From Ehretia macrophylla (lineage: Eukaryota > Streptophyta > Magnoliopsida > Boraginales > Ehretiaceae): a stretch of 64,000 nucleotides of DNA. Every line of letters begins with the position of its first letter. The first letter of the stretch is position 1. The translations under genes and the position numbers were made by a program. This document shows positions 1 to 64,000 of this stretch, piece after piece. The notes beneath the pieces were generated by a model. That model was not told the DNA's origin and ran no database searches. It saw nothing but the letters and a program-made list of their open reading frames with translations. The stretch is from assembly GCA_037974665.1 (NCBI GenBank), contig CM075768.1, positions 9,159,501 to 9,223,500 on the forward strand, in the 5' to 3' direction.

Positions 1-2195
1 ACAAAATCATTTGCTAGTTTAGAATTATATTCTTTACATCTTGCATACCCTTATGCAAACTATGAAAGAATACAAATCCTTAGCATATTTACTTTATTTT
101 ACTTATCAACCATAAGTACTACAACCTTTTATTTTGATACTTTATCAAGATAAAAATAACGGAGCATATAACTCTAAGACTTTATTAAGTTTCTAAGAAT
201 CATTCTTAGATGATAACGTTAATCAAAAAAGTTTGGTCCAGTTGCGCGATATAAAGTCTAGTTAATTAAAAACGACGGGTTCATTGTTGTAGCCATAAAC
301 CTATGCAGAAAATAAGATCGCTAGTTGACATAAACTTGTTAAAACATTTAATTTGGCCTTTAATTAAATGATACATCCCGCTAATTTTATCGATTCCCAC
401 ACTTCTTAAATGAGATCGTTAATCTAATTAAAGATTCATTAGTAGGTGACCATAGTTCTCTTTAATATGAATACCCCTCAGCTTTAGTGCATTATTGGAA
501 TATACATACAAACAGTTAGCAACGATTACTATCTATATCACTATATAGGATATGGCCATTTTGCCCCTAAATCACCGTAACCTCAGCTTTAGTGCATTAT
601 TGGAAACGTGATCTAGTTAGATTACACCCACCGTCACAGCGTTGTGACAATTTGAATCCCGGACCTCAACTTTAGTGCGTTATTGGCCTCGTGATATTGG
701 AACAAAACAACATCACTATGCTTGCTAGGTAAACATAATACTTTCATGGAATATGTCTTCCTACCTTTGGGTTAGCCAAGACATACCCAATCGAGCAAAT
801 ATAACCTAGGATAGTGGAGGGCAACGATAAACACTTTTACCGCTTTACAATCTAATATGTTTGCACGCAGAAATATGTTGAATTTAATTAGGTCTCACTT
901 TGCACATTAGTTAATTTACAAGCATACATCACATATAAGCAAATAAATAAACATACATGCAAAATCATATATTATGGTGGATCATGGACTTGGACTATGA
1001 ATTAAATTAAGACAAAAATAAAACATAAACAAACACATCAACATATCTTCTTTGGTTTTGTCTTCTTGAATTCTTCAAAGATCCAAAGCACCTCCAACTC
1101 CTTGAAAGTCTTCAATGGTCTTCTTGCAAACTTCTTGTAGAAATTACATACATTATGTCTCACTACAAATTTCTCTCAATTGCAATAAAATAAAACGAGA
1201 CTTATGTCTCAATTACATACTAATGAAGGATATAATTAGTTAAAACGTCATCTAATAAAATTACAACTAATTAACCATTCATTAACCAAGTCCATGATCA
1301 AATTCACCATTTATCATCCAATATCATTATGTAAGATAAAACTCATAAAGCATAGGATATGCATCATATACATAAACAATAAAGCTAAACAAGCAAGCTA
1401 ACACAAACTAATGTATCCAATACATTAAATAAATAAAAGGCATGTTTGCAATAAGTTTCATATCTTGAGATTTTAGCATCTCATGTTATACAACACAAAA
1501 GAACTAGATAAAATAAATTTTAAGTCCATATTTGTTCAATAAGGCCCAATGCAAATCCTTTGTTAATTTTATGGCCCAATTTGAGTTCCAAGGCTCATAT
1601 TAATCTTCACTAAGAAAAACAATCCCATCTAATCTTATTAGACTAAAGCCCACTGATTTTTAAGCCCATTGGACTTAACCAAAGTCAAACCAATTAGTCA
1701 TGGCTTTTAATTTATGACCCATCATAAATCTGCTGCACATATACCAACTGTTTTGACTCGTTTAGCATACCTACAGTTCTTCAAAAATTCTGAAATTTTG
1801 CAGAGATGTAGCTCTTCGAGTGTAGATGGTTTTAGAATCAAACGGAACTCAATTCAGAGTTAAATTTACTGAGTTATTCCCTTTGGAACATTACTGCACA
1901 AACTGTCCAGCTTTACGCGAGAATCAGTGAACTTACTGATTTTGATTTTTTTGAAACCCTTAGCCACGAAATTAGGAGACGCATATTAGATGATGCAATG
2001 TTCTACTATCTCTATAGCATAACATATCCAAAAATCAGCCAAATCTAACAACATTTACTATGCCAAAACAGTCACGTAAAAACTGTGGACAGAAACATTT
2101 TCAGAAATGTTAAAACTCTTTATTTGTTCTTTTGTGCTCAAGACTTTAGAAACTTTAAGCAAACACATATGTAATCACATGAACATGAAGTCCTT
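1..2195 (-). mobile_element. Non-coding internal region of a minus-strand Copia-like (Angela-type) element
   Basis: This stretch lies on the internal side of the minus-strand primer binding site at 2196-2207, so it should be the 5' part of the interior of the element whose LTR is at 2210-4455. No reading frame of useful length exists on either strand and no gag or pol motif is visible. The sequence is AT-rich and contains three copies of a 24-base motif (separate entry). The element is therefore probably a large non-autonomous derivative, or the coding part lies left of the window. The second LTR is not in the window. Assignment rests on the LTR and primer site, not on protein evidence. Confidence 0.45.
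477..686. repeat. Three dispersed copies of a 24-base motif
   Basis: The motif beginning CCTCAGCTTTAGTGC and ending ATTATTGG occurs near 477-499, at 581-604 and, with two changes, at 664-686. The spacing is uneven (about 104 and 83 bases), so this is not a simple tandem array. It lies in the non-coding interior of the Copia-like element. Function unknown. Confidence 0.7.
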
Positions 2196-2207
2196 GATCT
2201 GATACCA
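2196..2207 (-). other. Primer binding site (tRNA-iMet type), minus strand
   Basis: Read on the minus strand this is TGGTATCAGATC, one change from the plant initiator-Met primer site TGGTATCAGAGC. It is separated by two bases from the LTR ending ...CCTTCA at 2210, which fixes the orientation of the element. Confidence 0.75.
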
Positions 2208-2209
2208 CT

Positions 2210-4455
2210 TGAAGGATCTTGTATATATTTAGAGCTATAAACATCATCTAGCTAAGAATCGAGCGGAAGCAAAACATGACATTCAAAAATTTCTGGAATT
2301 CAAAGCATGATGTTCATATGAAACTCTAATCTTGATATCATGTGATTAACATATGCAAAACATATATATAGCAAATATATATATTGACAAGAGATAGAAG
2401 AAGATGATACCTCTTGTAGACAACTTAAGGAAGCCACAAATCTGAAATTTTGCTCACTTGATTGAAAACACCACCCCTTGAAAGCACAAGGGCTCTAGTC
2501 CGTCCACACGAGCAAAGAATGACTTCTCCAATTCCATGGTTGTTTTGTGCTAGATAACCATGGAAGATTTATGAGCTTGATTTTGAAGAAAAGAGCAAAA
2601 CCATTTCCTTCTTCTTGCATCTAATATGGCTGCGTTTTTTTTTCTTTATTTTTCAGCCATGGAGGTTTTTCTCTTTCAAGAGTTGAAGAATATTTTTCTT
2701 CTTCTCTTTCTTGTTTTTTTAGTTTTTCTGAAATCAGCCATGGAGGTTTAGCTCATTGTTTTGTTTCATCCGTGTAGGAGCATGGAGAGAGAAAGAGGAA
2801 GACTACTCTTAGCTCACATGAAAACAAAAGACAAGCCTTGTCATCTTTTGTTTCTTTTCCCTACTTTCCTCATTGTTGTTCCCTTTTTTAAACAAAAGAG
2901 AAGACAACTTTCTCAAATCTTGGTTGTATTGTCTAGCTTTTGTTGAAAGATAAAATATACATCATATGTATATTGTGTAGCATTTTTTCACTAATGTAAT
3001 AATATACATATATACGTCATATGTATATTGTGTAGTATTTTTCCACTAATATAATAATATACATATATACATCATATGTATATTGTGTAGTATTCTTCTA
3101 CTAAGATATTTAAATATTCAACCTAATCACCATTAGTTGAATTATGAAAACAACCTTTTCATATTTCTACATTAGCCCCAACACTTAATAATAATTGCAT
3201 ATTGGCCCCAATAACTTTTAAAGGCCAATTACACCTTTATTAACTCCTTAACAATTCAAGAGAAACAAAATACTATTGTTAACACTTTAACAATTCAAGA
3301 GAAAACTAATTGCAATTGTTAACACTTTAACAACTCAATAAAAACTAAATCAAGCTCAATAGGAAAAACATTCGTCGTGCTCTATTGTGTGTGACTTTCT
3401 AGATTCACTACTATATAGCACTGAAGAAACATTGAACACTTTCAATGTTAATCGAGCTATTCGATTTGTTTGAAGAATGTCTCCCGTCATTCTCAAAACA
3501 CCCTCAGAGTTCTTGAGTGACGTTCTAGCTACCAACGTTTCAAGACAGTTTATAAAGCAATGGAGTCTTATTCAAGTGAATCTATTTATGGTCGCCGATT
3601 ATCGTGCAATCCAATCTTTCCATTAATTGTCCCGTCGAGCAAGAACCATGATTCGATTAAGTTTATAAACTCGATACCATGCATAGATCTAATTGGTGTA
3701 ATGACAGATGACACATGGAAAACCCTTTATCCATCATTCATACCTTGGCCAAGGATTTCCTCATTAAACAACCAATCTTAGATCGCATAGGACATCGCTT
3801 CACGTCGGAGGTTAACGGATCCTCTCTTGACCACTACTTGTCAATCACTATACCAGACGAATGAAACTGCGAGATGACGTATCTTATCTCGTTTGTCGAA
3901 ACAATCATTGTCCAAACGCTAGAATCAAACCCCAATACATATGACAACCGTAATGTCTCAAGTCTAAGGATTACATGCACAATCGCAACGATTAACAAAT
4001 TATTAATCCAAAGTCATGTAATTTGTTATTCATGTCACGTTCAATGATCTATTCAACTAATAGTCATCCACATGTTTGTTAATCACATCGCTATGCTTTT
4101 ATGGCACGTGGCTTACCATCCTTTATCATTAACATCTCTATGTTAATCAAAGGTAACAACACATGTGATAGTCCGTAATTGATTATTAAAGTCCCGATCA
4201 AATACTTTAAGGACTATGAACACTTTAAGTATTTATCATATTAAGGAAATACTCCAACATATTCTAAACGCTTTTAGAATACATTCCTCTAATGAAAATA
4301 CTAGGGACTTATTCATACATGTAAAGAAGGAGAATATGAATGTCCAAATTATGTCAATATGTAAACGAACATATAAACACTAATGCCATAAGTAAATGTC
4401 AAAATACCCCAATATATGTCATCCAAATATGTAGCATTAGGGCATATCTCTAACA
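2210..4455 (-). mobile_element. LTR of a Copia (Angela-like) retrotransposon, minus strand
   Basis: On the minus strand the segment begins TGTTAGAGATATGCCCTA and ends CCTTCA, directly followed by a primer binding site. The start strongly resembles the beginning of Angela-type Copia LTRs, known to open TGTTGGAAATATGCCC. Length is about 2.25 kb. It interrupts an LTR fragment of family A: that family continues at 4456 exactly where the intact copies at 51380 and 55546 run on without a break. It carries a three-copy 55 bp tandem repeat. No coding sequence is credible inside it. Confidence 0.7.
2951..3112. repeat. 55 bp tandem repeat, about three copies
   Basis: The core CATATGTATATTGTGTAG recurs at 55-base intervals (cores start near 2960, 3015 and 3070), with the spacer ACTAATRTAATAATATACAT between them. 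It lies inside the Copia-like LTR. Confidence 0.8.
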
Positions 4456-6026
4456 TTAAGTTAGATGACAAAGTAGGCCATTCAACTCAACATGCATTAA
4501 ACACACAATCAAACCCTAATCTAACCATTAACAACTCATAATTCAATCACTCAAACACTACCCAATCATCTAAAGGATCAATTCAACAATTTAAAGAAAG
4601 ACAACCTAAACTTCAAATAATCATATCTTACATTCTACTTATCCAAACAACCCCAAATCAGTTTCTAACACTCACCCATTCAGTCAACTACATTAGCCCT
4701 CTCGGAAACTAACCAAGACATCAAAATCAAGCACAACAACCCTAAAACCTCAATGCACCTAGGCTGAAATTTCGGAATTTTCACACAAACATTGTAATCG
4801 AAAATTCGGCATTATAACGGCATTACCACATAATTAAAAAACTTATAGAAATCGACGGCAATCGATTTCAACCATAACAACTCAAGTTATTCATCAAATG
4901 ACTAATCTATCAACTTTAAATACCCAAAAATAAATAATTTCGCTACAATGGTTTAAATCTCGTAGTAATACACACAAACGATCCTTAGCATGCACTGAAC
5001 AATAATATAACTTCAAATTAACATTCTAACGGTTCAAAGTGCAATTATAAGCAAAAATATCAAATATGACTTTTGAGATCTAGAATTTTTATCTCACCTT
5101 TGATGTGTTTTGATGCAAGAAATGTGTATAATGGATGCCCAACAAGTGAAATCAAGCTTTGAATGAAGTGATTTGGACTTGAATTGCAAAATCTATGTGA
5201 AAAATGCTTTGAAAAACCTTGAAATGCCTTCTTTTTGCCTCCCCTTGGAATTTCGGTAATGTGTGTGTAAAATGAGTATGTTTTGTGAGATTTTGATGAT
5301 ATATTAAGCAAAGGTCAAACAAATAAAAGAAAGTCAAAGGTGGAAACTAATTATTTTTAGTGTTTTCTTGTCTTTTAATTCATTTTCATGACTACTCTTC
5401 CTCTAATTAATTATGCAACACCTAAACTATCTCAAGTAGTTTATTATTAGGTGACAAGAAGTTTTACATTCAAACAATTTCACCCGAGTCGGCTTAAAAC
5501 TCGATTTTTGCAAAAGAATGTGAAAATTCATATTATTTGTTTTCAAATGTCTTTCGAATGCACAATTACTCTAACATCATTTAATACCACATATAAATAC
5601 ATTTATATTAATATATACTAGGTCAATGAAAGTCAATATAAGAATCGGGTTTAGAAGAAATTACTATTTGGCTCAAAAATGCTACTTTTTGCCCGAAAAG
5701 TCTATTTAAATTACTATTCCGTTTCAGAATCATTTTTTTTATCAAACATGGGTCTATTAATAATAGAGGATTAGGTTTTAAGACGTTTAAAACACCATTG
5801 TAAAAATTTTAGCCGACAGGTGGTTAAAATACTATTCACAAAAATCGAAGACAAAATTTTCAATGCCATTTTTTATGAAAATTTCATGAATGCACACTTA
5901 GCATGTATTAGGAGTATTAATCACATATTTAACACATTCTAAGTCATATAGCACATAAACATGTCAATTCACACAAAACGAGGTAAAACACGAAAATCGA
6001 GATAAGATAGAAAAGTGAGGTTTCAC
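4456..6026 (-). mobile_element. Family A LTR fragment (5' part of the LTR, minus strand)
   Basis: This segment aligns along its length with the LTRs at 50044-52953 and 54211-57124, ending at the same terminus ...GGTTTCACA, which is the TG start of the LTR read on the minus strand. The rest of the LTR lies beyond the Copia-like insertion, left of the window. It is more diverged than the other two copies, so it is an older insertion. Whether it is a solo LTR or part of a full element cannot be seen. Confidence 0.8.
4459..4487 (-). other. Conserved LTR stem-loop H1 (family A, old copy)
   Basis: On the minus strand an 11-base arm beginning AGTTGAATGGC faces GTCATCTAACT around the loop CTACTTT. 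It is equivalent to 51382-51410 and 55548-55576, where the left arm reads AGTTGGATGGC and pairs throughout. The Copia-like insertion sits three bases outside the stem. Confidence 0.6.
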
Positions 6027-6217
6027 AATGTCCCTTAAAAACTTTTTTGCTAGGAAACTGTGTCCCTTAAAGTTGTACTAACTGAAACGAATTTAATTTA
6101 ATAGAGACGAGTTGCCAAATTTTATTGAAAATATATGATTCACAATGCCTTAAAATTTGTAGAACAAAAATTCGTTTATTTGCGTCAAGCTTCAAGGTTC
6201 ATTCAAGACTCTATCTC

Positions 6218-6643
6218 TCAAGTCCTCAAACGGATTCTATCATAATCACCTTTAGTTTTGCAATCGTCTCCTTTGCATTGGGCTCCAACAAGCTTCTCCT
6301 CAACATTAAAGTAGCACTGACAAACACCATCAAAACAAAGTGGTATCCCAACCCTAGATTTACAAAATGGCTTGCAATCAGAATTGTTACGGCATTGCGA
6401 CTTAGAACCTACAGTGAATCTTGAAGCCCTCAACAATGGTAATCCTGTAAATTTCATACATTCAGAACATTCACTTTACAAAAAGGAAATATATCTAATG
6501 ACAACCTATCAGCGACTATATACAGTTCGTCACTTTGTAATAAGAATAGAGTTATATGTATAAGAGAGAGAGAGAGATCACCAACCATTTGCAATAAGCA
6601 AAAAGGATATAAAAATAACCAAGGTCGTTGAAGCCATATGCAT
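6218..6643 (-). CDS. Defensin-like (DEFL/LCR-type) cysteine-rich secreted peptide, two exons
   Basis: The only cellular gene I can support here. Exon 1 (6586-6637, or from 6643 at an in-frame upstream ATG) encodes a short hydrophobic leader starting MASTTLVIFISFLLIAN, a typical signal peptide. It ends at a GT donor (6585-6584). The intron contains a CT/GA run and ends TTTACAG; exon 2 starts at 6444 and stops with TGA at 6218-6220. The join is in phase 1 and keeps the frame. Exon 2 carries eight cysteines, spaced C-x5-C-x3-C-x8-C-x4-C-x-C followed by two more. The CxxxC and CxC pairs and the G-x-C-x-C motif mark the cysteine-stabilised alpha-beta fold of plant defensin-like peptides. A signal-peptide exon followed by one intron is the usual architecture of this family. 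The role could be antimicrobial or in cell-cell signalling; the sequence does not decide. An alternative is a pseudogene, though no lesion is seen. Confidence 0.72.
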
Positions 6644-6936
6644 GCCTTGAATGTTGTGCGTCAAGAAGAGTTGTTGAAAGATGATGAGATCTTTTAAGCA
6701 ATATAATATGTAGAACATTTGCTAAATTTAGGTATAATTAAATTGATGCAAAAAATGGTGACAACATAATAATTGAGGTCTAACCAAAATAAATAAACAA
6801 ATAATAATTGAGGCTCAATTAGCTAAGAATGCATTTATGGGTTTTATTGTTAGAGGAATTCACATTGATATGAAATTGATGAATTAGAAATGTTGATAGA
6901 TTTTCAGAACTATTGTTAGAAACAAATCTTTAGCCT
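6644..6936 (-). promoter_or_regulatory. Upstream region of the defensin-like gene; no other gene seen
   Basis: About 290 bases between the start codon of the defensin-like gene and the MITE. Read on the minus strand, a TATA-like ATATTATATTG lies near 6698-6708, about 60 bases from the start codon. This is the only promoter-like signal I see and it is weak in so AT-rich a context. The stretch has no open frame or repeat. Confidence 0.3.
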
Positions 6937-7458
6937 ATATCTTTCGGATTTGGATCCTCTCCAATTAGAGAGTAATTACAGGATCCTTCAATTTGTCTTT
7001 AGGTGAGTGACACATCATCTCCATTTGAAATAAATGATAAGATTTACACTACTTCACTACCCTCATCATAAAAAAGATTTACTTTTGCATATTTTCATTA
7101 ATAAACTAATTTGAAAAGAAATTATATGTGTTTGTGTATTTGTATGGTAATAAATACAAATACATATATCATAATATGCTTAACTTTATTCATCCCTAAA
7201 AATTTCATATTAAAGGATGAAACTTTTTAAATCATCTTGATAAATTTATTTTTGAAATAAATCTTATTTTCTTAAACTTGCTTCTTATGATGATGAAAAA
7301 ATATCTTATTTTAATGTTAAGAATAAATCAATGGTGGGTTAGCACAATTATGATCCTTTATTTTAAGTCTGTGTAAAAACATTTTTCTTAAATAATTTGT
7401 TAATAAAGAGATATAAAACTATATTGTTTTGACGATAAACATAAGTGAATAGTGAGGT
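6937..7458. mobile_element. Mutator-like MITE, left part (TSD + TIR), split by element E
   Basis: A 9-base direct repeat ATATCTTTC (6937-6945 and 18750-18758) brackets terminal inverted repeats that begin GGATTTGGAT at 6946 and, on the other strand, at 18749. The TIRs match at about 35 of the first 42 positions. A 9 bp target duplication with TIRs longer than 40 bases is the hallmark of Mutator-superfamily elements. With element E and one copy of its TSD removed the unit is about 590 bp and non-coding, i.e. a MULE-derived MITE. It lies about 300 bp upstream of the defensin-like gene. Confidence 0.75.
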
Positions 7459-9883
7459 TGTGACACCCGAGATCTAAAGCATGCATACATCATTCATTGC
7501 ATTCAATTTGTGCATTTATTAGTGCATTTAATTACTTAAAAGCTTATTTCAAATAGTTACTATTCACTTGATTTTTCAACCATTTTATTTTTTTGATTTC
7601 GCATTTTTTCCAAGTTACATGACTTATATGAGACATGAGAAAAATATAATATTGTGCATAGCATATCGAGAAGAGTGAAATGAAAAATGTTTTGTGATTT
7701 GCATGAATAATTACCTTAAAGAAGACATTTTGACCAACTAAACCCATATTACCTAAACCAAACCCATAACCTAAGCCCGTCTATCTAATGTATCTATCCT
7801 ACACATATATACACTAAAAACACAACACAAAAAAAAAAAAAAACCAAGGCCAAAATCAGCCCTAGGGAAAAAAGAAAGGAAAATAGAAAAATTATAGGGT
7901 TTTGCTCATTTGATCTTCCAAGCTTGATTCAACTAACTAGATTCATCCAAAAGCTTCTCATTTGCTTGCTCATCTTGTGTTGGTGAGGGATTCTTCAAAA
8001 ACTTGATTTTTTGTTTGTATATAGTTTATGTCTAAAAATGTTTATGGGTTGTATTGTTTTGTCTATGCTTATAAATGGTTGAAATCCTCCTTATTTTGTA
8101 TGTAGAGCATTATTTTATAGTTGTTTAGCAATTTCATTGGTTGAATGTGAAGATTGAGCATTTAAGAAGGTGATGAATACTAACACTTAGGGTTTTGATT
8201 AATTTTGTGCTATGAAGCTTATTATTGCTATTAATGGAGTTCTTAGGATTAGGAGAACATTCTTTTAAGGTTATTTCATGCGTTTGTGTAGTATATGTAT
8301 TGTTTGGATCTTTAAAGTTTGTGTACATTCACTCTGGACCATGAATTTGTGCTTCAAATTGTAATCTAACTCTTGATATATGCTCTAGGGGTGTTAAAAG
8401 TGTTGTACAATAAAATTTATCAAGTTCCGTTGGCATTGGAAATTATGGCCCCTTGTGTGTGAGTGAAGAAACTATTGTAATTAGAACTTCTATGCTTGGT
8501 TTAAAGGTTGGGGTAGTCTTTGGGATACTTGGGAATGTTTATGTTATGCTTATGGCAAATATTGGGTAACCGGATTTGGTAGATATCGTTCAAACGGGTA
8601 AAGGGGCAAATTGGTGTTTTATGGTAAATGAGGGGTAAATGGTGATCTTGTGTGATTGAGAGGTGCCATAAAGTGTGTATAGAAGATTGGTAGAGTTAGA
8701 TTAGGGTTTCATAGCTTGTGTGAAGTTTATGGTCTAAAATATCAATCTTTGGAATAGTGTTTAAGTGGACTTCTTGTGGGTTGGACATGAATTATTGTTT
8801 ATTGTTATTTGCTATAAAGATTTACTTATATGAATTTATTTTGAGGCAATGTGTTGTAGAATTGGGTTCCTATCTTGAATTGGGGTCTTAATGTGTTTAA
8901 GTGTCTAGTTGTGATTAGTTGACTTGTTAATGTTCCTTATGTGTTCAATGTCTTATTCTTGTGTATAGCATGTTTATTTGGATAGAGAGAAATTAGTTGA
9001 ATAGAAATTGGATTGTTTGATGTTTAAGTAGAATAGCCTGGTTTAGCCTTAATGCTTGTTAGTTAGTTAGTTAATGGACTAGAATTGAAGAGTCTATTTG
9101 TTATAGTCTTAATGGTTGTGCATCTAGTTGAAAGCTAAATGAAAGTATGCCTAGTGTGTTCATGGATAGTTAAAGGGATTGTGTGTATTGAATGCATTTG
9201 TTTCATGACTAAAGTTTGATTAATCAGTAGACAGATAGTTGGTTGAAGTGTTAGTTGTTAAGTAGGGAAGTTTGGTATAACTCTATTGCTTGAATGGTAG
9301 TGTGTATTGTTTATATAGTTGATTACTTGAGTTATGTGTTTAGTCCCTGCATTGTTGTTATTAAAGGCGTGCTTATAGTATATATTTTCGGGAATCAACC
9401 TACTTTGTTGATTTCCCCTATCTGTTTTATTTACTTGTATTTATATGTGTTTATGCGAATGAGTGGTTGCAACCAAACAGTTGTGGTTAGCTCGTGTCAC
9501 CTTGGGCAGTATCGGGCTTGCTAAGCGATGATAGGACTACCGATGAGCTATTCTATATCCCGAATGGACTGGGCGGAGTGCATCCATGAGGAATTAGGTC
9601 GTAGGTTGAGTCAGCGTACATGATGGTACTACTTGGTGTATAGGGGAAGATATTCGCGATGGTGTGTGGGAAACGACATCAACAAAATGACCGTATCCTT
9701 TTTAATGTGTTTATTTCAGTAATGCGTATTCTTTATAATGTTACTTTTCTTGTATTGTTACTTTATTGCTTATCTATTGTTTTAAGTGCATATCATGTTT
9801 TCGAAAAGATAGAATGGATTTTAAAACTCCCTACATCTACCTCCCTCACTGAGTATACATGTGTTGTATGCTCATGTGGAGTA
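7459..9883 (+). mobile_element. Element E 5' LTR, first part
   Basis: Begins TGTGACACCCGAG, matching the 3' LTR start at 18202. A splice-donor-like TTG|GTGAGG lies at 7983, the stem-loop H1 at 9390, the CGTATCCTTT motif near 9690 and a second stem-loop (GAGTATAC with GTATGCTC) at 9851-9873. It is interrupted at 9884 by element F with duplication of GAGTA and resumes at 15979. Confidence 0.8.
9390..9417 (+). other. Conserved LTR stem-loop H1 (element E)
   Basis: Arms GGGAATCAAC and GTTGATTTCCC pair at ten positions around loop CTACTTT, with one unpaired T in the 3' arm. Other families keep the loop and the bulge but use different paired arms. Confidence 0.7.
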
Positions 9884-11360
9884 TGTAACAACTCGAACCT
9901 TTCATGTAGTTATTAATATTTAATTGTACATGTCTATATGTTTATTTTAAATAAAGGTGCATGATTAGGTGATTTTAATTAGTTAGTATTACACATTTCT
10001 TTACATAGTTTCTTTTATTTTTGAAAATGTGCAAAATGTGTTTAATTAATTAATTTGAGTTAATTATTTTATGACTATATTTATCTGAAATTATATATTT
10101 GTAATTAATTGCTAAACTTTCATAAATTTCAATTAGTGAATAAGTAGCTACAAGCCCGGAGTAAATTTTTAAACTATTTTATTTACCGAAAATTATATTT
10201 TTCCTATATTATACTTTATTTATAATATATTTGCTCATTGTCAGAATGTGTAGTGCATGTCCTGAGTGTGAGTTAGAAAATAGAAAATGTTGAGTGTCCC
10301 CGAGTGAATAGTAATAGTTTAGTTGTTTTAGGGTCTTTAGCATTTTAACTAATATCTACTAAGTTGATTAGGCCTAATAGCTTTTTATTTTAGCCAACCA
10401 TGATTTAGCCCATTTAGTTATATCATATACATACTTATATACATATATTATAAGACAACACAAAAACAAAGAGCAAAAGAACAAGAAAAATCGATAGAGA
10501 GAGAGGGAGAGAAAAACATGAGAGAGAATAAGGCTAGGGCTTGGCTTTTGGAGCAATTTTAGCATGAATCAATGGCTTCTCTTGTAAATCCCTTCCATTT
10601 TTGGCATCTTTGAGGTGAGAGGTTCATGTAAAGTGTCATTTTTATTGATTTCTTGATATAGAGATTTCATGATTTTGTTGTTAAATGCCTATATAAAGCT
10701 TCCAATGCATAAAATGTTGTCTAGGGACATGGTAGAGTAGACTTTTAGAGTTTCTTGCATGTGCTTTGCTCAAATTTTGAAGATGGCTAGAAGTAGGAGA
10801 TGATAAATAGTAAAATCATTGTGTTCTAGCTTCATTTGTTGCTATATACATGTGATTTAAGAGTTATTAAACCTAGATTGGAGCTTTGAATGGGTTGGCA
10901 ATGCTTAAAATGCAAGATCAATTAGTTAAAGTTAGGTTAATGGGCACTATTCACTCAAACCCTTTAAATCTTGCTCAAAACCTTAATCTAATGATAGATA
11001 TGTGATGTTGGGTTGATAAAACAGTCCCACGTTAAGATTTATCGAATTTCGAGAACGTTGATTTTTTTGCATCTTTGTATGCGCACATTAGATTGAATTT
11101 CAATGGATTTAACCTTGCATGCTTATGTGTTATAATGTTGGGTACCAAGGCTCAGATGGCCTTGAGGAGTTTGTTGTATGTGATGATGGTGGAAGTTGGG
11201 TACTACGAAGAAGGTTAGAGTTTGTTTTTGGGGTTATAATTGCTTGAACAGGTTTTGGTTTGTCCTATAAACAGGAGAAACTCTGTTCGTTTTCTCTCAT
11301 TTTTTGTGACCTCGGGTTTTGGACTGGGGCTCCGGTCTCTTGAAGGATCGGGGTATTACA
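9884..11360 (+). mobile_element. Element F 5' LTR with internal deletion
   Basis: Follows the 3' LTR closely up to about 11085 (CACATTAG), then jumps to sequence equivalent to 15705 (ATTGAATTTCAATGG). About 2.1 kb is missing, including stem-loops H1 and H2 and the acceptor-like site. The donor-like GAG|GTGAGA at 10615 is retained, so the deletion is not a spliced product. Confidence 0.8.
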
Positions 11361-12357
11361 GGTAGTATCAGAGCTTAGATAGCTCTCAGCCGAGAAAGGG
11401 TCTTCGGCTTGTTGGGTAGTGACCTTTGATCGCATGCATGTGGAGTGTGATTTAAATAGGTGTGTGCTTGCATATAATCTTTGCATATGTCTTCGTATAA
11501 AATATGTACTTATGTGTTTTACCGTGTTACTATGGCAAATGTGCAAAATGAGTAAATAATGTGAATTATTTGCAAAGATGGGATTATGTGTACTCCTATG
11601 TGGCATATTTGTTAGAATATGTACTCTATATGAGCTTTCCACTGCATGCATACATATATTACCTCTCATATTGGTAAGTAAACTCTCCCCTATAAAGAAA
11701 TGATTAGTAATGGCTTGAGGAAGGCGTGGGCCAACAGAAAGAGGGAGTGTTGATCAATTGACTACTAGCAGTCAGAGAAAATAATTCAGTCTAGAAAGAT
11801 TACAATCAGTAGTCAGCCTTGGAATTCATTCTCAATATTCTTTTTCGGTATTTTTCTATGGAAATTCCTACATGGTATTATCTACGGTGGTCTTCCCGGG
11901 GTTCTTATTGGTACTTTCCTATGAAATTTTATAGCAATATAATTAGAACTCTGGTCGGCATTCTTACTTGGCATTTATATATGTGTGTGGCGTTCTTTGG
12001 CATTTCTATATGGGGATTCTCAAGTAGTGTATTCTTTGGCATTCTTCGTGGCGTTTCTATGGTATTCACCTGGATTCTGTATTGGTAATATCTCAGCACT
12101 TCTATCTGATATTTTTGTTTGGACTTCAAAATGCCATTCTTAATAGGAGCCTTTATTTGGCTATCTTACTCGGAATTCCTTTTGTGAAACTTTGGTATTC
12201 TCAGTGGACTTCTCAGTAGTAATATTATGAGGACTCTTGTTGATGATCTTGGCAGTACACCTCTTTGGCGATGGTTCCGATTAGAGCTATTACAGCTACG
12301 TGGAGATTCTTTTGGAAGAGAAATTGCGCGGACGCAATTGTTTGAAAGAAGGGAGAG
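11361..12357 (+). mobile_element. Element F internal region: primer site, degenerate TTCTTATTTGG repeats, PPT hairpin
   Basis: Opens with TAGTATCAGAGC at 11363-11374, an initiator-Met primer site with one change. From 11819 to about 12290 runs a degenerate short repeat of the type GGTATTCTTATTTGG. Arms AATTGCG and CGCAATT (12322-12339) form a hairpin directly before the purine-rich tract GAAAGAAGGGAGAG. The 89-codon frame over the repeat is a composition artefact. Confidence 0.75.
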
Positions 12358-14892
12358 TGTAACAACCCGAACCTTTCATGTAGTGATTAAGATTTAATTG
12401 TACATGTCTATGTGTTTATTTTAAATAAAGGTGCATGATTAGGTGATTTTAATTAGTTAGTATTACACATTTCTTTACATAGTTTCTTTTATTTTTGGAA
12501 ATGTGCAAAATGTGTTTAATTAATTAATTTGAGTTAATTATTTTATAACTATATTTATTTGAAATTATATCTTTGCAATTTATTGCTAAACTTTCATAAA
12601 TTTCAATTAGTGAATAAGTAGCTATGAGCCCGGTGTAAATTTTTAAACTATTTTATTTACCGAAAATTATATTTTTCCTATATTATACTTTATTTATAAT
12701 AAATTTTCTCATTGTCAGAATGTGTCGTGCATGTCCCGAGTGCGAGTTAGAAAATAGAAAATGTTGAGTGTCCCCGAGTGAATAGTAATAATTTAGTTGT
12801 TTTAGGGTCTTTATCATTTTAACTAATGTCTACTAAGTTAATTAGGCCCAATAGCATTTTATTTTAGCCAACCATGATTTAGCCCATTTAGTTATATCAT
12901 ATACATACTTATATACATATATTATAAGACAACACAAAAACAAAGAGCAAAAGAACAAGAAAAATTGACAGAGAGAGAGGGAGAGAAAAACGTGAGAGAG
13001 AATGAGGCTAGGGCTTGGCTTTTGGAGCAATTTTAGCATGAATCAATGGCTTCTCTTATAAATCCCTTCCATTTTTGGCATCTTCGAGGTGAGAGGTTCA
13101 TGTAAAGTGCCATTTTAATTGATTTCTTGATATAGAGATTTCATGATTTTGTTGTTAAATGCCTATATAAAGCTTCCAATGCATAAAATATTGTCTAGAG
13201 ACACAGTAGAGTAGACTTTTAGAGTTTTTTGCATGTGTTTTACTCAAATTTTGAAGATGGCTAGAAGTAGAAGATGATGAATAGTAAAAAATGTGAATAG
13301 TAAAATCCTTGTGTTCTAGCTTCATTTGTTGCTATATACGTGTGATTTAAGAGTTATTAAATCTAGATTATAGCTTTGAATAAGTTGGTAATGCTTGAAA
13401 TGCAAGATCAATTAGTTAAAGTTAGGTTAATGGGTACTATTCACTCAAGCCCTTTAAATCTTGCTCAAAATCTTAATCTAATGATAGATATGTGATGTTG
13501 GGTTGATAAAACGGTCCCAAGTTAAAATTTATCGAATTCCGAGAACATCGATTTTTTTGCCTCTTTGTATGTGCACATTAGAATTAATCCAATTAGAGCC
13601 TTAAATACTAGTTTAATGCTTGGTTTAGGTTCCATAAATGTAGTTGAGGATAGTTAGATACTTTATTTAACTAAACCTTGGCTAGAACTAGTTTCGGCAT
13701 ATTGAACTTAAAGGAAAAAATGGAGACTTTAGGCCTTATACTTAACTTTAGCTTGTTTATTGTGTTATATTTGTTGTAGAGACTAGGAATACTTGTTAGA
13801 TGGCTAAAATTAAGGTGAACTTCTTAACTTAGTTACATGTGTAGTTGAGTTGTATATAAAAGTGCAATGAAGAAGAAAGTGAGTACGCTATATCTTGTTT
13901 ATATTACTCATATTGCTTGTTAGTTATATAGTTGTGTGAGGAAATGAATATGATTTGAATATTTGATTATTTGAATGATTACTTGGATTATGTGTTAAAT
14001 TGAAGTTATTGTATTTAGGTAGAGGTTTTGAGTGGTAATGAAAGGAGATTTGGGCAATTGAAGTAGATTCTTGGCTTTCTAAAGGTGAGGGAGCTTGCAT
14101 ATTTTTCATGTTTATGTTTATGTCAATTATTTGAACTTCTTGTATTGTTGTTTATAGCTATAGAAGTAGTTATTGTTGCTTGATATACAACCTTTAGAAC
14201 CTAAAGAGCTCTCTTTTGAAGCTTGTTAATAGCTAGAATAGTTGAATGCACAAATCAAATGAAAGAGACAATGAATAGTGCCTAAATCTAGGGTTCTGGT
14301 TTAAGTTGTTATTTGGATTGAATTGATGCTACCTATAGGTGCTTTAGATGTTATTGAAACTAGTTAAGTGCTCACGAGTAGTTAATTTGCTCGAAATTGA
14401 GTTAAAATGTGAATTAGCTAAATTTTCAAAAGGGGGTTTTCATGAAATGTAATCCGAGCACATTTGGACTTTAGATTAGGTATCCATGGGACATAGAAGC
14501 ATTTTTGGTGCTTTCGTTGCTTAAATTGGAGTCTAGATGGGGTAGTTGTAGTTAAAACCCACTCGGGCCTTCCTAAGCTTTTGTCTCCAAAATGGGTTTT
14601 CAGAGCCTAGGTAGGTGTCTTTTGGCTTCCTTTGGAATGTAGATCAATTGGTTTATGGATTTGGGACCTTGAATTTCATATAGAAGAATAATTGCATAGT
14701 TATATAAGGGGGAAAAGTGATAAATAGATACTTTTGTACTTGTACGAGCATGTAGAGGTTTTGTTATGTGTTTAAATACTTGTTTAAGGTATAATCAAGT
14801 TAATTGAAGAGTTTGTGAAAAAGTATGTTATTTACCTCTTTAGTGTTTATATCGTTATTTCGTGTTCAATGACTTACATTACGACTAACTAC

Positions 14893-14918
14893 GAGGGCGG
14901 CCTACTTTGTCGTCCCTC
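14893..14918 (+). other. Conserved LTR stem-loop H1 (element F)
   Basis: Arms GAGGGCGGC and GTCGTCCCTC pair at nine positions around loop CTACTTT, with the unpaired T in the 3' arm kept. Arm sequence differs from E and C but pairing is maintained. Confidence 0.7.
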
Positions 14919-15344
14919 TTTTGTGATATTTGAAAATCTTGGCTATCGTGAACTTGATTCGGGGTTGCGCAACCTATTCGGGCATGGTAGTATCGAGTAA
15001 CACGGGCGACGTCGGGCATGTCGTGCTCCCTCGACTACCATGGTTTTCCAGTCCCTATCTCGCTGAGGCATACTCCCTTATCCCAAAGGCGTGGTTCACC
15101 TTGTTGAGACATACGGACCTACCTTGGGAGATTATGGGTCATAGGATCGGGGTACATCCGGAGTACCACGTTTGGAGGAATAAGGGGTTTGCCGGTACTT
15201 GCTTAAAGATCATGGTTCGTGGTTCGAGATCGAAGACAAGAAGATGAACCGTATCCTTTCATAATGTGTTTGATTATTTGTTCTATTAGATTGCTTTATT
15301 GTGATATTTATGTTATTATCTTTGTTGCATCACCTCCCTCACTA

Positions 15345-15385
15345 AGTAACTTTGGTTACTCATTCCTCGTTTTAACATGTTTCAG
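15345..15385 (+). other. Stem-loop H2 and acceptor-like site in the element F LTR
   Basis: AGTAAC (15345-15350) pairs with GTTACT (15355-15360). After 25 bases of pyrimidine-rich sequence comes TTTCAG|GTACAG, an acceptor-like site. The same order and spacing occur in element G (30799-30838) and element C (38096-38141). Confidence 0.5.
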
Positions 15386-15978
15386 GTACAGTTAGAACTA
15401 CTACCTTGTGTGCCAATGTTGGTTGCTTATCTTGCTGAGGTTGGAAGCTGTTTGTGATGATAAGACTTGATGTGTTTATGTTCTGTTTTGAGACCCTTGA
15501 GGTCTTATTTGTCTTTTTGTATGACTTGTTGGATTATAAACTAAATTAAGGGCTTATGTGATTTGATAGAGTAGTTGGCAGGTAATAGCTAAAGATAGAC
15601 TTTACTGTCTTTTGATTGCATGCTTGTGTGACAAGTAGGTGAACTTATCATATAAGTAAAGCTTGATTGATAATGTAGAGTGGTATGATAAGCGGATTTA
15701 AAAGATTGAATTTCAATGGATTTAACCTTGCATGCTTGTGTGTTATAATGTTGGGTATCAAGGCTCGGATGGCCTTGAGGAGTTTGTTGTATGTGATGAT
15801 GACTGAAGTTGGGTATTACAGAGAAGGTTAGAGTTTGGTTTTGGGGTTATAATTGCTTGAACAGGTTTTGGTTTGTCCTATAGACAGGGGAGACTCCGTA
15901 TGTTTTTCCTCATTTTTCGTGACCTTAGGTATTGGACTGGGGCTTCAGTCTCGTGAGGGATCGGGGTATTACAGAGTA

Positions 15979-16375
15979 TGTGCAAGATGATGTGGATAAG
16001 CCCACTGCGTGACTACTTGTGTTGATATATTTGTATATATATGTTAATAGTTTCTTATATAGTTTTGAGGACTATTAATATAAATTTGTTAGATAGCAAG
16101 TTTATAGTTTAGAGAATTGTTTTGTATAGCCTCCTTTTGTAATGTATATTAGTGCAAGACTTGTATATTTATTTTGAACTTTTGGTTGTATTATGTAGTA
16201 AAGTGTAGTGAGACGGACGACAGGGTATTTGGAATGCATGTGAATGGCTTGTTTATGAATGGTTGTGGATTATGTGATGGTGTGGTTAGCTTCTATTTGC
16301 TCTTTCGGGCTAGTGTCCAGAATCAGACGGTACCATGCCGAATTTTCCGTCGCGTCTCGACTTGATCTTAGGAAG
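15979..16375 (+). mobile_element. Element E 5' LTR, remaining part
   Basis: Continues the E LTR after element F and matches the 3' LTR at about 18270-18640. The final bases before the primer site are missing a short piece present in the 3' LTR (GGTTAGAGTTGGGGCGTTACA region), so the exact LTR end is lost. Confidence 0.75.
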
Positions 16376-16378
16376 GGG

Positions 16379-16390
16379 TGGTATCAAAGC
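16379..16390 (+). other. Primer binding site of element E
   Basis: TGGTATCAAAGC, complementary to the 3' end of plant initiator-Met tRNA with one change. The same variant is used by element A at 54191-54202. Confidence 0.8.
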
Positions 16391-16818
16391 TTAGAGAGCT
16401 CATAGGCCAGGATAAGGTCTTCAGACTGTTAGGTAGAGTCTTAATGTGAATGCGATTTGAAACAGTGTTTGCATGTTTTATGTGCTAAGTGACTGGATGT
16501 AGTTAATGTACTGTATGTACTTATGTGTTCCGTGTGTTTGTGATTAATGTAAGTTGTATGATCGATGTGCCTGTGTGAATAACATGACTTGTGTGTTAAA
16601 TGAATGAGATATGAATGATGTGCTTTATGTGAATGACATATTGTATGAACTTGTGTGCTTAAGTATACTTTAGTTGTCTATATGCCTAGTTCTTACTTAT
16701 GTGACTTTACTTATTTATAACCTGCCTATGTGATCATTGTTCATTTGTGAATATTTGTGAACTATTTGTGAACTATTTGTCTGCCTGTCATAACATGCCT
16801 GCATTCTAGTTATCACCC

Positions 16819-18147
16819 ATGGGACCTCGTCGTCAGACTAGAGGACAGAGTTCAGGTTCAGGGGCAGTAGAACTAGATTAGTGGACTATTAATGCACAGA
16901 TGGCGACTGCAATTAACCGGATAACACAAGTCTTGGAGGAACAAAGGCAAGAGAGAAATAATCCGGCTGTCAATCTCAGGAATACAGTTAATAGTGCTAA
17001 GGGTAGCAGCAACAATAACAGTCAGTTTAAAGAATTTCTCCAATATGGGCCGACCAACTTTCTTGGGGAACTGGATGATGTTGTGGCTGAGAGGTGACTG
17101 AACCGTATTCAAAAGATTTATAATGCATTAGAATATTCAAATGAAAGAAAAATCTCATATGTTGTGTTCCTGTTTGAGGAGGATGTCGAGCAGTGGTGGC
17201 GGACTGTGGAGATAAGATAGAATGATGAGAATGTTCAACCTTCATAGGCTGAATTTGTGAGGGAATTTCAAGACAAATACATTCCTGAGATGGCTAGAGA
17301 GAGAAGAGAAGAAGAGTTTGTGACATTGAAACAGGGTGATATGACTGTAGTACAATATGAGGCTACGTTCAACCGGTTGTCTCAGTACATCCCAGTGTTT
17401 ATACAGCCAGTGAGGAAACGAATACAGAGATTTATCCGAGGTTTGAGAGACGATATTAAGCTGCACTTGTCTACTCATCAGTTTAACACCTATTCTGAGC
17501 CTATTCAGGCAGCCTCGAGGTATGAGAAGAGAAAGGCAGAATTGGCACCCGAGCCCAGTTAGCCTAGCGAGAGGCTTAATCTATCGCAAAGCCGGAGCCA
17601 ACCGAGTCAGATTCAGACTTTGAGCCAAAGTCAGAAGAGGCAACCATTCTAGAGTTATATACAACCTATCCAAACTCAGGCGCAGTCGAGACCGAGTCAG
17701 AGTTTCTCTCAGCCTTTGATACAGTTAGAGAGTCTTCTTAGCTAGTTGGTGGGACAACCGATTGTTTTGAGAGCTCAATCAGAGTTGGCCCCAATTCAAG
17801 CCCAGAGTAGATCGGCAATTATGAGAACTCTGTAGACTAGCTCAATTGCTCCTTCAGTTCAGGGTTCTTTAGGAAGTAAAGTTGCTGGTCCAATTCCAGT
17901 GTGTACATTATGTAGTAGGAAGGGCCATAAAGAGACTAAATGCTGGAAGAAAATAGGAAAGTGCACGGGATACGATAGTGATCAGCACAGGGTAAGGGAT
18001 TGTTCGAGATTCAAGACTGGTCAGGGTCAAACGGCAGCCGGAGATAATCAAGGTAGACTGACGGATATTACACCTCCTCAGTAGTAGTTTGTTCAACCTA
18101 GAGTCTTCGCCACTGATCTTCAGAGCAAGCAACATACTCAGAGTTAA
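16819..18147 (+). pseudogene. gag: Gag pseudogene of element E (capsid + CCHC zinc knuckle)
   Basis: One continuous frame of 443 codons from ATG 16819 to TAA 18145-18147. It is broken by ten premature stops but not by a single frameshift. The retrotransposon-gag capsid core runs about 17030-17560: an AER-(stop)-LNRI segment, VEQWW, FRDKYIP-like and QGDMTVVQYEATF-like motifs. A Q/S-rich linker follows. A CCHC zinc knuckle sits at about 17905-17945 (C-x2-C-x4-H-x4-C), with a second partial knuckle C-x4-D-x3-H-x4-C after it. Nine stops are TAG where a CAG codon is the natural parent; the tenth is TGA where the family has Trp. This points to cytosine deamination rather than random decay. Gag would package element RNA in cytoplasmic particles. 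No pol frame follows. Confidence 0.85.
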
Positions 18148-18149
18148 AG

Positions 18150-18201
18150 AATTACGAGGACGAAATTTGTTTTGGGGGGGGGGGGGGAGAGGGGAGGAGG
18201 A
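18150..18201 (+). other. Polypurine tract of element E with expanded G run
   Basis: AATTACGAGGACGAAATTT, the form typical of chromovirus 3' ends, precedes a run of 14 G (18174-18187) followed by AGAGGGGAGGAGGA up to the LTR start. Most elements here have 5-7 G in this tract, so the run has expanded, or its length is an assembly uncertainty. Confidence 0.75.
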
Positions 18202-18664
18202 TGTGACGCCCGAGACCTAGAGCATACATACATCATTCATTGCATTCAATGTGTACATTTATTAGTGCATTTAATGACTACTTGTGTTGATGTATTTGTA
18301 TATATATGTTAATAGTTTCTTTTATATTTTTGAGGACTATTAATGTAAATTTGTTAGATAGCAAGCTTATAGTTTAGAGAATTGTATTGTATAGCCTCCT
18401 TTTATAATGTATATTAGTGCGAGACTTGTATAATTATTTTGAACTTTTGGTTGTACCATGTTGTAAAGTGTAGTGAGACGAACTGCAGGGTACTCGGAAT
18501 GCATGTGAATGGCTTGTTTATGAATGGTTGTGGATTATGTGCTGGTGTGGTTAGCTTCTGCTTGCATGTTCTTTCGGGCTAGTGTCCAGAATTAGACGGT
18601 ACCATGCCGAATTTTCAGTCGCGTCTCGACTTGATCTTAGGAGGGTTAGAGTTGGGGCGTTACA
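18202..18664 (+). mobile_element. Element E 3' LTR (internally deleted, 463 bp)
   Basis: Starts TGTGACGCCCGAG and ends GGGGCGTTACA, followed by TSD GAGGT. The first ~75 bases match the 5' LTR start; the sequence then jumps to the portion equivalent to about 16008. Roughly 2.4 kb, including both stem-loops, is missing. Confidence 0.85.
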
Positions 18665-18669
18665 GAGGT

Positions 18670-18758
18670 GGCTCAAATCTGATAATTTATTTTAATTGAA
18701 TTCTATGTAGATCCTTCAATTATCCCCTAATTAGAGAACATCCAAATCCATATCTTTC
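18670..18758. mobile_element. Mutator-like MITE, right part (TIR + TSD)
   Basis: Right end of the MITE: inverted repeat ending at 18749, then the 9-base duplication ATATCTTTC (18750-18758). Its reverse complement matches 6946-6987. Confidence 0.72.
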
Positions 18759-19078
18759 ACCATAAAAAAATAAACAAATATTATAATACGTTGCTTGATA
18801 TAGATTGAATCACTTTTATAGAATACAAAGTAATATATAAGTTTACAACTATACAGATTTAATATATATATCTTGATAAACACACCCTCCCATTAGTCTA
18901 CATATATGTTTGTCAATTGATTTGAAAAAAAAATATATGTAAGTTAGGTAATTATAAACATAGATGGATAATAATCTCCAGTGTAGATTGTGATTATCCA
19001 AACACTAAATATGATTCGTCATAGTGTCTTCTTCCTAAGCCGTATATTTTAACTCTAAGTAAAGTTTAACAGTGTGCA
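18759..19078. other. Unassigned spacer between the MITE and element D
   Basis: About 320 bases of AT-rich sequence with no open frame, repeat or RNA gene that I recognise. It ends with GTGCA (19074-19078), the left target duplication of element D. Confidence 0.6.
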
Positions 19079-20608
19079 TGTGAGGCCCGGTCCTGAGTAA
19101 TTCATATTTTATTGGCATGCATTTATCTAGTTACTATTTGAATTTGCATTTACTTGACTTACCTATTATTTTGTTGCATCGATAACTGCATTATATAGCA
19201 TAATTGGATTGGTAAAGAATGGTATAACGGTTATTAGCATGAACAAGAGCATTGAAATGGTTATTTAGCATATAAGATAATTGTAATTAGTTTGTGATAG
19301 ATAGTGAGCTTCTAGATGAAATTATTTTAGCCACATAAATTACATAATAACAAAACAAAGTAAAAGAAAAGAAAGAGAGAGTGAAGGGTCGGGTAAGAGA
19401 GGAGAGAAAGGGGAAGAAAGAGAGAAAATTAGGGCAAGGAAGAAGAAAGGAAAAGAGAAAAAGAAGGGAAAATTGCCATTCTAGCTCAATTTTTTATTTC
19501 TTTGTGCTTGTACAACTAGTCTAAGGTGAAGGGATTCATTTTCTTGCATCTATATTTGAATTGAAAGTGGTAAGTTGATGTTCAAGTTATGTAATGACAA
19601 GATGGGCTAATGCAAGTGTTTGTAAGTGTCTATCTTGCACTAATCTTGAGTTATAAGTTGATACTAGCATGGTTATGTGGATAAAGCTTGCTTGTGGCTT
19701 GAATCATAAGTGTATGTTATGTGTGTTCAAGTAACTTGCAAGTTTGTTGGCACAAGAGCATGCTTCATGGAATATAGTTGGTAACCGATATGTTGTGTTG
19801 CTTGTAAATGGATTGTATGCCCCGCCTTTGCCGGTCGAGTATGGTCGGGCGAGTCTATCGTCCAACTTACTCGCCCAACCTTCTCTGTAAATACTAGGCG
19901 AATGAGTCAATTGAGTCCCTCAACCGACCTCGTCAACCAATTCCCACTGCATTTCAATTGCATTTCCTATTATAAATGTATTCTAGTATATTATTGTGTG
20001 CATTGGAGGGTGGCCTACTTTGCTATCTCCACTTATGTATGAATTGATTGGTCTCTATCGATTGTATACATGTGTTATCGAGTGGTTGCAACCATTTATC
20101 GGGGAACGGTAATGTCGTGTCTCTACTGGGTGGCGGCGGGCTTGCCAGCATTTGCTTACCCAACTTTCGCATCCTATTCCCTTACTCGCTTGGTCGGTGA
20201 AGGCCTCAGGGTGTTGGGTCGTAGGTTATCGAGGTATATCCGGAGTACACCCACTAGTGATATAAGGTGATTATCGATATCGTAAATGCATTGGAGAAAA
20301 GGAAATAGGAGTGATAAGGTGGATCGAGAACCGTATCCTTTTATTGAGTGTTCCACTTCTAGTGTTTAATGTTTACTTATTGCATGACTTGATTTACTTG
20401 TCTTATGTGCATCATGAAAAGAGTTTGTGAAACCTCCCTGTGCCCTACCTCTCACTGAGCTAGTATGAAGCTGACCCTTTTTCTTCAACATTTCAAGTAC
20501 AATCAAGGCTGAGTATGAGTCTCGAGAAGTAAGGAATGATACCTATGATTTATTTATCTGGATGCTAGCTATGTGGTGTTCAAGAATATCAGTGTTTGTG
20601 ATGTGATA
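19079..20608 (+). mobile_element. Element D 5' LTR, truncated by Athila
   Basis: Aligns with 60686-62215 of the 3' LTR. Contains donor-like AAG|GTGAAG at 19526, H1 at 20005-20030, the GC-rich block to about 20345 with CCGTATCCTTTT, and TTTCAAG at 20491-20497. Similarity to the 3' LTR stops at about 20608, where Athila begins. The GA-rich stretch at 19360-19470 is low complexity. Confidence 0.8.
20005..20030 (+). other. Conserved LTR stem-loop H1 (element D)
   Basis: Arms GGAGGGTGGC and GCTATCTCC pair at nine positions around loop CTACTTT; the bulge is in the 5' arm here. The 3' LTR copy at 61616-61639 reads GCTACCTC and still pairs. Confidence 0.6.
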
Positions 20609-20959
20609 TGTCTGTTATTGGAGTACTTAAACCACGATTTTTCTAACTTCTTTTAAATATTAACTAAGGGTTTGAACGCTACATTTAATATATTTTTGAT
20701 GCAATGTAGGTTAGTCGTGGAAATGAAAGAATTGAGCTGAAAACACAATTCAAATTGCAAGCCAAAGAGTTGAAAACGAAGAAAAATAGAGAACCAATGG
20801 CAAAAGGAGCCCGTAGAGAAAGAATTTGGCCCAACAGAATGCTGAAACGAGTTCAGGATGACGAACTTATCAAAGAGGACCTATTTTATGATTTTGTCCG
20901 TACGTCAAAAAGTCAGGTAGATAACGCAAGCGAGGCGAGGCCCAACATGTGTCTGGCGC

Positions 20960-21250
20960 ATGTAGGTCTCATTGCCACACATGGCCCGCATGGCCACATA
21001 GACACTGCCCGCCTGGCAACGCAGGGCCATGTCAGCCCTGCCGGCGTGGCCTCGCATGGCCACTCGGCGTGGCCACACAGGGCCATATCAGCTCTGCCCA
21101 CGTGGCCTCGCATGGCCACTCGACGTGGCCACGCAGGGCCATGTAGGCTCTGCCCACATGGCCTCGCGTACCCTCACATGGCCACGCGGCGTGGCCACGC
21201 AGGGCCACATAGGCCCTGCCCGCGTGGCCACACATGGCCACGCGTGGGCT
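20960..21250. repeat. GC-rich 56 bp minisatellite in the Athila LTR
   Basis: GGCCTCGCATGGCCACT-type units recur at 56-base intervals (21048, 21104, 21160 and flanking partial units), about five copies. Composition is far more GC-rich than the rest of the window. Open frames of up to 170 codons on both strands here come from stop-poor GC sequence and are not genes. Confidence 0.85.
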
Positions 21251-21278
21251 GGGTGGCTACCACCTAAGGCCGCCCAAA

Positions 21279-21402
21279 GCATTTGTCGTGACCCAATTAA
21301 AGGGTCACGGCAAAATGCAATCCAATGATTGTCATGGTCCTATTGGACCATGACGATCTTGGAATTTTATTGAACCCTTTTTGGGTCCAATAAAATTCCA
21401 AG
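21279..21402 (+). promoter_or_regulatory. Three consecutive hairpins upstream of the Athila TATA box
   Basis: Stem 1: 21279-21294 with 21302-21318, about 16 pairs, core CGTGACCC/GGGTCACG, loop AATTAAA. Stem 2: GTCATGGTCC (21331-21340) with GGACCATGAC (21345-21354), ten perfect pairs, loop TATT. Stem 3: 21358-21377 with 21383-21402, 19 of 20 positions complementary, loop TTTTT. Stem 3 ends eight bases before the TATA box. Such stacked palindromes could be transcription-factor half-sites, cruciforms or small-RNA sources. Confidence 0.75.
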
Positions 21403-21409
21403 GGGGGTC

Positions 21410-21417
21410 TATAAATA
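21410..21417 (+). promoter_or_regulatory. TATA box of the Athila LTR
   Basis: TATAAATA followed by CCCCCC, about 1.1 kb before the primer site, in a position suitable for the U3/R boundary. Confidence 0.6.
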
Positions 21418-22541
21418 CCCCCCTGGACCAAGAAAAAAATAGAAAAAAAATAATATAGTTAGTTTTAATTTAATTTTCGATTTAAAATCTCATTGGAAAT
21501 ATTTTTAGTCAATTTTTGTTAGGCTAGTTTTGTAGTAGGTTAAAATAAATATTGTAATTTTATTTTGTTAAAAACAGGGGAAGTTTCGTCCGAGTAGTTC
21601 TTACTCGGGGGAAGTTCTGCCCACGTAGCTCTTATTCGGGAAAAATTATGCCCGAATAGTTATTTTGCGTGGAATCTCTGCTCAAATTTCTAGAATCAGA
21701 AATACGTGTTCGTTAATACGGGGGAGCCTTTCTTGACTCTCTTTTATTTGTATAAAACTCGTAATTATTTATTATGTCTGAGTAGAGCTATTATCTAGGA
21801 AAGGATATTGTAAATGATGGTCTTTTAATCTATGGTTCAGGATTTGGATAATTTGATTTCAATACAATAAATGACTTCTATTAATTCAACATTGTATTTC
21901 ATAATGTTATACTTATAGTTGATATTATGATTGCTTTACTTTCGTCCCATATATTCGTGCTATAACAGTGAATCTATAGCTTGTACCATAAATTCCATGA
22001 GACTATATGTTGTACCATAGTTTTTACCCGAGAAATTGTTGATTACTTAGTTAAAACAGACCGGTTATACTAGGTTACAAGGATAGATCCATACTGCGGC
22101 TATATAACGGACTCGTAGATGGAATGACACCTATAACAAATGTAGTAACAGGGACTTTAATTAGACTAAGGTAATTAACTAGGTTAATACTTGTAGCTTA
22201 ACCCGAGCATTGAATCAAAGAATCCTAGATACCGAGCCTAGATTAACTGCCTTATTACATTTCCGGCTTCCTAGATCATTTCCCTCGTATTTTAACAAAA
22301 CCATATTTAGCTTTAATTTTAGTTTATATTTCTTGCACGATGCTCAACTCATTTTCAAAACTGTCACGTTTTCACTTTAACACTTTCACACTACTTTATT
22401 AACTAACTAACGCGCTTCCCTGTGGAATTTGACTCCGCACTCAGAGCACACTACACTACATGATCTGTGCACTTACGGGTTATTAAAACTTGGTTAATTT
22501 TGTACCCAATTTACACGCACACCTCGTAAGCATCAAGTTTT

Positions 22542-22559
22542 TGGCGCCATTGCCGGGGA
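22542..22559 (+). other. Primer binding site (tRNA-Asp) of Athila
   Basis: TGGCGCCATTGCCGGGGA, the Asp-tRNA primer site typical of Athila elements, with one change from the common form TGGCGCCGTTGCCGGGGA. Confidence 0.9.
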
Positions 22560-22819
22560 AGTACGGTGTAGTTTATTTTTTGATTAAAGTAGTCTTGAAC
22601 TTGTTTAAGTGTGTTATTATATGTATTATACTTGTCTATAAATCTTTTTAAATTGTGTTTTGGTATTTTTCATGTAAATATATTTGAAGCACATTTCTTG
22701 TAATTTTCTTTATGCATTTAAATATATAAATTTTGTATGCACGGGCATCGTTCCTTGAATCTGGAACTCGCCTCATTTGATCCCAAACTTCATAAATTTT
22801 TTTGAAGTTGCAATACCCA

Positions 22820-24616
22820 ATGGCCGAACAAGAAGGGAATCTTCAAAATCTTCATGTAGCTCAACCTGTCAATCGTCTTGTGAACCCACCAATGACTTTT
22901 CGTTAACATTTCTCTCCGGGCGATTACAATCCCGAGTTTGCCATAGCCCCACCGGCTCTTGGCGATGTCAATTTTGATCTCAAGACAAGGACTATTTCGA
23001 TGCTTCCTTCCTTTTACAAAAAAAAAAAGCAACGAAACCCCTCACGCTTACATCGTACAATTCTTGGAATCATGTTCTACGCTTCACATTCCTAACGTGA
23101 GCCGTGAGAGTATTCAACTGTGTATGTTCCCATTTTCATTGAAAGATAAAGCCAAACAATGATTAAATCATTTAGACGCATAAGTTATTACATCCTGTGA
23201 GGAACTTATTTGGAAATTCTTACATAGAATCTTTCCAATGGCCAAGACTACCACTTTGCGAGAGACATCATGACATTCACTTAGTCGGACTTAGAGCCCT
23301 TTCATGAATCATGGGAAAAGTTTAATGATCTTAAGAATCAGTGTCCTCGCAATAGGTTTGAATGTCCCGAACTCTTGCATTATTTCTTTAAAGGTCTTAC
23401 ATCTCAGGAGAAAATGATGGTTAATGCAATGACCAATGAAGGTTTCTATAACCTCACAGCGGATGAAACTTGGAGTAGAATTGAGAATATAGCTGAAGAC
23501 TTTCTTCAGAACGCAGCTATAGATAGAGAAACTAAGAGCACCAATCCCCAAAAGAGGGCATTGTTCGAGGTTAACTCCAACTCCGATTTAATGGACAAAG
23601 TAGATGGCCTAGCTCACCAAGTTGAAAAATTCATTTCTGTAGGGTCTACTTCTTCACAAGCTCCTCAAATCTTGAAAGTATGTGTCGTATGCTTTGCAGT
23701 AGATCACTCTACTCTAGATTGCCCAATTGGTTCACAATTCCCCAAGTTCATGCAAGAAGAAGTCTATGCCACTCAAGGAAATACAAGGAATTACAATCCT
23801 TATGCTAAAACGTATAATCCTGGCTGGCGAGACAATCCCGTATTTTTGTGGCGACAAGGGAATCAAGAGCCTCAGTTTCCTTAACAACAATATCAAAAAT
23901 AACAAAGAAACTTTGAGCCTCGGTTCCCTCAACAGCCATATCAAAAGCCACAAAGTTCTGACCGTCCTAGTTTTTACCAAATTTAGAAAGATCCATTTAG
24001 AACACAACAGAACAATTTTCCCGCTCTTCCTCTTGCACAGTCATCCTCTGATGATAAGTTTGATAAACTCTTACAAGTGGTCCAAGTTCAGCAATAGTCT
24101 ATTGCTAAACTTGAGGGCCAAATCGGGCAGTTGGCCCAAAATCTAAGCAGGAGAAATGAGGGTAAACTCCCGTCTCAGACCGTGGAAAATCCACTAGGAC
24201 AATGTAGTAATGTCCAAACTAAGACCATCCAAGAACATGCTAAGGTCGTGACAACCTTTAGGAGTGGGAAAATAATAGACAAAGAGGTTAGAGAGAAGGT
24301 TAGGGATGTTCCTGAAGAAATAAAGGAACATGAGATCGAGAATTTGAGTAACGATGTTGATGACTCACATATGAATGATAACCTAATGGTTGATCCAATA
24401 GTTGAACACTCATCTCAAGCACCATTCCCTGCAACTCTATCCCGTCCTAAGCTAATTAAGGATCCTAAACAGCTCAAGGTCTTAGAGCATTTGAAAGACA
24501 TTAAGATCAATCTACCCTTAGTCGAGGTAATTCAACAAATCCCAGCCTATGCAAAATTTTTTAAGGATTTGTGTGTAAAGAAGAGACGGACCACTTACAT
24601 TCCTAAGAAGGTTTGA
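22820..24616 (+). pseudogene. gag: Athila gag pseudogene
   Basis: Starts at ATG 22820 (MAEQEGNL). Identifiable Athila gag segments follow. The frame slips at an 11-A run (23018-23028) and returns by about 23375. There it reads an intact 169-codon piece with the LLHYFFKGL-like and NPQKRALFEV-like Athila motifs and a CCHC knuckle at about 23679-23720 (C-x2-C-x4-H-x4-C). A Q/N-rich part follows with stops at 23882 and beyond, then a second intact stretch (24131-24616) leading to the protease. Several in-frame stops and two frameshifts make it non-functional. In an intact element this would form the particle and bind RNA. Confidence 0.85.
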
Positions 24617-25558
24617 CTCAATGAGAAGGTTAGCAATATCTGTACTAGGGGACTGCCCCAAAAGTGCAGTGACCCAGGAGCCTTCACTATTCTATGTTTC
24701 ATTAAGGAGCAACATGTAGAAAATGTCTTGCTTGACTTTGGTTCAAGTGTTAACCTAATACAACACACAGTTTATCAGAGGTTAGGTCTTAGAGTTTTAA
24801 CACCAACCAATGTGACCCTTCAATTGGCAAATAGATCTAAGAGAAGACCTCGAGGGATTGTAGAGGATGTTCTTGTTAGAGTTGGAGAATTTTTCTTCCC
24901 TATAGATTTTATTGTGTTAGACATGGCATTAGGCCCTAATAACAAGAATACCACTCCCATCTTACTAGGAAGACCATTCCTAGCAACAACAGATGTTGTT
25001 ATCTATTGTAGGACGGGTATGATAGAATTGACCTTTGGGAACATGAAAACAAAATTGAGGGTTGCAGATGCAACCAATAAGTTGAACAAGGATGAGGAAG
25101 AAAAATGTTTTCACTTAGATGCCATTGATTCATGCATATATGAATTTGCCCACTTACTCTTGACCCCTAAAGAAGAAATAGCAGACCTTGAACGGCTCTT
25201 GTATGACTGCGACATTTCACCAGAAATGGTCGCCTTCACTTCTCTTCTTACTGATCCAGATAAGATCGATCAAGTAACAACTCATTTCATTGAAGCTTCA
25301 GATAGTCACATCATTGAGTTGCCACCAGCTTTGGAACTCAAAACATTGCCTAAACACTTAAAGTATGCCTACTTAGGCCTTGATGAGAACCTTCCGGTTA
25401 TCATTGCTTTAGATTTGACTACCGAGAATGAAGACAAACTCTTAAAAGTCCTAAGTACTCACAAAAAGGCAATAGGTTGGACAATTTCTGACTTAAAGGG
25501 AATCCTTCTGTGTGTATGCATAAAATTCACCTTAAAGAAGGAGTTACTCCTTCTCTAG
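24617..25558 (+). pseudogene. Athila aspartic protease region
   Basis: Same frame as the end of gag, separated from it by one TGA at 24614-24616 (CGA to TGA is the simplest origin). The protease active site reads LLDFGSSVNL (about 24728-24757), the Athila form of the D-[ST]-G motif (usually LLDLGASVNL). A flap-type region and the ILLGRPFLAT motif follow at about 24958. The downstream linker to RT ends where the frame is lost near 25530. The enzyme would cleave the polyprotein in the particle. Confidence 0.8.
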
Positions 25559-26405
25559 AATTTCAAAGAAGACTAAACCCAAAAATTGGTGATGTTGTGC
25601 ACGAAAAGATCATCAAGTTCCTTGATGCGGGTATTATATACCCGATTTTTGACAGTCCATAGGTAAGTTCGGTACAAGTGGTACCAAAGAAATCTGGGAT
25701 TACAGTGGTCCCAAATGACAAAGGTCAGCTAATTTCTACACGCATTACCACTGGGTGGCATATATGCATTGATTACAAAAAGCTCAACTCCAAGACTAAG
25801 AAAGATAATTTCCCTTTACCCTTCCTCAACCAAGTCTTAGATAGAGTAGCCAGACAAGGCTACTATTATCTTTTGGGCGGGTATTCGGGATACAATCAAA
25901 TCCCAGTCTTCCTTGATGATCAGGAGAAGACTATTTTCACTTGTCCCTATTTGGCCTTTGCATCCGGCGTATGCCTTTCGGTCTTTGCAATACACTTGCA
26001 AAGTTTCAAAGATGTGTGATGTCCCTTTTCTCTGATATGATTGAAAAGCTCTTAGAAGTCTTCATGGATGACTTCTCAGTGTTTGGAGCTACTTTCGATG
26101 AATGCCTCACATACCTTTCACAAGTGCTAAATTGATGTGTTGAAATGAATATGGGAAAAAGCCACTTTATGGTTAGACAAGGGATAGTACTGGGCCATGT
26201 TGTCTCACAGGATGGTATCCATGTAAACCCAGCTAAAGTGGCGATAATAGAAAAGCTACCCGTACCTAAGACGGTGCGTGACATTCGTTCATTCATTGGT
26301 CATGCCATTTTCTATCGGCATTTTATCAAGGATTTCAGCCATATTGCTCGACCACTCTCAACTCTGTTAGCACATGATACTCAATTCAATTTCAATGACA
26401 AGTGA
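25559..26405 (+). pseudogene. Athila reverse transcriptase pseudogene
   Basis: RT fingers and palm: VVPKKSGITVV, WHICIDYKKLN, DNFPLPF, YSGYNQIPV. A frameshift near 25950 moves RRMPFGLCN to another frame. The catalytic motif survives as VFMDDFSVFG (about 26061-26090), with both aspartates intact. A stop (TGA, probably from CGA) follows LSQVLN, and the thumb/connection continues with GIVLGHVVSQDGIHV. At least one TAG replaces a tryptophan codon near 25661. Confidence 0.85.
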
Positions 26406-26925
26406 TTTAATGCTTTTGAGAAGCTAAAATCCTTGCTATCTTCTGCCCCTATCATCTAACCTCTTGATTACAGCATCCCCTTTCAAATAATGTGTGATGC
26501 ATCTGACTATGCAGTGGGAGTTGTTTTAGGATAGCGTAGGGATAGGTTGCCAAGTGTGATTTATTATTCCAGCCAAACCTTGGATGAAGCTAAAAAGAAC
26601 TATTCAACTACCAAGAAGGAATTGTTGGCTGTAGTATTTTCCCTGGACAAATTCAGATCATATATCCTTAGATCGAAAGTAATACTTTGCACAGACCATG
26701 CGGTTTTGCGGTATTTACTAACAAAACGAGATACAAAGTCCCATTTAATCCGTTGGCTATTACTACTTCAAGAGTTTGATTTAGAGATCAATGATAAAAA
26801 GGGAAGTGAAAACTTTGTTACCGATCATCTATCACGTCTTGCACGTGATTCTCTTATTGACTCTCTGCCTTTCAAAGATACGTTTCCTGATGAGCAACTT
26901 TTTGCTATCTCACATCAGACCTTTT
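26406..26925 (+). pseudogene. Athila RNase H pseudogene
   Basis: RNase H motifs in order: MCDASDYAVG (about 26490), [25 protein letters not shown] in pieces from 26560, [11 protein letters not shown] (about 26690) and the tail [12 protein letters not shown]. The catalytic D-E-D set is recognisable. One TAG sits in VLG-stop-RRD, where glutamine is expected. It would remove the RNA template strand during reverse transcription. Confidence 0.85.
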
Positions 26926-28248
26926 GGTATGCCTACTTTGTCAATTATTTGGTTGTCCAAGAGTTTCATCTCACTGGGGTAAAAGGAAAAATGAACATTT
27001 TATGGCACAAGTTAAGTATTTCATTTGGGAAGACCCCTATCTTTTCAAAATTTGGCTGCCGATCAGGTCATTAGGAGATGTATACTTGAGGATGAGTTTG
27101 ACATCATACTACAATTCTGCCTATCTGAAGCATGTGGTGGCCATTTTAGAGGCAAAAGGACAATTGCCAAAGTCCTACAGTGTGGTTTTTTCTGGCCCAC
27201 TCTTTTTAGAGATGCCCAGCAAATTTGTAAGAGTTGCCCCCAATGTCAACAAGCTGGGTCTATCTCAAGAAGGGACATGATGCCCATATCACCCATTCTC
27301 GTTTGTTAAATATTCGATGTATGGGGTATCGATTTTATGGGTCCTTTCCTCCTTCCTATGGTTATACCTACATTCTTGTAAGAGTGGACTATGTGACCAA
27401 GTGGGTAGAAGCAGTGGCAACCCGAACCAATGACCATAAGTTATGGTCAAGTTCATTAAAGAGAATATTTTTTCTCATTTCGGGGTGCCACGTGTACTTC
27501 TAAGTAACGGTGGACAGCATTTCTATCACAGAACACTGGAAGCTTTATTGAAAAAATACTTTATCCACCACAAGATTGCAACTCCTTACCACCCACAATC
27601 AAGTGGTCAAGTGGAAGTGTTGAAGATGGAGGTCAAGTGGAAGTGTCGAATAGGGAGGTCAAGTCAATTTTACAAAAAACGGTTAGGCTCGATTGAAAAG
27701 ATTGGTCAAGTCATCTACACGATACATTGTGGGCCTACCGTACAACTTTTAAGACTCTCATTGGCATGTCACCGTATAGATTAGTATACGAAAAGGCTTG
27801 CTACCTCCCTATTGAACTTGAGCATAAAGCTTATTTGGCTATTAAGGCCCTAAACTTTGACATGCAACAGGCAGGAGAAGGCAGGAAATCAGCTTTGAGT
27901 GAATTGGAAGAGCTTCGTTTCGAGGCCTATAAGAATACTAAACTCTACAAGGAAAGAATGAAGAAACTTCATGATAGATCTATTTTGAGAAATACCTTCT
28001 CCCCTTCTGATAAATTTTGGTTGTTTTACTCCAAACTGAAGTTCTTCCTAGGTAAATGAAGGACAAGATGGGATGGTCCCTATGTGGTGCTTGAAGAATA
28101 TCCGTTTGGAGCTATCAAGATTAAGCACCATACAGATAGGCGTATTCTTACAGTCAATGGTCAGAGATTGAAACATGCATTCTATCTGAAAGCAGTCCTT
28201 CATAAAGTTGAATCTGTAGAACATCGAGACCTTGACTACCTTCAATAG
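26926..28248 (+). pseudogene. Athila integrase pseudogene
   Basis: The zinc-binding HHCC domain is spread over two frames near 27100-27260 (GGHFRGKRT, CKSCPQCQQAG). The core retains the first catalytic aspartate in GIDFMGPF (about 27330) and the GVPRVLLS segment. The second catalytic aspartate is Asn (SNGGQHF, about 27504), a G-to-A change. HPQSSGQVEV keeps the glutamate, but a ~27-base tandem duplication follows it (about 27608-27648) and breaks the frame. The C-terminal part runs from ALWAYRTTFKT-like sequence to a TAG at 28246-28248. Integrase would join element DNA to the chromosome. Confidence 0.85.
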
Positions 28249-29025
28249 CAAAGGATTTTGCCAAGCTGATGGCATTAAACTCAGCACAAATGTCTGGCTG
28301 AAGATGATAAACTTAGCGTAGCTAGGAGACAACCTAGTGTTCTTTTTAATGTCTTAGTTTAAATTTACATTTAACCTATGAATCTTTCTCCAGCTTTATG
28401 TAGTTTAGGTTTCTAACCCTATGAAACATTCATAGAGGTACATTTGTCATACTACTAGTGGTTATTGTACGTTTCTGTGTGCGGTTTGCTTAATTGTACA
28501 GCTCTGTCTTATAGTGTGAGCTACTCCATCAGCTTAATGAAGTTTGGGTCTGTTGGGTATTAGTTGATAAGGTAGTTAGGAGTGTGAGCATACACCTGAC
28601 GTAACGTCTATACCGTAAAACCCTACTATAGTATCCTTGACCTTGTAGAACTGGCTGTGGCCTTTAATATGCCGAAAGAAAACACTAGATGTCGTGAGCG
28701 TAGAAACCTCTGGAAAAGCTGGTAGTCAAAGTAGTTTTAATACAACTCTAGAACCCCAAAAAATATTATAAATGGTCTGGGTAGTTAAATTATTTGCTTA
28801 ATATGTTAGTTATTTTTTGTGACCATATTTCTTTTTAGTTTCTCCCCTATATATTTGTTGTCTATTCTTATTTAGTATAACTAACCATTTTTGTTATGTT
28901 GATGATAATCCTACAAAATTTTGTCTACTAATCTTTAATAAGTTGCGGAACGATTCATCTTTTGACAAAGGTTATAGACACATTCTTATACATAAACATA
29001 AAAATGCTTCATATCAGGTGATTTC
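28249..29025 (+). mobile_element. Athila 3' non-coding region, cut off by element G
   Basis: Starts with the post-pol segment GCCAAGCTGATGGCATTAAA and GGAGACAACCTAGTG, which resembles the conserved sequence after pol in Athila elements. No envelope-like frame is visible. The region ends where the G LTR begins at 29026; the rest, including the 3' LTR, is not found on the far side of G. Confidence 0.65.
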
Positions 29026-30324
29026 TGTGACGCCCGAGACTTCTATCATGTTTTTAAATTATATGTTGCATATCTTTCGTGCATTTCCATGTGCATTTAA
29101 TTACTTGAATATGTGTTATTTAGTGGTTACTATTTACAGTGAAAATTTGACCGTTTAATTTGCCCGAATTAATATTTTTCCTAGGTTATATGACTCATAA
29201 AAGGAATGAGAAATATGAGATTTTGTGCATTGGATGTCGGGAACGTGCATTCGAAAAATGTTTCTTGCACTATATGAATAGTAAAAACATTTGAAACATA
29301 GTTAGTTAGCTTTTAATTAAATTTTAGGCTTAGTTTGACTTAGAATTTTAAACATTTGACCCCAAATAGCTTACATACATATAAATTATACATACTACCA
29401 TACATATACATAACAAAACTACACAAAATAAATCAACTAATGCCTAAAATACCCCCCTTCCCGACGGCTCCAAGGAAAAGAAAATGAGAAGTTTCATCTT
29501 CAATCTTTGTGAATTGATCTATTCCAAGCCTTCTACAACTAGTTTCAAGCATTTCCTAAGCTTCTACTAACATCTATACACTTTGGTGAGGGAGTTTGCA
29601 TGTTATAGCATTTTTAAAGTTGATGTTCATATTATAACTTTTCTTGATTTGTTGTTATTAGATTATATAATTCTCTAATCTAGTATAAAATACTTTCTAC
29701 ATGTTATGGAGACCTTGTTTGTGTTGTGTAGTAGCTTGACACATGGTGTAATGCAAAGATTCATATGTAGGATATGATGAATAGTATCATTCTTAGGGTT
29801 TTGTTAAAATTTGCTTATGTGATTGATTGTGTGTAGTTGGTTTGCCCTGAATTGGATTAAAATGCGAAATTGGCTAAAACTCAAAAAGGGGGTTTTTGTA
29901 AAAAGATAATCCGGGTTCAATTGAATGTTAGATTTGGTACCTACTTTTGGTGCTATCGTAGCATTGAACTGAAGAGCGGTTAGGGTAGTTGCAGTTAAAA
30001 GTGACTCAGGGCCTTCTCGAGATTTGTTTCTAAAGTAGGTTATTAGGGCTTGAATAGGTGTCTTTTAGTATCCTTAGGGATGTAGTATAGTTGGTTTGAA
30101 GAAATTGCACTTAAGTTTCATAAGGGAGTCGAATTTACCTTAGTTGACAAAGGGGAAAAGTGACTAATTGAAGTTAGATGGTTGGAATTAAATTCTATGG
30201 GATTGTATTGATGTGATTGGAGGTTTGATTAAGCTATCCTAACATTTCGTGATTTATGTAGAATATGTCACCTTTGATCTCACATGTTAAATTTGTGTTT
30301 AATGTTTTATTATAACTATTTGCA

Positions 30325-30348
30325 AGGGTGGCCTACTTTGTCGACCCT
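30325..30348 (+). other. Conserved LTR stem-loop H1 (element G)
   Basis: Arms AGGGTGGC and GTCGACCCT pair at eight positions, including two G-T wobbles, around loop CTACTTT, with an unpaired A in the 3' arm. Confidence 0.6.
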
Positions 30349-30798
30349 CATATGTAATTATTGATTATATTTTCATTTGAGTGCATTGTGTAGTGGTTGC
30401 GCAACCATTTGGGAATGGTAGTGTCGGGGAAGCCAGGCGACGTCAGGCTTGCCGGTATACCTCAGCTACCATGGTTGCCCAGTCCCTCGCTCGCCTGGTC
30501 CGGAGATTGTCAGGGGGTGTTGGGTCGTAGGATTACAGGGTACATCCGGAGTACACCTATTGGAGTGTTTGGGTTTTATGTCGACACATTGAAGATGTTC
30601 GTGGTTCGTGGATCGAGATTCGTGATTGAAGACCAAGATTTGGAGTGTAAGGGGTTTTGAGATCGTATCCTTTTAATGTGTGGTATTTCATTGTCTAATT
30701 TTCTTCTTATTGTTTAATTGTTGTACTATGCTTAAGTATTGCATTGCACGAGCTGTTTTTCGAAAACGCCCCCGATTTACTGTATCCCCTCCCTCGCT

Positions 30799-30815
30799 GA
30801 GCAACTATGTTGCTC
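30799..30815 (+). other. Conserved LTR stem-loop H2 (element G)
   Basis: GAGCAAC pairs perfectly with GTTGCTC around TAT. It lies 23 bases before the acceptor-like AG at 30838. Counterparts with different but complementary arms occur in E, F and C. Confidence 0.6.
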
Positions 30816-31554
30816 ACTCATCTTTTAACATGTTTCAGAAGAAGCTGAGGTAGATCCCCAGCTAGTAGCAATAGAGGAAGGAGAAGAAGTGCAAGTAGAT
30901 CAATTACCTTGACTGTTTATCTGCTGAGGTTGGATGCTGTGTGTGAAGATGTATTTGTATCATGTTTATGTCCTATTTTGAGACCTTTGAGTTCTTGTAT
31001 GAATTTGTGTTAGATTTGGTGGATTGTAACTAAAGTTGTAGTCTTGAATGATTTAGTAGCATAGTTGGTATGTAATAACTAATGAATACTTTACTGTCTT
31101 TTGGATGCATGCTTGTGTGGTAGGTAGATGACAAGTGGACCTAATATATAAGTAGAACTTGTGGTTATAATTAGAGTGGTATAATAAGCAATCCTATGAC
31201 TTAGAGTTTCAATAGATATACCTTGCATGCTTGTATGATAAACTTTTGCTTTTTTCTAGTATTTACTAGCAGATTTTACTTTTCTTTCTTTTTCTTTCTA
31301 TAGTGGAGATAGTCGCACGTAATGATAGATCACGACCATATTATTAAAATTTGAGGCTTAGATGGCCTTAAAGAAGTATATGATGTTGTGAAGTGAAGGA
31401 TGGAGTTGACTGAGGTGGTGGATTATGGTCTTTTGGTTGTATTTGGCTATTTGAAAGTTTCCAGATAGTCCACAATACAGAGGAGACTCTGTCCGTATAC
31501 TGGGTCCGAACTTGACCTTTAGTAAGGGGTTGGGTTCAGGGCGTTACACTTAGG

Positions 31555-31566
31555 TGGTATCAGAGC
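31555..31566 (+). other. Primer binding site of element G
   Basis: TGGTATCAGAGC, perfect plant initiator-Met primer site, six bases after the LTR end. Confidence 0.9.
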
Positions 31567-31881
31567 TAATTGAATGCATGAGCCGAGATAGGTTCCTCGG
31601 TTTGTAGGGTAGAGGTCCTTACGTGAAAGTTGAATTTTGTGATTGTGTGATTGTTTGATTATCTAAGTGAATGACTGAGTAAGTGGAAACATGCTAGCAT
31701 GAAAATGAGTAAAAGAAGTGTCTATTGTATGATATTGTGTGAATATGAAAGGTTTAGAGTATGATGCATGTTAAGTGATTTATATGTTGCCTTATGTGTA
31801 CAAGATGTCTTGAATATGAATGAATTATCTTTATGTGTTATCTATTTGCCTATTATAACACTGGTCTTTTCTAGCACTGAG

Positions 31882-32559
31882 ATGAGGAGAAGGAAACCTA
31901 GGAGACAGCCGGAGGAGGCTCCGGGGCAAGATGTTCCTAGACAGAATGTTGGGGTAGATGGGAATGATCAACTAGGGCAGGAACCAACCAATGCGGAGGT
32001 TATGGCCTCAATGGCCACATTAATTAATTCCATTACTTAGTTAATGACTCAGTAAGGTCAGGCAGGAGTTGGCCGGGGTAATCTGGGAGCCAGAGCCGAG
32101 GGAAGTGGTACCACAGGTGGTAATAATAATCAGCTTGATAAATTCCTATGGGTAACTAGATGACATGAAGGCTGAGATTGAGAAGATAGCTACTGCCCTT
32201 GAATGCACTGATGAGAGAAAGATTTCGTATGTTGTGTTCTTACTTAAAGGTGACGCTGAGGAATGGTGGCATACTGTGAGGGAGAGATAGGACATCGAGG
32301 CTGTGCAGTACACATTGGCTGACTTTGTGAGAAAATTCAGAGACAAGTACATATCCAAGGTGGCCCGTGAGAGGCATCAAGAGGAGTTTATATCTCTAAG
32401 GCAGGGAAACATGACCACTGACCAGTATGAGGCCACATTTACTAGACTTTCCCATTATGTGCCAGCATTAATGCAACCTGAGAGTATGAGAATCTAGAGA
32501 TTCATCCGGGGTTTGAGATGAAATATCCAGCTCAATCTGTCTACACAGGAGTTTACTAC
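31882..32559 (+). pseudogene. gag: Element G gag, N-terminal and capsid part, truncated by element B
   Basis: Starts at ATG 31882 with a basic, Arg/Pro-rich leader. The capsid core follows with stops and a small deletion near 32140-32160. KISYVVFLLKGDAEEWW, the FRDKYISKVARERHQEEF region and QGNMTTDQYEATFTRL mark the retrotransposon-gag domain, closely similar to the gag of element E. TAG replaces glutamine before RFIRG. The frame breaks off at about 32559 (LSTQEFTTY), where the family B fragment begins; the zinc-knuckle part resumes at 49005. Comparison with E suggests that some linker codons were lost at the junction. Confidence 0.8.
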
Positions 32560-33404
32560 TTACTTCTTTTAATATTATGAAAGGTTATACAAATGAGACC
32601 GCAATGACAGTAAACGCAGGCTTTGACATAATCTTGAGAAGGGTTGGGTTGGGGTCGTTACAGGTAGTATCAGAGCTTAGATAGCTCATAAGCCGGGATA
32701 GGATCCTCGGTCAATGGGTAGTTGTTTTCAGGGTTATGTGTTTAGCATAATCATGTGTGCTTAATATGTTTATCTGTTAAGTGTGAATCTATAGATTGCA
32801 TACTTAATTGTGCTAGAATTGACTAAATATGTTATTAACTGTATACATGTATTACCCGCAAAATGGTAAGTAGCTCCCCTCCCTTGAAAGCGTGGGTTAG
32901 TAACAGATTTTCTCAAATGTGAATCAACCGAAGAATGAACAGTTGACCGGTAGTTTGTGGTAGTCTGGAAACAGTGTTCAATGCTCGGAGCTTGATCGGC
33001 TGTTGGTATTTCCTCAATCAGAATTCTTGAAGTTCTTCTTTTGTATCTTTACTTGGACTTCTTGCTTGGACTTCTTAATCGGTATTTTCTCTGGATTTCT
33101 TACCCAGTGATCTTATTTGGAATTCTGAATTGCCTTTATTTTGCATTCTTATTTCGGGAATTCTCATTACATATGTCTCTTGGTATTATTATCGGGGTTT
33201 CTTACTCGTATTCTCGCTAGGAGTTCTTGTACTTTATTCTTTGGTAAATAATCCAGGTATTCCTATTCAAGACTCATGTTTAGAATTCTTACTTGGCATT
33301 CGGAATTCAATCTTGTGCATTGGGCCAGAGATACTGTAGCTCGAGAGTAAGTATCAAATGAAGAAATAAATTGCGAGGACGCAATTTTTATAAAGGGATG
33401 AGGA
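32560..33404 (+). mobile_element. Family B: ~100 bp LTR end plus extra internal region
   Basis: 32560-32662 matches the last ~100 bases of the B LTR (compare 44795-44897 and 48902-49004). It is followed by primer-like TAGTATCAGAGC at 32665 and a 742 bp interior homologous to 44898-45652, ending in a hairpin with arms AATTGCG and CGCAATT at 33369-33386 and a purine tract. An LTR then begins at 33405. With the B element to its right this makes the order LTR end, interior, LTR, interior, LTR. Confidence 0.8.
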
Positions 33405-35201
33405 TTTAATACCCGAGCTCGACCATGCATTTGCATGTATTTATCTATATTTATTTATTTCATTATGCTTGGAAAACGTGCCTTTGTGATTACTTGCTTG
33501 CATTTTATTTATAATAAATTGTCTCATTATTTAAGATCAACTTGAATTTAGTTGATAGTGACCTACTAGACGTTCTTAGTTCTCCTAACATGAATTAAAT
33601 GCAACTTAGAAAATATGCTAAGTCAAGCATATCAAACTAAGCATTCGTTTCAAAAGAGAAAGATTAACTCGATTAGTGCATTTTTGAGTAATGAAAAATA
33701 GAAATATTAAATTTAGAATCTTTCCTTTCATTTTAAAACTTACATAGAAATGGCTTAGTTTGATTAATTAGGGTTTATAGGGCAGTGATATAGTGACTAG
33801 GCAGATAAGTGATAAACACCATTTAATTGTTTTGTAAATTGTCTTGGTAGGAATAACAATCTTCATTTAGTAAATGGAGCGTTACTATACTAGTTAGGAG
33901 TTGATATAAAATAATTGTACTAATCTTAGGAATAGATAAGTCGTTAATAAATTTGATGTTAGTTTAATCTACTAAGTAATTTAGATAAATTGGAAAATTA
34001 GGGTTGGTTCTAAATGCTAAATTAAAGAAATTAACTTTTATTAGTAGATTAATTCTAAAATGAATTGGGCATTATAGGAAATTTAATAAAATGAAATAAT
34101 AGCATGAGTTATGATTCATTAAAAATCTATTAGTTGAATCATTAAAGATCTATTACTGCCCAAATTAGGAGATCTCGTATCGTAATTTGTAGTATCGAAT
34201 CATCGTCATCCTCAGTAATCTTATCTTAGTAAAAGAAGAAAATTAGTTTATTGGCTAACTGGCTTGAATCAACTAGTACCTAAAATATATTTATAGTACA
34301 TTGTATCTATTATTTGAAAATAACATGTGTATATGAATTGTATAGAAATTATAATGGCGTCTTACTTAATCATTCGATCTCATAATCACAAAGCCCTATA
34401 TTGAGATTATCTTTCAAATTGGGAATCTAACATTTACATATGCGTAACGTAATTTGATAAATGATATAGTTGTATAGTTTACTAGTTATACTACTTAACC
34501 CATAATATGTGCACATAAACTTCATCACCGAGCGGGAAAAATATGATTTCTCCTTAGCAAAGACTCTTATCTGCTAGATACCTTATTGTGCCACCCAAAC
34601 TAGATATAGCAACATTCTTAGCAAATTAATATCTAGCTATGTACAATAGACAACACCTAAGCATCGACGGCAGCCATTTGATTTGTCTTTATTAGAATTA
34701 AGCACATCAATTACTATTTATAACAAACTCACATTAATCAGCAACCTACACGTCCTTTACTACCCACGTAGGGAAATATCATACCAATACCTAGTTTAGC
34801 TTAGTCATTCGGCTATACCTTCAGGGACAGCTACCTGGTTCGTTTTTGTTGTTAGCATAAGCCTTACAAGCACACATAGCAGCAGATAATTTCCATGAAA
34901 TTATAGAAGCTCTTAGCAATCGCCACCTTATGTTAAATCACCTATCTGCTTAGGCTGCAATGATTTCTTATCCTAAGTATACACAAACTTAAACTTATCA
35001 GTAGTGAATCAGCACCATCCTACCATAAGGTGTTAACACTACCTTCTTCATCATTGTTTATTATAAGCCAATAACATCACAGTTCAGCCATGCACGATAT
35101 TGTGCCTCCACGCAGCAGTCTGCTTCATGCTACCTATCACCATAGTTGTAATCATAGTAAATAATTATGAGCACCATTCGGAACCAATTAAAAACTGAAC
35201 G
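33405..35201 (+). mobile_element. Element B middle LTR, first part
   Basis: Matches 45653-47442 nearly base for base. It begins TTTAATACCCGAG (TGTAATACC in the right LTR) and is interrupted after GAACG (35197-35201) by element C. It continues at 43334. Confidence 0.85.
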
Positions 35202-38200
35202 TGTAACACCCGAGACCTAGAGAATGCATATATCATTCTTTTGCATATATTTGTACATTTACTTGTTTAAATGTTTTTTTGTTATAAATGTGCAATTAAG
35301 TGTTTAATTGTCTTTTATATGCAATTACATGTTTAATTAAGTTTTAATATTAAAATTATGAGTTTATTTAATTTAGTTAATTAGTAAATATACATTTATA
35401 TTATTTTCACAAAAGTTTTTAAAGAAAACTTCATTTAATTGAGTATTTACTTAATTAAAAGCTTCTTTTCAAAAATCATTATTCATTAGTTTTTTCGAAC
35501 GTTTAAATTTTTTTGATTTCGCATTTTTTTATATTACGTGACTTATGTGAGGCATGAAAAAAGTATAATTTTGAGCATAACATATCGGGAGTCTGAAATA
35601 CAAAATTATTTTTCTATCGTATGAATAGTAACTAACTAAATTGTATTTAAAGGACTTTTAAATTTCATTTATTGACTTTTTCTTCTAAATTGTAAAATAG
35701 TGTTCTAAGTATTTTAAAATTTAGTCTACTATTATTTATTGATCCAAGACTTTGTAAAATTAATTTAGAAACAAACCAGAAAGTTTAAAATATACGTTTC
35801 GCGAGGAAGAGTAACGTTTTAAAGCAAAATAGTGAAAATATTCCAATATAACTCATTCTTTGACTTGTTACTTTTCTACATATTATATAAAGCCAAAACA
35901 ATAGCTCAAAATGGCAAAAATCAGCCAAAAAGTCCAAAAAAAAAAAGCCAAAAATAAGAGTTACGGGAATAGTAACTTTTATTCAAAAAATTGCTCAATT
36001 TGATCTTCCAAGTTTGTAGAGTTGATTCCAAACCAACCAAAAGCTTCCTCCTTGCTTGCCATTGTCTTGTGTGGTGAGGGATTTTATCAAAAATTGCATT
36101 TTAGTTAATTTTGAGTTTATGTCAAAATATGCAAATCGTGATAAATGATTTGTTTCTTGTTATTATTGCTTCAAATATGCTTAAATATGTATGTAGAGCA
36201 AACTTTTGTTGTTAGTTAGCTTTTTGAATGGTTGAAAATGGTGGTTGGTGCATTGAAGAAGATGATGAATAGAAAATTCTAGGGTTTTTGCTAATTTTTG
36301 CCAATGAGGTTGATTTCATACAATCTAGAGATGCTTTAGGTGCTAATGAACTTAGAATAATGATTAAATGCAGTTAGATTGAAAGAAACTTGGATAAATT
36401 TGCATAATTGACTAAAAATACTTACTTTATAAAGGGATTTTCGGGTTAAACGTAAATACGGGTGAATTTGGTTGATATATTTGGTGTTCTTAGAGTGAGG
36501 AGGTTCTAGAAGTGCTTTTCTAACGCTTGGTTGGGCATCGGTTAAGGTACTTGTAGTTATAATGCATTACGAGGAAATCGGGGCTTTTGCGGTTAATGTG
36601 GATAAATAGGTGAACTTGAGGGTTCTAGGGGTGTCATAAAGTATGGTTTGGAAGATAGGATAACTCGTTTGGGGATCTTGAACCTTGTCTTTTGGTTTGG
36701 AGCTAAATAGTATAGTTTAACAAAGGGGTTTTGCGTAAAAGGGTTAACCGTGTGTAATTGAATGACAAAATTGGTACCTACTGGGCATGGAAGCACTTTT
36801 GGTGCTCATGTGGCATTGAATTGAGGGGCGGTTTAGGTAGCTATAATTCAAAAATGACTCGAGGCCTTCCCGAGCTTTTGTGTCAAAAATGGGTTTTTAA
36901 TGCTTGAATAGGTGTCTTTTAGTGACCTTAGTGATATAGGATAGTTGGGTTGTGGAAGTGTACCTTATGTTTCTTACAAGCGTAAAATTTGTGTTAATGG
37001 ACAAAGGGGTTAAATGACTAAGGTTGAGATTCGTGTTGTAATTGTGTAAATGCTACTTTACATGTTTTGTAAAGCTTATGGAATGATTGGATCGTGGGTT
37101 GTGTGGCTTTGTTTTGGTATAAGCTTGAATTGGGCTAATGGGGCTACTTGGAGTTTAATGTTAGACTTGGGTTAAAGTGTGACTTCATGTGATTGAGGGG
37201 TATCATAAGAAGTTTGGAAGTGATTAGTGTGGTTAAGTTGTGAATTGAAATGCCTTAGGTGTTAATGTGTTGCTTGTATGAGATCTTTATATTGAAATCT
37301 AATGTTATATTGCTATTTGTCATAAAGTGTTTAGTTGTATTGTGTGAACTAAATTGTAAATGTATTGTGGAATGCTACTTTTGGCACGAGATGAGGTTTG
37401 GAAGAGTTCATGGTCTATCGAGGTGAGGGTTGCATCATACTTGGCATCTTAATTGAGTTATTATTTTTCATTATGGTGGTTATTGTGTAGTTAATGAGTT
37501 ACTGTTTATTTACCTTAATTGTATTGTTTTTGTGCTCGTTATATACTATCTAGAAAGTATTATTTGTTATCTAGTTACAATTGCTTGTAATTCATTAATT
37601 TATGAGGGCGATCTACTTTGTTGTCCCTCATTTATTATTTTGCTTCGTATCGCTTCCTATTATTGTCATATTGTCATTGTCTTTAAGTGTATTGCATAGT
37701 GGTTACGCAACCATAGTGTCAGGGGCGGATGTATTGGATATCGGCTGGGCAGCAACAGGCTTGCCAATGGACATTCGATCTCCATGCTCGAGTCCCTCAC
37801 TCGCCTGGTCCGAAGATTGCCAGGGAGTGTTGGGTCGTAGGATTTCGGGGTACATCCGGAGTACACCCACTGGAGTGTTTAAGGTTTATGCCAGCACAGT
37901 GATCGAGATTCGTGGATCGTTGTTCGAGAATTGAAGAATTGAAGTAATAAGGGTTATCGATTGTATCATTTTTAAATGTGGTAATTAATTGCTTTCTATT
38001 CTTTATTGCTTATTGTTATTATTGTTTGATGTTCCAAAGTTGCATTGCACGAATCCCCTTATAAATGTTTCCCGTAACTGTTCCCCTCCCTCACTGAGTA
38101 TACATTATTTATATACTCATTCCTCATCATGAATCTTTTAGGTTATAGTCAAAGAAAGTAAAGTTCGTGTTTCATGATAGTTCGTGCTTGAAAGGATGCA

Positions 38201-38646
38201 TAATGTGTTATGTAGCATGGATTGTAAAATGTTGGAAAGATGTTCTTTTGATGAGGTATATGTATTCAAAGTATAACTAATGGATTTCAAGTTAATTAGA
38301 TCCTTAGGGTAGTTTGATTTCATAGTTTATGTAATAGGATAGCGTAGTTTATATTCAATGCATGTATGTAGTTATTTTAAGGAAGAGTAGGTTAATCTTT
38401 GTATTCGGAAATGTACATTTGAATGTGAACTTTTGTTGCGAACCAAGGCTCGGATGTCCTTGAGGAGTTGTTGTATGTTTGGACACAGTACTGGTCCATT
38501 TATATGTTGTGTGCAGGTAAACTGTTCGTCCTATAAACAGGGGAAACTCCATCCGTTTTCCTTAAATTTTGTGATCGGGTTGGAATTGGGTTAAGAATAG
38601 CATGGTTAATAGAGTCTCCGGTCTCGTGAGAGATCGGGGCGTTACA
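35202..38646 (+). mobile_element. Element C 5' LTR
   Basis: TGTAACACCCGAG...GGGGCGTTACA. TATA-like TATATAAAG at 35884-35892, donor-like GTG|GTGAGGG at 36074, H1 at 37602-37631, GC-rich block about 37690-37975, H2 at 38096-38118 and TTTTAG|GTTATAG at 38141. If the TATA box is real, both stem-loops are in the transcribed leader. Confidence 0.85.
37602..37631 (+). other. Conserved LTR stem-loop H1 (element C)
   Basis: Arms ATGAGGGCGAT and GTTGTCCCTCAT pair at eleven positions (two wobbles) around loop CTACTTT, with the unpaired T in the 3' arm. The 3' LTR copy (42286-42310) has decayed but keeps the loop. Confidence 0.7.
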
Positions 38647-39882
38647 GGTGGTATCAGAGCTTAGTTAGCTCTCAGCCGGGATAGGGTCCTCAGTCTGTTG
38701 GGTAGCAAATCTTGAATGTGTGCTTGTTAGGTGTGTCTTGAAAGTGTCTGCTTGTATGTGAGATTGTGTATCTTGACGTGAATGTGTGCACCTATGTGAT
38801 AAAGTTGTGTGCTATGTGCTAAATGCGTGTTAAGTGAAGTGAAGTGACTAAATGTGAATCAAATTGACCTCGTAAATTGAAGTTACCTCGTGAATTGTTA
38901 TTTGCTTGAATTATTGCTTGTAAAGTGTATATTTGAATGTCTTGAATATGTTGTGATTCGTACTTAAATGACTTTGTTGATTAAACTGTTTTATAAACTC
39001 TTTTGCAATCATGCTTGCATAATAGCTTTATACATATGTGATATCTTGGCATTCATACGTAACCCGATGAAATGGTAAGAAAGTCTTCTCCCTTCTCCTG
39101 ATGAGAGATGATTAGAGGCAGACCCTCCAGGTTATGTGGACTAGCATCGGTGAGAGGTCTTTCATTTGATTAGCCTTTGTTTGGGGAGTTGGTGTTTATA
39201 TTTCGGTTTGATTATTGGAATTCTTCTAAGGTATTCTCTTGTGCTCAACAATCATGAATGAGTGGATTTCCTTGGGGTTTCTACATGGTGGTTCTTATCG
39301 AGGTACTCTTTTGGTATTTTCTTATTGGCACTTCTCGGCGGACTTGGTATTTGGGATTCTAATCAGACTTCTTGTCTTGTGTTATCTACGGTATTCTGTG
39401 GAGCTCGCATGGGGTTTCTTATTAGCATTTTAGGACAGTATTATCATTCTGAATACTTATTGGATTTTTATTGAAGATCTTTTATTGGTATTTTCTCAAC
39501 ATCCTTATTTGGAACTTTGGACAGAATTTTTTATTCGATACGTGCCCCTCCCCCCCCCCCCCCCTCCCCCCTCTCCCGTCCCGCCCCCGCCCCCGGGCAC
39601 CATATATGGTGATTGTAATCAGAGGGGTCCTTGTTCAGATTTCTAGATGGCATTTTTAATAGAAGCCTTTATTTGGCTACCTTTCTTGGGATTTCTTATA
39701 AGGATTTCTTTTCGGTATCCTTGATGGATTCCTTGGTGGTATTCATATGGAATCTTATTAATGATATTCTTGTTCGACTACTTGTCTTTGCCAACAGTTT
39801 TGACCAAAGTTGTGACAACTATTGGGGAGTTCTTTTGAGAATAAGGAATTTCAAGGACGCAATTTTTTTAAGAGGGAAAGGA
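38647..39882 (+). mobile_element. Element C internal region
   Basis: Primer site at 38649-38660, a stretch rich in TGTGAAT/TGTGCT words, then from about 39190 to 39840 the degenerate TTCTTATTTGG-type repeat shared with the other non-coding elements. A poly-C tract interrupts it (39545-39598). It ends with arms AATTTCA and CGCAATT (39847-39865) and the purine tract AAGAGGGAAAGGA. The small open frames here are repeat artefacts. Confidence 0.75.
39545..39598. repeat. Poly-C / G-quadruplex-prone tract
   Basis: About 50 bases of almost pure C with isolated T, G and CG. The minus strand therefore has five or more runs of three or more G, fitting a G-quadruplex pattern. Absent at this point from the interiors of B, F and A. 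Confidence 0.85.
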
Positions 39883-42800
39883 TATGACGCCTGAGACCTA
39901 GAGAATGCATATATCATTCATTTGCATATATTTGTACATTTATTTGTTTAAATGCTTATTTGTTATAAATGTGCAATTAAGTGTTTAATTGTCTTTTATA
40001 TGCAATTACATGTTTAATTAAGTTTTAATATCAAAATTATGAGTTCATTTAATTTAGTTAATTAGTAAATATACATTTATATTATTTTCACAAAAGCTCT
40101 TAAAGAAAACTTCATTTAATTGAGCATTTAGTCAATTAAAAGCTTATTTTCAAAAATCATTATTCATAATGTTTTTCGAACGTTTAATTTTTCCGATTTC
40201 GCATTTTTTTTATATTATGTGACTTATGTAAGGCATGAGAAAAGTGTAATTTTGAGCATAGCATATCGAGAGTCTGAGATACAAAATTATTTTTCTATCG
40301 TATGAATAGTAACTAACTAAATTGCATTTAAAGGACTTTTAAATTTCATTTATTTACTTTTTCTTCTAAATTGTAAAACTAGTCTTCTAAATATTTTAAA
40401 ATTTAGTCTACTATTATTTATTGATCCAAGACTTTGTAAAATTAATTTAGAAACAAACCAGAAAGTTTAAAATAGACGTTTCGCGAGAAAAAGTAACGTT
40501 TTAAAGCAAAATAGTAAAAATATTCCAAAATAACTCATTCCTTGACTTGTTGACTTTTCTACATATTATATAAAGCCAAAAAATAGCTCAAAATGGCAAA
40601 AATCAGCCAAAAAGTCCCAAAAAAAAAAGCTAAAAATAAGAGTTACGGGAATAGTAACTTTTCTTAAAAAAATTGCTCAATTTGATCTTCCAAGCTTCTA
40701 GAGTTGATTCCAAACCAACCAAAAGCTTCCTTCTTGCTTGCCATTGTCTTGTGTAGTAAGGGATTTTCTCAAAAATTACATTTTAGTTGATTTTGAGTTT
40801 ATGTCAAAATTTGCAAATCTTGATAAATGCTTTATTCCTTGTTATTATTGCTTCAAATATGCTTAAATATGTATGTAGAGCAAACTTTTGTAGTTAGTTA
40901 GCTTTTTGAATGGTTGAAAATGGTGGTTGGTGCATTGAAGAAGATGATGAATAGTAAATTCTAGGGTTTTTGCTAATTTTTTCCATTGAGGTTGATTTCA
41001 TACAATCTAGAAATGCTTTAGGTGCTAATGAACTTAGAATAATGATTAAATGTAGTTAGATTGAAAGAAACTTGGATAAATTTACATAATTGACTAAAAA
41101 TGCTTACTTTATAAAGGGGTTTTCGGGTCAAACGTAGATCCGGGTGAATTTGGTTGATATATTTGGTGTTCTTAGGGTGAGGAGGTGCTAGAAGTACTTT
41201 TCTAACACTTGGTTGGGCATCGGTTAAGGTACTTGTAGTTATAACCCATTAAGGAAAAATCGAGGCTTTTTGCGGTTAACGTGGATAAACGAGTGAACTC
41301 GAGGGTTCTAAGGGTGTCATAAAGTGTGGTTTGGAAGATAGGATAACTCGTTCGGTGATCTTGAACCTTGTCTTTCGGTTTGAAGCTAAATAGCATAGTT
41401 TAGCAAAGGGGTTTTGCTTAAAAGGGTTAACCATGTGTAATTGAATGATAGAATTGGTACCTACTGGTCATGGAAGCACTTTTGGTGCTTATGTGGCATT
41501 GAATTGAGGGACAATTTAGGTAGCTATAATTCAAAGTGACTCGGGGCCTTCCCGAGCTTTTGTGTCAAAATGGGTTTTTAATGCTTGAATATGTGTCTTT
41601 TAGTGACCTTAGTGATGTAGGATAGTTGGGTTGTGGAAATGTACCTTATGTTTCTTACAGGCGTAAAATTTGTATTGGTGGACAAATGGGTTAAATGACT
41701 AAGGTTGGGATTCGTAATGTAATTGTGTAAATGCTACTTTACATGTTTTGTAAAGCTTATGGAACGATTGGATCGTGGGTTGTGTGGCTTTGGTTTGGTA
41801 TAAGCTTGAATTGGGCTAATAGGGCTACTTGGAGTTTAATGTTAGACTTGGACTAAAGTGTGACTTCGCGTGATTGAGGGGTATCATAAGGAGTTTGGAA
41901 GTGATTAGTGTGGTTGAGTTGTGAATTGAAATGCCTTAGGTATTGATATGTTGCTTGTATGAGTTCTTTATATTGAAATCTAATGTTATATTGCTACTTG
42001 TCATAAAGTGTTTAGTTGTATTGTGTGAACTAAATTGTAAATGTATTGTGGAATGCTAGTTTTGGCATGAGATGAGGTTAGTAAGAGTTCTTGGTCTATC
42101 GAGGTGAGGGTTGTATCGTACTTGGCATCTTAATTGAGTTATTGTTTTTCATTATGGTGGTTATTGTGTAGTTAATGAGTAACAGTTTATTTACTTTAAT
42201 TGTATTGTTTTTTGTGCTCGTTATATACCATCTAGAAAGTATTATTTGTTATCTAGTTACAATTGCTTGTAATTCATTGATTTCTAAGGGCAATCTACTT
42301 TGTTGTCCTTCATTTATTATTTTGCTTCATATCGCTTCCTATTATTGTCATATTGTCATTGTCTTTAAGTGTATTGCATAGTGGTTGTGCAACCATAGTG
42401 TCAGGGGCAGATGTATTGGATATCGGCTGGACGGCAGCGGGCTTGCTAGTGGACATTCGATCTTCATGCTCGAGTCCCTCACTCGCCTGGTCCGAAGATT
42501 GCCAGGGAGTGTTGGGTCATAAGATTTCGGGGTACATCCGAAGTGCACCTACTGGAGTGTTTGGGATTTATGCTGACACAATGATCAAGATTCATTAATC
42601 GTAGTTTGAGAATTGAAGAATTGGAGTGATAAGGGTTATCAATTGTATCCTTTTTAAATGTGGTAATTAATTGCTTTCTATTGTTTATTGCTTATTGTTA
42701 TTAATGTTTGATGTTCCAAAGTTGCATTGCACGAATCCCCTTATAAATGTTTCCCGTAACTGTTCCCCTCCCTCATTGAGAAAACATTATTTGTATATTC

Positions 42801-43328
42801 ACTCCTCATCATGAATCTTTCAAGTTATAGCCAAAGAAAGTGAGGTTCGTGTTTCACAATAGTTCGTGCTTGAAAGGATGCATAACGTGTTATGTAGTGT
42901 GGATTGTAAAATGTTGGAAAGATCTTCTTTTGATGAGGTGTATGTATTCAAAGTATAAGTAATGTATTTCAAGTTAATTAGATCCTTAGGGTAATTTGAT
43001 TTCATAGCTTATGTAATAGGATAGCGTAGTTTTTATTCATTGCATGTATATAGTTATTTTAAGGAAGAGTAGGTTAATCTTTGTATTCGGAAATGTACAT
43101 TTGATTGTGAACTTTTGTTGCGAACCAAGGCTCGGATGGCTTTGAGGAGTTGTTGTATGTTTGGACACGGTACTGGTCTATTTATATGTTGTGTGCAGGT
43201 AAACTGTTCATCTTATAAACAGGGAAAACTCCGTCCGTTTTCCCTAAATTTTGTGACCGGATTAGAATTGGGTTGAGAATAGCATGGTTAATAGAGTCTC
43301 CGGTCTCATGAGGGATCGGGGCGTTACA
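39883..43328 (+). mobile_element. Element C 3' LTR
   Basis: Near-identical in layout to the 5' LTR. It begins TATGACGCCTGAG, with two changes from TGTAACACC in the terminal region, and ends GCGTTACA followed by TAATG. TATA-like TATATAAAG at 40567-40575; donor-like GTA|GTAAGG at 40756. Confidence 0.85.
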
Positions 43329-43333
43329 TAATG

Positions 43334-44897
43334 AGGTTCTTATACAAGGGGACCTTGCATCTTAACGGAAAACACACAAGACAAATCACATACATATATA
43401 TATACACATTTCGCAACATCCATGAGCAACGAGTAAGGTGAGGAATTTTTATAAAATTGCATGTAGGTTTATCTCGATTATGTAGGTATATGGTTAGAAT
43501 AATGTTAATTTATATGTATAACAATCAGCATGAGGTCATGTGAGGAGATTTTATTGAAAGCCACATCTTATATGTTTATATGATTATTATATACTTATAG
43601 CGTTATTTGTTATTTTAATATTCTAGCTTGAGATCTATAACATGCTTGTTAATATTCTTCATTTATTAAAAGTAGTATTTGAATTAAAATTGACTTTGAT
43701 AATGTATTAGCTAAGAGTTAATTGTTACTAATTAATGTGGAATTTATCACTTTAAGTGACAACAAAGAGTGATTGTAAATACGTTCTTCTAACTGCTTGT
43801 AACTCTTGAATATTGAACTGAAGGACGTTGATTTGATTATGTTATTAACCTTAAGGAATTTGAATATGATTAACTTGAATTATCTTGAACTTCTGATTGT
43901 TGAAAGTATATGTTTGGGGACAACCTCTTTTGTTGTTTTCCACCTACGTGCTTATCGAATTGCGTATCAGCTGTGTGTTATGTGGCAACTTGTGCATGCT
44001 TGTATGTTACTTGATTAAGGGTTGCAACCTCAGGCATGATAGCTATCACGAACGCGGGGAGGCATAGGGCTTGTCGGTGCTCCCGTGACTATCGTGGTCC
44101 TATTCCCTCTCCCGCTTAGCGATCTCCACCCTCGGGGAGTTGGGTTATAGAATTCGGGTACAATACGGAGTACCCTGTTATGAGAGATAAGAAGTTGTGA
44201 TCTTGATTTGGGGCTGGTCACGTCTAGAAGTGTTATTGAAATGTATCCTTTGCAATGTGACATGATTAAGTACTCTCGCTTGGCATTCCACCCTTGGAGA
44301 GGAAAATTGATTGTTTATTTAAATGTCATTACTATTATTGATATGCGACTCGAATGTGATAATAATTTTATACTAGTTATCATATGTATTTTATGTGGAT
44401 AGTTTTTTAATATTACCGTACGTGAATTGTATCATGACTATCAAAAGGGCCTGACCAAAAGCGTTTTCAAAACTCTTCTATTCCATCCTCATTAAGCTTC
44501 CCCGATAGCTCACCCTCTTTTATTCCCCTATTACAGGTGCAGCTTAGCTTGAAATGGAAGTTGACATTTTGTGCTAAAGTGGAATGATTGCGTGCTCGAA
44601 GCTTTTTGCAGACATGTTTTGATCCAAGTTGTAAAAGTTATAGTTTGTTTGTATTATTCTCGGGTAGAAGGATAGCTGCTGCAGAAACCCTAGTTAGTAG
44701 AATAGCTGGGTAGCTTTCATGGCTCGGATGATGTAACACCCTTTGTATCGGAATTACTATTCATTAACTAGTTGTTATTAAAAATCTTTATACTTTACTT
44801 CTTTTAATATTATGAAAGGTTATATAAATGAGACCGCAATGATAGTAAACGCAGACTTTGACCTAATCTTGAGAAGGGTCGGGTTGGGGTCGTTATA
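43334..44897 (+). mobile_element. Element B middle LTR, second part
   Basis: Continues the LTR cut by C and matches 47443-49004. Contains donor-like AAG|GTGAGG at 43438, H1 variant at 43916-43941 (loop CTCTTTT), the GC-rich block, TGTATCCTTTGC and TTACAG|GTGCAG at 44536. Ends GTCGTTATA, followed by primer site TGGTATCAGAGC (44900-44911). Confidence 0.85.
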
Positions 44898-45652
44898 GGT
44901 GGTATCAGAGCTTAGATAGCTCATAAGCTGGGATAGGATCCCCGGTCTGTGGGTACTTGTTTTCAAGGATATGTGTTTAGCATAATCATGTATGCTTAAT
45001 GTGCTTATCAATTAAGTGTGAATCTATAGATTACATGCTTAATTGTGTTAGAAGTGATTGAATATATTATTAATTGTATACGTGCATTACCCATAAAATG
45101 GTAAGTAGTCCCCACCCCTGAAAGTGTCGGCTACTAACAAATCTTCTCAAATGTGGATCAACTGAAAAAGGAATAATTGATCGGTGGTTTGTGATAATGT
45201 TCAATGCTCGGAGCTTGATCGGCTGTTGGTATTTCCTCAATCAGAATTCTTGAAGTTCATCTTTGGAATCTTTACTTGGACCTCTTAATCGGTATTTTCT
45301 CAGGATTTCTTACTCGGTGATCTTATTTGGACTTCTAACTTGGATTTCTAAAATAGGGCCTTTATTTGCCGTGTATATTGCCTTTATTTGGGATTCTTTT
45401 TTCGGGAATTCTCATTACATATGTCTCTTGGTATTCTTATCGAGGTTTCTTACTCATATTCTTGCTTGGTGTACTTGTACGATATTCTTCGGCAGACGAT
45501 CCAAGTATTCCTATTCAAGACTCATGTTTGGAATTCTTACTTGGCATTTGGAATTCAATCTTGTGCATTGGGCTAGAGATACTGTAGCTCAGGAGTAAGT
45601 AACAAATGAAAATATAAATTGTGAGGACGCAATTTTTATAATGGGAGGAAGA
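44898..45652 (+). mobile_element. Element B internal region
   Basis: 755 bp: primer site, then the degenerate TTCTTATTTGG repeat (about 45240-45600), arms AATTGTG and CGCAATT at 45617-45634 and the tract ATGGGAGGAAGA. No gag or pol. Frames of up to 111 codons are artefacts of the repeat. Confidence 0.8.
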
Positions 45653-48600
45653 TGTAATACCTGAGCCCGACCATCCATTTGCAAGTATTTATTTCATTCA
45701 TTATTCTTGGAAAACGTGCCTTTGTGATTATTTGATTGCATTTCATTTATAATTAATTGTCTCATTATTTAAGATCAACTTGAATTTTAATTAATAGTGA
45801 CCTACTAGGCGTTCTTAGTTCTCCTAATGTGATTTCAATGAAACTTAGAAAATATACTAAGTCAAGCATATCAAACTAAGCATTCATTTCAAAAGAGAAA
45901 GATTAACTCGATTAGTACATTTTTGTGTAATGAAAAATAGAAATATTAAATTTAGAATCTTTCCTTTCATTTAAAAACTTATATAGAAATGGTTTAGTTT
46001 GATTAATTAGGGTTTATAGGGCAATGATATAGTGACTAGGCAGATAATTAATAAACATCATTTAATTGTTTTGTTAATTGTCTTGGTAGGAATAACAATC
46101 TTAATTTAGTAAATGGAGGGTTCGTATACTAGTTAGGAGTTGCTATAAAATAATTGTACTAATCTTAGGAATACATAAGTCGTTAATAAATTTGCTGTTA
46201 GTTTAATCTACTATGTAATTTAGATAAATTGGAAAATTAGGGTTGGTCCTAAATGCTAAATTAAAGAAATTAACTTTTATTAGTAGATTAATTCTAAAAT
46301 GAATTGGGCATTATAGGAAATTTAATAAAATAAAATAATAGCATGAGTTATGATTCATTAAAAATCTATTAGTTGAATCATTAAAGATATGTTACTGCCC
46401 AAATTAGGAGATCTCGTATCGTATTTTGTAGTATCGAATCATTGCCATCCTTAGTAATCTTATCTTAGTAAAAGAAGAAAATTAGTTTATTGGTTAACTG
46501 GCTTGAACCAACTAGTACCTAAAATATATTTATAGTACGTTGTATCTATTATTTGAAAATAACATGTGTATATGAATTGTATATAAATTATAATGACGTC
46601 TTACTTAATCATTCGATCTCATAATCACAAAGCCCTATATTGAGATTATCTTTCAAATTGGGAATCTAACATTTACAAATGCGTAACGTAATTTGATAAA
46701 TGATATAGTTGTATAGTTTAGTAGTTATACTACTTAACCCATAATCTGTGCACATAAACTTCATCACCTAGCAGGCAAAATATGATTTCTCCTTGGCAAA
46801 GAGTCTTATCTGCTAGATACCTTATTGTGCCACCCAAACTAGAGATAGCAACATTCCAAGAAAATTAATATCTAATGATGCACAATAGATAGCACCTAAG
46901 CATCGACGACAGTCATTTGATTTGTCTTTATTAGAATTAAGCACATCAAGTACTATTTATAACGAACTCACATTAATCTGCAGCCTACACGTCCTTTACC
47001 TCCCACGTAGGGAAATATCATACCAATACCTAGTTTAGCTTAGTCATTCGGCAATACCTTCAAGGACAGCCACCTGGTTCATTTTTGTTGTTAGCATAAG
47101 CATTACAAGCACACATAGCAGCGGATAACTTCCATGAAATTATAGAAGCCATTAGCAATCGCCACCTAAGGTTAAATCACCTATATGCTTAAGCTGCAAT
47201 GATTTCTTATCCTAAGTATACACAAACTTAAACTTATCAGTAGTGAATCAGCACCATCCTACCATAAGGTGTTAACACTACCTTCTTCATCATTGTTTAT
47301 TATAAGCCAATAACATCACAGTTCAACCATGCACAATATTCTGCCTCCACGTAGCAGTCTGCCTCACGCTACCTATCACCATAGTTGTAATCATAGTAAA
47401 TAATTATGAGCACCATCCGGAACCAATTAAAAACTGAACGAGGTTCCTATATAAGGGGACCTTGCATCTTAACGGAAACCACACAAGACAAATCACATAC
47501 ATATATATATACACATTTTGCAACAACCATGAGCAACGAGTAAGGTGAGGAATTTTTATAAAACTGCATATAGGGTTATCTCGATTATGCAAGTATATGG
47601 TTAGAATAATGTTAATTTATATGTATAACAATCGACATGAGGTCATGTGGGGAGATTTTATTGAAAGCAGCATCTTATATGTTTATATGATTATTATATA
47701 CTTATAGCATGATTTGTTATTTTAATATTCTAGCTTGAGATATATAACATGCTTGTTAATATTCTTCATTTATTAAAAGTAGTATTTGAATTAAAATTGA
47801 ATTTGATAATGTATTAGGTAAAAGTTAACTGTTACTAATTAATGTGGAATTTATCACTTTAAGTGACAACAAAGAGTGATTGTAAATACGTTCTTCTAAC
47901 TGCTTGTAACTCTTGAATATTGAACTGAAGGACGTTGATTTGATTATGTTATTAACCTTAAGGAATTTGAATATGATTAACTTGAATTATCTTGAACTTC
48001 TGATTGTTGAAAATATATGTTTAGGGACAACCTCTTTTGTTGTTCTCCACCTACGTGCTTATTGAATTGCGTATCTGCTGTGTGGTATATGGTAACTTGT
48101 GCATGCTTGTATGTTACTTGATTAAGGGTTGCAACCTCAGGCATGATAGCTATCACGAACGCGGGGAGGCATAGGGCTTGTCGGTGCTCCCGTGACTATC
48201 GTGGTCCTATTCCCTCTCCCGCTTAGCGATCTCCACCCTCGGGGAGTTGGGTTATAGAATTCGGGTACAATCCGGAGTACCCTATTGGGAGAGATAAGAA
48301 GTTGTGATCTTGATTCGGGGCTGGCCACCTCTGGAAGTATTATCGAAACGTATCCTTTGCAACGTGATATGATTAAGTACTCTCGCTTGGCATTCCACCC
48401 TTGGAGAGAAAAATTGATTGTTTATCTAAATGTCATTACTATTATTGATATGTGACTCGACTATGACAATTATTTTGTACTTGTTATCATATGTATTTTA
48501 TGTGGATAGTTTGTTAATACTACCGTATGTGAATTGCATCATGACTTTCAAAAGCGCCTGACCAAAAGCGTTTTCAAAACTCTTCTATTTTATTCTTACT

Positions 48601-49004
48601 GAAATTTCCCAAGAGCTCACCTTCTTTTCTCCCTCCATTATAGGTGCAGCTTAGCTTGAAATAGAAGTTGACATTATGTGCTAAAGTGGAATGATTGCGT
48701 GCTCGAAGCTTCTTGCTGACATGTTTTGATCCAAGTTGTAAAAGTTATAGTTTGTTTGTATTATTCTCAGGTAGAAGGATAGCTGCTGCTGAAACCCAAG
48801 TTGGCAGAATAGTTGGGTAGCTTTCATGTCTGGGATGATGTAACACCCTTTGTATCGAAATTACTATTCAATAACTAGTTGTTATTAAAAATCATTATAC
48901 TTTACTTCTTTTAATATTATGAAAGGTTATATATATGAGACCGCAATGACAGTAAACGCAGACTTTGACCTAATCTTGAGAAGGGTCGGGTTGGGGTCGT
49001 TACA
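45653..49004 (+). mobile_element. Element B right LTR (3352 bp)
   Basis: TGTAATACC...GTCGTTACA. Uninterrupted equivalent of 33405-35201 plus 43334-44897, and therefore the empty-site reference for element C. Donor-like AAG|GTGAGG at 47545, H1 variant at 48024-48048, TATAG|GTGCAG at 48643. Its last ~168 bases (48838-49004) begin TGTAACACCC and end GTTACA, resembling LTR termini inside the LTR. Confidence 0.85.
48024..48048 (+). other. Conserved LTR stem-loop H1 (element B)
   Basis: GGGACAAC faces GTTGTTCTCC around CTCTTTT, the one family with a changed loop. CAAC/GTTG is perfect; the outer pairs include wobbles. Copy at 43916-43941. Confidence 0.5.
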
Positions 49005-49282
49005 CAGCTAAATCTCAACAGGGTAGTATTGTTACGTCCACATACAGAGCTCCTATGGGAGGCACTGCTGCAAGGCAAAACCAGCAATGCAGCTTCTGTC
49101 AACGCAAGGGATATACTGAGGAGAACTGTTAGAAGAGGTTGAACAGGTGCACAGGCTGTGGTAGTGACCAGTACCGGGTCAAGGATTGTTTGAAATTTAA
49201 AGGTGTTCGGGGACAGACTTCTGGCCAAGGTTCCTAGTCTAGAGCTACAAGTACAACTCCTATTCCACGAGGTCAGGTTCAA
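49005..49282 (+). pseudogene. gag: Element G gag, C-terminal zinc-knuckle part
   Basis: Gag resumes after element B. The knuckle reads C-x2-C-x4-Y-x4-C at about 49090-49130: the zinc-binding histidine is Tyr, a C-to-T change. TAG replaces the tryptophan that follows the last cysteine. A second knuckle-like CTGCGSDQYRVKDC also has Tyr for His. The linker to the protease (GVRGQTSGQGS) contains another TAG. Confidence 0.8.
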
Positions 49283-49603
49283 GTGTTTTCTTTAGATCAG
49301 GAGGAGCAACCTGACACGGCTGCGGTGGTTAAAGGTACATTTCTTATTAATAATCAGTCGGTCACAATTTTAATTGATACGGGGGCTACGCATTCATTTA
49401 TTACTCATATGTGTGCACAATCTATTGCTTTAAAAGTTAATAAATTGCCATATAAGATTGAGGTAGGCACTCCTATGGGCACAAAATTTGTCATAGTGTC
49501 TGTATGTAAATCCTGTGATATTTGCATTGAGGGATGTACATTTCCTGTTGATTTGATCATCTTACCCTTCTGAGACTTTGAAGTCATTCTAGGGATAGAT
49601 TCG
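49283..49603 (+). pseudogene. Element G aspartic protease
   Basis: Intact reading from 49283 to 49573 with the active site LIDTGATHSFI (about 49371-49403) and the hydrophobic flap region. The expected VILG motif lies just after a TGA at 49571-49573. D-T-G is intact. It would process the G polyprotein. Confidence 0.85.
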
Positions 49604-50043
49604 TTGGGAAAGTACTATGCTTATTTGGATTGTAGAAGGAAAATTGAAACTTTAAAAATGCCTGATCAACCTGTAATTAAAATTGTTGGAAGCCGTAAAT
49701 CTATTGGGACTCGTATCATTTCTTCCATTAAAGCAACTAAATTACTGGGTAAGGGTTGTGAATCTTATTTGGCTTATTTGATTAATCAACCTGGGGATAA
49801 ACTAAAGGTGAATAAGGTGCCTGTTGTAAAAGAATATCTGGGGGTATTTCCTGAAGAATTGTATGGGTTGCCACCTGATAAAGAGATAGAGTTTGTAATT
49901 GATTTATTGCCAGGGACTAACCCTATTTCTAGAACCCCATATAGAATGGTTCCCTTTGAGTTACAGGAATTTAAAGTTCAGTTGCAGGGTTTACTTGAAA
50001 AAGGTTTTATTCAGCCTAGCTCTTCATCGTGAGGTGCTCCGGT
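49604..50043 (+). pseudogene. Element G reverse transcriptase, N-terminal part, split by element A
   Basis: PR-RT linker and RT start: KEYLGVFPEEL, GLPPDKEIEFVIDL, PGTNPISRTPYRM, LQGLLEKGFIQPS. A TGA replaces Trp in the conserved PW-GAPV segment. The frame is cut within GAPV at 50043 by element A and resumes at 57125, where [17 protein letters not shown] follows in the correct order. Confidence 0.88.
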
Positions 50044-50926
50044 TGTCACGCCCCAACTCGACCCCTCCTACGATCAGTCAGGACGCAACGGAATTTCGGC
50101 AACATAACGACAGTAACATGAACATCAGGGCTCTAAACCAACCCTTTAAGAACAACATACATCAGGCTCCATAAATCACCAACCAACTCCACAATCAAAT
50201 TAACAACATACAACACAACCACTTCATACATTAAACATTCTTTCATCAACTCTTTCATAGTTATGTGCCTCTGTTCCAACATAATACATAGGCTATACAT
50301 TCATTTCAAAATAGATTATAACCAACTTAGTAATCTAGTCATGATCAAAATAAAGACTACTAAATCAACATATATATGTCTTTATATTAAGATAGGTTAT
50401 AAATCACATTGTTTTACAACAACTAAGACAATCTCATGGCAATGACTCCTGCACATAAGACTCATCCACATATGGCACATTTCCCTCTTCAAGAGACACG
50501 TACCCATAGTCAGGCTCAGTAACACCTGCATGCATGCAATAATTGAGAGTGAACTTATATAAAACAAGCCCAGTGAGGATCCGATAGATCTCTAACAGTA
50601 TTTACTATACTCCTTGGAAATCATCCTTTGAACAGTAAACACACAATGAACATCAATAATCATCATAAATGTAACAATATATTTATAACTGTAAACACAC
50701 AATAAGGATACGATACATTTGCTGATGAATCTCCATACACCAATTCCATGCTCAACAATTCCTCCAAACTCAATGACACAATCCTGAGGTACCTTGACCT
50801 AGACCCACACCCCATGGCCTCTCCGCCCATGCGAGATAGAGATTAGCCATGATAACTATGCCCGCAGCCCAGGATGCCTCCCGAGGTGACACAACATTAT
50901 CGAAGCTCACAACAATGGGACTCAAT

Positions 50927-51240
50927 TCAAGAAGTCAACAACATTGGTTACCCGACTCTCGACTCATAATAACAATAACAATAACAATTCGAGAAGTCAA
51001 AAATATTGGCTGCCCGACTCTCGACTCATAATAACAATAACAATAACAATTCGAGAAGTCAACAACATTGGCTGCCCGACTCTCGACTCATAATATCAAT
51101 AACAATAACAATTTGAGAAGTCAACAACATTGACTGCCCGACTCTCGACTCATAATAACAATAACAATAACAATTTGAGAAGTCAACAACATTGACTGCC
51201 CGACTTCCGACTAATAAAAACAATAATAATCAGTTAACAA
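50927..51240. repeat. 62 bp minisatellite in element A 3' LTR
   Basis: Units start near 50928, 50990, 51052, 51114 and 51176 with exact 62-base steps. Each has GAGAAGTCAACAACATTGG, CTGCCCGACTCTCGACTCAT and an AATAACAATAACA part. About five copies. The same array is at 55098-55400 in the other LTR, so it predates this insertion. Confidence 0.9.
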
Positions 51241-51381
51241 TGTAACACCCCGGATTAACCCCGAACGTGCTCCTCACGGTTTTGTAACAACAATCAATAA
51301 TCAATAATCAATCAATCCGTATTTTAACAATCAATTAAACAACATTTAACAATCAACAACTATATAATCATGAAACAATTA

Positions 51382-51410
51382 AGTTAGATGACAAAGTAGG
51401 CCATCCAACT
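51382..51410 (-). other. Conserved LTR stem-loop H1 (element A)
   Basis: Minus strand arms AGTTGGATGGC and GTCATCTAACT pair at all eleven positions (with G-T wobbles) around loop CTACTTT. No bulge in this family. Copies at 55548-55576 and, older, 4459-4487. Confidence 0.7.
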
Positions 51411-52953
51411 CAACAGGCATTAAACACACAACCAAACCCTAGTCTAACCATCAACAACTCACAATTCAATCACTCAAACACCACCTGATCATCTAAAGGC
51501 ATATAACAACATTTTAAAGAAAGACAACATAATCTTCTAATAATCATAATTTACATTCTACTAATCCAAACAACTCCAAACCAGTTTCTATCACTCACCC
51601 ACTCAATCAACAACATTAGCCCTCTCAGAAACCAACCATAATCTATCCAAATCAAGCCCAACAACCCAACAACCCTAATGTACCTTGGCTGAAATTTTCG
51701 GACTTTCACACCGACATCACAATCAAAATTTTGGCATTACAACGGCACTACCCCGTATTTAACAAACTTTTACAAATTGACGGCAATCGATTCCAACCAC
51801 TACAACTCAAAATAATCACTAAATAGCTAATAACTCAATTTTCATACCCGAAAAATAAAAATTTATGCTACAACGGTTCAATTCTTATAAGAATACATAT
51901 AAACGATCTTTAGCATGCACTGAGCAATAATATAACATCAATTCAACTTTCTAACGGTTCAAAATTCAATTATATGCAAAAACATAAAAATGACATTTTG
52001 AGATCTAGAATTTTTCACTCACCTTTGATGTGTTTTGATGCAATAAAGATGTAGAATGGATGCCCAACAAGAAAAATCAAGCTTTGAATGAAGTGATTTG
52101 GACTTGAATTGCAAAATCTATGAGAAAAATGCTTTGAAAAGCCTTGAAAATGCCTTATTCCTCCTCCTCCTTGAACTCACGGTTTTGTGTGTGTTTTTGG
52201 GGTATTTTTGGCTTGTTTTAATGTGTGTTGATGATATAAACTCAAAGTCAACAAAAATATTAAAAGTCAAAGTTGATTTTCTAGTCTTTTAATTAATGTT
52301 TTTAGTCTTTTAAGTAGTTTTTCTTGACTATTTTGCTTGCTCAAGTAAAAAATACTATATTTAGTAGTTTAAGAATAGGTGACAACATTACACATGCATA
52401 CTCATACACCCGCCCGGGTAAAATTTTTTGCAAAAGAAGGTGAAAAGTTATATTTATTTGTTTTCAAATGTCTTTTAAATACATTTCTCAATTGTGCCAT
52501 TTTATAAATATTTAAAATGAAATATAATTTGTATTTAATATATACTAGGTCAATGAAAGTCAACACAAGAATCGTTTTGAGCAAAAATCACTATTTTAGC
52601 TTAAAAACGTACTTTTTCGCCCGTAAAATCTATTTAAATTCCTATTCCGTTTTAAAATCAATTTTTATCAAACATGGGTCTATTAATAATAGAGGACTAG
52701 TTTTTCAAACCCTAAAAATATCCGTGTCAAAATTTTAGCGGACATGCGTTTAAAATACTATTCATAAAAATCAACGATAAAATTTTCGATGCCGATTTTG
52801 ATGAAAATTTCATGAATGCACACATAGCATGTATTAGGAATATAAATCACATATCTAGCACATTCTAACTCATATAACAAATAAACAGGTCAAATCACAT
52901 AAAACGAGGCAATACAAGCAAAATGAGGTTAAGATGAAAAGTGGGGTTTCACA

Positions 52954-54210
52954 TTCTCCCTTTCTTAAAACAATTGCGTCCTCGCAATTCTTCACTCAAG
53001 TACTGCTGGCTCAAACATATGGAATGAAAGATCGAAAACCAAATTCTGAATACCAACTAAGTATGTCAACTAGGAATATCGAACAAGAAGCTTGAATAGG
53101 GACGCTGAATAAGAACACCGATTAGGACTTCCGAATAAGAATCTCAAATAATTACCGAAGAAAATGCCAAACATAGATCCCGTAATAGAGCACCAACCAA
53201 GAATACCAAGTAAGAACTTCAACAGGATCACCGAGCGAGAATACCGAATAATAATCCCAATATAAGAACTCCGGATAATACCGTATAAGAATTCCAATAA
53301 GAATACCACATAGAAAATACCATAGAAGAAGTCCAAAGAAGTATGCTGAATAAGAATCTCCATATAGAAATCTCGAAGAAGAATGCCGAATAAGATTACT
53401 GTTTGCCCCAAAAGAATCCAAATAAGAATTCTAAATTGAATACCAAATACCGAAAGTCATATACCGAATAAGAACACCAAGCAAGAATTCCAAATGAAGA
53501 TACCGAAGAAAAAGCCAAAGGCTGATCACTAAATACCCACTTTGAGCATTGAGTACCACCTATTGATCTCCATAACCATTGATCTACTGTTCCTTCTTCT
53601 GTTAATCCACTTTTAGGGAGATCCGCTACCAGCCGACTCTTTTAGGGGAAGAGATTACTTACTATTTTATAGGTAATACATTTACACAGTTAATAACATA
53701 TAAAGTAAACTGTTCATAACACACATAACACTTTTAGTTCAATTTGCTCATTCTATGAATCAGGTAACTATGTTAGAGTTTAGTAATTCCTAATCAGATT
53801 TGCAAGATATCTAGCACAATTTAAAATATAATCTACAAAGATAGATTCACACATTATTACTAGTAAGAAAAGCACGTACCCAGAAAATCAATTAAACACA
53901 CATAATGTCACATAAATGTACTAAGTACAAAATCTTCATATAAGCAAATTGAGCACGTACCACACACTGGTCATATAAAACACATTGAGCACATAATGAT
54001 TCACATAAAGCACATTGACCACATTTAATTCACTTAACACATAAGGCATATTGATCACATAGAAAGTTAGTCACATAAGTAGATTAATCAAATAAACATA
54101 TTAACATGTAATTCACTTTACACTTAGTACATCCATTCATGTTAAGGCCTCTACCCACATTTCGAGGATACCCGGCTGACAGCTAATCAAGCTTTGATAC
54201 CACCACTAAA
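52954..54210 (-). mobile_element. Element A internal region
   Basis: Read on the minus strand: primer site 54202-54191, a stretch rich in TTATGTG words, then the degenerate TATTCTTATTCGG repeat (about 53520-53050), a hairpin with arms AATTGCG and CGCAATT (52989-52972), and TTTTAAGAAAGGGAGAA before the LTR. No gag or pol. Confidence 0.8.
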
Positions 54211-57124
54211 TGTCACGCCCCAACTCGACCCCTCCTACGATCAGTCAGGACGCAACGGAATTTCAGCAACATAACGACAGTAACATGAACATCAGGGCTC
54301 TAAACCAACCCTTAAGAACAACATACATCAGACTCCATAAATCACCAACCAACTCCACAATCAAATTAACAACATACAACACAACCACTTCACACATTAA
54401 ATATTCTTTCATCAACTCTTTCATAGTTACGCGCCTCCGTTTCAACATAATGCTTAGGCTATACATTTATTTCAAAATAGATTATAACCAACTTAGTAAT
54501 CTAGTCATGATCAAAATAAAAGACTACTAAATCAACATACATATGTCTTTATATTAAGATAGGTTATACAACACATTGTTTTACAACAACTAAGACAATC
54601 TCATGGCAATGACTCCTGCACATAAGACTCATCCACATATGGCACATTTCCCTCTTCAAGAGACACGTACCCATAGTCAGGCTCAGTAACACCTACATGC
54701 ATGCAATAATTGAGAGTGAGCTTATATAAAACAAGCCCAGTGAGGATTCGATAGATCTCTAACAGTATTTACTGTACTCATTGGAAATCATCCTTTGAGC
54801 AGTAAACACACAATGAACATCAATAATCATTATAAATGCAACAATATATTTATAACTGTAAACACACAATAAGGATACGATACATTTGCTGATGAAGCTC
54901 TATACACCAATTCCATGCTCAACAACTCCTCCAAACTCAATGATACAATCCTGAGGTACCTTGACCTAGACCCACACCCATGGCCTCTCCGCCCATGCGA
55001 GATAGAGATTAGCCATGATAACTATGCCCGCAGCCCAGGATGCCTCCCGAGGTGACACAACATTATCAAAGCTCACAACAATAGGACTCAATTCGAGAAG
55101 TCAACAACATTGGTTGCCCGACTCTCGACTCATAATAACAATAACAATAACAATTCAAGAAGTCAACAATATTGGCTGCCCGACTCTCGACTCATAATAA
55201 CAATAACAATAACAATTTGAGAAGTCAACAACATTGGCTGCCCGACTCTCGACTCATAATAACAATAAAAATAACAATTTGAGAAGTCAACAACATTGGC
55301 TGCCCGACCCTCGACTCATAATAACAATAACAATAACAATTCGAGAAGTCAACAACATTGGCTGCCCGACTTCCGACTAATAAAAACAATAATAATCAAT
55401 TAACAATGTAACACCCCAGATTAACCCCGAACGTGCTCCTCACGGTTTTGTAACAACAATCAATAATCAATAATCAATCAATCCGTATTTTAACAATCAA
55501 TTAAACAACATTTAACAATCAACAACTATATAATCATGAAACAATTAAGTTAGATGACAAAGTAGGCCATCCAACTCAACAGGCATTAAACACACAACCA
55601 AACCCTAGTCTAACCATCAACAACTCACAATTTAATCACTCAAACACTACATGATCATCTAAAGGCATATAACAACATTTTAAAGAAAGACAACCTAATC
55701 TTCTAATAATCATAACTTACAGTCTACTAATCCAAACAACTCCAAACCAGTTTCTATCACTCACCCACTCAATCAACAACATTAGCCCTCTCGGAAACCA
55801 ACCATAATCTATCCAAATCAAGCCCAACAACCCAACAACCCTAATGCACCTTGGCTGAAATTTTTGGACTTTCACACCGACATCACAATCAAAATTTCGG
55901 CATTACAACGGCACTACCCCGTATTTAACAAACTTTTACAAATCGACGGCAATCGATTCCAACCACTACAACTCAAAATAATCACCAAATAGCTAATAAC
56001 TCAATTTTAATACCCGAAAAATAAAAATTTATGCTACAACGGTTAAAATCTTATAAGAATACATATAAACGATCTTTAGCATGCACTGAGCAATAATATA
56101 ATATCAATTCAACTTTCTAACGGTTCAAAATTCAATTATATGCAAAAACATAAAATGACATTTTGAGATCTAGAATTTTTCTCTCACCTTTGATATGTTT
56201 TGATGCAAGAAAGATGTAGAACGGATGCCCAACAAGCAAAATCAAGCTTTGAATGAAGTGATTTGGACTTGAATTGCAAAATCTATGAGAAAAATGCTTT
56301 GAAAAGCCTTGAAAATGCCTTATTCCTCCTCCTCCTTGAACTCACAGTTTTGTGTGTGTTTTTGGGGTGTTTTTGGCTTGTTTTAATGTGTGTTGATGAT
56401 ATAAACTCAAAGTCAACAAATATATTAAAAGTCAAAGTTGATTTTCTAGTCTTTTAATTAATGTTTTTAGTCTTTTAAGTAGTTTTTCTTAACTATTTTG
56501 CTTTCTCAAGTAAAAAATACTGTATTTAGTAGTTTAAGAATAGGTGACAACATTACACATGCATACTCATACACCCGCTCGGGTAAAAACTCAGTTTTTG
56601 CAAAAGAAGGTGAAAAGTTATATTTATTTGTTTTCAAATGTCTTTTAAATACATTTTTCAATTGTGCCATTTTATAAATATTTAAAATGAAATATAATTT
56701 GTATTTAATATATACTAGGTCAATGAAAGTCAACACAAGAATCGTTTTGAACAAAAATCACTATTTTAGCTTAAAAACGTACTTTTTCGCCCGTAAAATC
56801 TATTTAAATTCCTATTCCGTTTCAAAATTAATTTTTATCAAACATGGGTCTATTAATAATAGAGGACTAGGTTTTCAAACCCTAAAAATACCCTTGTCAA
56901 AATTTTAGCGGACGTGCATTTAAAATACTATTCATAAAAATCAACTGTAAAATTTCCGATGCCGATTTTGATAAAAATTTCATGAATGCACACATAGCAT
57001 GTATTAGGAATATAAATCACATATCTAGCATATTCTAACTCATATAACAAATAAACAGGTCAAATCACGTAAAACGAGGCAATACACGCAAAAACGAGTT
57101 TAAGATAAAAAGTGGGGTTTCACA
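54211..57124 (-). mobile_element. Element A 5' LTR
   Basis: Same layout as the LTR at 50044-52953: donor-like AAGGTGAG at 56187, H1 at 55548-55576, 62 bp minisatellite at 55098-55400, GC-rich part 54940-55080. Few differences from the other LTR are visible by eye. Confidence 0.88.
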
Positions 57125-57790
57125 CCGGTATTGTTTGTAAAGAAGAAAGATGGCACTTTGCGTTTGTGTATTGATTATTGGGGTCTCAATCAAGTGACTG
57201 TAGAGAATAAATATCTATTACCTTTGATTGAGGAACTGTTTGATCAACTATAGGGTACTACAGTATATTCCAAATTTGATTTGAGATAGGGTTATTACCA
57301 GCTAAGAATCCGAAAGGAAGATGTGCCCAAGACTGCCTTTAGTACCAGGTATAGCCATTATGAATTTGTTGTGCTGCCATTTGGATTGACAAATGCCCCA
57401 GCTGCTTTTATGGACTTGATCCAGAGAGTGTTTAAACCATACCTAGACGAGTTTGTTATAATTTTCATTGATGATATACTGGTATATTCGAAGTCTGAGG
57501 CATAGCATAAAGAACATTTAAGGATTGTGTTGTAGACTTTGCAAGAACATAAGTTATTTGCTAAATTTAGCAAATTTGAGTTTTGGTTGAAACAGGTTGC
57601 CTTCTTGGTGCATATAATCTCTCAGGATGGGATTTTTGTGGATCCAGCAAAGATAGAGGTGGTGTTGGCCTGGAAAAGGCCTGAAACTATTACAGAGGTT
57701 CGTAGCTTTCTGGGATTAGCTAGTTACTACAGGAGATTTGTCAAAGATTTTTTGAAGATTGCAGGACCTTTGACTCAAGCTTACACATAA
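57125..57790 (+). pseudogene. Element G reverse transcriptase, C-terminal part
   Basis: Continues from 50043: [17 protein letters not shown], then [28 protein letters not shown], and the catalytic FIDDILVYS (about 57466-57492) with both aspartates. The thumb follows with [19 protein letters not shown] and [20 protein letters not shown] interrupts at 57252, 57289, 57502 and 57533; most can be derived from CAG. The frame is lost near 57790. Confidence 0.88.
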
Positions 57791-58424
57791 GAAAATAGTA
57801 TTTAACTGGAATGATAAGTGTAAGGCCAGTTTTCAAGAATTGAAGAAAAGACTAACCATTGCTCTTATTCTCGATTTACCTGAGGGGACTGATAACTTCG
57901 TGATTTGCAGTGATGCCTCTAAAGAGAGTTTAGGTTGTATTCTTATGCAAAATGGTAAGGTGATAGCATATGTCTCGAGGAAATTAAAACCCGATGAGCT
58001 TAATTATCCTACATATGATCTTGAGCTTGTTGTTATTGTCTTTGCTTTAAAGAAATGGCAACAATATTTGTGGGGTAACAAGTTTGAAATTTTTACTGAT
58101 CATAAAAGTTTAAAATATATGTTTTCACATAAAGATCTAAACATGAGGCAAAGGCGTTGGCTAGAGTTGTTAGATGATTATAACTGCACTATTAGCTATT
58201 TGTCAGGCAAAGCTAACATTGTTGTAGATGCTCTAAGCCGAAAGGCTACTATGACCAGTTTGATTGTAAAGAACTGGGAGACTATTGTGAAGTTATGTCT
58301 ATGGAACCCGAAAGCTTCTAAGACAGGTATTCAATTTACAAGCTTACAAATTCAGTCTCTACTGCTATCTAGAATCAGAGAGGCACAACAATTTGATCCT
58401 CAACTATTGAAGGCCTTAGAATAG
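57791..58424 (+). pseudogene. Element G RNase H
   Basis: 194 uninterrupted codons from 57840: CSDASKESLGCILMQ (first aspartate), YPTYDLELVVIVFALKKW (glutamate), EIFTDHKSLKYMF (aspartate) and ANIVVDALSRK, the standard gypsy RNase H with its linker to integrase. The catalytic residues appear intact. It is in a different frame from the RT. Confidence 0.88.
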
Positions 58425-59332
58425 TCAAAAGGGGGATAGTCGGATTTCAAGTTACATGATGATGGCATACTCAAATACAAGAACAGAATTTGTATTCCTG
58501 GTGATTCGACTTTGAAGAATGAGATTTTTGCAGAGAACATAGTTCTAAATATACTATCCATCTCCGTAGTACTAAGATATATAGAGACTTGAAACAAAAC
58601 TTTTGGTGGAACAATATGAATAGGAAAATAGCTGATTATGTGTCTAAGTGTCTAACCTATCAAAAAGTTAAGGCTGAGCATCAAAGACCTGCAGGATTGT
58701 TGCAGCCATTGGCTATTCCTGTGTGGAAATGGGATCATATCACTATGGATTTCATGACTGACTTACAGAGGACTTCAAGAGGTAATGATTTAGTTTGGGT
58801 TGTTGTTGATAGACTGACAAAGACTTCTCATTTTATTGCCACGAAGAAAACAAACAACCTTGACAAGTTAGTTGAGTTGTATATCAAGAATATTGTGAGA
58901 CTGCATAGGACTCCAGTTAGTATTGTGTTAGATAGAGATCCCAGGTTCACATCTCAATTCTGGCAGAAATTACAGAAGGCCTTGGGGACTAATTTGAGCT
59001 TTAGCACTGCATATCACCCGCAGACAAATGGCCAGCCAAAAAGAACTATTAGAATATTAGAAGACATGTTGCGAGCTTGCATTCTAGACTTTGGTAAGAG
59101 TTGGAAAAGATACTTTTCACTGGCAGAGTTTACATATAATAATAGCTATCAGGCTACCATTGGCATGGCGCCTTATGAGGAACTTTACGGGCATAAATAT
59201 AGATCTCCACTTTATTGGGATGAAATTGGGAAAATGAAGACAGTCGATACTACTTTGATGCCTAAAATGATAAAGATGATTGATAATGTGCAACTTATCA
59301 AGAAACGAATGCTTACAACTCAGAGCCGATAA
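58425..59332 (+). pseudogene. Element G integrase
   Basis: The zinc-binding HHCC domain is degraded at its start by a frameshift and stops; FWWNNMNRKIADYVSKCLTYQ-like sequence follows from 58600. Core: WDHITMDFMTDL (first Asp), VDRLTKTSHFIA, VLDRDPRFTSQFW (second Asp). YHPQTNGQPKRTI has Lys where the catalytic Glu is expected (about 59040), a G-to-A change that would abolish strand transfer. The C-terminal part runs intact to a TAA at 59330 that likely replaces CAA. 247 codons are open. Confidence 0.88.
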
Positions 59333-59839
59333 AAGAGTTATGCGGATAGACACCGACGTGACTTAGAATTTGTTATAGGTGATCATGTATTTCTGAAAAT
59401 ATTTTCGCGAAAAGGTCTTATACGGCATGGAAAATGAGGTAAACTCAGTCCTAGATATGTAGGACCCTTTGAGATTATTGAGAAGGTTAGTGCCTTAGCA
59501 TATAGATTGGCATTGCCTCCAAGGTTAGCCAGGTTGCATGATGTATTCCATGTGTCGATGTTGAGGAAGTATCAGCTAGATCCTTCCCACATTCTGGAAT
59601 CGGAACCTTTGGAAATCAGTGAGACTTTGACATATGTTGAAAAGTCTCTTCAAGTTGTGGATAGAAAGGTTCAAGAGCTTAGGACTAAGAGTATTCCGAT
59701 GGTGAAGATTTTGTGGGATCATCATGGAGTTGAGGATACTACCTGGGAGCGGGAGGATCAGATGAGAGATAAATATCCAGAGTTGTTCCTTGAATCATAT
59801 AAGAATTGTGTGGATGCAATTAGTTTAAGGGGGAAAGGA
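59333..59839 (+). pseudogene. Element G integrase tail, chromodomain and polypurine tract
   Basis: Integrase C-terminal motif GKLSPRYVGPFEI (after a TGA at 59436), YRLALPPRLARLHDVFHVSMLRKY, then a chromodomain ending VKILWDHHGVEDTTWEREDQM and YPELF. The chromodomain places G among chromoviruses; long LTRs and the iMet primer fit the Tekay/Del lineage. Arms AATTGTG and TGCAATT (59804-59821) form the 3' hairpin, then AAGGGGGAAAGGA is the polypurine tract. The frame reads on into the LTR to 59914. Confidence 0.85.
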
Positions 59840-60556
59840 TATGACGCCCGAGACTTCTATCATGTTTTTAAATTATCCGTTGCATATCTTTCGTGCATTT
59901 CAATGCACATTTAATTACTTGAATATGTGTTGTTACTATTCATAGTGGAAATTTGACTGTTTAATTTTCCTGAATTAATATTTTTTCTAGGTTATATGAC
60001 TTGTAAAAGGAATGAGAAATATGAGATTTTGTGCATTGGATGTCGGGAACGCGCATTCGAAAAATATTTCTTGCATCGTATGAATAGTGAAAACATTTGA
60101 AACATAGTTAGTTAGCTTTTAATTGAATTTTAGGCTTAGTTTGACTTAGACTTTTAAGCATTTGACCCCAAATAGCTTACACACATATAAATTATACATA
60201 CTACCAAACATATACATAACAAAACTACACAAAACAAATCAACTAATGCCTAAAATACCCCTCCCCCTACCCGACGGCTCCAAGGATAAGAAAAGGAGAA
60301 GTTTCATCTTCAATGCTTGTGAATTGATCTCTTCTAAGCCTTCTACAACTAGTTTCAAGCCTTTCCTAAGCTTCTACTAGCATCTATATACCTTTGGTGA
60401 GGGAGTTTGCATGTTATAGGATTTTCAAAGTTTATGTTCATATTATAACTTTTCTTGATTTGTTGTTATTGGCTTATATAATTCTCTAATCTAGTATAAA
60501 ATACTTTCTACATGCTATGGAGACCTTGTTTGTGTTGTGTAGTAGCTTGATCCATG
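59840..60556 (+). mobile_element. Element G 3' LTR, truncated
   Basis: Matches 29026-29740 of the 5' LTR, including donor-like GTGAGGG at 60397, and stops abruptly around CCATGGT (60552-60558). The remaining ~1.8 kb is absent. Confidence 0.85.
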
Positions 60557-60685
60557 GTTTAAAATCACCATGGTATAGAAGAGGCTACTTGGGAGAGACA
60601 AGATCCGATAGTGCAACAGTATCTTGAGCTATTTCGTTAATCAAGTAAGAATTTTGGCGACAAAACTATTTTAAGGGGGAGAGGA
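60557..60685 (+). pseudogene. Element D pol remnant (chromodomain end) and polypurine tract
   Basis: HHGIEEATWERQD and the following residues to a TAA at 60638-60640 are the last part of a chromodomain polyprotein. AATTTTGGCGACAAAACT and the purine tract TTTTAAGGGGGAGAGGA lead straight into the D LTR. Together with the D LTR this shows that D was a chromovirus. Confidence 0.75.
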
Positions 60686-62454
60686 TGTGAGACCCAGTCC
60701 CGAGTAATTCATATTTTATTGACGTGCATTTATCTGGTTACTATTTGAATTTGCATTTACTTGACTTACCTATTATTTTGTTGCACCAATAATTGCATTA
60801 TATAACATAATTGGATTGGTAGAGAATGGCATAAGTGTTATTAGCATGAACAAAAGCATTGAAATGGTCATTTAGCATATAAGATAATTGTAATTAGTTT
60901 GTGGTATATAGTGAGCTTCTAGAAGAAATTATTTTAGCCACATAAATTACATAATAACAAAACAAAGTAAAAGAAAAGAAAGAGAGAGTGAAGGGTCGGG
61001 TAAGAGATGAGAGAAAGGGAAAGAAAGAGAAAATTAGGGTAAGGAAGAAAACAGAAAAAGAGAAGAAAGAAAAAAAAGAAAAGGAAGAGAAAAATTGCCA
61101 TTCTAGCTCAATTTCTTGTTCTTTGTGCTTGTACAACTAGTCTAAGATGAGGGGATTCATTTTCTTGCATCTATATTTGATTTGAAAGTGGTAAGTTGAT
61201 GTTCAAGTTATGTAATGACAAGATGGGCTAATTCAAGTGTTTCTAAGTGTCTATCTTGCATTAATCTTGAGTTATAAGTTGATACTAGCATGGTTATGTG
61301 GATAAAGCTTACTTGTGGCTTGAATCATAAGTGTATGTTATATGTGTGTTCAAGTAGCTTGCAAGATTGTTGGCACAAGAGCATGCTTGATGGCATGTAA
61401 TTGGTAACCGATATGTTGTGTTGCTTGTAAATGGCTTGTATGCCCTACCTTTGCTAGTCAAGTATGGTCGGGAAAATCTGTCGTCTTGCTTACTCATCCG
61501 ACCCTCTCTGTAAATGTCGGGCGAGGGAGTCGGTTGAGTCCCTCGACCGACTCCCACTGTATTTCAATTGCATTTCATGTTATAAATGTATTCTAGAGTA
61601 TTATTGTGTGCATTAGAGGGTGGCCTACTTTGCTACCTCCACTTATGTATGAATTGATTGGTCTCTATCGATTGTATATACGTGTTATCAACTGGTTGCA
61701 ACCATTTATCTAGGCATGGTAGTGTCGTGTCTCTACTAGGCGACGGCGGGCTTGCCAACAGTTGGTTATACTACTTCTACATCCTATTCCCTCACTCGCT
61801 TGGTCGGTGAAGGCCTCTGAGTGTTGGGTTGTAGGTTATCGGGGTACATCCAGAGTACCCCCACCGATGATATAATATGATTATCGATATCGTAAATGCA
61901 TTGGAGCAAAGGAAATAGGAATAATAAGGTGGATCGAGAACTGTATCCTTTTATTGAGTGTTTCACTTCTAGTGTTTAATGTTTACTTATTGTGTGACTT
62001 GATTTACTTGTCTTACGTGCATCATGAAAAGAGTTTGCGAAACTTCCCCATGCCCTGCCCCTCACTGAGCTAGTGTAAAACTTAGCCCGTTTTCTTCAAC
62101 ATTTCAAGTACAGCCGTGGCTGAGTACGAGTCTCAAGAAGTAGGGAATGATACCTATGCTTGATTTATCTGGATGTTAGCTATGTGGTGTTCAAGAATGT
62201 GCGTGTTTGTGATGTAATAGAGAAGTTGGTTATGTAATATGTAAATAACTTTTGCTGACAAGTTGGAATGATGAATATATGTATTGAACTCCGTCGGACG
62301 TTGTATTTATAATGTTTGTGTATAAATGAAAGGTCATTTTGCATGTATCTTTTCCTTTTGTATAGTCTCATGTACAGGTATTGTTTTGTATTATAAGGCT
62401 TGCGCCTGTCGCGTCCAAACTTGATCCTATAAGGGGTTGGGTCGGGGTGTGGCA
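60686..62454 (+). mobile_element. Element D 3' LTR (1769 bp)
   Basis: TGTGAGACCCAG...GGGGTGTGGCA followed by TSD GTGCA. Homologous to 19079-20608. H1 at 61616-61639, GC-rich block to about 61950 with CTGTATCCTTTT, TTTCAAG at 62103-62108. The donor-like GT of the 5' copy is AT here (near 61147). Confidence 0.85.
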
Positions 62455-62459
62455 GTGCA

Positions 62460-63240
62460 ACATCAACCGGAGCTGCTAAAACCTTGATTAATCAAAATAA
62501 CAATTTTGAGTATTATATACATGAGCATAACATTTCAAATATAAATTATTCTATAACACTAGTATGATTCCCCCAAATATCATATGACCACGAGATTCCA
62601 CTTCACATAGTGGCAAACTCATATTGCCTTTCAAATCACTAAGCCCGGCCTTTACAAAGATATAGTAAAATAATAGAATCAGTGAAACAATGCTCAGTAA
62701 GTAGACTTCACCCCAAAGGAAATTGAGGCTCAAATAGAGATAAAAATCAGAGGCCAATAATCGATGTACGAGATTCAATAATCAATAACAAAGTCAACAT
62801 GACGGTAATATCAAGCTCAATATCATAATACCAAGCTTTGGATGGTTAGCAGCACGACTCACAGTATGATGTTCACTATTCACAATGATCGTTAACAATA
62901 ATCAATAACAATGGATGACTAATTTACTCCCAATTGCATAAGATTCAATACACAGCTTATATTATTAATAAAGCTTAAATCACTTTCTTGTATTCAGAGT
63001 TATCAAGAGGATCAAAGGGGAATACGAGCCAATACAGAATAAGAATCAATAATAAAATGAAGATCAGAGTAGGTAAAGAAAGGAACAAGTTTGTTGATCA
63101 ACAAACAGATAACAAAGAACGGTAAATCCTATTTACCTCGAGCCCAATTTTAAATCCACTACACAATTATTCTTAAGCTTATAACTTCAATTTAGCTCAT
63201 CATTCTATTGCAATTTTAACACTAAAAGCTCAAAAATCCA
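62460..63240. other. Unassigned AT-rich sequence, possibly an old minus-strand LTR
   Basis: No open frame of interest. Near 62690-62720 the minus strand reads CTACTTACTGAGCATTG, reminiscent of the CTCACTGAGTA block in the other LTRs, so this may be an old gypsy LTR in minus orientation. I cannot define ends, and the call is weak. Confidence 0.3.
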
Positions 63241-63803
63241 AAGCTCTAGTTTCTTCTCTTTGCAGGGGCAAAACTAGGAATTTTATCTTGGTTGAGGGGA
63301 AAAATTTAATTAAAAAGATTGACGATAAACAAATGTAGCAAATTAGGGGGGCCTAGAATTTTTTTTAAAAAATTACATATTTTTTTCTGTTTTATTTAAG
63401 CTTAGATGGGCCTTGGGCCCCTCTAAATGGGCTCTCCTACCCCAATCTCTCTAGCTGAATTTTAAGTGCTAGAAGTTTGTTTCATTCTTACCTTTTTATT
63501 TTTATTCATTTTTTTCCCTTTATTCTGTTACACGTGTTATGAAGCTTCTTTGATCTACTGCTTCTTATAAAACGTTCACGTACCTAAATTAGCCTATAAG
63601 TATATATCACTATAATCTAAATATCACACTAGTAAAGGAAGTATTAAGCATTAGGTGTAATAATCATGAGGTGTTATGATAATATTAAAAGAAGCAAGCA
63701 TGTGGTGGCTCCCGAGTATGACATGCAACTTCTTGATTTGTTCATGTTGTATCTATTAAATTTATCCTAAACTAGGAAGTGAAGTATAGAATATGCCAAT
63801 TAC
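63241..63803. other. Unassigned sequence with GGGGCC/GGGCCC-rich repeat-like part
   Basis: 63263-63440 holds GGGGCAAAACTAGG, GGGGGGCCTAGAATTTTTT and GGGCCTTGGGCCCCTC, a composition I associate with fragments of common non-autonomous plant DNA transposons, but no inverted termini are visible. The remainder to 63803 is AT-rich with nothing recognisable. Confidence 0.25.
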
Positions 63804-64000
63804 TTTTTTTTGTCAGGTTGCTATATGACCTGAAATATCGTTACATCAACATATCCCTAAACCTGTAGTGTCTCTAAAAACCAGCCTAGACAATTCCAGG
63901 AGTAAGATACTAACCCATTAAAAAGGGAGGGATCCTATCCTAATTGGTCGAGCAACCCAATCTGCCACTTGGTTGGCCGACCGAGGGACGAACCAAAATG
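63804..64000 (-). mobile_element. LINE 3' end (RNase H C-terminus, 3' UTR, short A tail), partial
   Basis: On the minus strand, 64000 to a TAA at 63920-63918 encodes FWFVPRSANQVADWVARPI and a short tail. The V-P-R-x-A-N-x-V-A-D-x-x-A pattern is the C-terminal helix of the RNase H-like domain (RVT_3) at the end of plant L1-type LINE ORF2. About 105 bases of 3' UTR follow, ending in eight A (63811-63804). The rest lies right of the window. A cellular RVT_3 gene is an alternative, but the A tail favours a LINE. Confidence 0.55.

Follow-up and report, generated by a model that had tools for sequence, protein, structure and literature searches.

LTR retrotransposons of one plant lineage carry a short hairpin, here called SL1, in which a near-invariant loop sits on a stem whose letters change freely while its pairing is kept. 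We hold with high confidence that SL1 is a selected RNA hairpin; selection acts on the sense strand, and the hairpin is shared by autonomous and non-autonomous elements. It is borne by tens of thousands of LTR copies of the lineage in the one genome in which it was observed, that of the host plant Ehretia macrophylla, and a conserved LTR stretch of about 350 nt, described here for the first time, has SL1 as its first helix and also holds a palindrome, a second hairpin (SL2), and splice-site-like motifs. The explanation that we favor, with a confidence somewhat short of even, is that this stretch acts in cis as an RNA domain in a Tekay-like chromovirus lineage and in the non-autonomous elements related to it, probably serving the selection of genome RNA. 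We infer that the SL1 region is transcribed, that a protein would recognize it, and that it would take part in packaging or dimerization.

SL1 copies in the window

The window, a stretch of 64,000 nucleotides on contig C5 of the host genome, is a nest of LTR elements. All 12 hairpin copies that a first-pass annotation had located there are present with the letters as quoted. On the plus strand, they lie at 9390..9417 in family E (arms GGGAATCAAC/GTTGATTTCCC around CTACTTT), 14893..14918 in F (with a T bulge in the 3′ arm), 20005..20030 and 61616..61639 in D, 30325..30348 in G (with an A bulge in the 3′ arm), 37602..37631 and 42286..42310 in the 5′ and 3′ LTRs of C, and 43916..43941 in B as well as 48024..48048 in its second LTR. 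On the minus strand, family A has copies at 51382..51410, 55548..55576, and 4459..4487, the last with one pair broken. The letters were read for every copy, and the copies are further documented by a scan (all except the A copy at 4459, which falls under its threshold), by fold energy (E, F, the first copies of D and B, the 5′ copy of C, and the A copy at 51382), and by a covariation count over bulged rows (F, G, and the 5′ copy of C). The loop is CTACTTT in 10 of the 12 copies and CTCTTTT in both B copies. The annotation had also held that most copies keep one unpaired base at the same place in the 3′ arm; this is true of F, G, C, and B, whereas the base sits one pair lower in E, is lacking in A, and is replaced in D by an unpaired G in the 5′ arm.

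The scan, which required the loop followed by G and a stem score of at least 6, recovered 11 of the 12 known copies, missing only the A copy with the broken pair, and had no other match in the window. Sequences of equal length simulated from a first-order Markov model gave a mean of 0.017 SL1-like hairpins (maximum 1, 60 trials) against these 11. The bare word CTACTTT occurs only 27 times in the window compared to 12.9 expected, and the signal is therefore carried more by the structure than by the word. Fold energy by itself is weak support for some copies, with z values of −0.41 in B, −1.07 in G, and −2.0 in D; those of E, F, C, and A range from −3.6 to −6.4. That no named element resembles SL1, as had been remarked, is in line with Rfam 15, which yields no window match above the gathering threshold; a permissive Rfam search of 35200-49010 (E up to 2) returned one chance-level snoRNA match, away from SL1.

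Carrier elements and genome-wide abundance

Element C, nested within an LTR of B, consists of a 1.24-kb interior between two LTRs of 3.44 kb each; the LTRs of B itself are about 3.35 kb long with an interior of 0.75 kb, and element A, which lies on the minus strand, has an interior of 1.25 kb between LTRs of about 2.9 kb. No open frame of at least 180 codons was found in these three interiors. The 5′ LTR of C (35203..38646, plus strand) is followed by the PBS-like GGTGGTATCAGAGC, and the 3′ LTR of B (45653..49004, plus strand) starts after the purine tract AATGGGAGGAAGA; a delimitation of B with a 163-bp LTR was dropped in favor of this start. A broken pol remnant with RNase H, IN zinc finger, and rve (57774..59332, plus strand) lies upstream of the D LTR that bears the SL1 copy at 61616.

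An autonomous relative of the A type, locus L037, has LTRs beginning TGTGAAACCCC, a CACAA target duplication, and a 1628-codon open frame in which a domain scan of five separate pieces finds the order gag-PR-RT-RNase H-IN, as in Ty3/gypsy (Metaviridae) elements. Its C-terminal tail, VKVLWKHHGIEEATWE..YPDLF, we take by eye to resemble a plant chromodomain; Pfam reports none there. Judged by the integrase and this tail, the SL1 carriers may tentatively be read as a Tekay-like lineage, that is, Ty3/gypsy chromoviruses of the Tekay/Del kind. SL1 is common to autonomous (L037, with gag-pol) and non-autonomous elements (A, B, and C), as had been proposed, and that it is carried both by elements that have genes and by elements that lack them suggests a trans-acting reader. 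The annotation counted seven families, all of which do share SL1, but they are neither unrelated nor independent gains: C, D, E, F, and G have diverged LTR patches in common, A shares a short patch with C, and the families belong to one lineage.

Other repeats and elements lie in or near these carriers. The LTRs of A contain five tandem 62-bp units between SL1 and the LTR end (50923-51230 and 55089-55396), and the E LTR is interrupted at 9876-13588 by a separate short element with a repeat pair starting TGTAACAAC (9884 and 12358). Arrays of a satellite with a unit of about 677 bp flank A-type copies in L022, L024, L026, L027, L031, and L039 (contig C1), which would give clean element ends. At 23285-25558, gag-like and protease frames belong to another gypsy element, the protease being confirmed by Pfam and the Athila-like character judged by eye only.

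Across the host genome (1.58 Gb in 20 contigs), an arm-neutral pattern around YCTACTTTG has 65,056 matches and its reversal 19,705, an excess of about 45,000; among the matches listed of these 65,056, the stem was matched in 49 of 60. The word GGCCTACTTTGTC occurs 19,693 times and its reversal 12 times. In places, SL1 is found in tandem series, with a spacing of 98 or 184 nt among the genome matches and of 108 nt, with two different stems, in L040; such series are what a binding site would be expected to show.

Selection on paired RNA

Mean pairwise identity among 17 representative copies is 0.97 for the loop and following G, 0.59 and 0.54 for the arms (range 0.54-0.60), and about 0.30-0.45 for the flanks, and the loop and arms are thus better conserved than the sequence around them. 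The representative sets of 19, 17, and 14 copies used here and below were hand-picked for arms that differ, and not every copy stands for a family of its own; close relatives within them are the plus-strand L025 copy and L029, the three L036 copies, and L037 and L040.

Pairing was evaluated against a null built on a tree of the flank sequences, in which the number of changes per column is kept and the changes are placed at random. The set comprised 40 copies, namely 37 rows (copies near locus ends skipped, identical 32-mers kept once) and three decayed copies recognized by their similar flanks; neither the 37 rows nor the 40 copies include the A copy at 4459. All four inner pairs are formed in 37 of the 40, compared to a mean of 18.9 and a maximum of 35 in 2000 simulations, and 96.1% of the cells of the nine-pair stem are paired, compared to 77.5% under the null (maximum 90%). 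In a separate count of 13 distinct bulged rows, 94% of cells are paired, falling to 44 to 67% when the arms are slid; the covariation score is 0.578 against 0.395 in shuffles (reached by 0 of 500) and 16 cells are altered on both sides against 6.2, while two of the five measures lie within the shuffles (35/500 and 108/500). Decay of the stem at the SL1 site is rare, since of the CTACTTT words in the sampled loci (58 with a stem and 72 without), only 3 of the 72 stemless ones stand at the homologous place, as judged by eye from flank matches.

The strand is indicated by the mismatches that are tolerated. Distinct rows contain 46 G.U cells and 8 A.C cells, and sense-strand pairing rules yield 8.5 of 9 pairs compared to 7.4 for antisense rules. 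At the third stem pair of one subfamily, the genome counts, which are of related copies multiplied by transposition and hence not of independent events, are 19,561 for A-U, 1,280 for G.U, 64 for A.C, and 126 for G-C. Both single changes are CpG-creating transitions, and yet G.U is 20 times commoner than A.C (odds ratio about 30). That G.U is tolerated and A.C is not argues for selection acting on the sense-strand RNA, and the earlier proposal of a selected RNA structure is borne out by this asymmetry together with the excess of pairing and the conservation of loop and arms.

The same data bear on the view that SL1 is a DNA-level feature, such as a cruciform, a small-RNA source, or an inverted repeat to which a dimeric factor binds. 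The stem is indeed also an inverted repeat in DNA, and factor sites are abundant in LTR promoters. However, the pairing is kept although the arm letters are free, neither DNA pairing nor DNA binding explains the G.U/A.C asymmetry in copies or in cells, and the stem is too short for a miRNA-type precursor; we regard this view as close to refuted and very improbable. To mere shared ancestry, in which SL1 would be a slow-changing, functionless patch of LTRs that are indeed related, we give next to no weight in view of its identity relative to the flanks and of pairing beyond the tree-based null.

A conserved stretch downstream of SL1

In the 420 nt downstream of 19 sampled copies, the order is SL1, a GGTTGC(GC)AACC palindrome, a GC-rich middle, SL2, and then the nonamer described below. 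The palindrome lies 59-95 nt past SL1 in 15 of the 19 copies and is fully self-complementary in 12. In family F, it lies at 14963..14974 on the plus strand (GGTTGCGCAACC, 12 nt), with counterparts at 9465 in E, 20084 in D, 30395 in G, 37701 in C (imperfect), and 44020 in B. SL2 occupies 15151..15167 in F (plus strand), with arms GGTAC and GTACC around the loop ATCCGGA, which contains the palindrome UCCGGA, and 37847..37868 in C (plus strand), where GGGGTAC and GTACACCC enclose the same loop. Its stem variants include GGGGTAC/GTACCCC and GGGATAC/GTATCCC. A self-complementary SL2 loop is present in 11 of the 19 copies, as UCCGGA in 10 (ATCCGGA) and UCUAGA in one (ATCTAGA). Together, the palindrome and the self-complementary loop point to RNA–RNA pairing. 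The A-type elements keep SL1 and mostly the nonamer, and the palindrome and UCCGGA loop are absent from the three A-type copies examined; those parts are therefore not essential to every element.

As a whole, the domain of family F folds with an energy no better than that of shuffled sequences (z −0.15), and in an RNAalifold consensus of 17 copies, SL1 and one other short hairpin (GGGC) were all that was retained. In family C, the CCUAC of the SL1 loop (37613) has its complement, GUAGG, some 200 nt further downstream in the conserved GGGTCGTAGGAT block (37831-37842), a possible pseudoknot of which none was seen in the A type; the loop-pairing word AAAGTAG, sought in L037, is absent.

A U12-type donor-like nonamer

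Of 58 copies in which SL1 is intact, 45 have the exact nonamer GTATCCTTT downstream, 292 to 418 nt past the loop. The nonamer agrees with the U12-type 5′ splice-site consensus RTATCCTTT as given in PMC2846911. It lies at 15251..15259 in F (plus strand), at 9693 in E, 20333 in D, 30665 in G, and 44243 in B, and at 37963 in C as GTATCATTT. In all 14 representative copies, the GC content drops from 52% before the nonamer to 35% after it, and a pyrimidine-AG follows 135-294 nt on. The T-rich, intron-like segment so delimited in F is 135 nt long (15251..15385, plus strand) and ends TTTTAACATGTTTCAG, its 3′ end being picked by eye; counterparts are 30665-30838 in G, 37963-38141 in C, 44243-44536 in B, and 20333-20497 in D. 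Outside the A type, a CCCTC[AG]CT-like word stands past the T-rich part. A third hairpin of at least 7 pairs ends 21-26 nt before the AG in 10 of the 14 copies, and its stem varies, with arm pairs such as TGAGCAAC/GTTGCTCA, TGAGTATAC/GTATACTTA, and TGGGCTTAT/ATAAGCTCA.

Past the AG, an acidic reading frame in constant phase runs to a stop in 7 of the 14 copies (L037, L040, G, L029, both L025 copies, and L042). The tails read YVPPEEENVENVFYVDESYVPESYP in L037, EAEVNPQLIEEEEVYVDQNP in L029, EAEVDPQLVAIEEGEEVQVDQLP in G (30839-30912 in the window), and VVEADPLEVIEDEEQVEVFP in L042, each followed by the stop. This frame may be either the tail of a coding sequence or a splicing enhancer rich in purines. 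A coding exon ahead of the donor was considered and rejected: the phase of the acidic frame is open there for 103 codons in L029 and 35 in the minus-strand L025 copy, and for at most 22 in the other 12.

These features would fit a control of splicing, in which a leader exon ends at the U12-type donor, the T-rich segment with its changing hairpin is the intron, and the pyrimidine-AG is the acceptor; SL1 would then tune or shield a slow donor and so set the share of unspliced genome RNA. The exact nonamer, the composition break at it, the placement of the hairpin ahead of the AG, and the shared phase of the acidic frame are all on the side of this reading. Against it, the U12 branch site UCCUUAACU was not found near the 3′ end in the 14 copies (mean best match 5.57 of 9, compared to 5.64 in shuffles), and we therefore do not class the segment as a U12 intron. 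Moreover, the frame ahead of the donor is mostly closed, the acidic frame is missing in 7 of the 14 copies, and the 3′ sites were chosen on visual inspection of the alignment and listing, a procedure that favors a match. On balance, we consider splicing control the main rival to genome-RNA selection, but a rather unlikely function of the stretch.

Position of SL1 in the LTR and the transcript

SL1 had been placed 0.8-1.3 kb before the LTR end, in a presumed transcribed leader. Among elements with an established end, the distance from the loop is 973 nt in B, 1029 in L037, 1034 in C, and 1072 in F, in agreement with that range, while the 1358 nt of A, which include about five of the 62-bp repeats, exceed it. 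The loop thus lies about 1.0 kb from the LTR end in four of five such elements. In the five elements whose LTR start is established (D2, L037, A, B, and C), the loop lies between 0.9 and 2.4 kb from that start. No conserved TATA box that would fix a transcript start upstream of SL1 was found, and TATA-like words occur downstream of it in some families. A start site based on these was discarded, the best A-type word, TATATAAG, being the stem of the third hairpin.

If transcription did start downstream of the domain, SL1 would lie in U3, be present only toward the 3′ end of the RNA, and act as a 3′ UTR element on stability, export, translation, or the choice of poly(A) site. Consistent with this, SL1 follows the end of the gag-pol frame by 1.29 kb in L037, a consistent TATA box was not found upstream of SL1, and some families have the TATA-like words downstream. 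However, a near-constant distance to the LTR end with an inconstant distance to its start is more like a fixed R-U5 preceded by a loose U3, the downstream A-type word is accounted for by the third hairpin, and a donor-like site would be odd in a 3′ UTR. A role in the 3′ UTR therefore seems unlikely to us.

Search beyond the host genome

Integrase similarity identified 12 loci in GTDB genome contigs, eight of which (L001-L008) are 53-60% identical and are probably plant-type Ty3/gypsy fragments contaminating bacterial assemblies; an earlier integrase query of the same contigs had no match. A scan of the 12 loci for related loops with a stem of at least 7 pairs gave none; of these loci, only four (L005, L006, L008, and L012) have a PBS-like motif, so that few extend to the relevant part of the LTR. 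Among viral contigs, no match was obtained with either of two integrase queries or with two patterns of the exact hairpin. Literature searches on LTR hairpins, Tekay LTR structure, plant packaging signals, and U12 introns in retrotransposons returned no paper on SL1 among the matches listed.

Discussion

A fixed loop motif, here of 8 nt, on a changeable stem is the behavior of RNA hairpins that are read by proteins. We propose that the loop YCUACUUUG, carried on a freely varying stem, would be read by a protein of the autonomous members, with Gag as the first candidate, or by a host RNA-binding protein, while the palindromes GGUUGC(GC)AACC and UCCGGA, the latter in the 7-nt loop of SL2, would let two RNAs pair. 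The domain would run from SL1 through the palindrome, the GC-rich middle, and SL2 to the donor-like GUAUCCUUU, and non-autonomous elements would retain SL1 since they depend on being taken up in trans. For genome-RNA selection as the function of the SL1 domain, our confidence is tentative, slightly below that in the explanation as a whole.

Retroviral packaging domains sit between the PBS and gag in the unspliced RNA. The SL1 domain resembles Psi/DIS (HIV-1 SL1-SL3 and MLV Psi) in having several fixed-loop hairpins on free stems, palindromes of which one forms a self-complementary 7-nt apical loop (though not in A-type copies), and an adjoining splice donor-like site, and in being kept by non-autonomous elements. 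It differs in that SL1 is inside the LTR, upstream of the PBS and, in five elements, 973-1358 nt short of the LTR end, in that A-type copies do without the palindromes, and in that Gag binding of SL1 is putative. Also speaking against genome selection are the lack of a conserved TATA box to fix the start, the fold of the whole F domain, which is like that of shuffled sequence, the few hairpins kept by RNAalifold, the non-independent genome counts, the two bulged-row measures within shuffles, and the restriction of the data to one genome.

Other known systems are comparable in part. BARE2, a non-autonomous member of the plant Ty1/copia BARE group, is said in PMC3735527 to keep dimerization and packaging signals; BARE is copia and the SL1 lineage gypsy, and the two are likened by description. 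A profile study of LTRs relates what conservation remains in long R regions to stem-loops (PMC3601003); its chromovirus model (Sushi) derives mainly from zebrafish LTRs, and plant Tekay-type LTRs are not mentioned in the portion consulted. The intron-like segment, for its part, shares with U12-type GT-AG introns the exact GTATCCTTT nonamer and a short T-rich segment ending in AG, but lacks their canonical branch site.

A broader reading would combine these elements into an LTR-borne, retrovirus-like control region with recognition by SL1, dimer palindromes, a U12-type donor, and a hairpin-gated acceptor. We think this improbable as a whole. If it were true, how much RNA becomes spliced mRNA and how much is packaged as genome RNA would be governed by the slow minor spliceosome, with the non-autonomous relatives parasitizing the same signals; use of the donor-like nonamer would in itself be a case of a mobile element exploiting the minor spliceosome.

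Judging by titles and the beginnings of abstracts among the matches listed, little mapping seems to have been done of the cis signals by which RNA is selected in plant Ty3/gypsy elements. With its near-invariant loop on a free stem and natural copies in the tens of thousands, SL1 is a ready-made mutational series, and it offers a way to study how the machinery of autonomous elements is used by non-autonomous ones.
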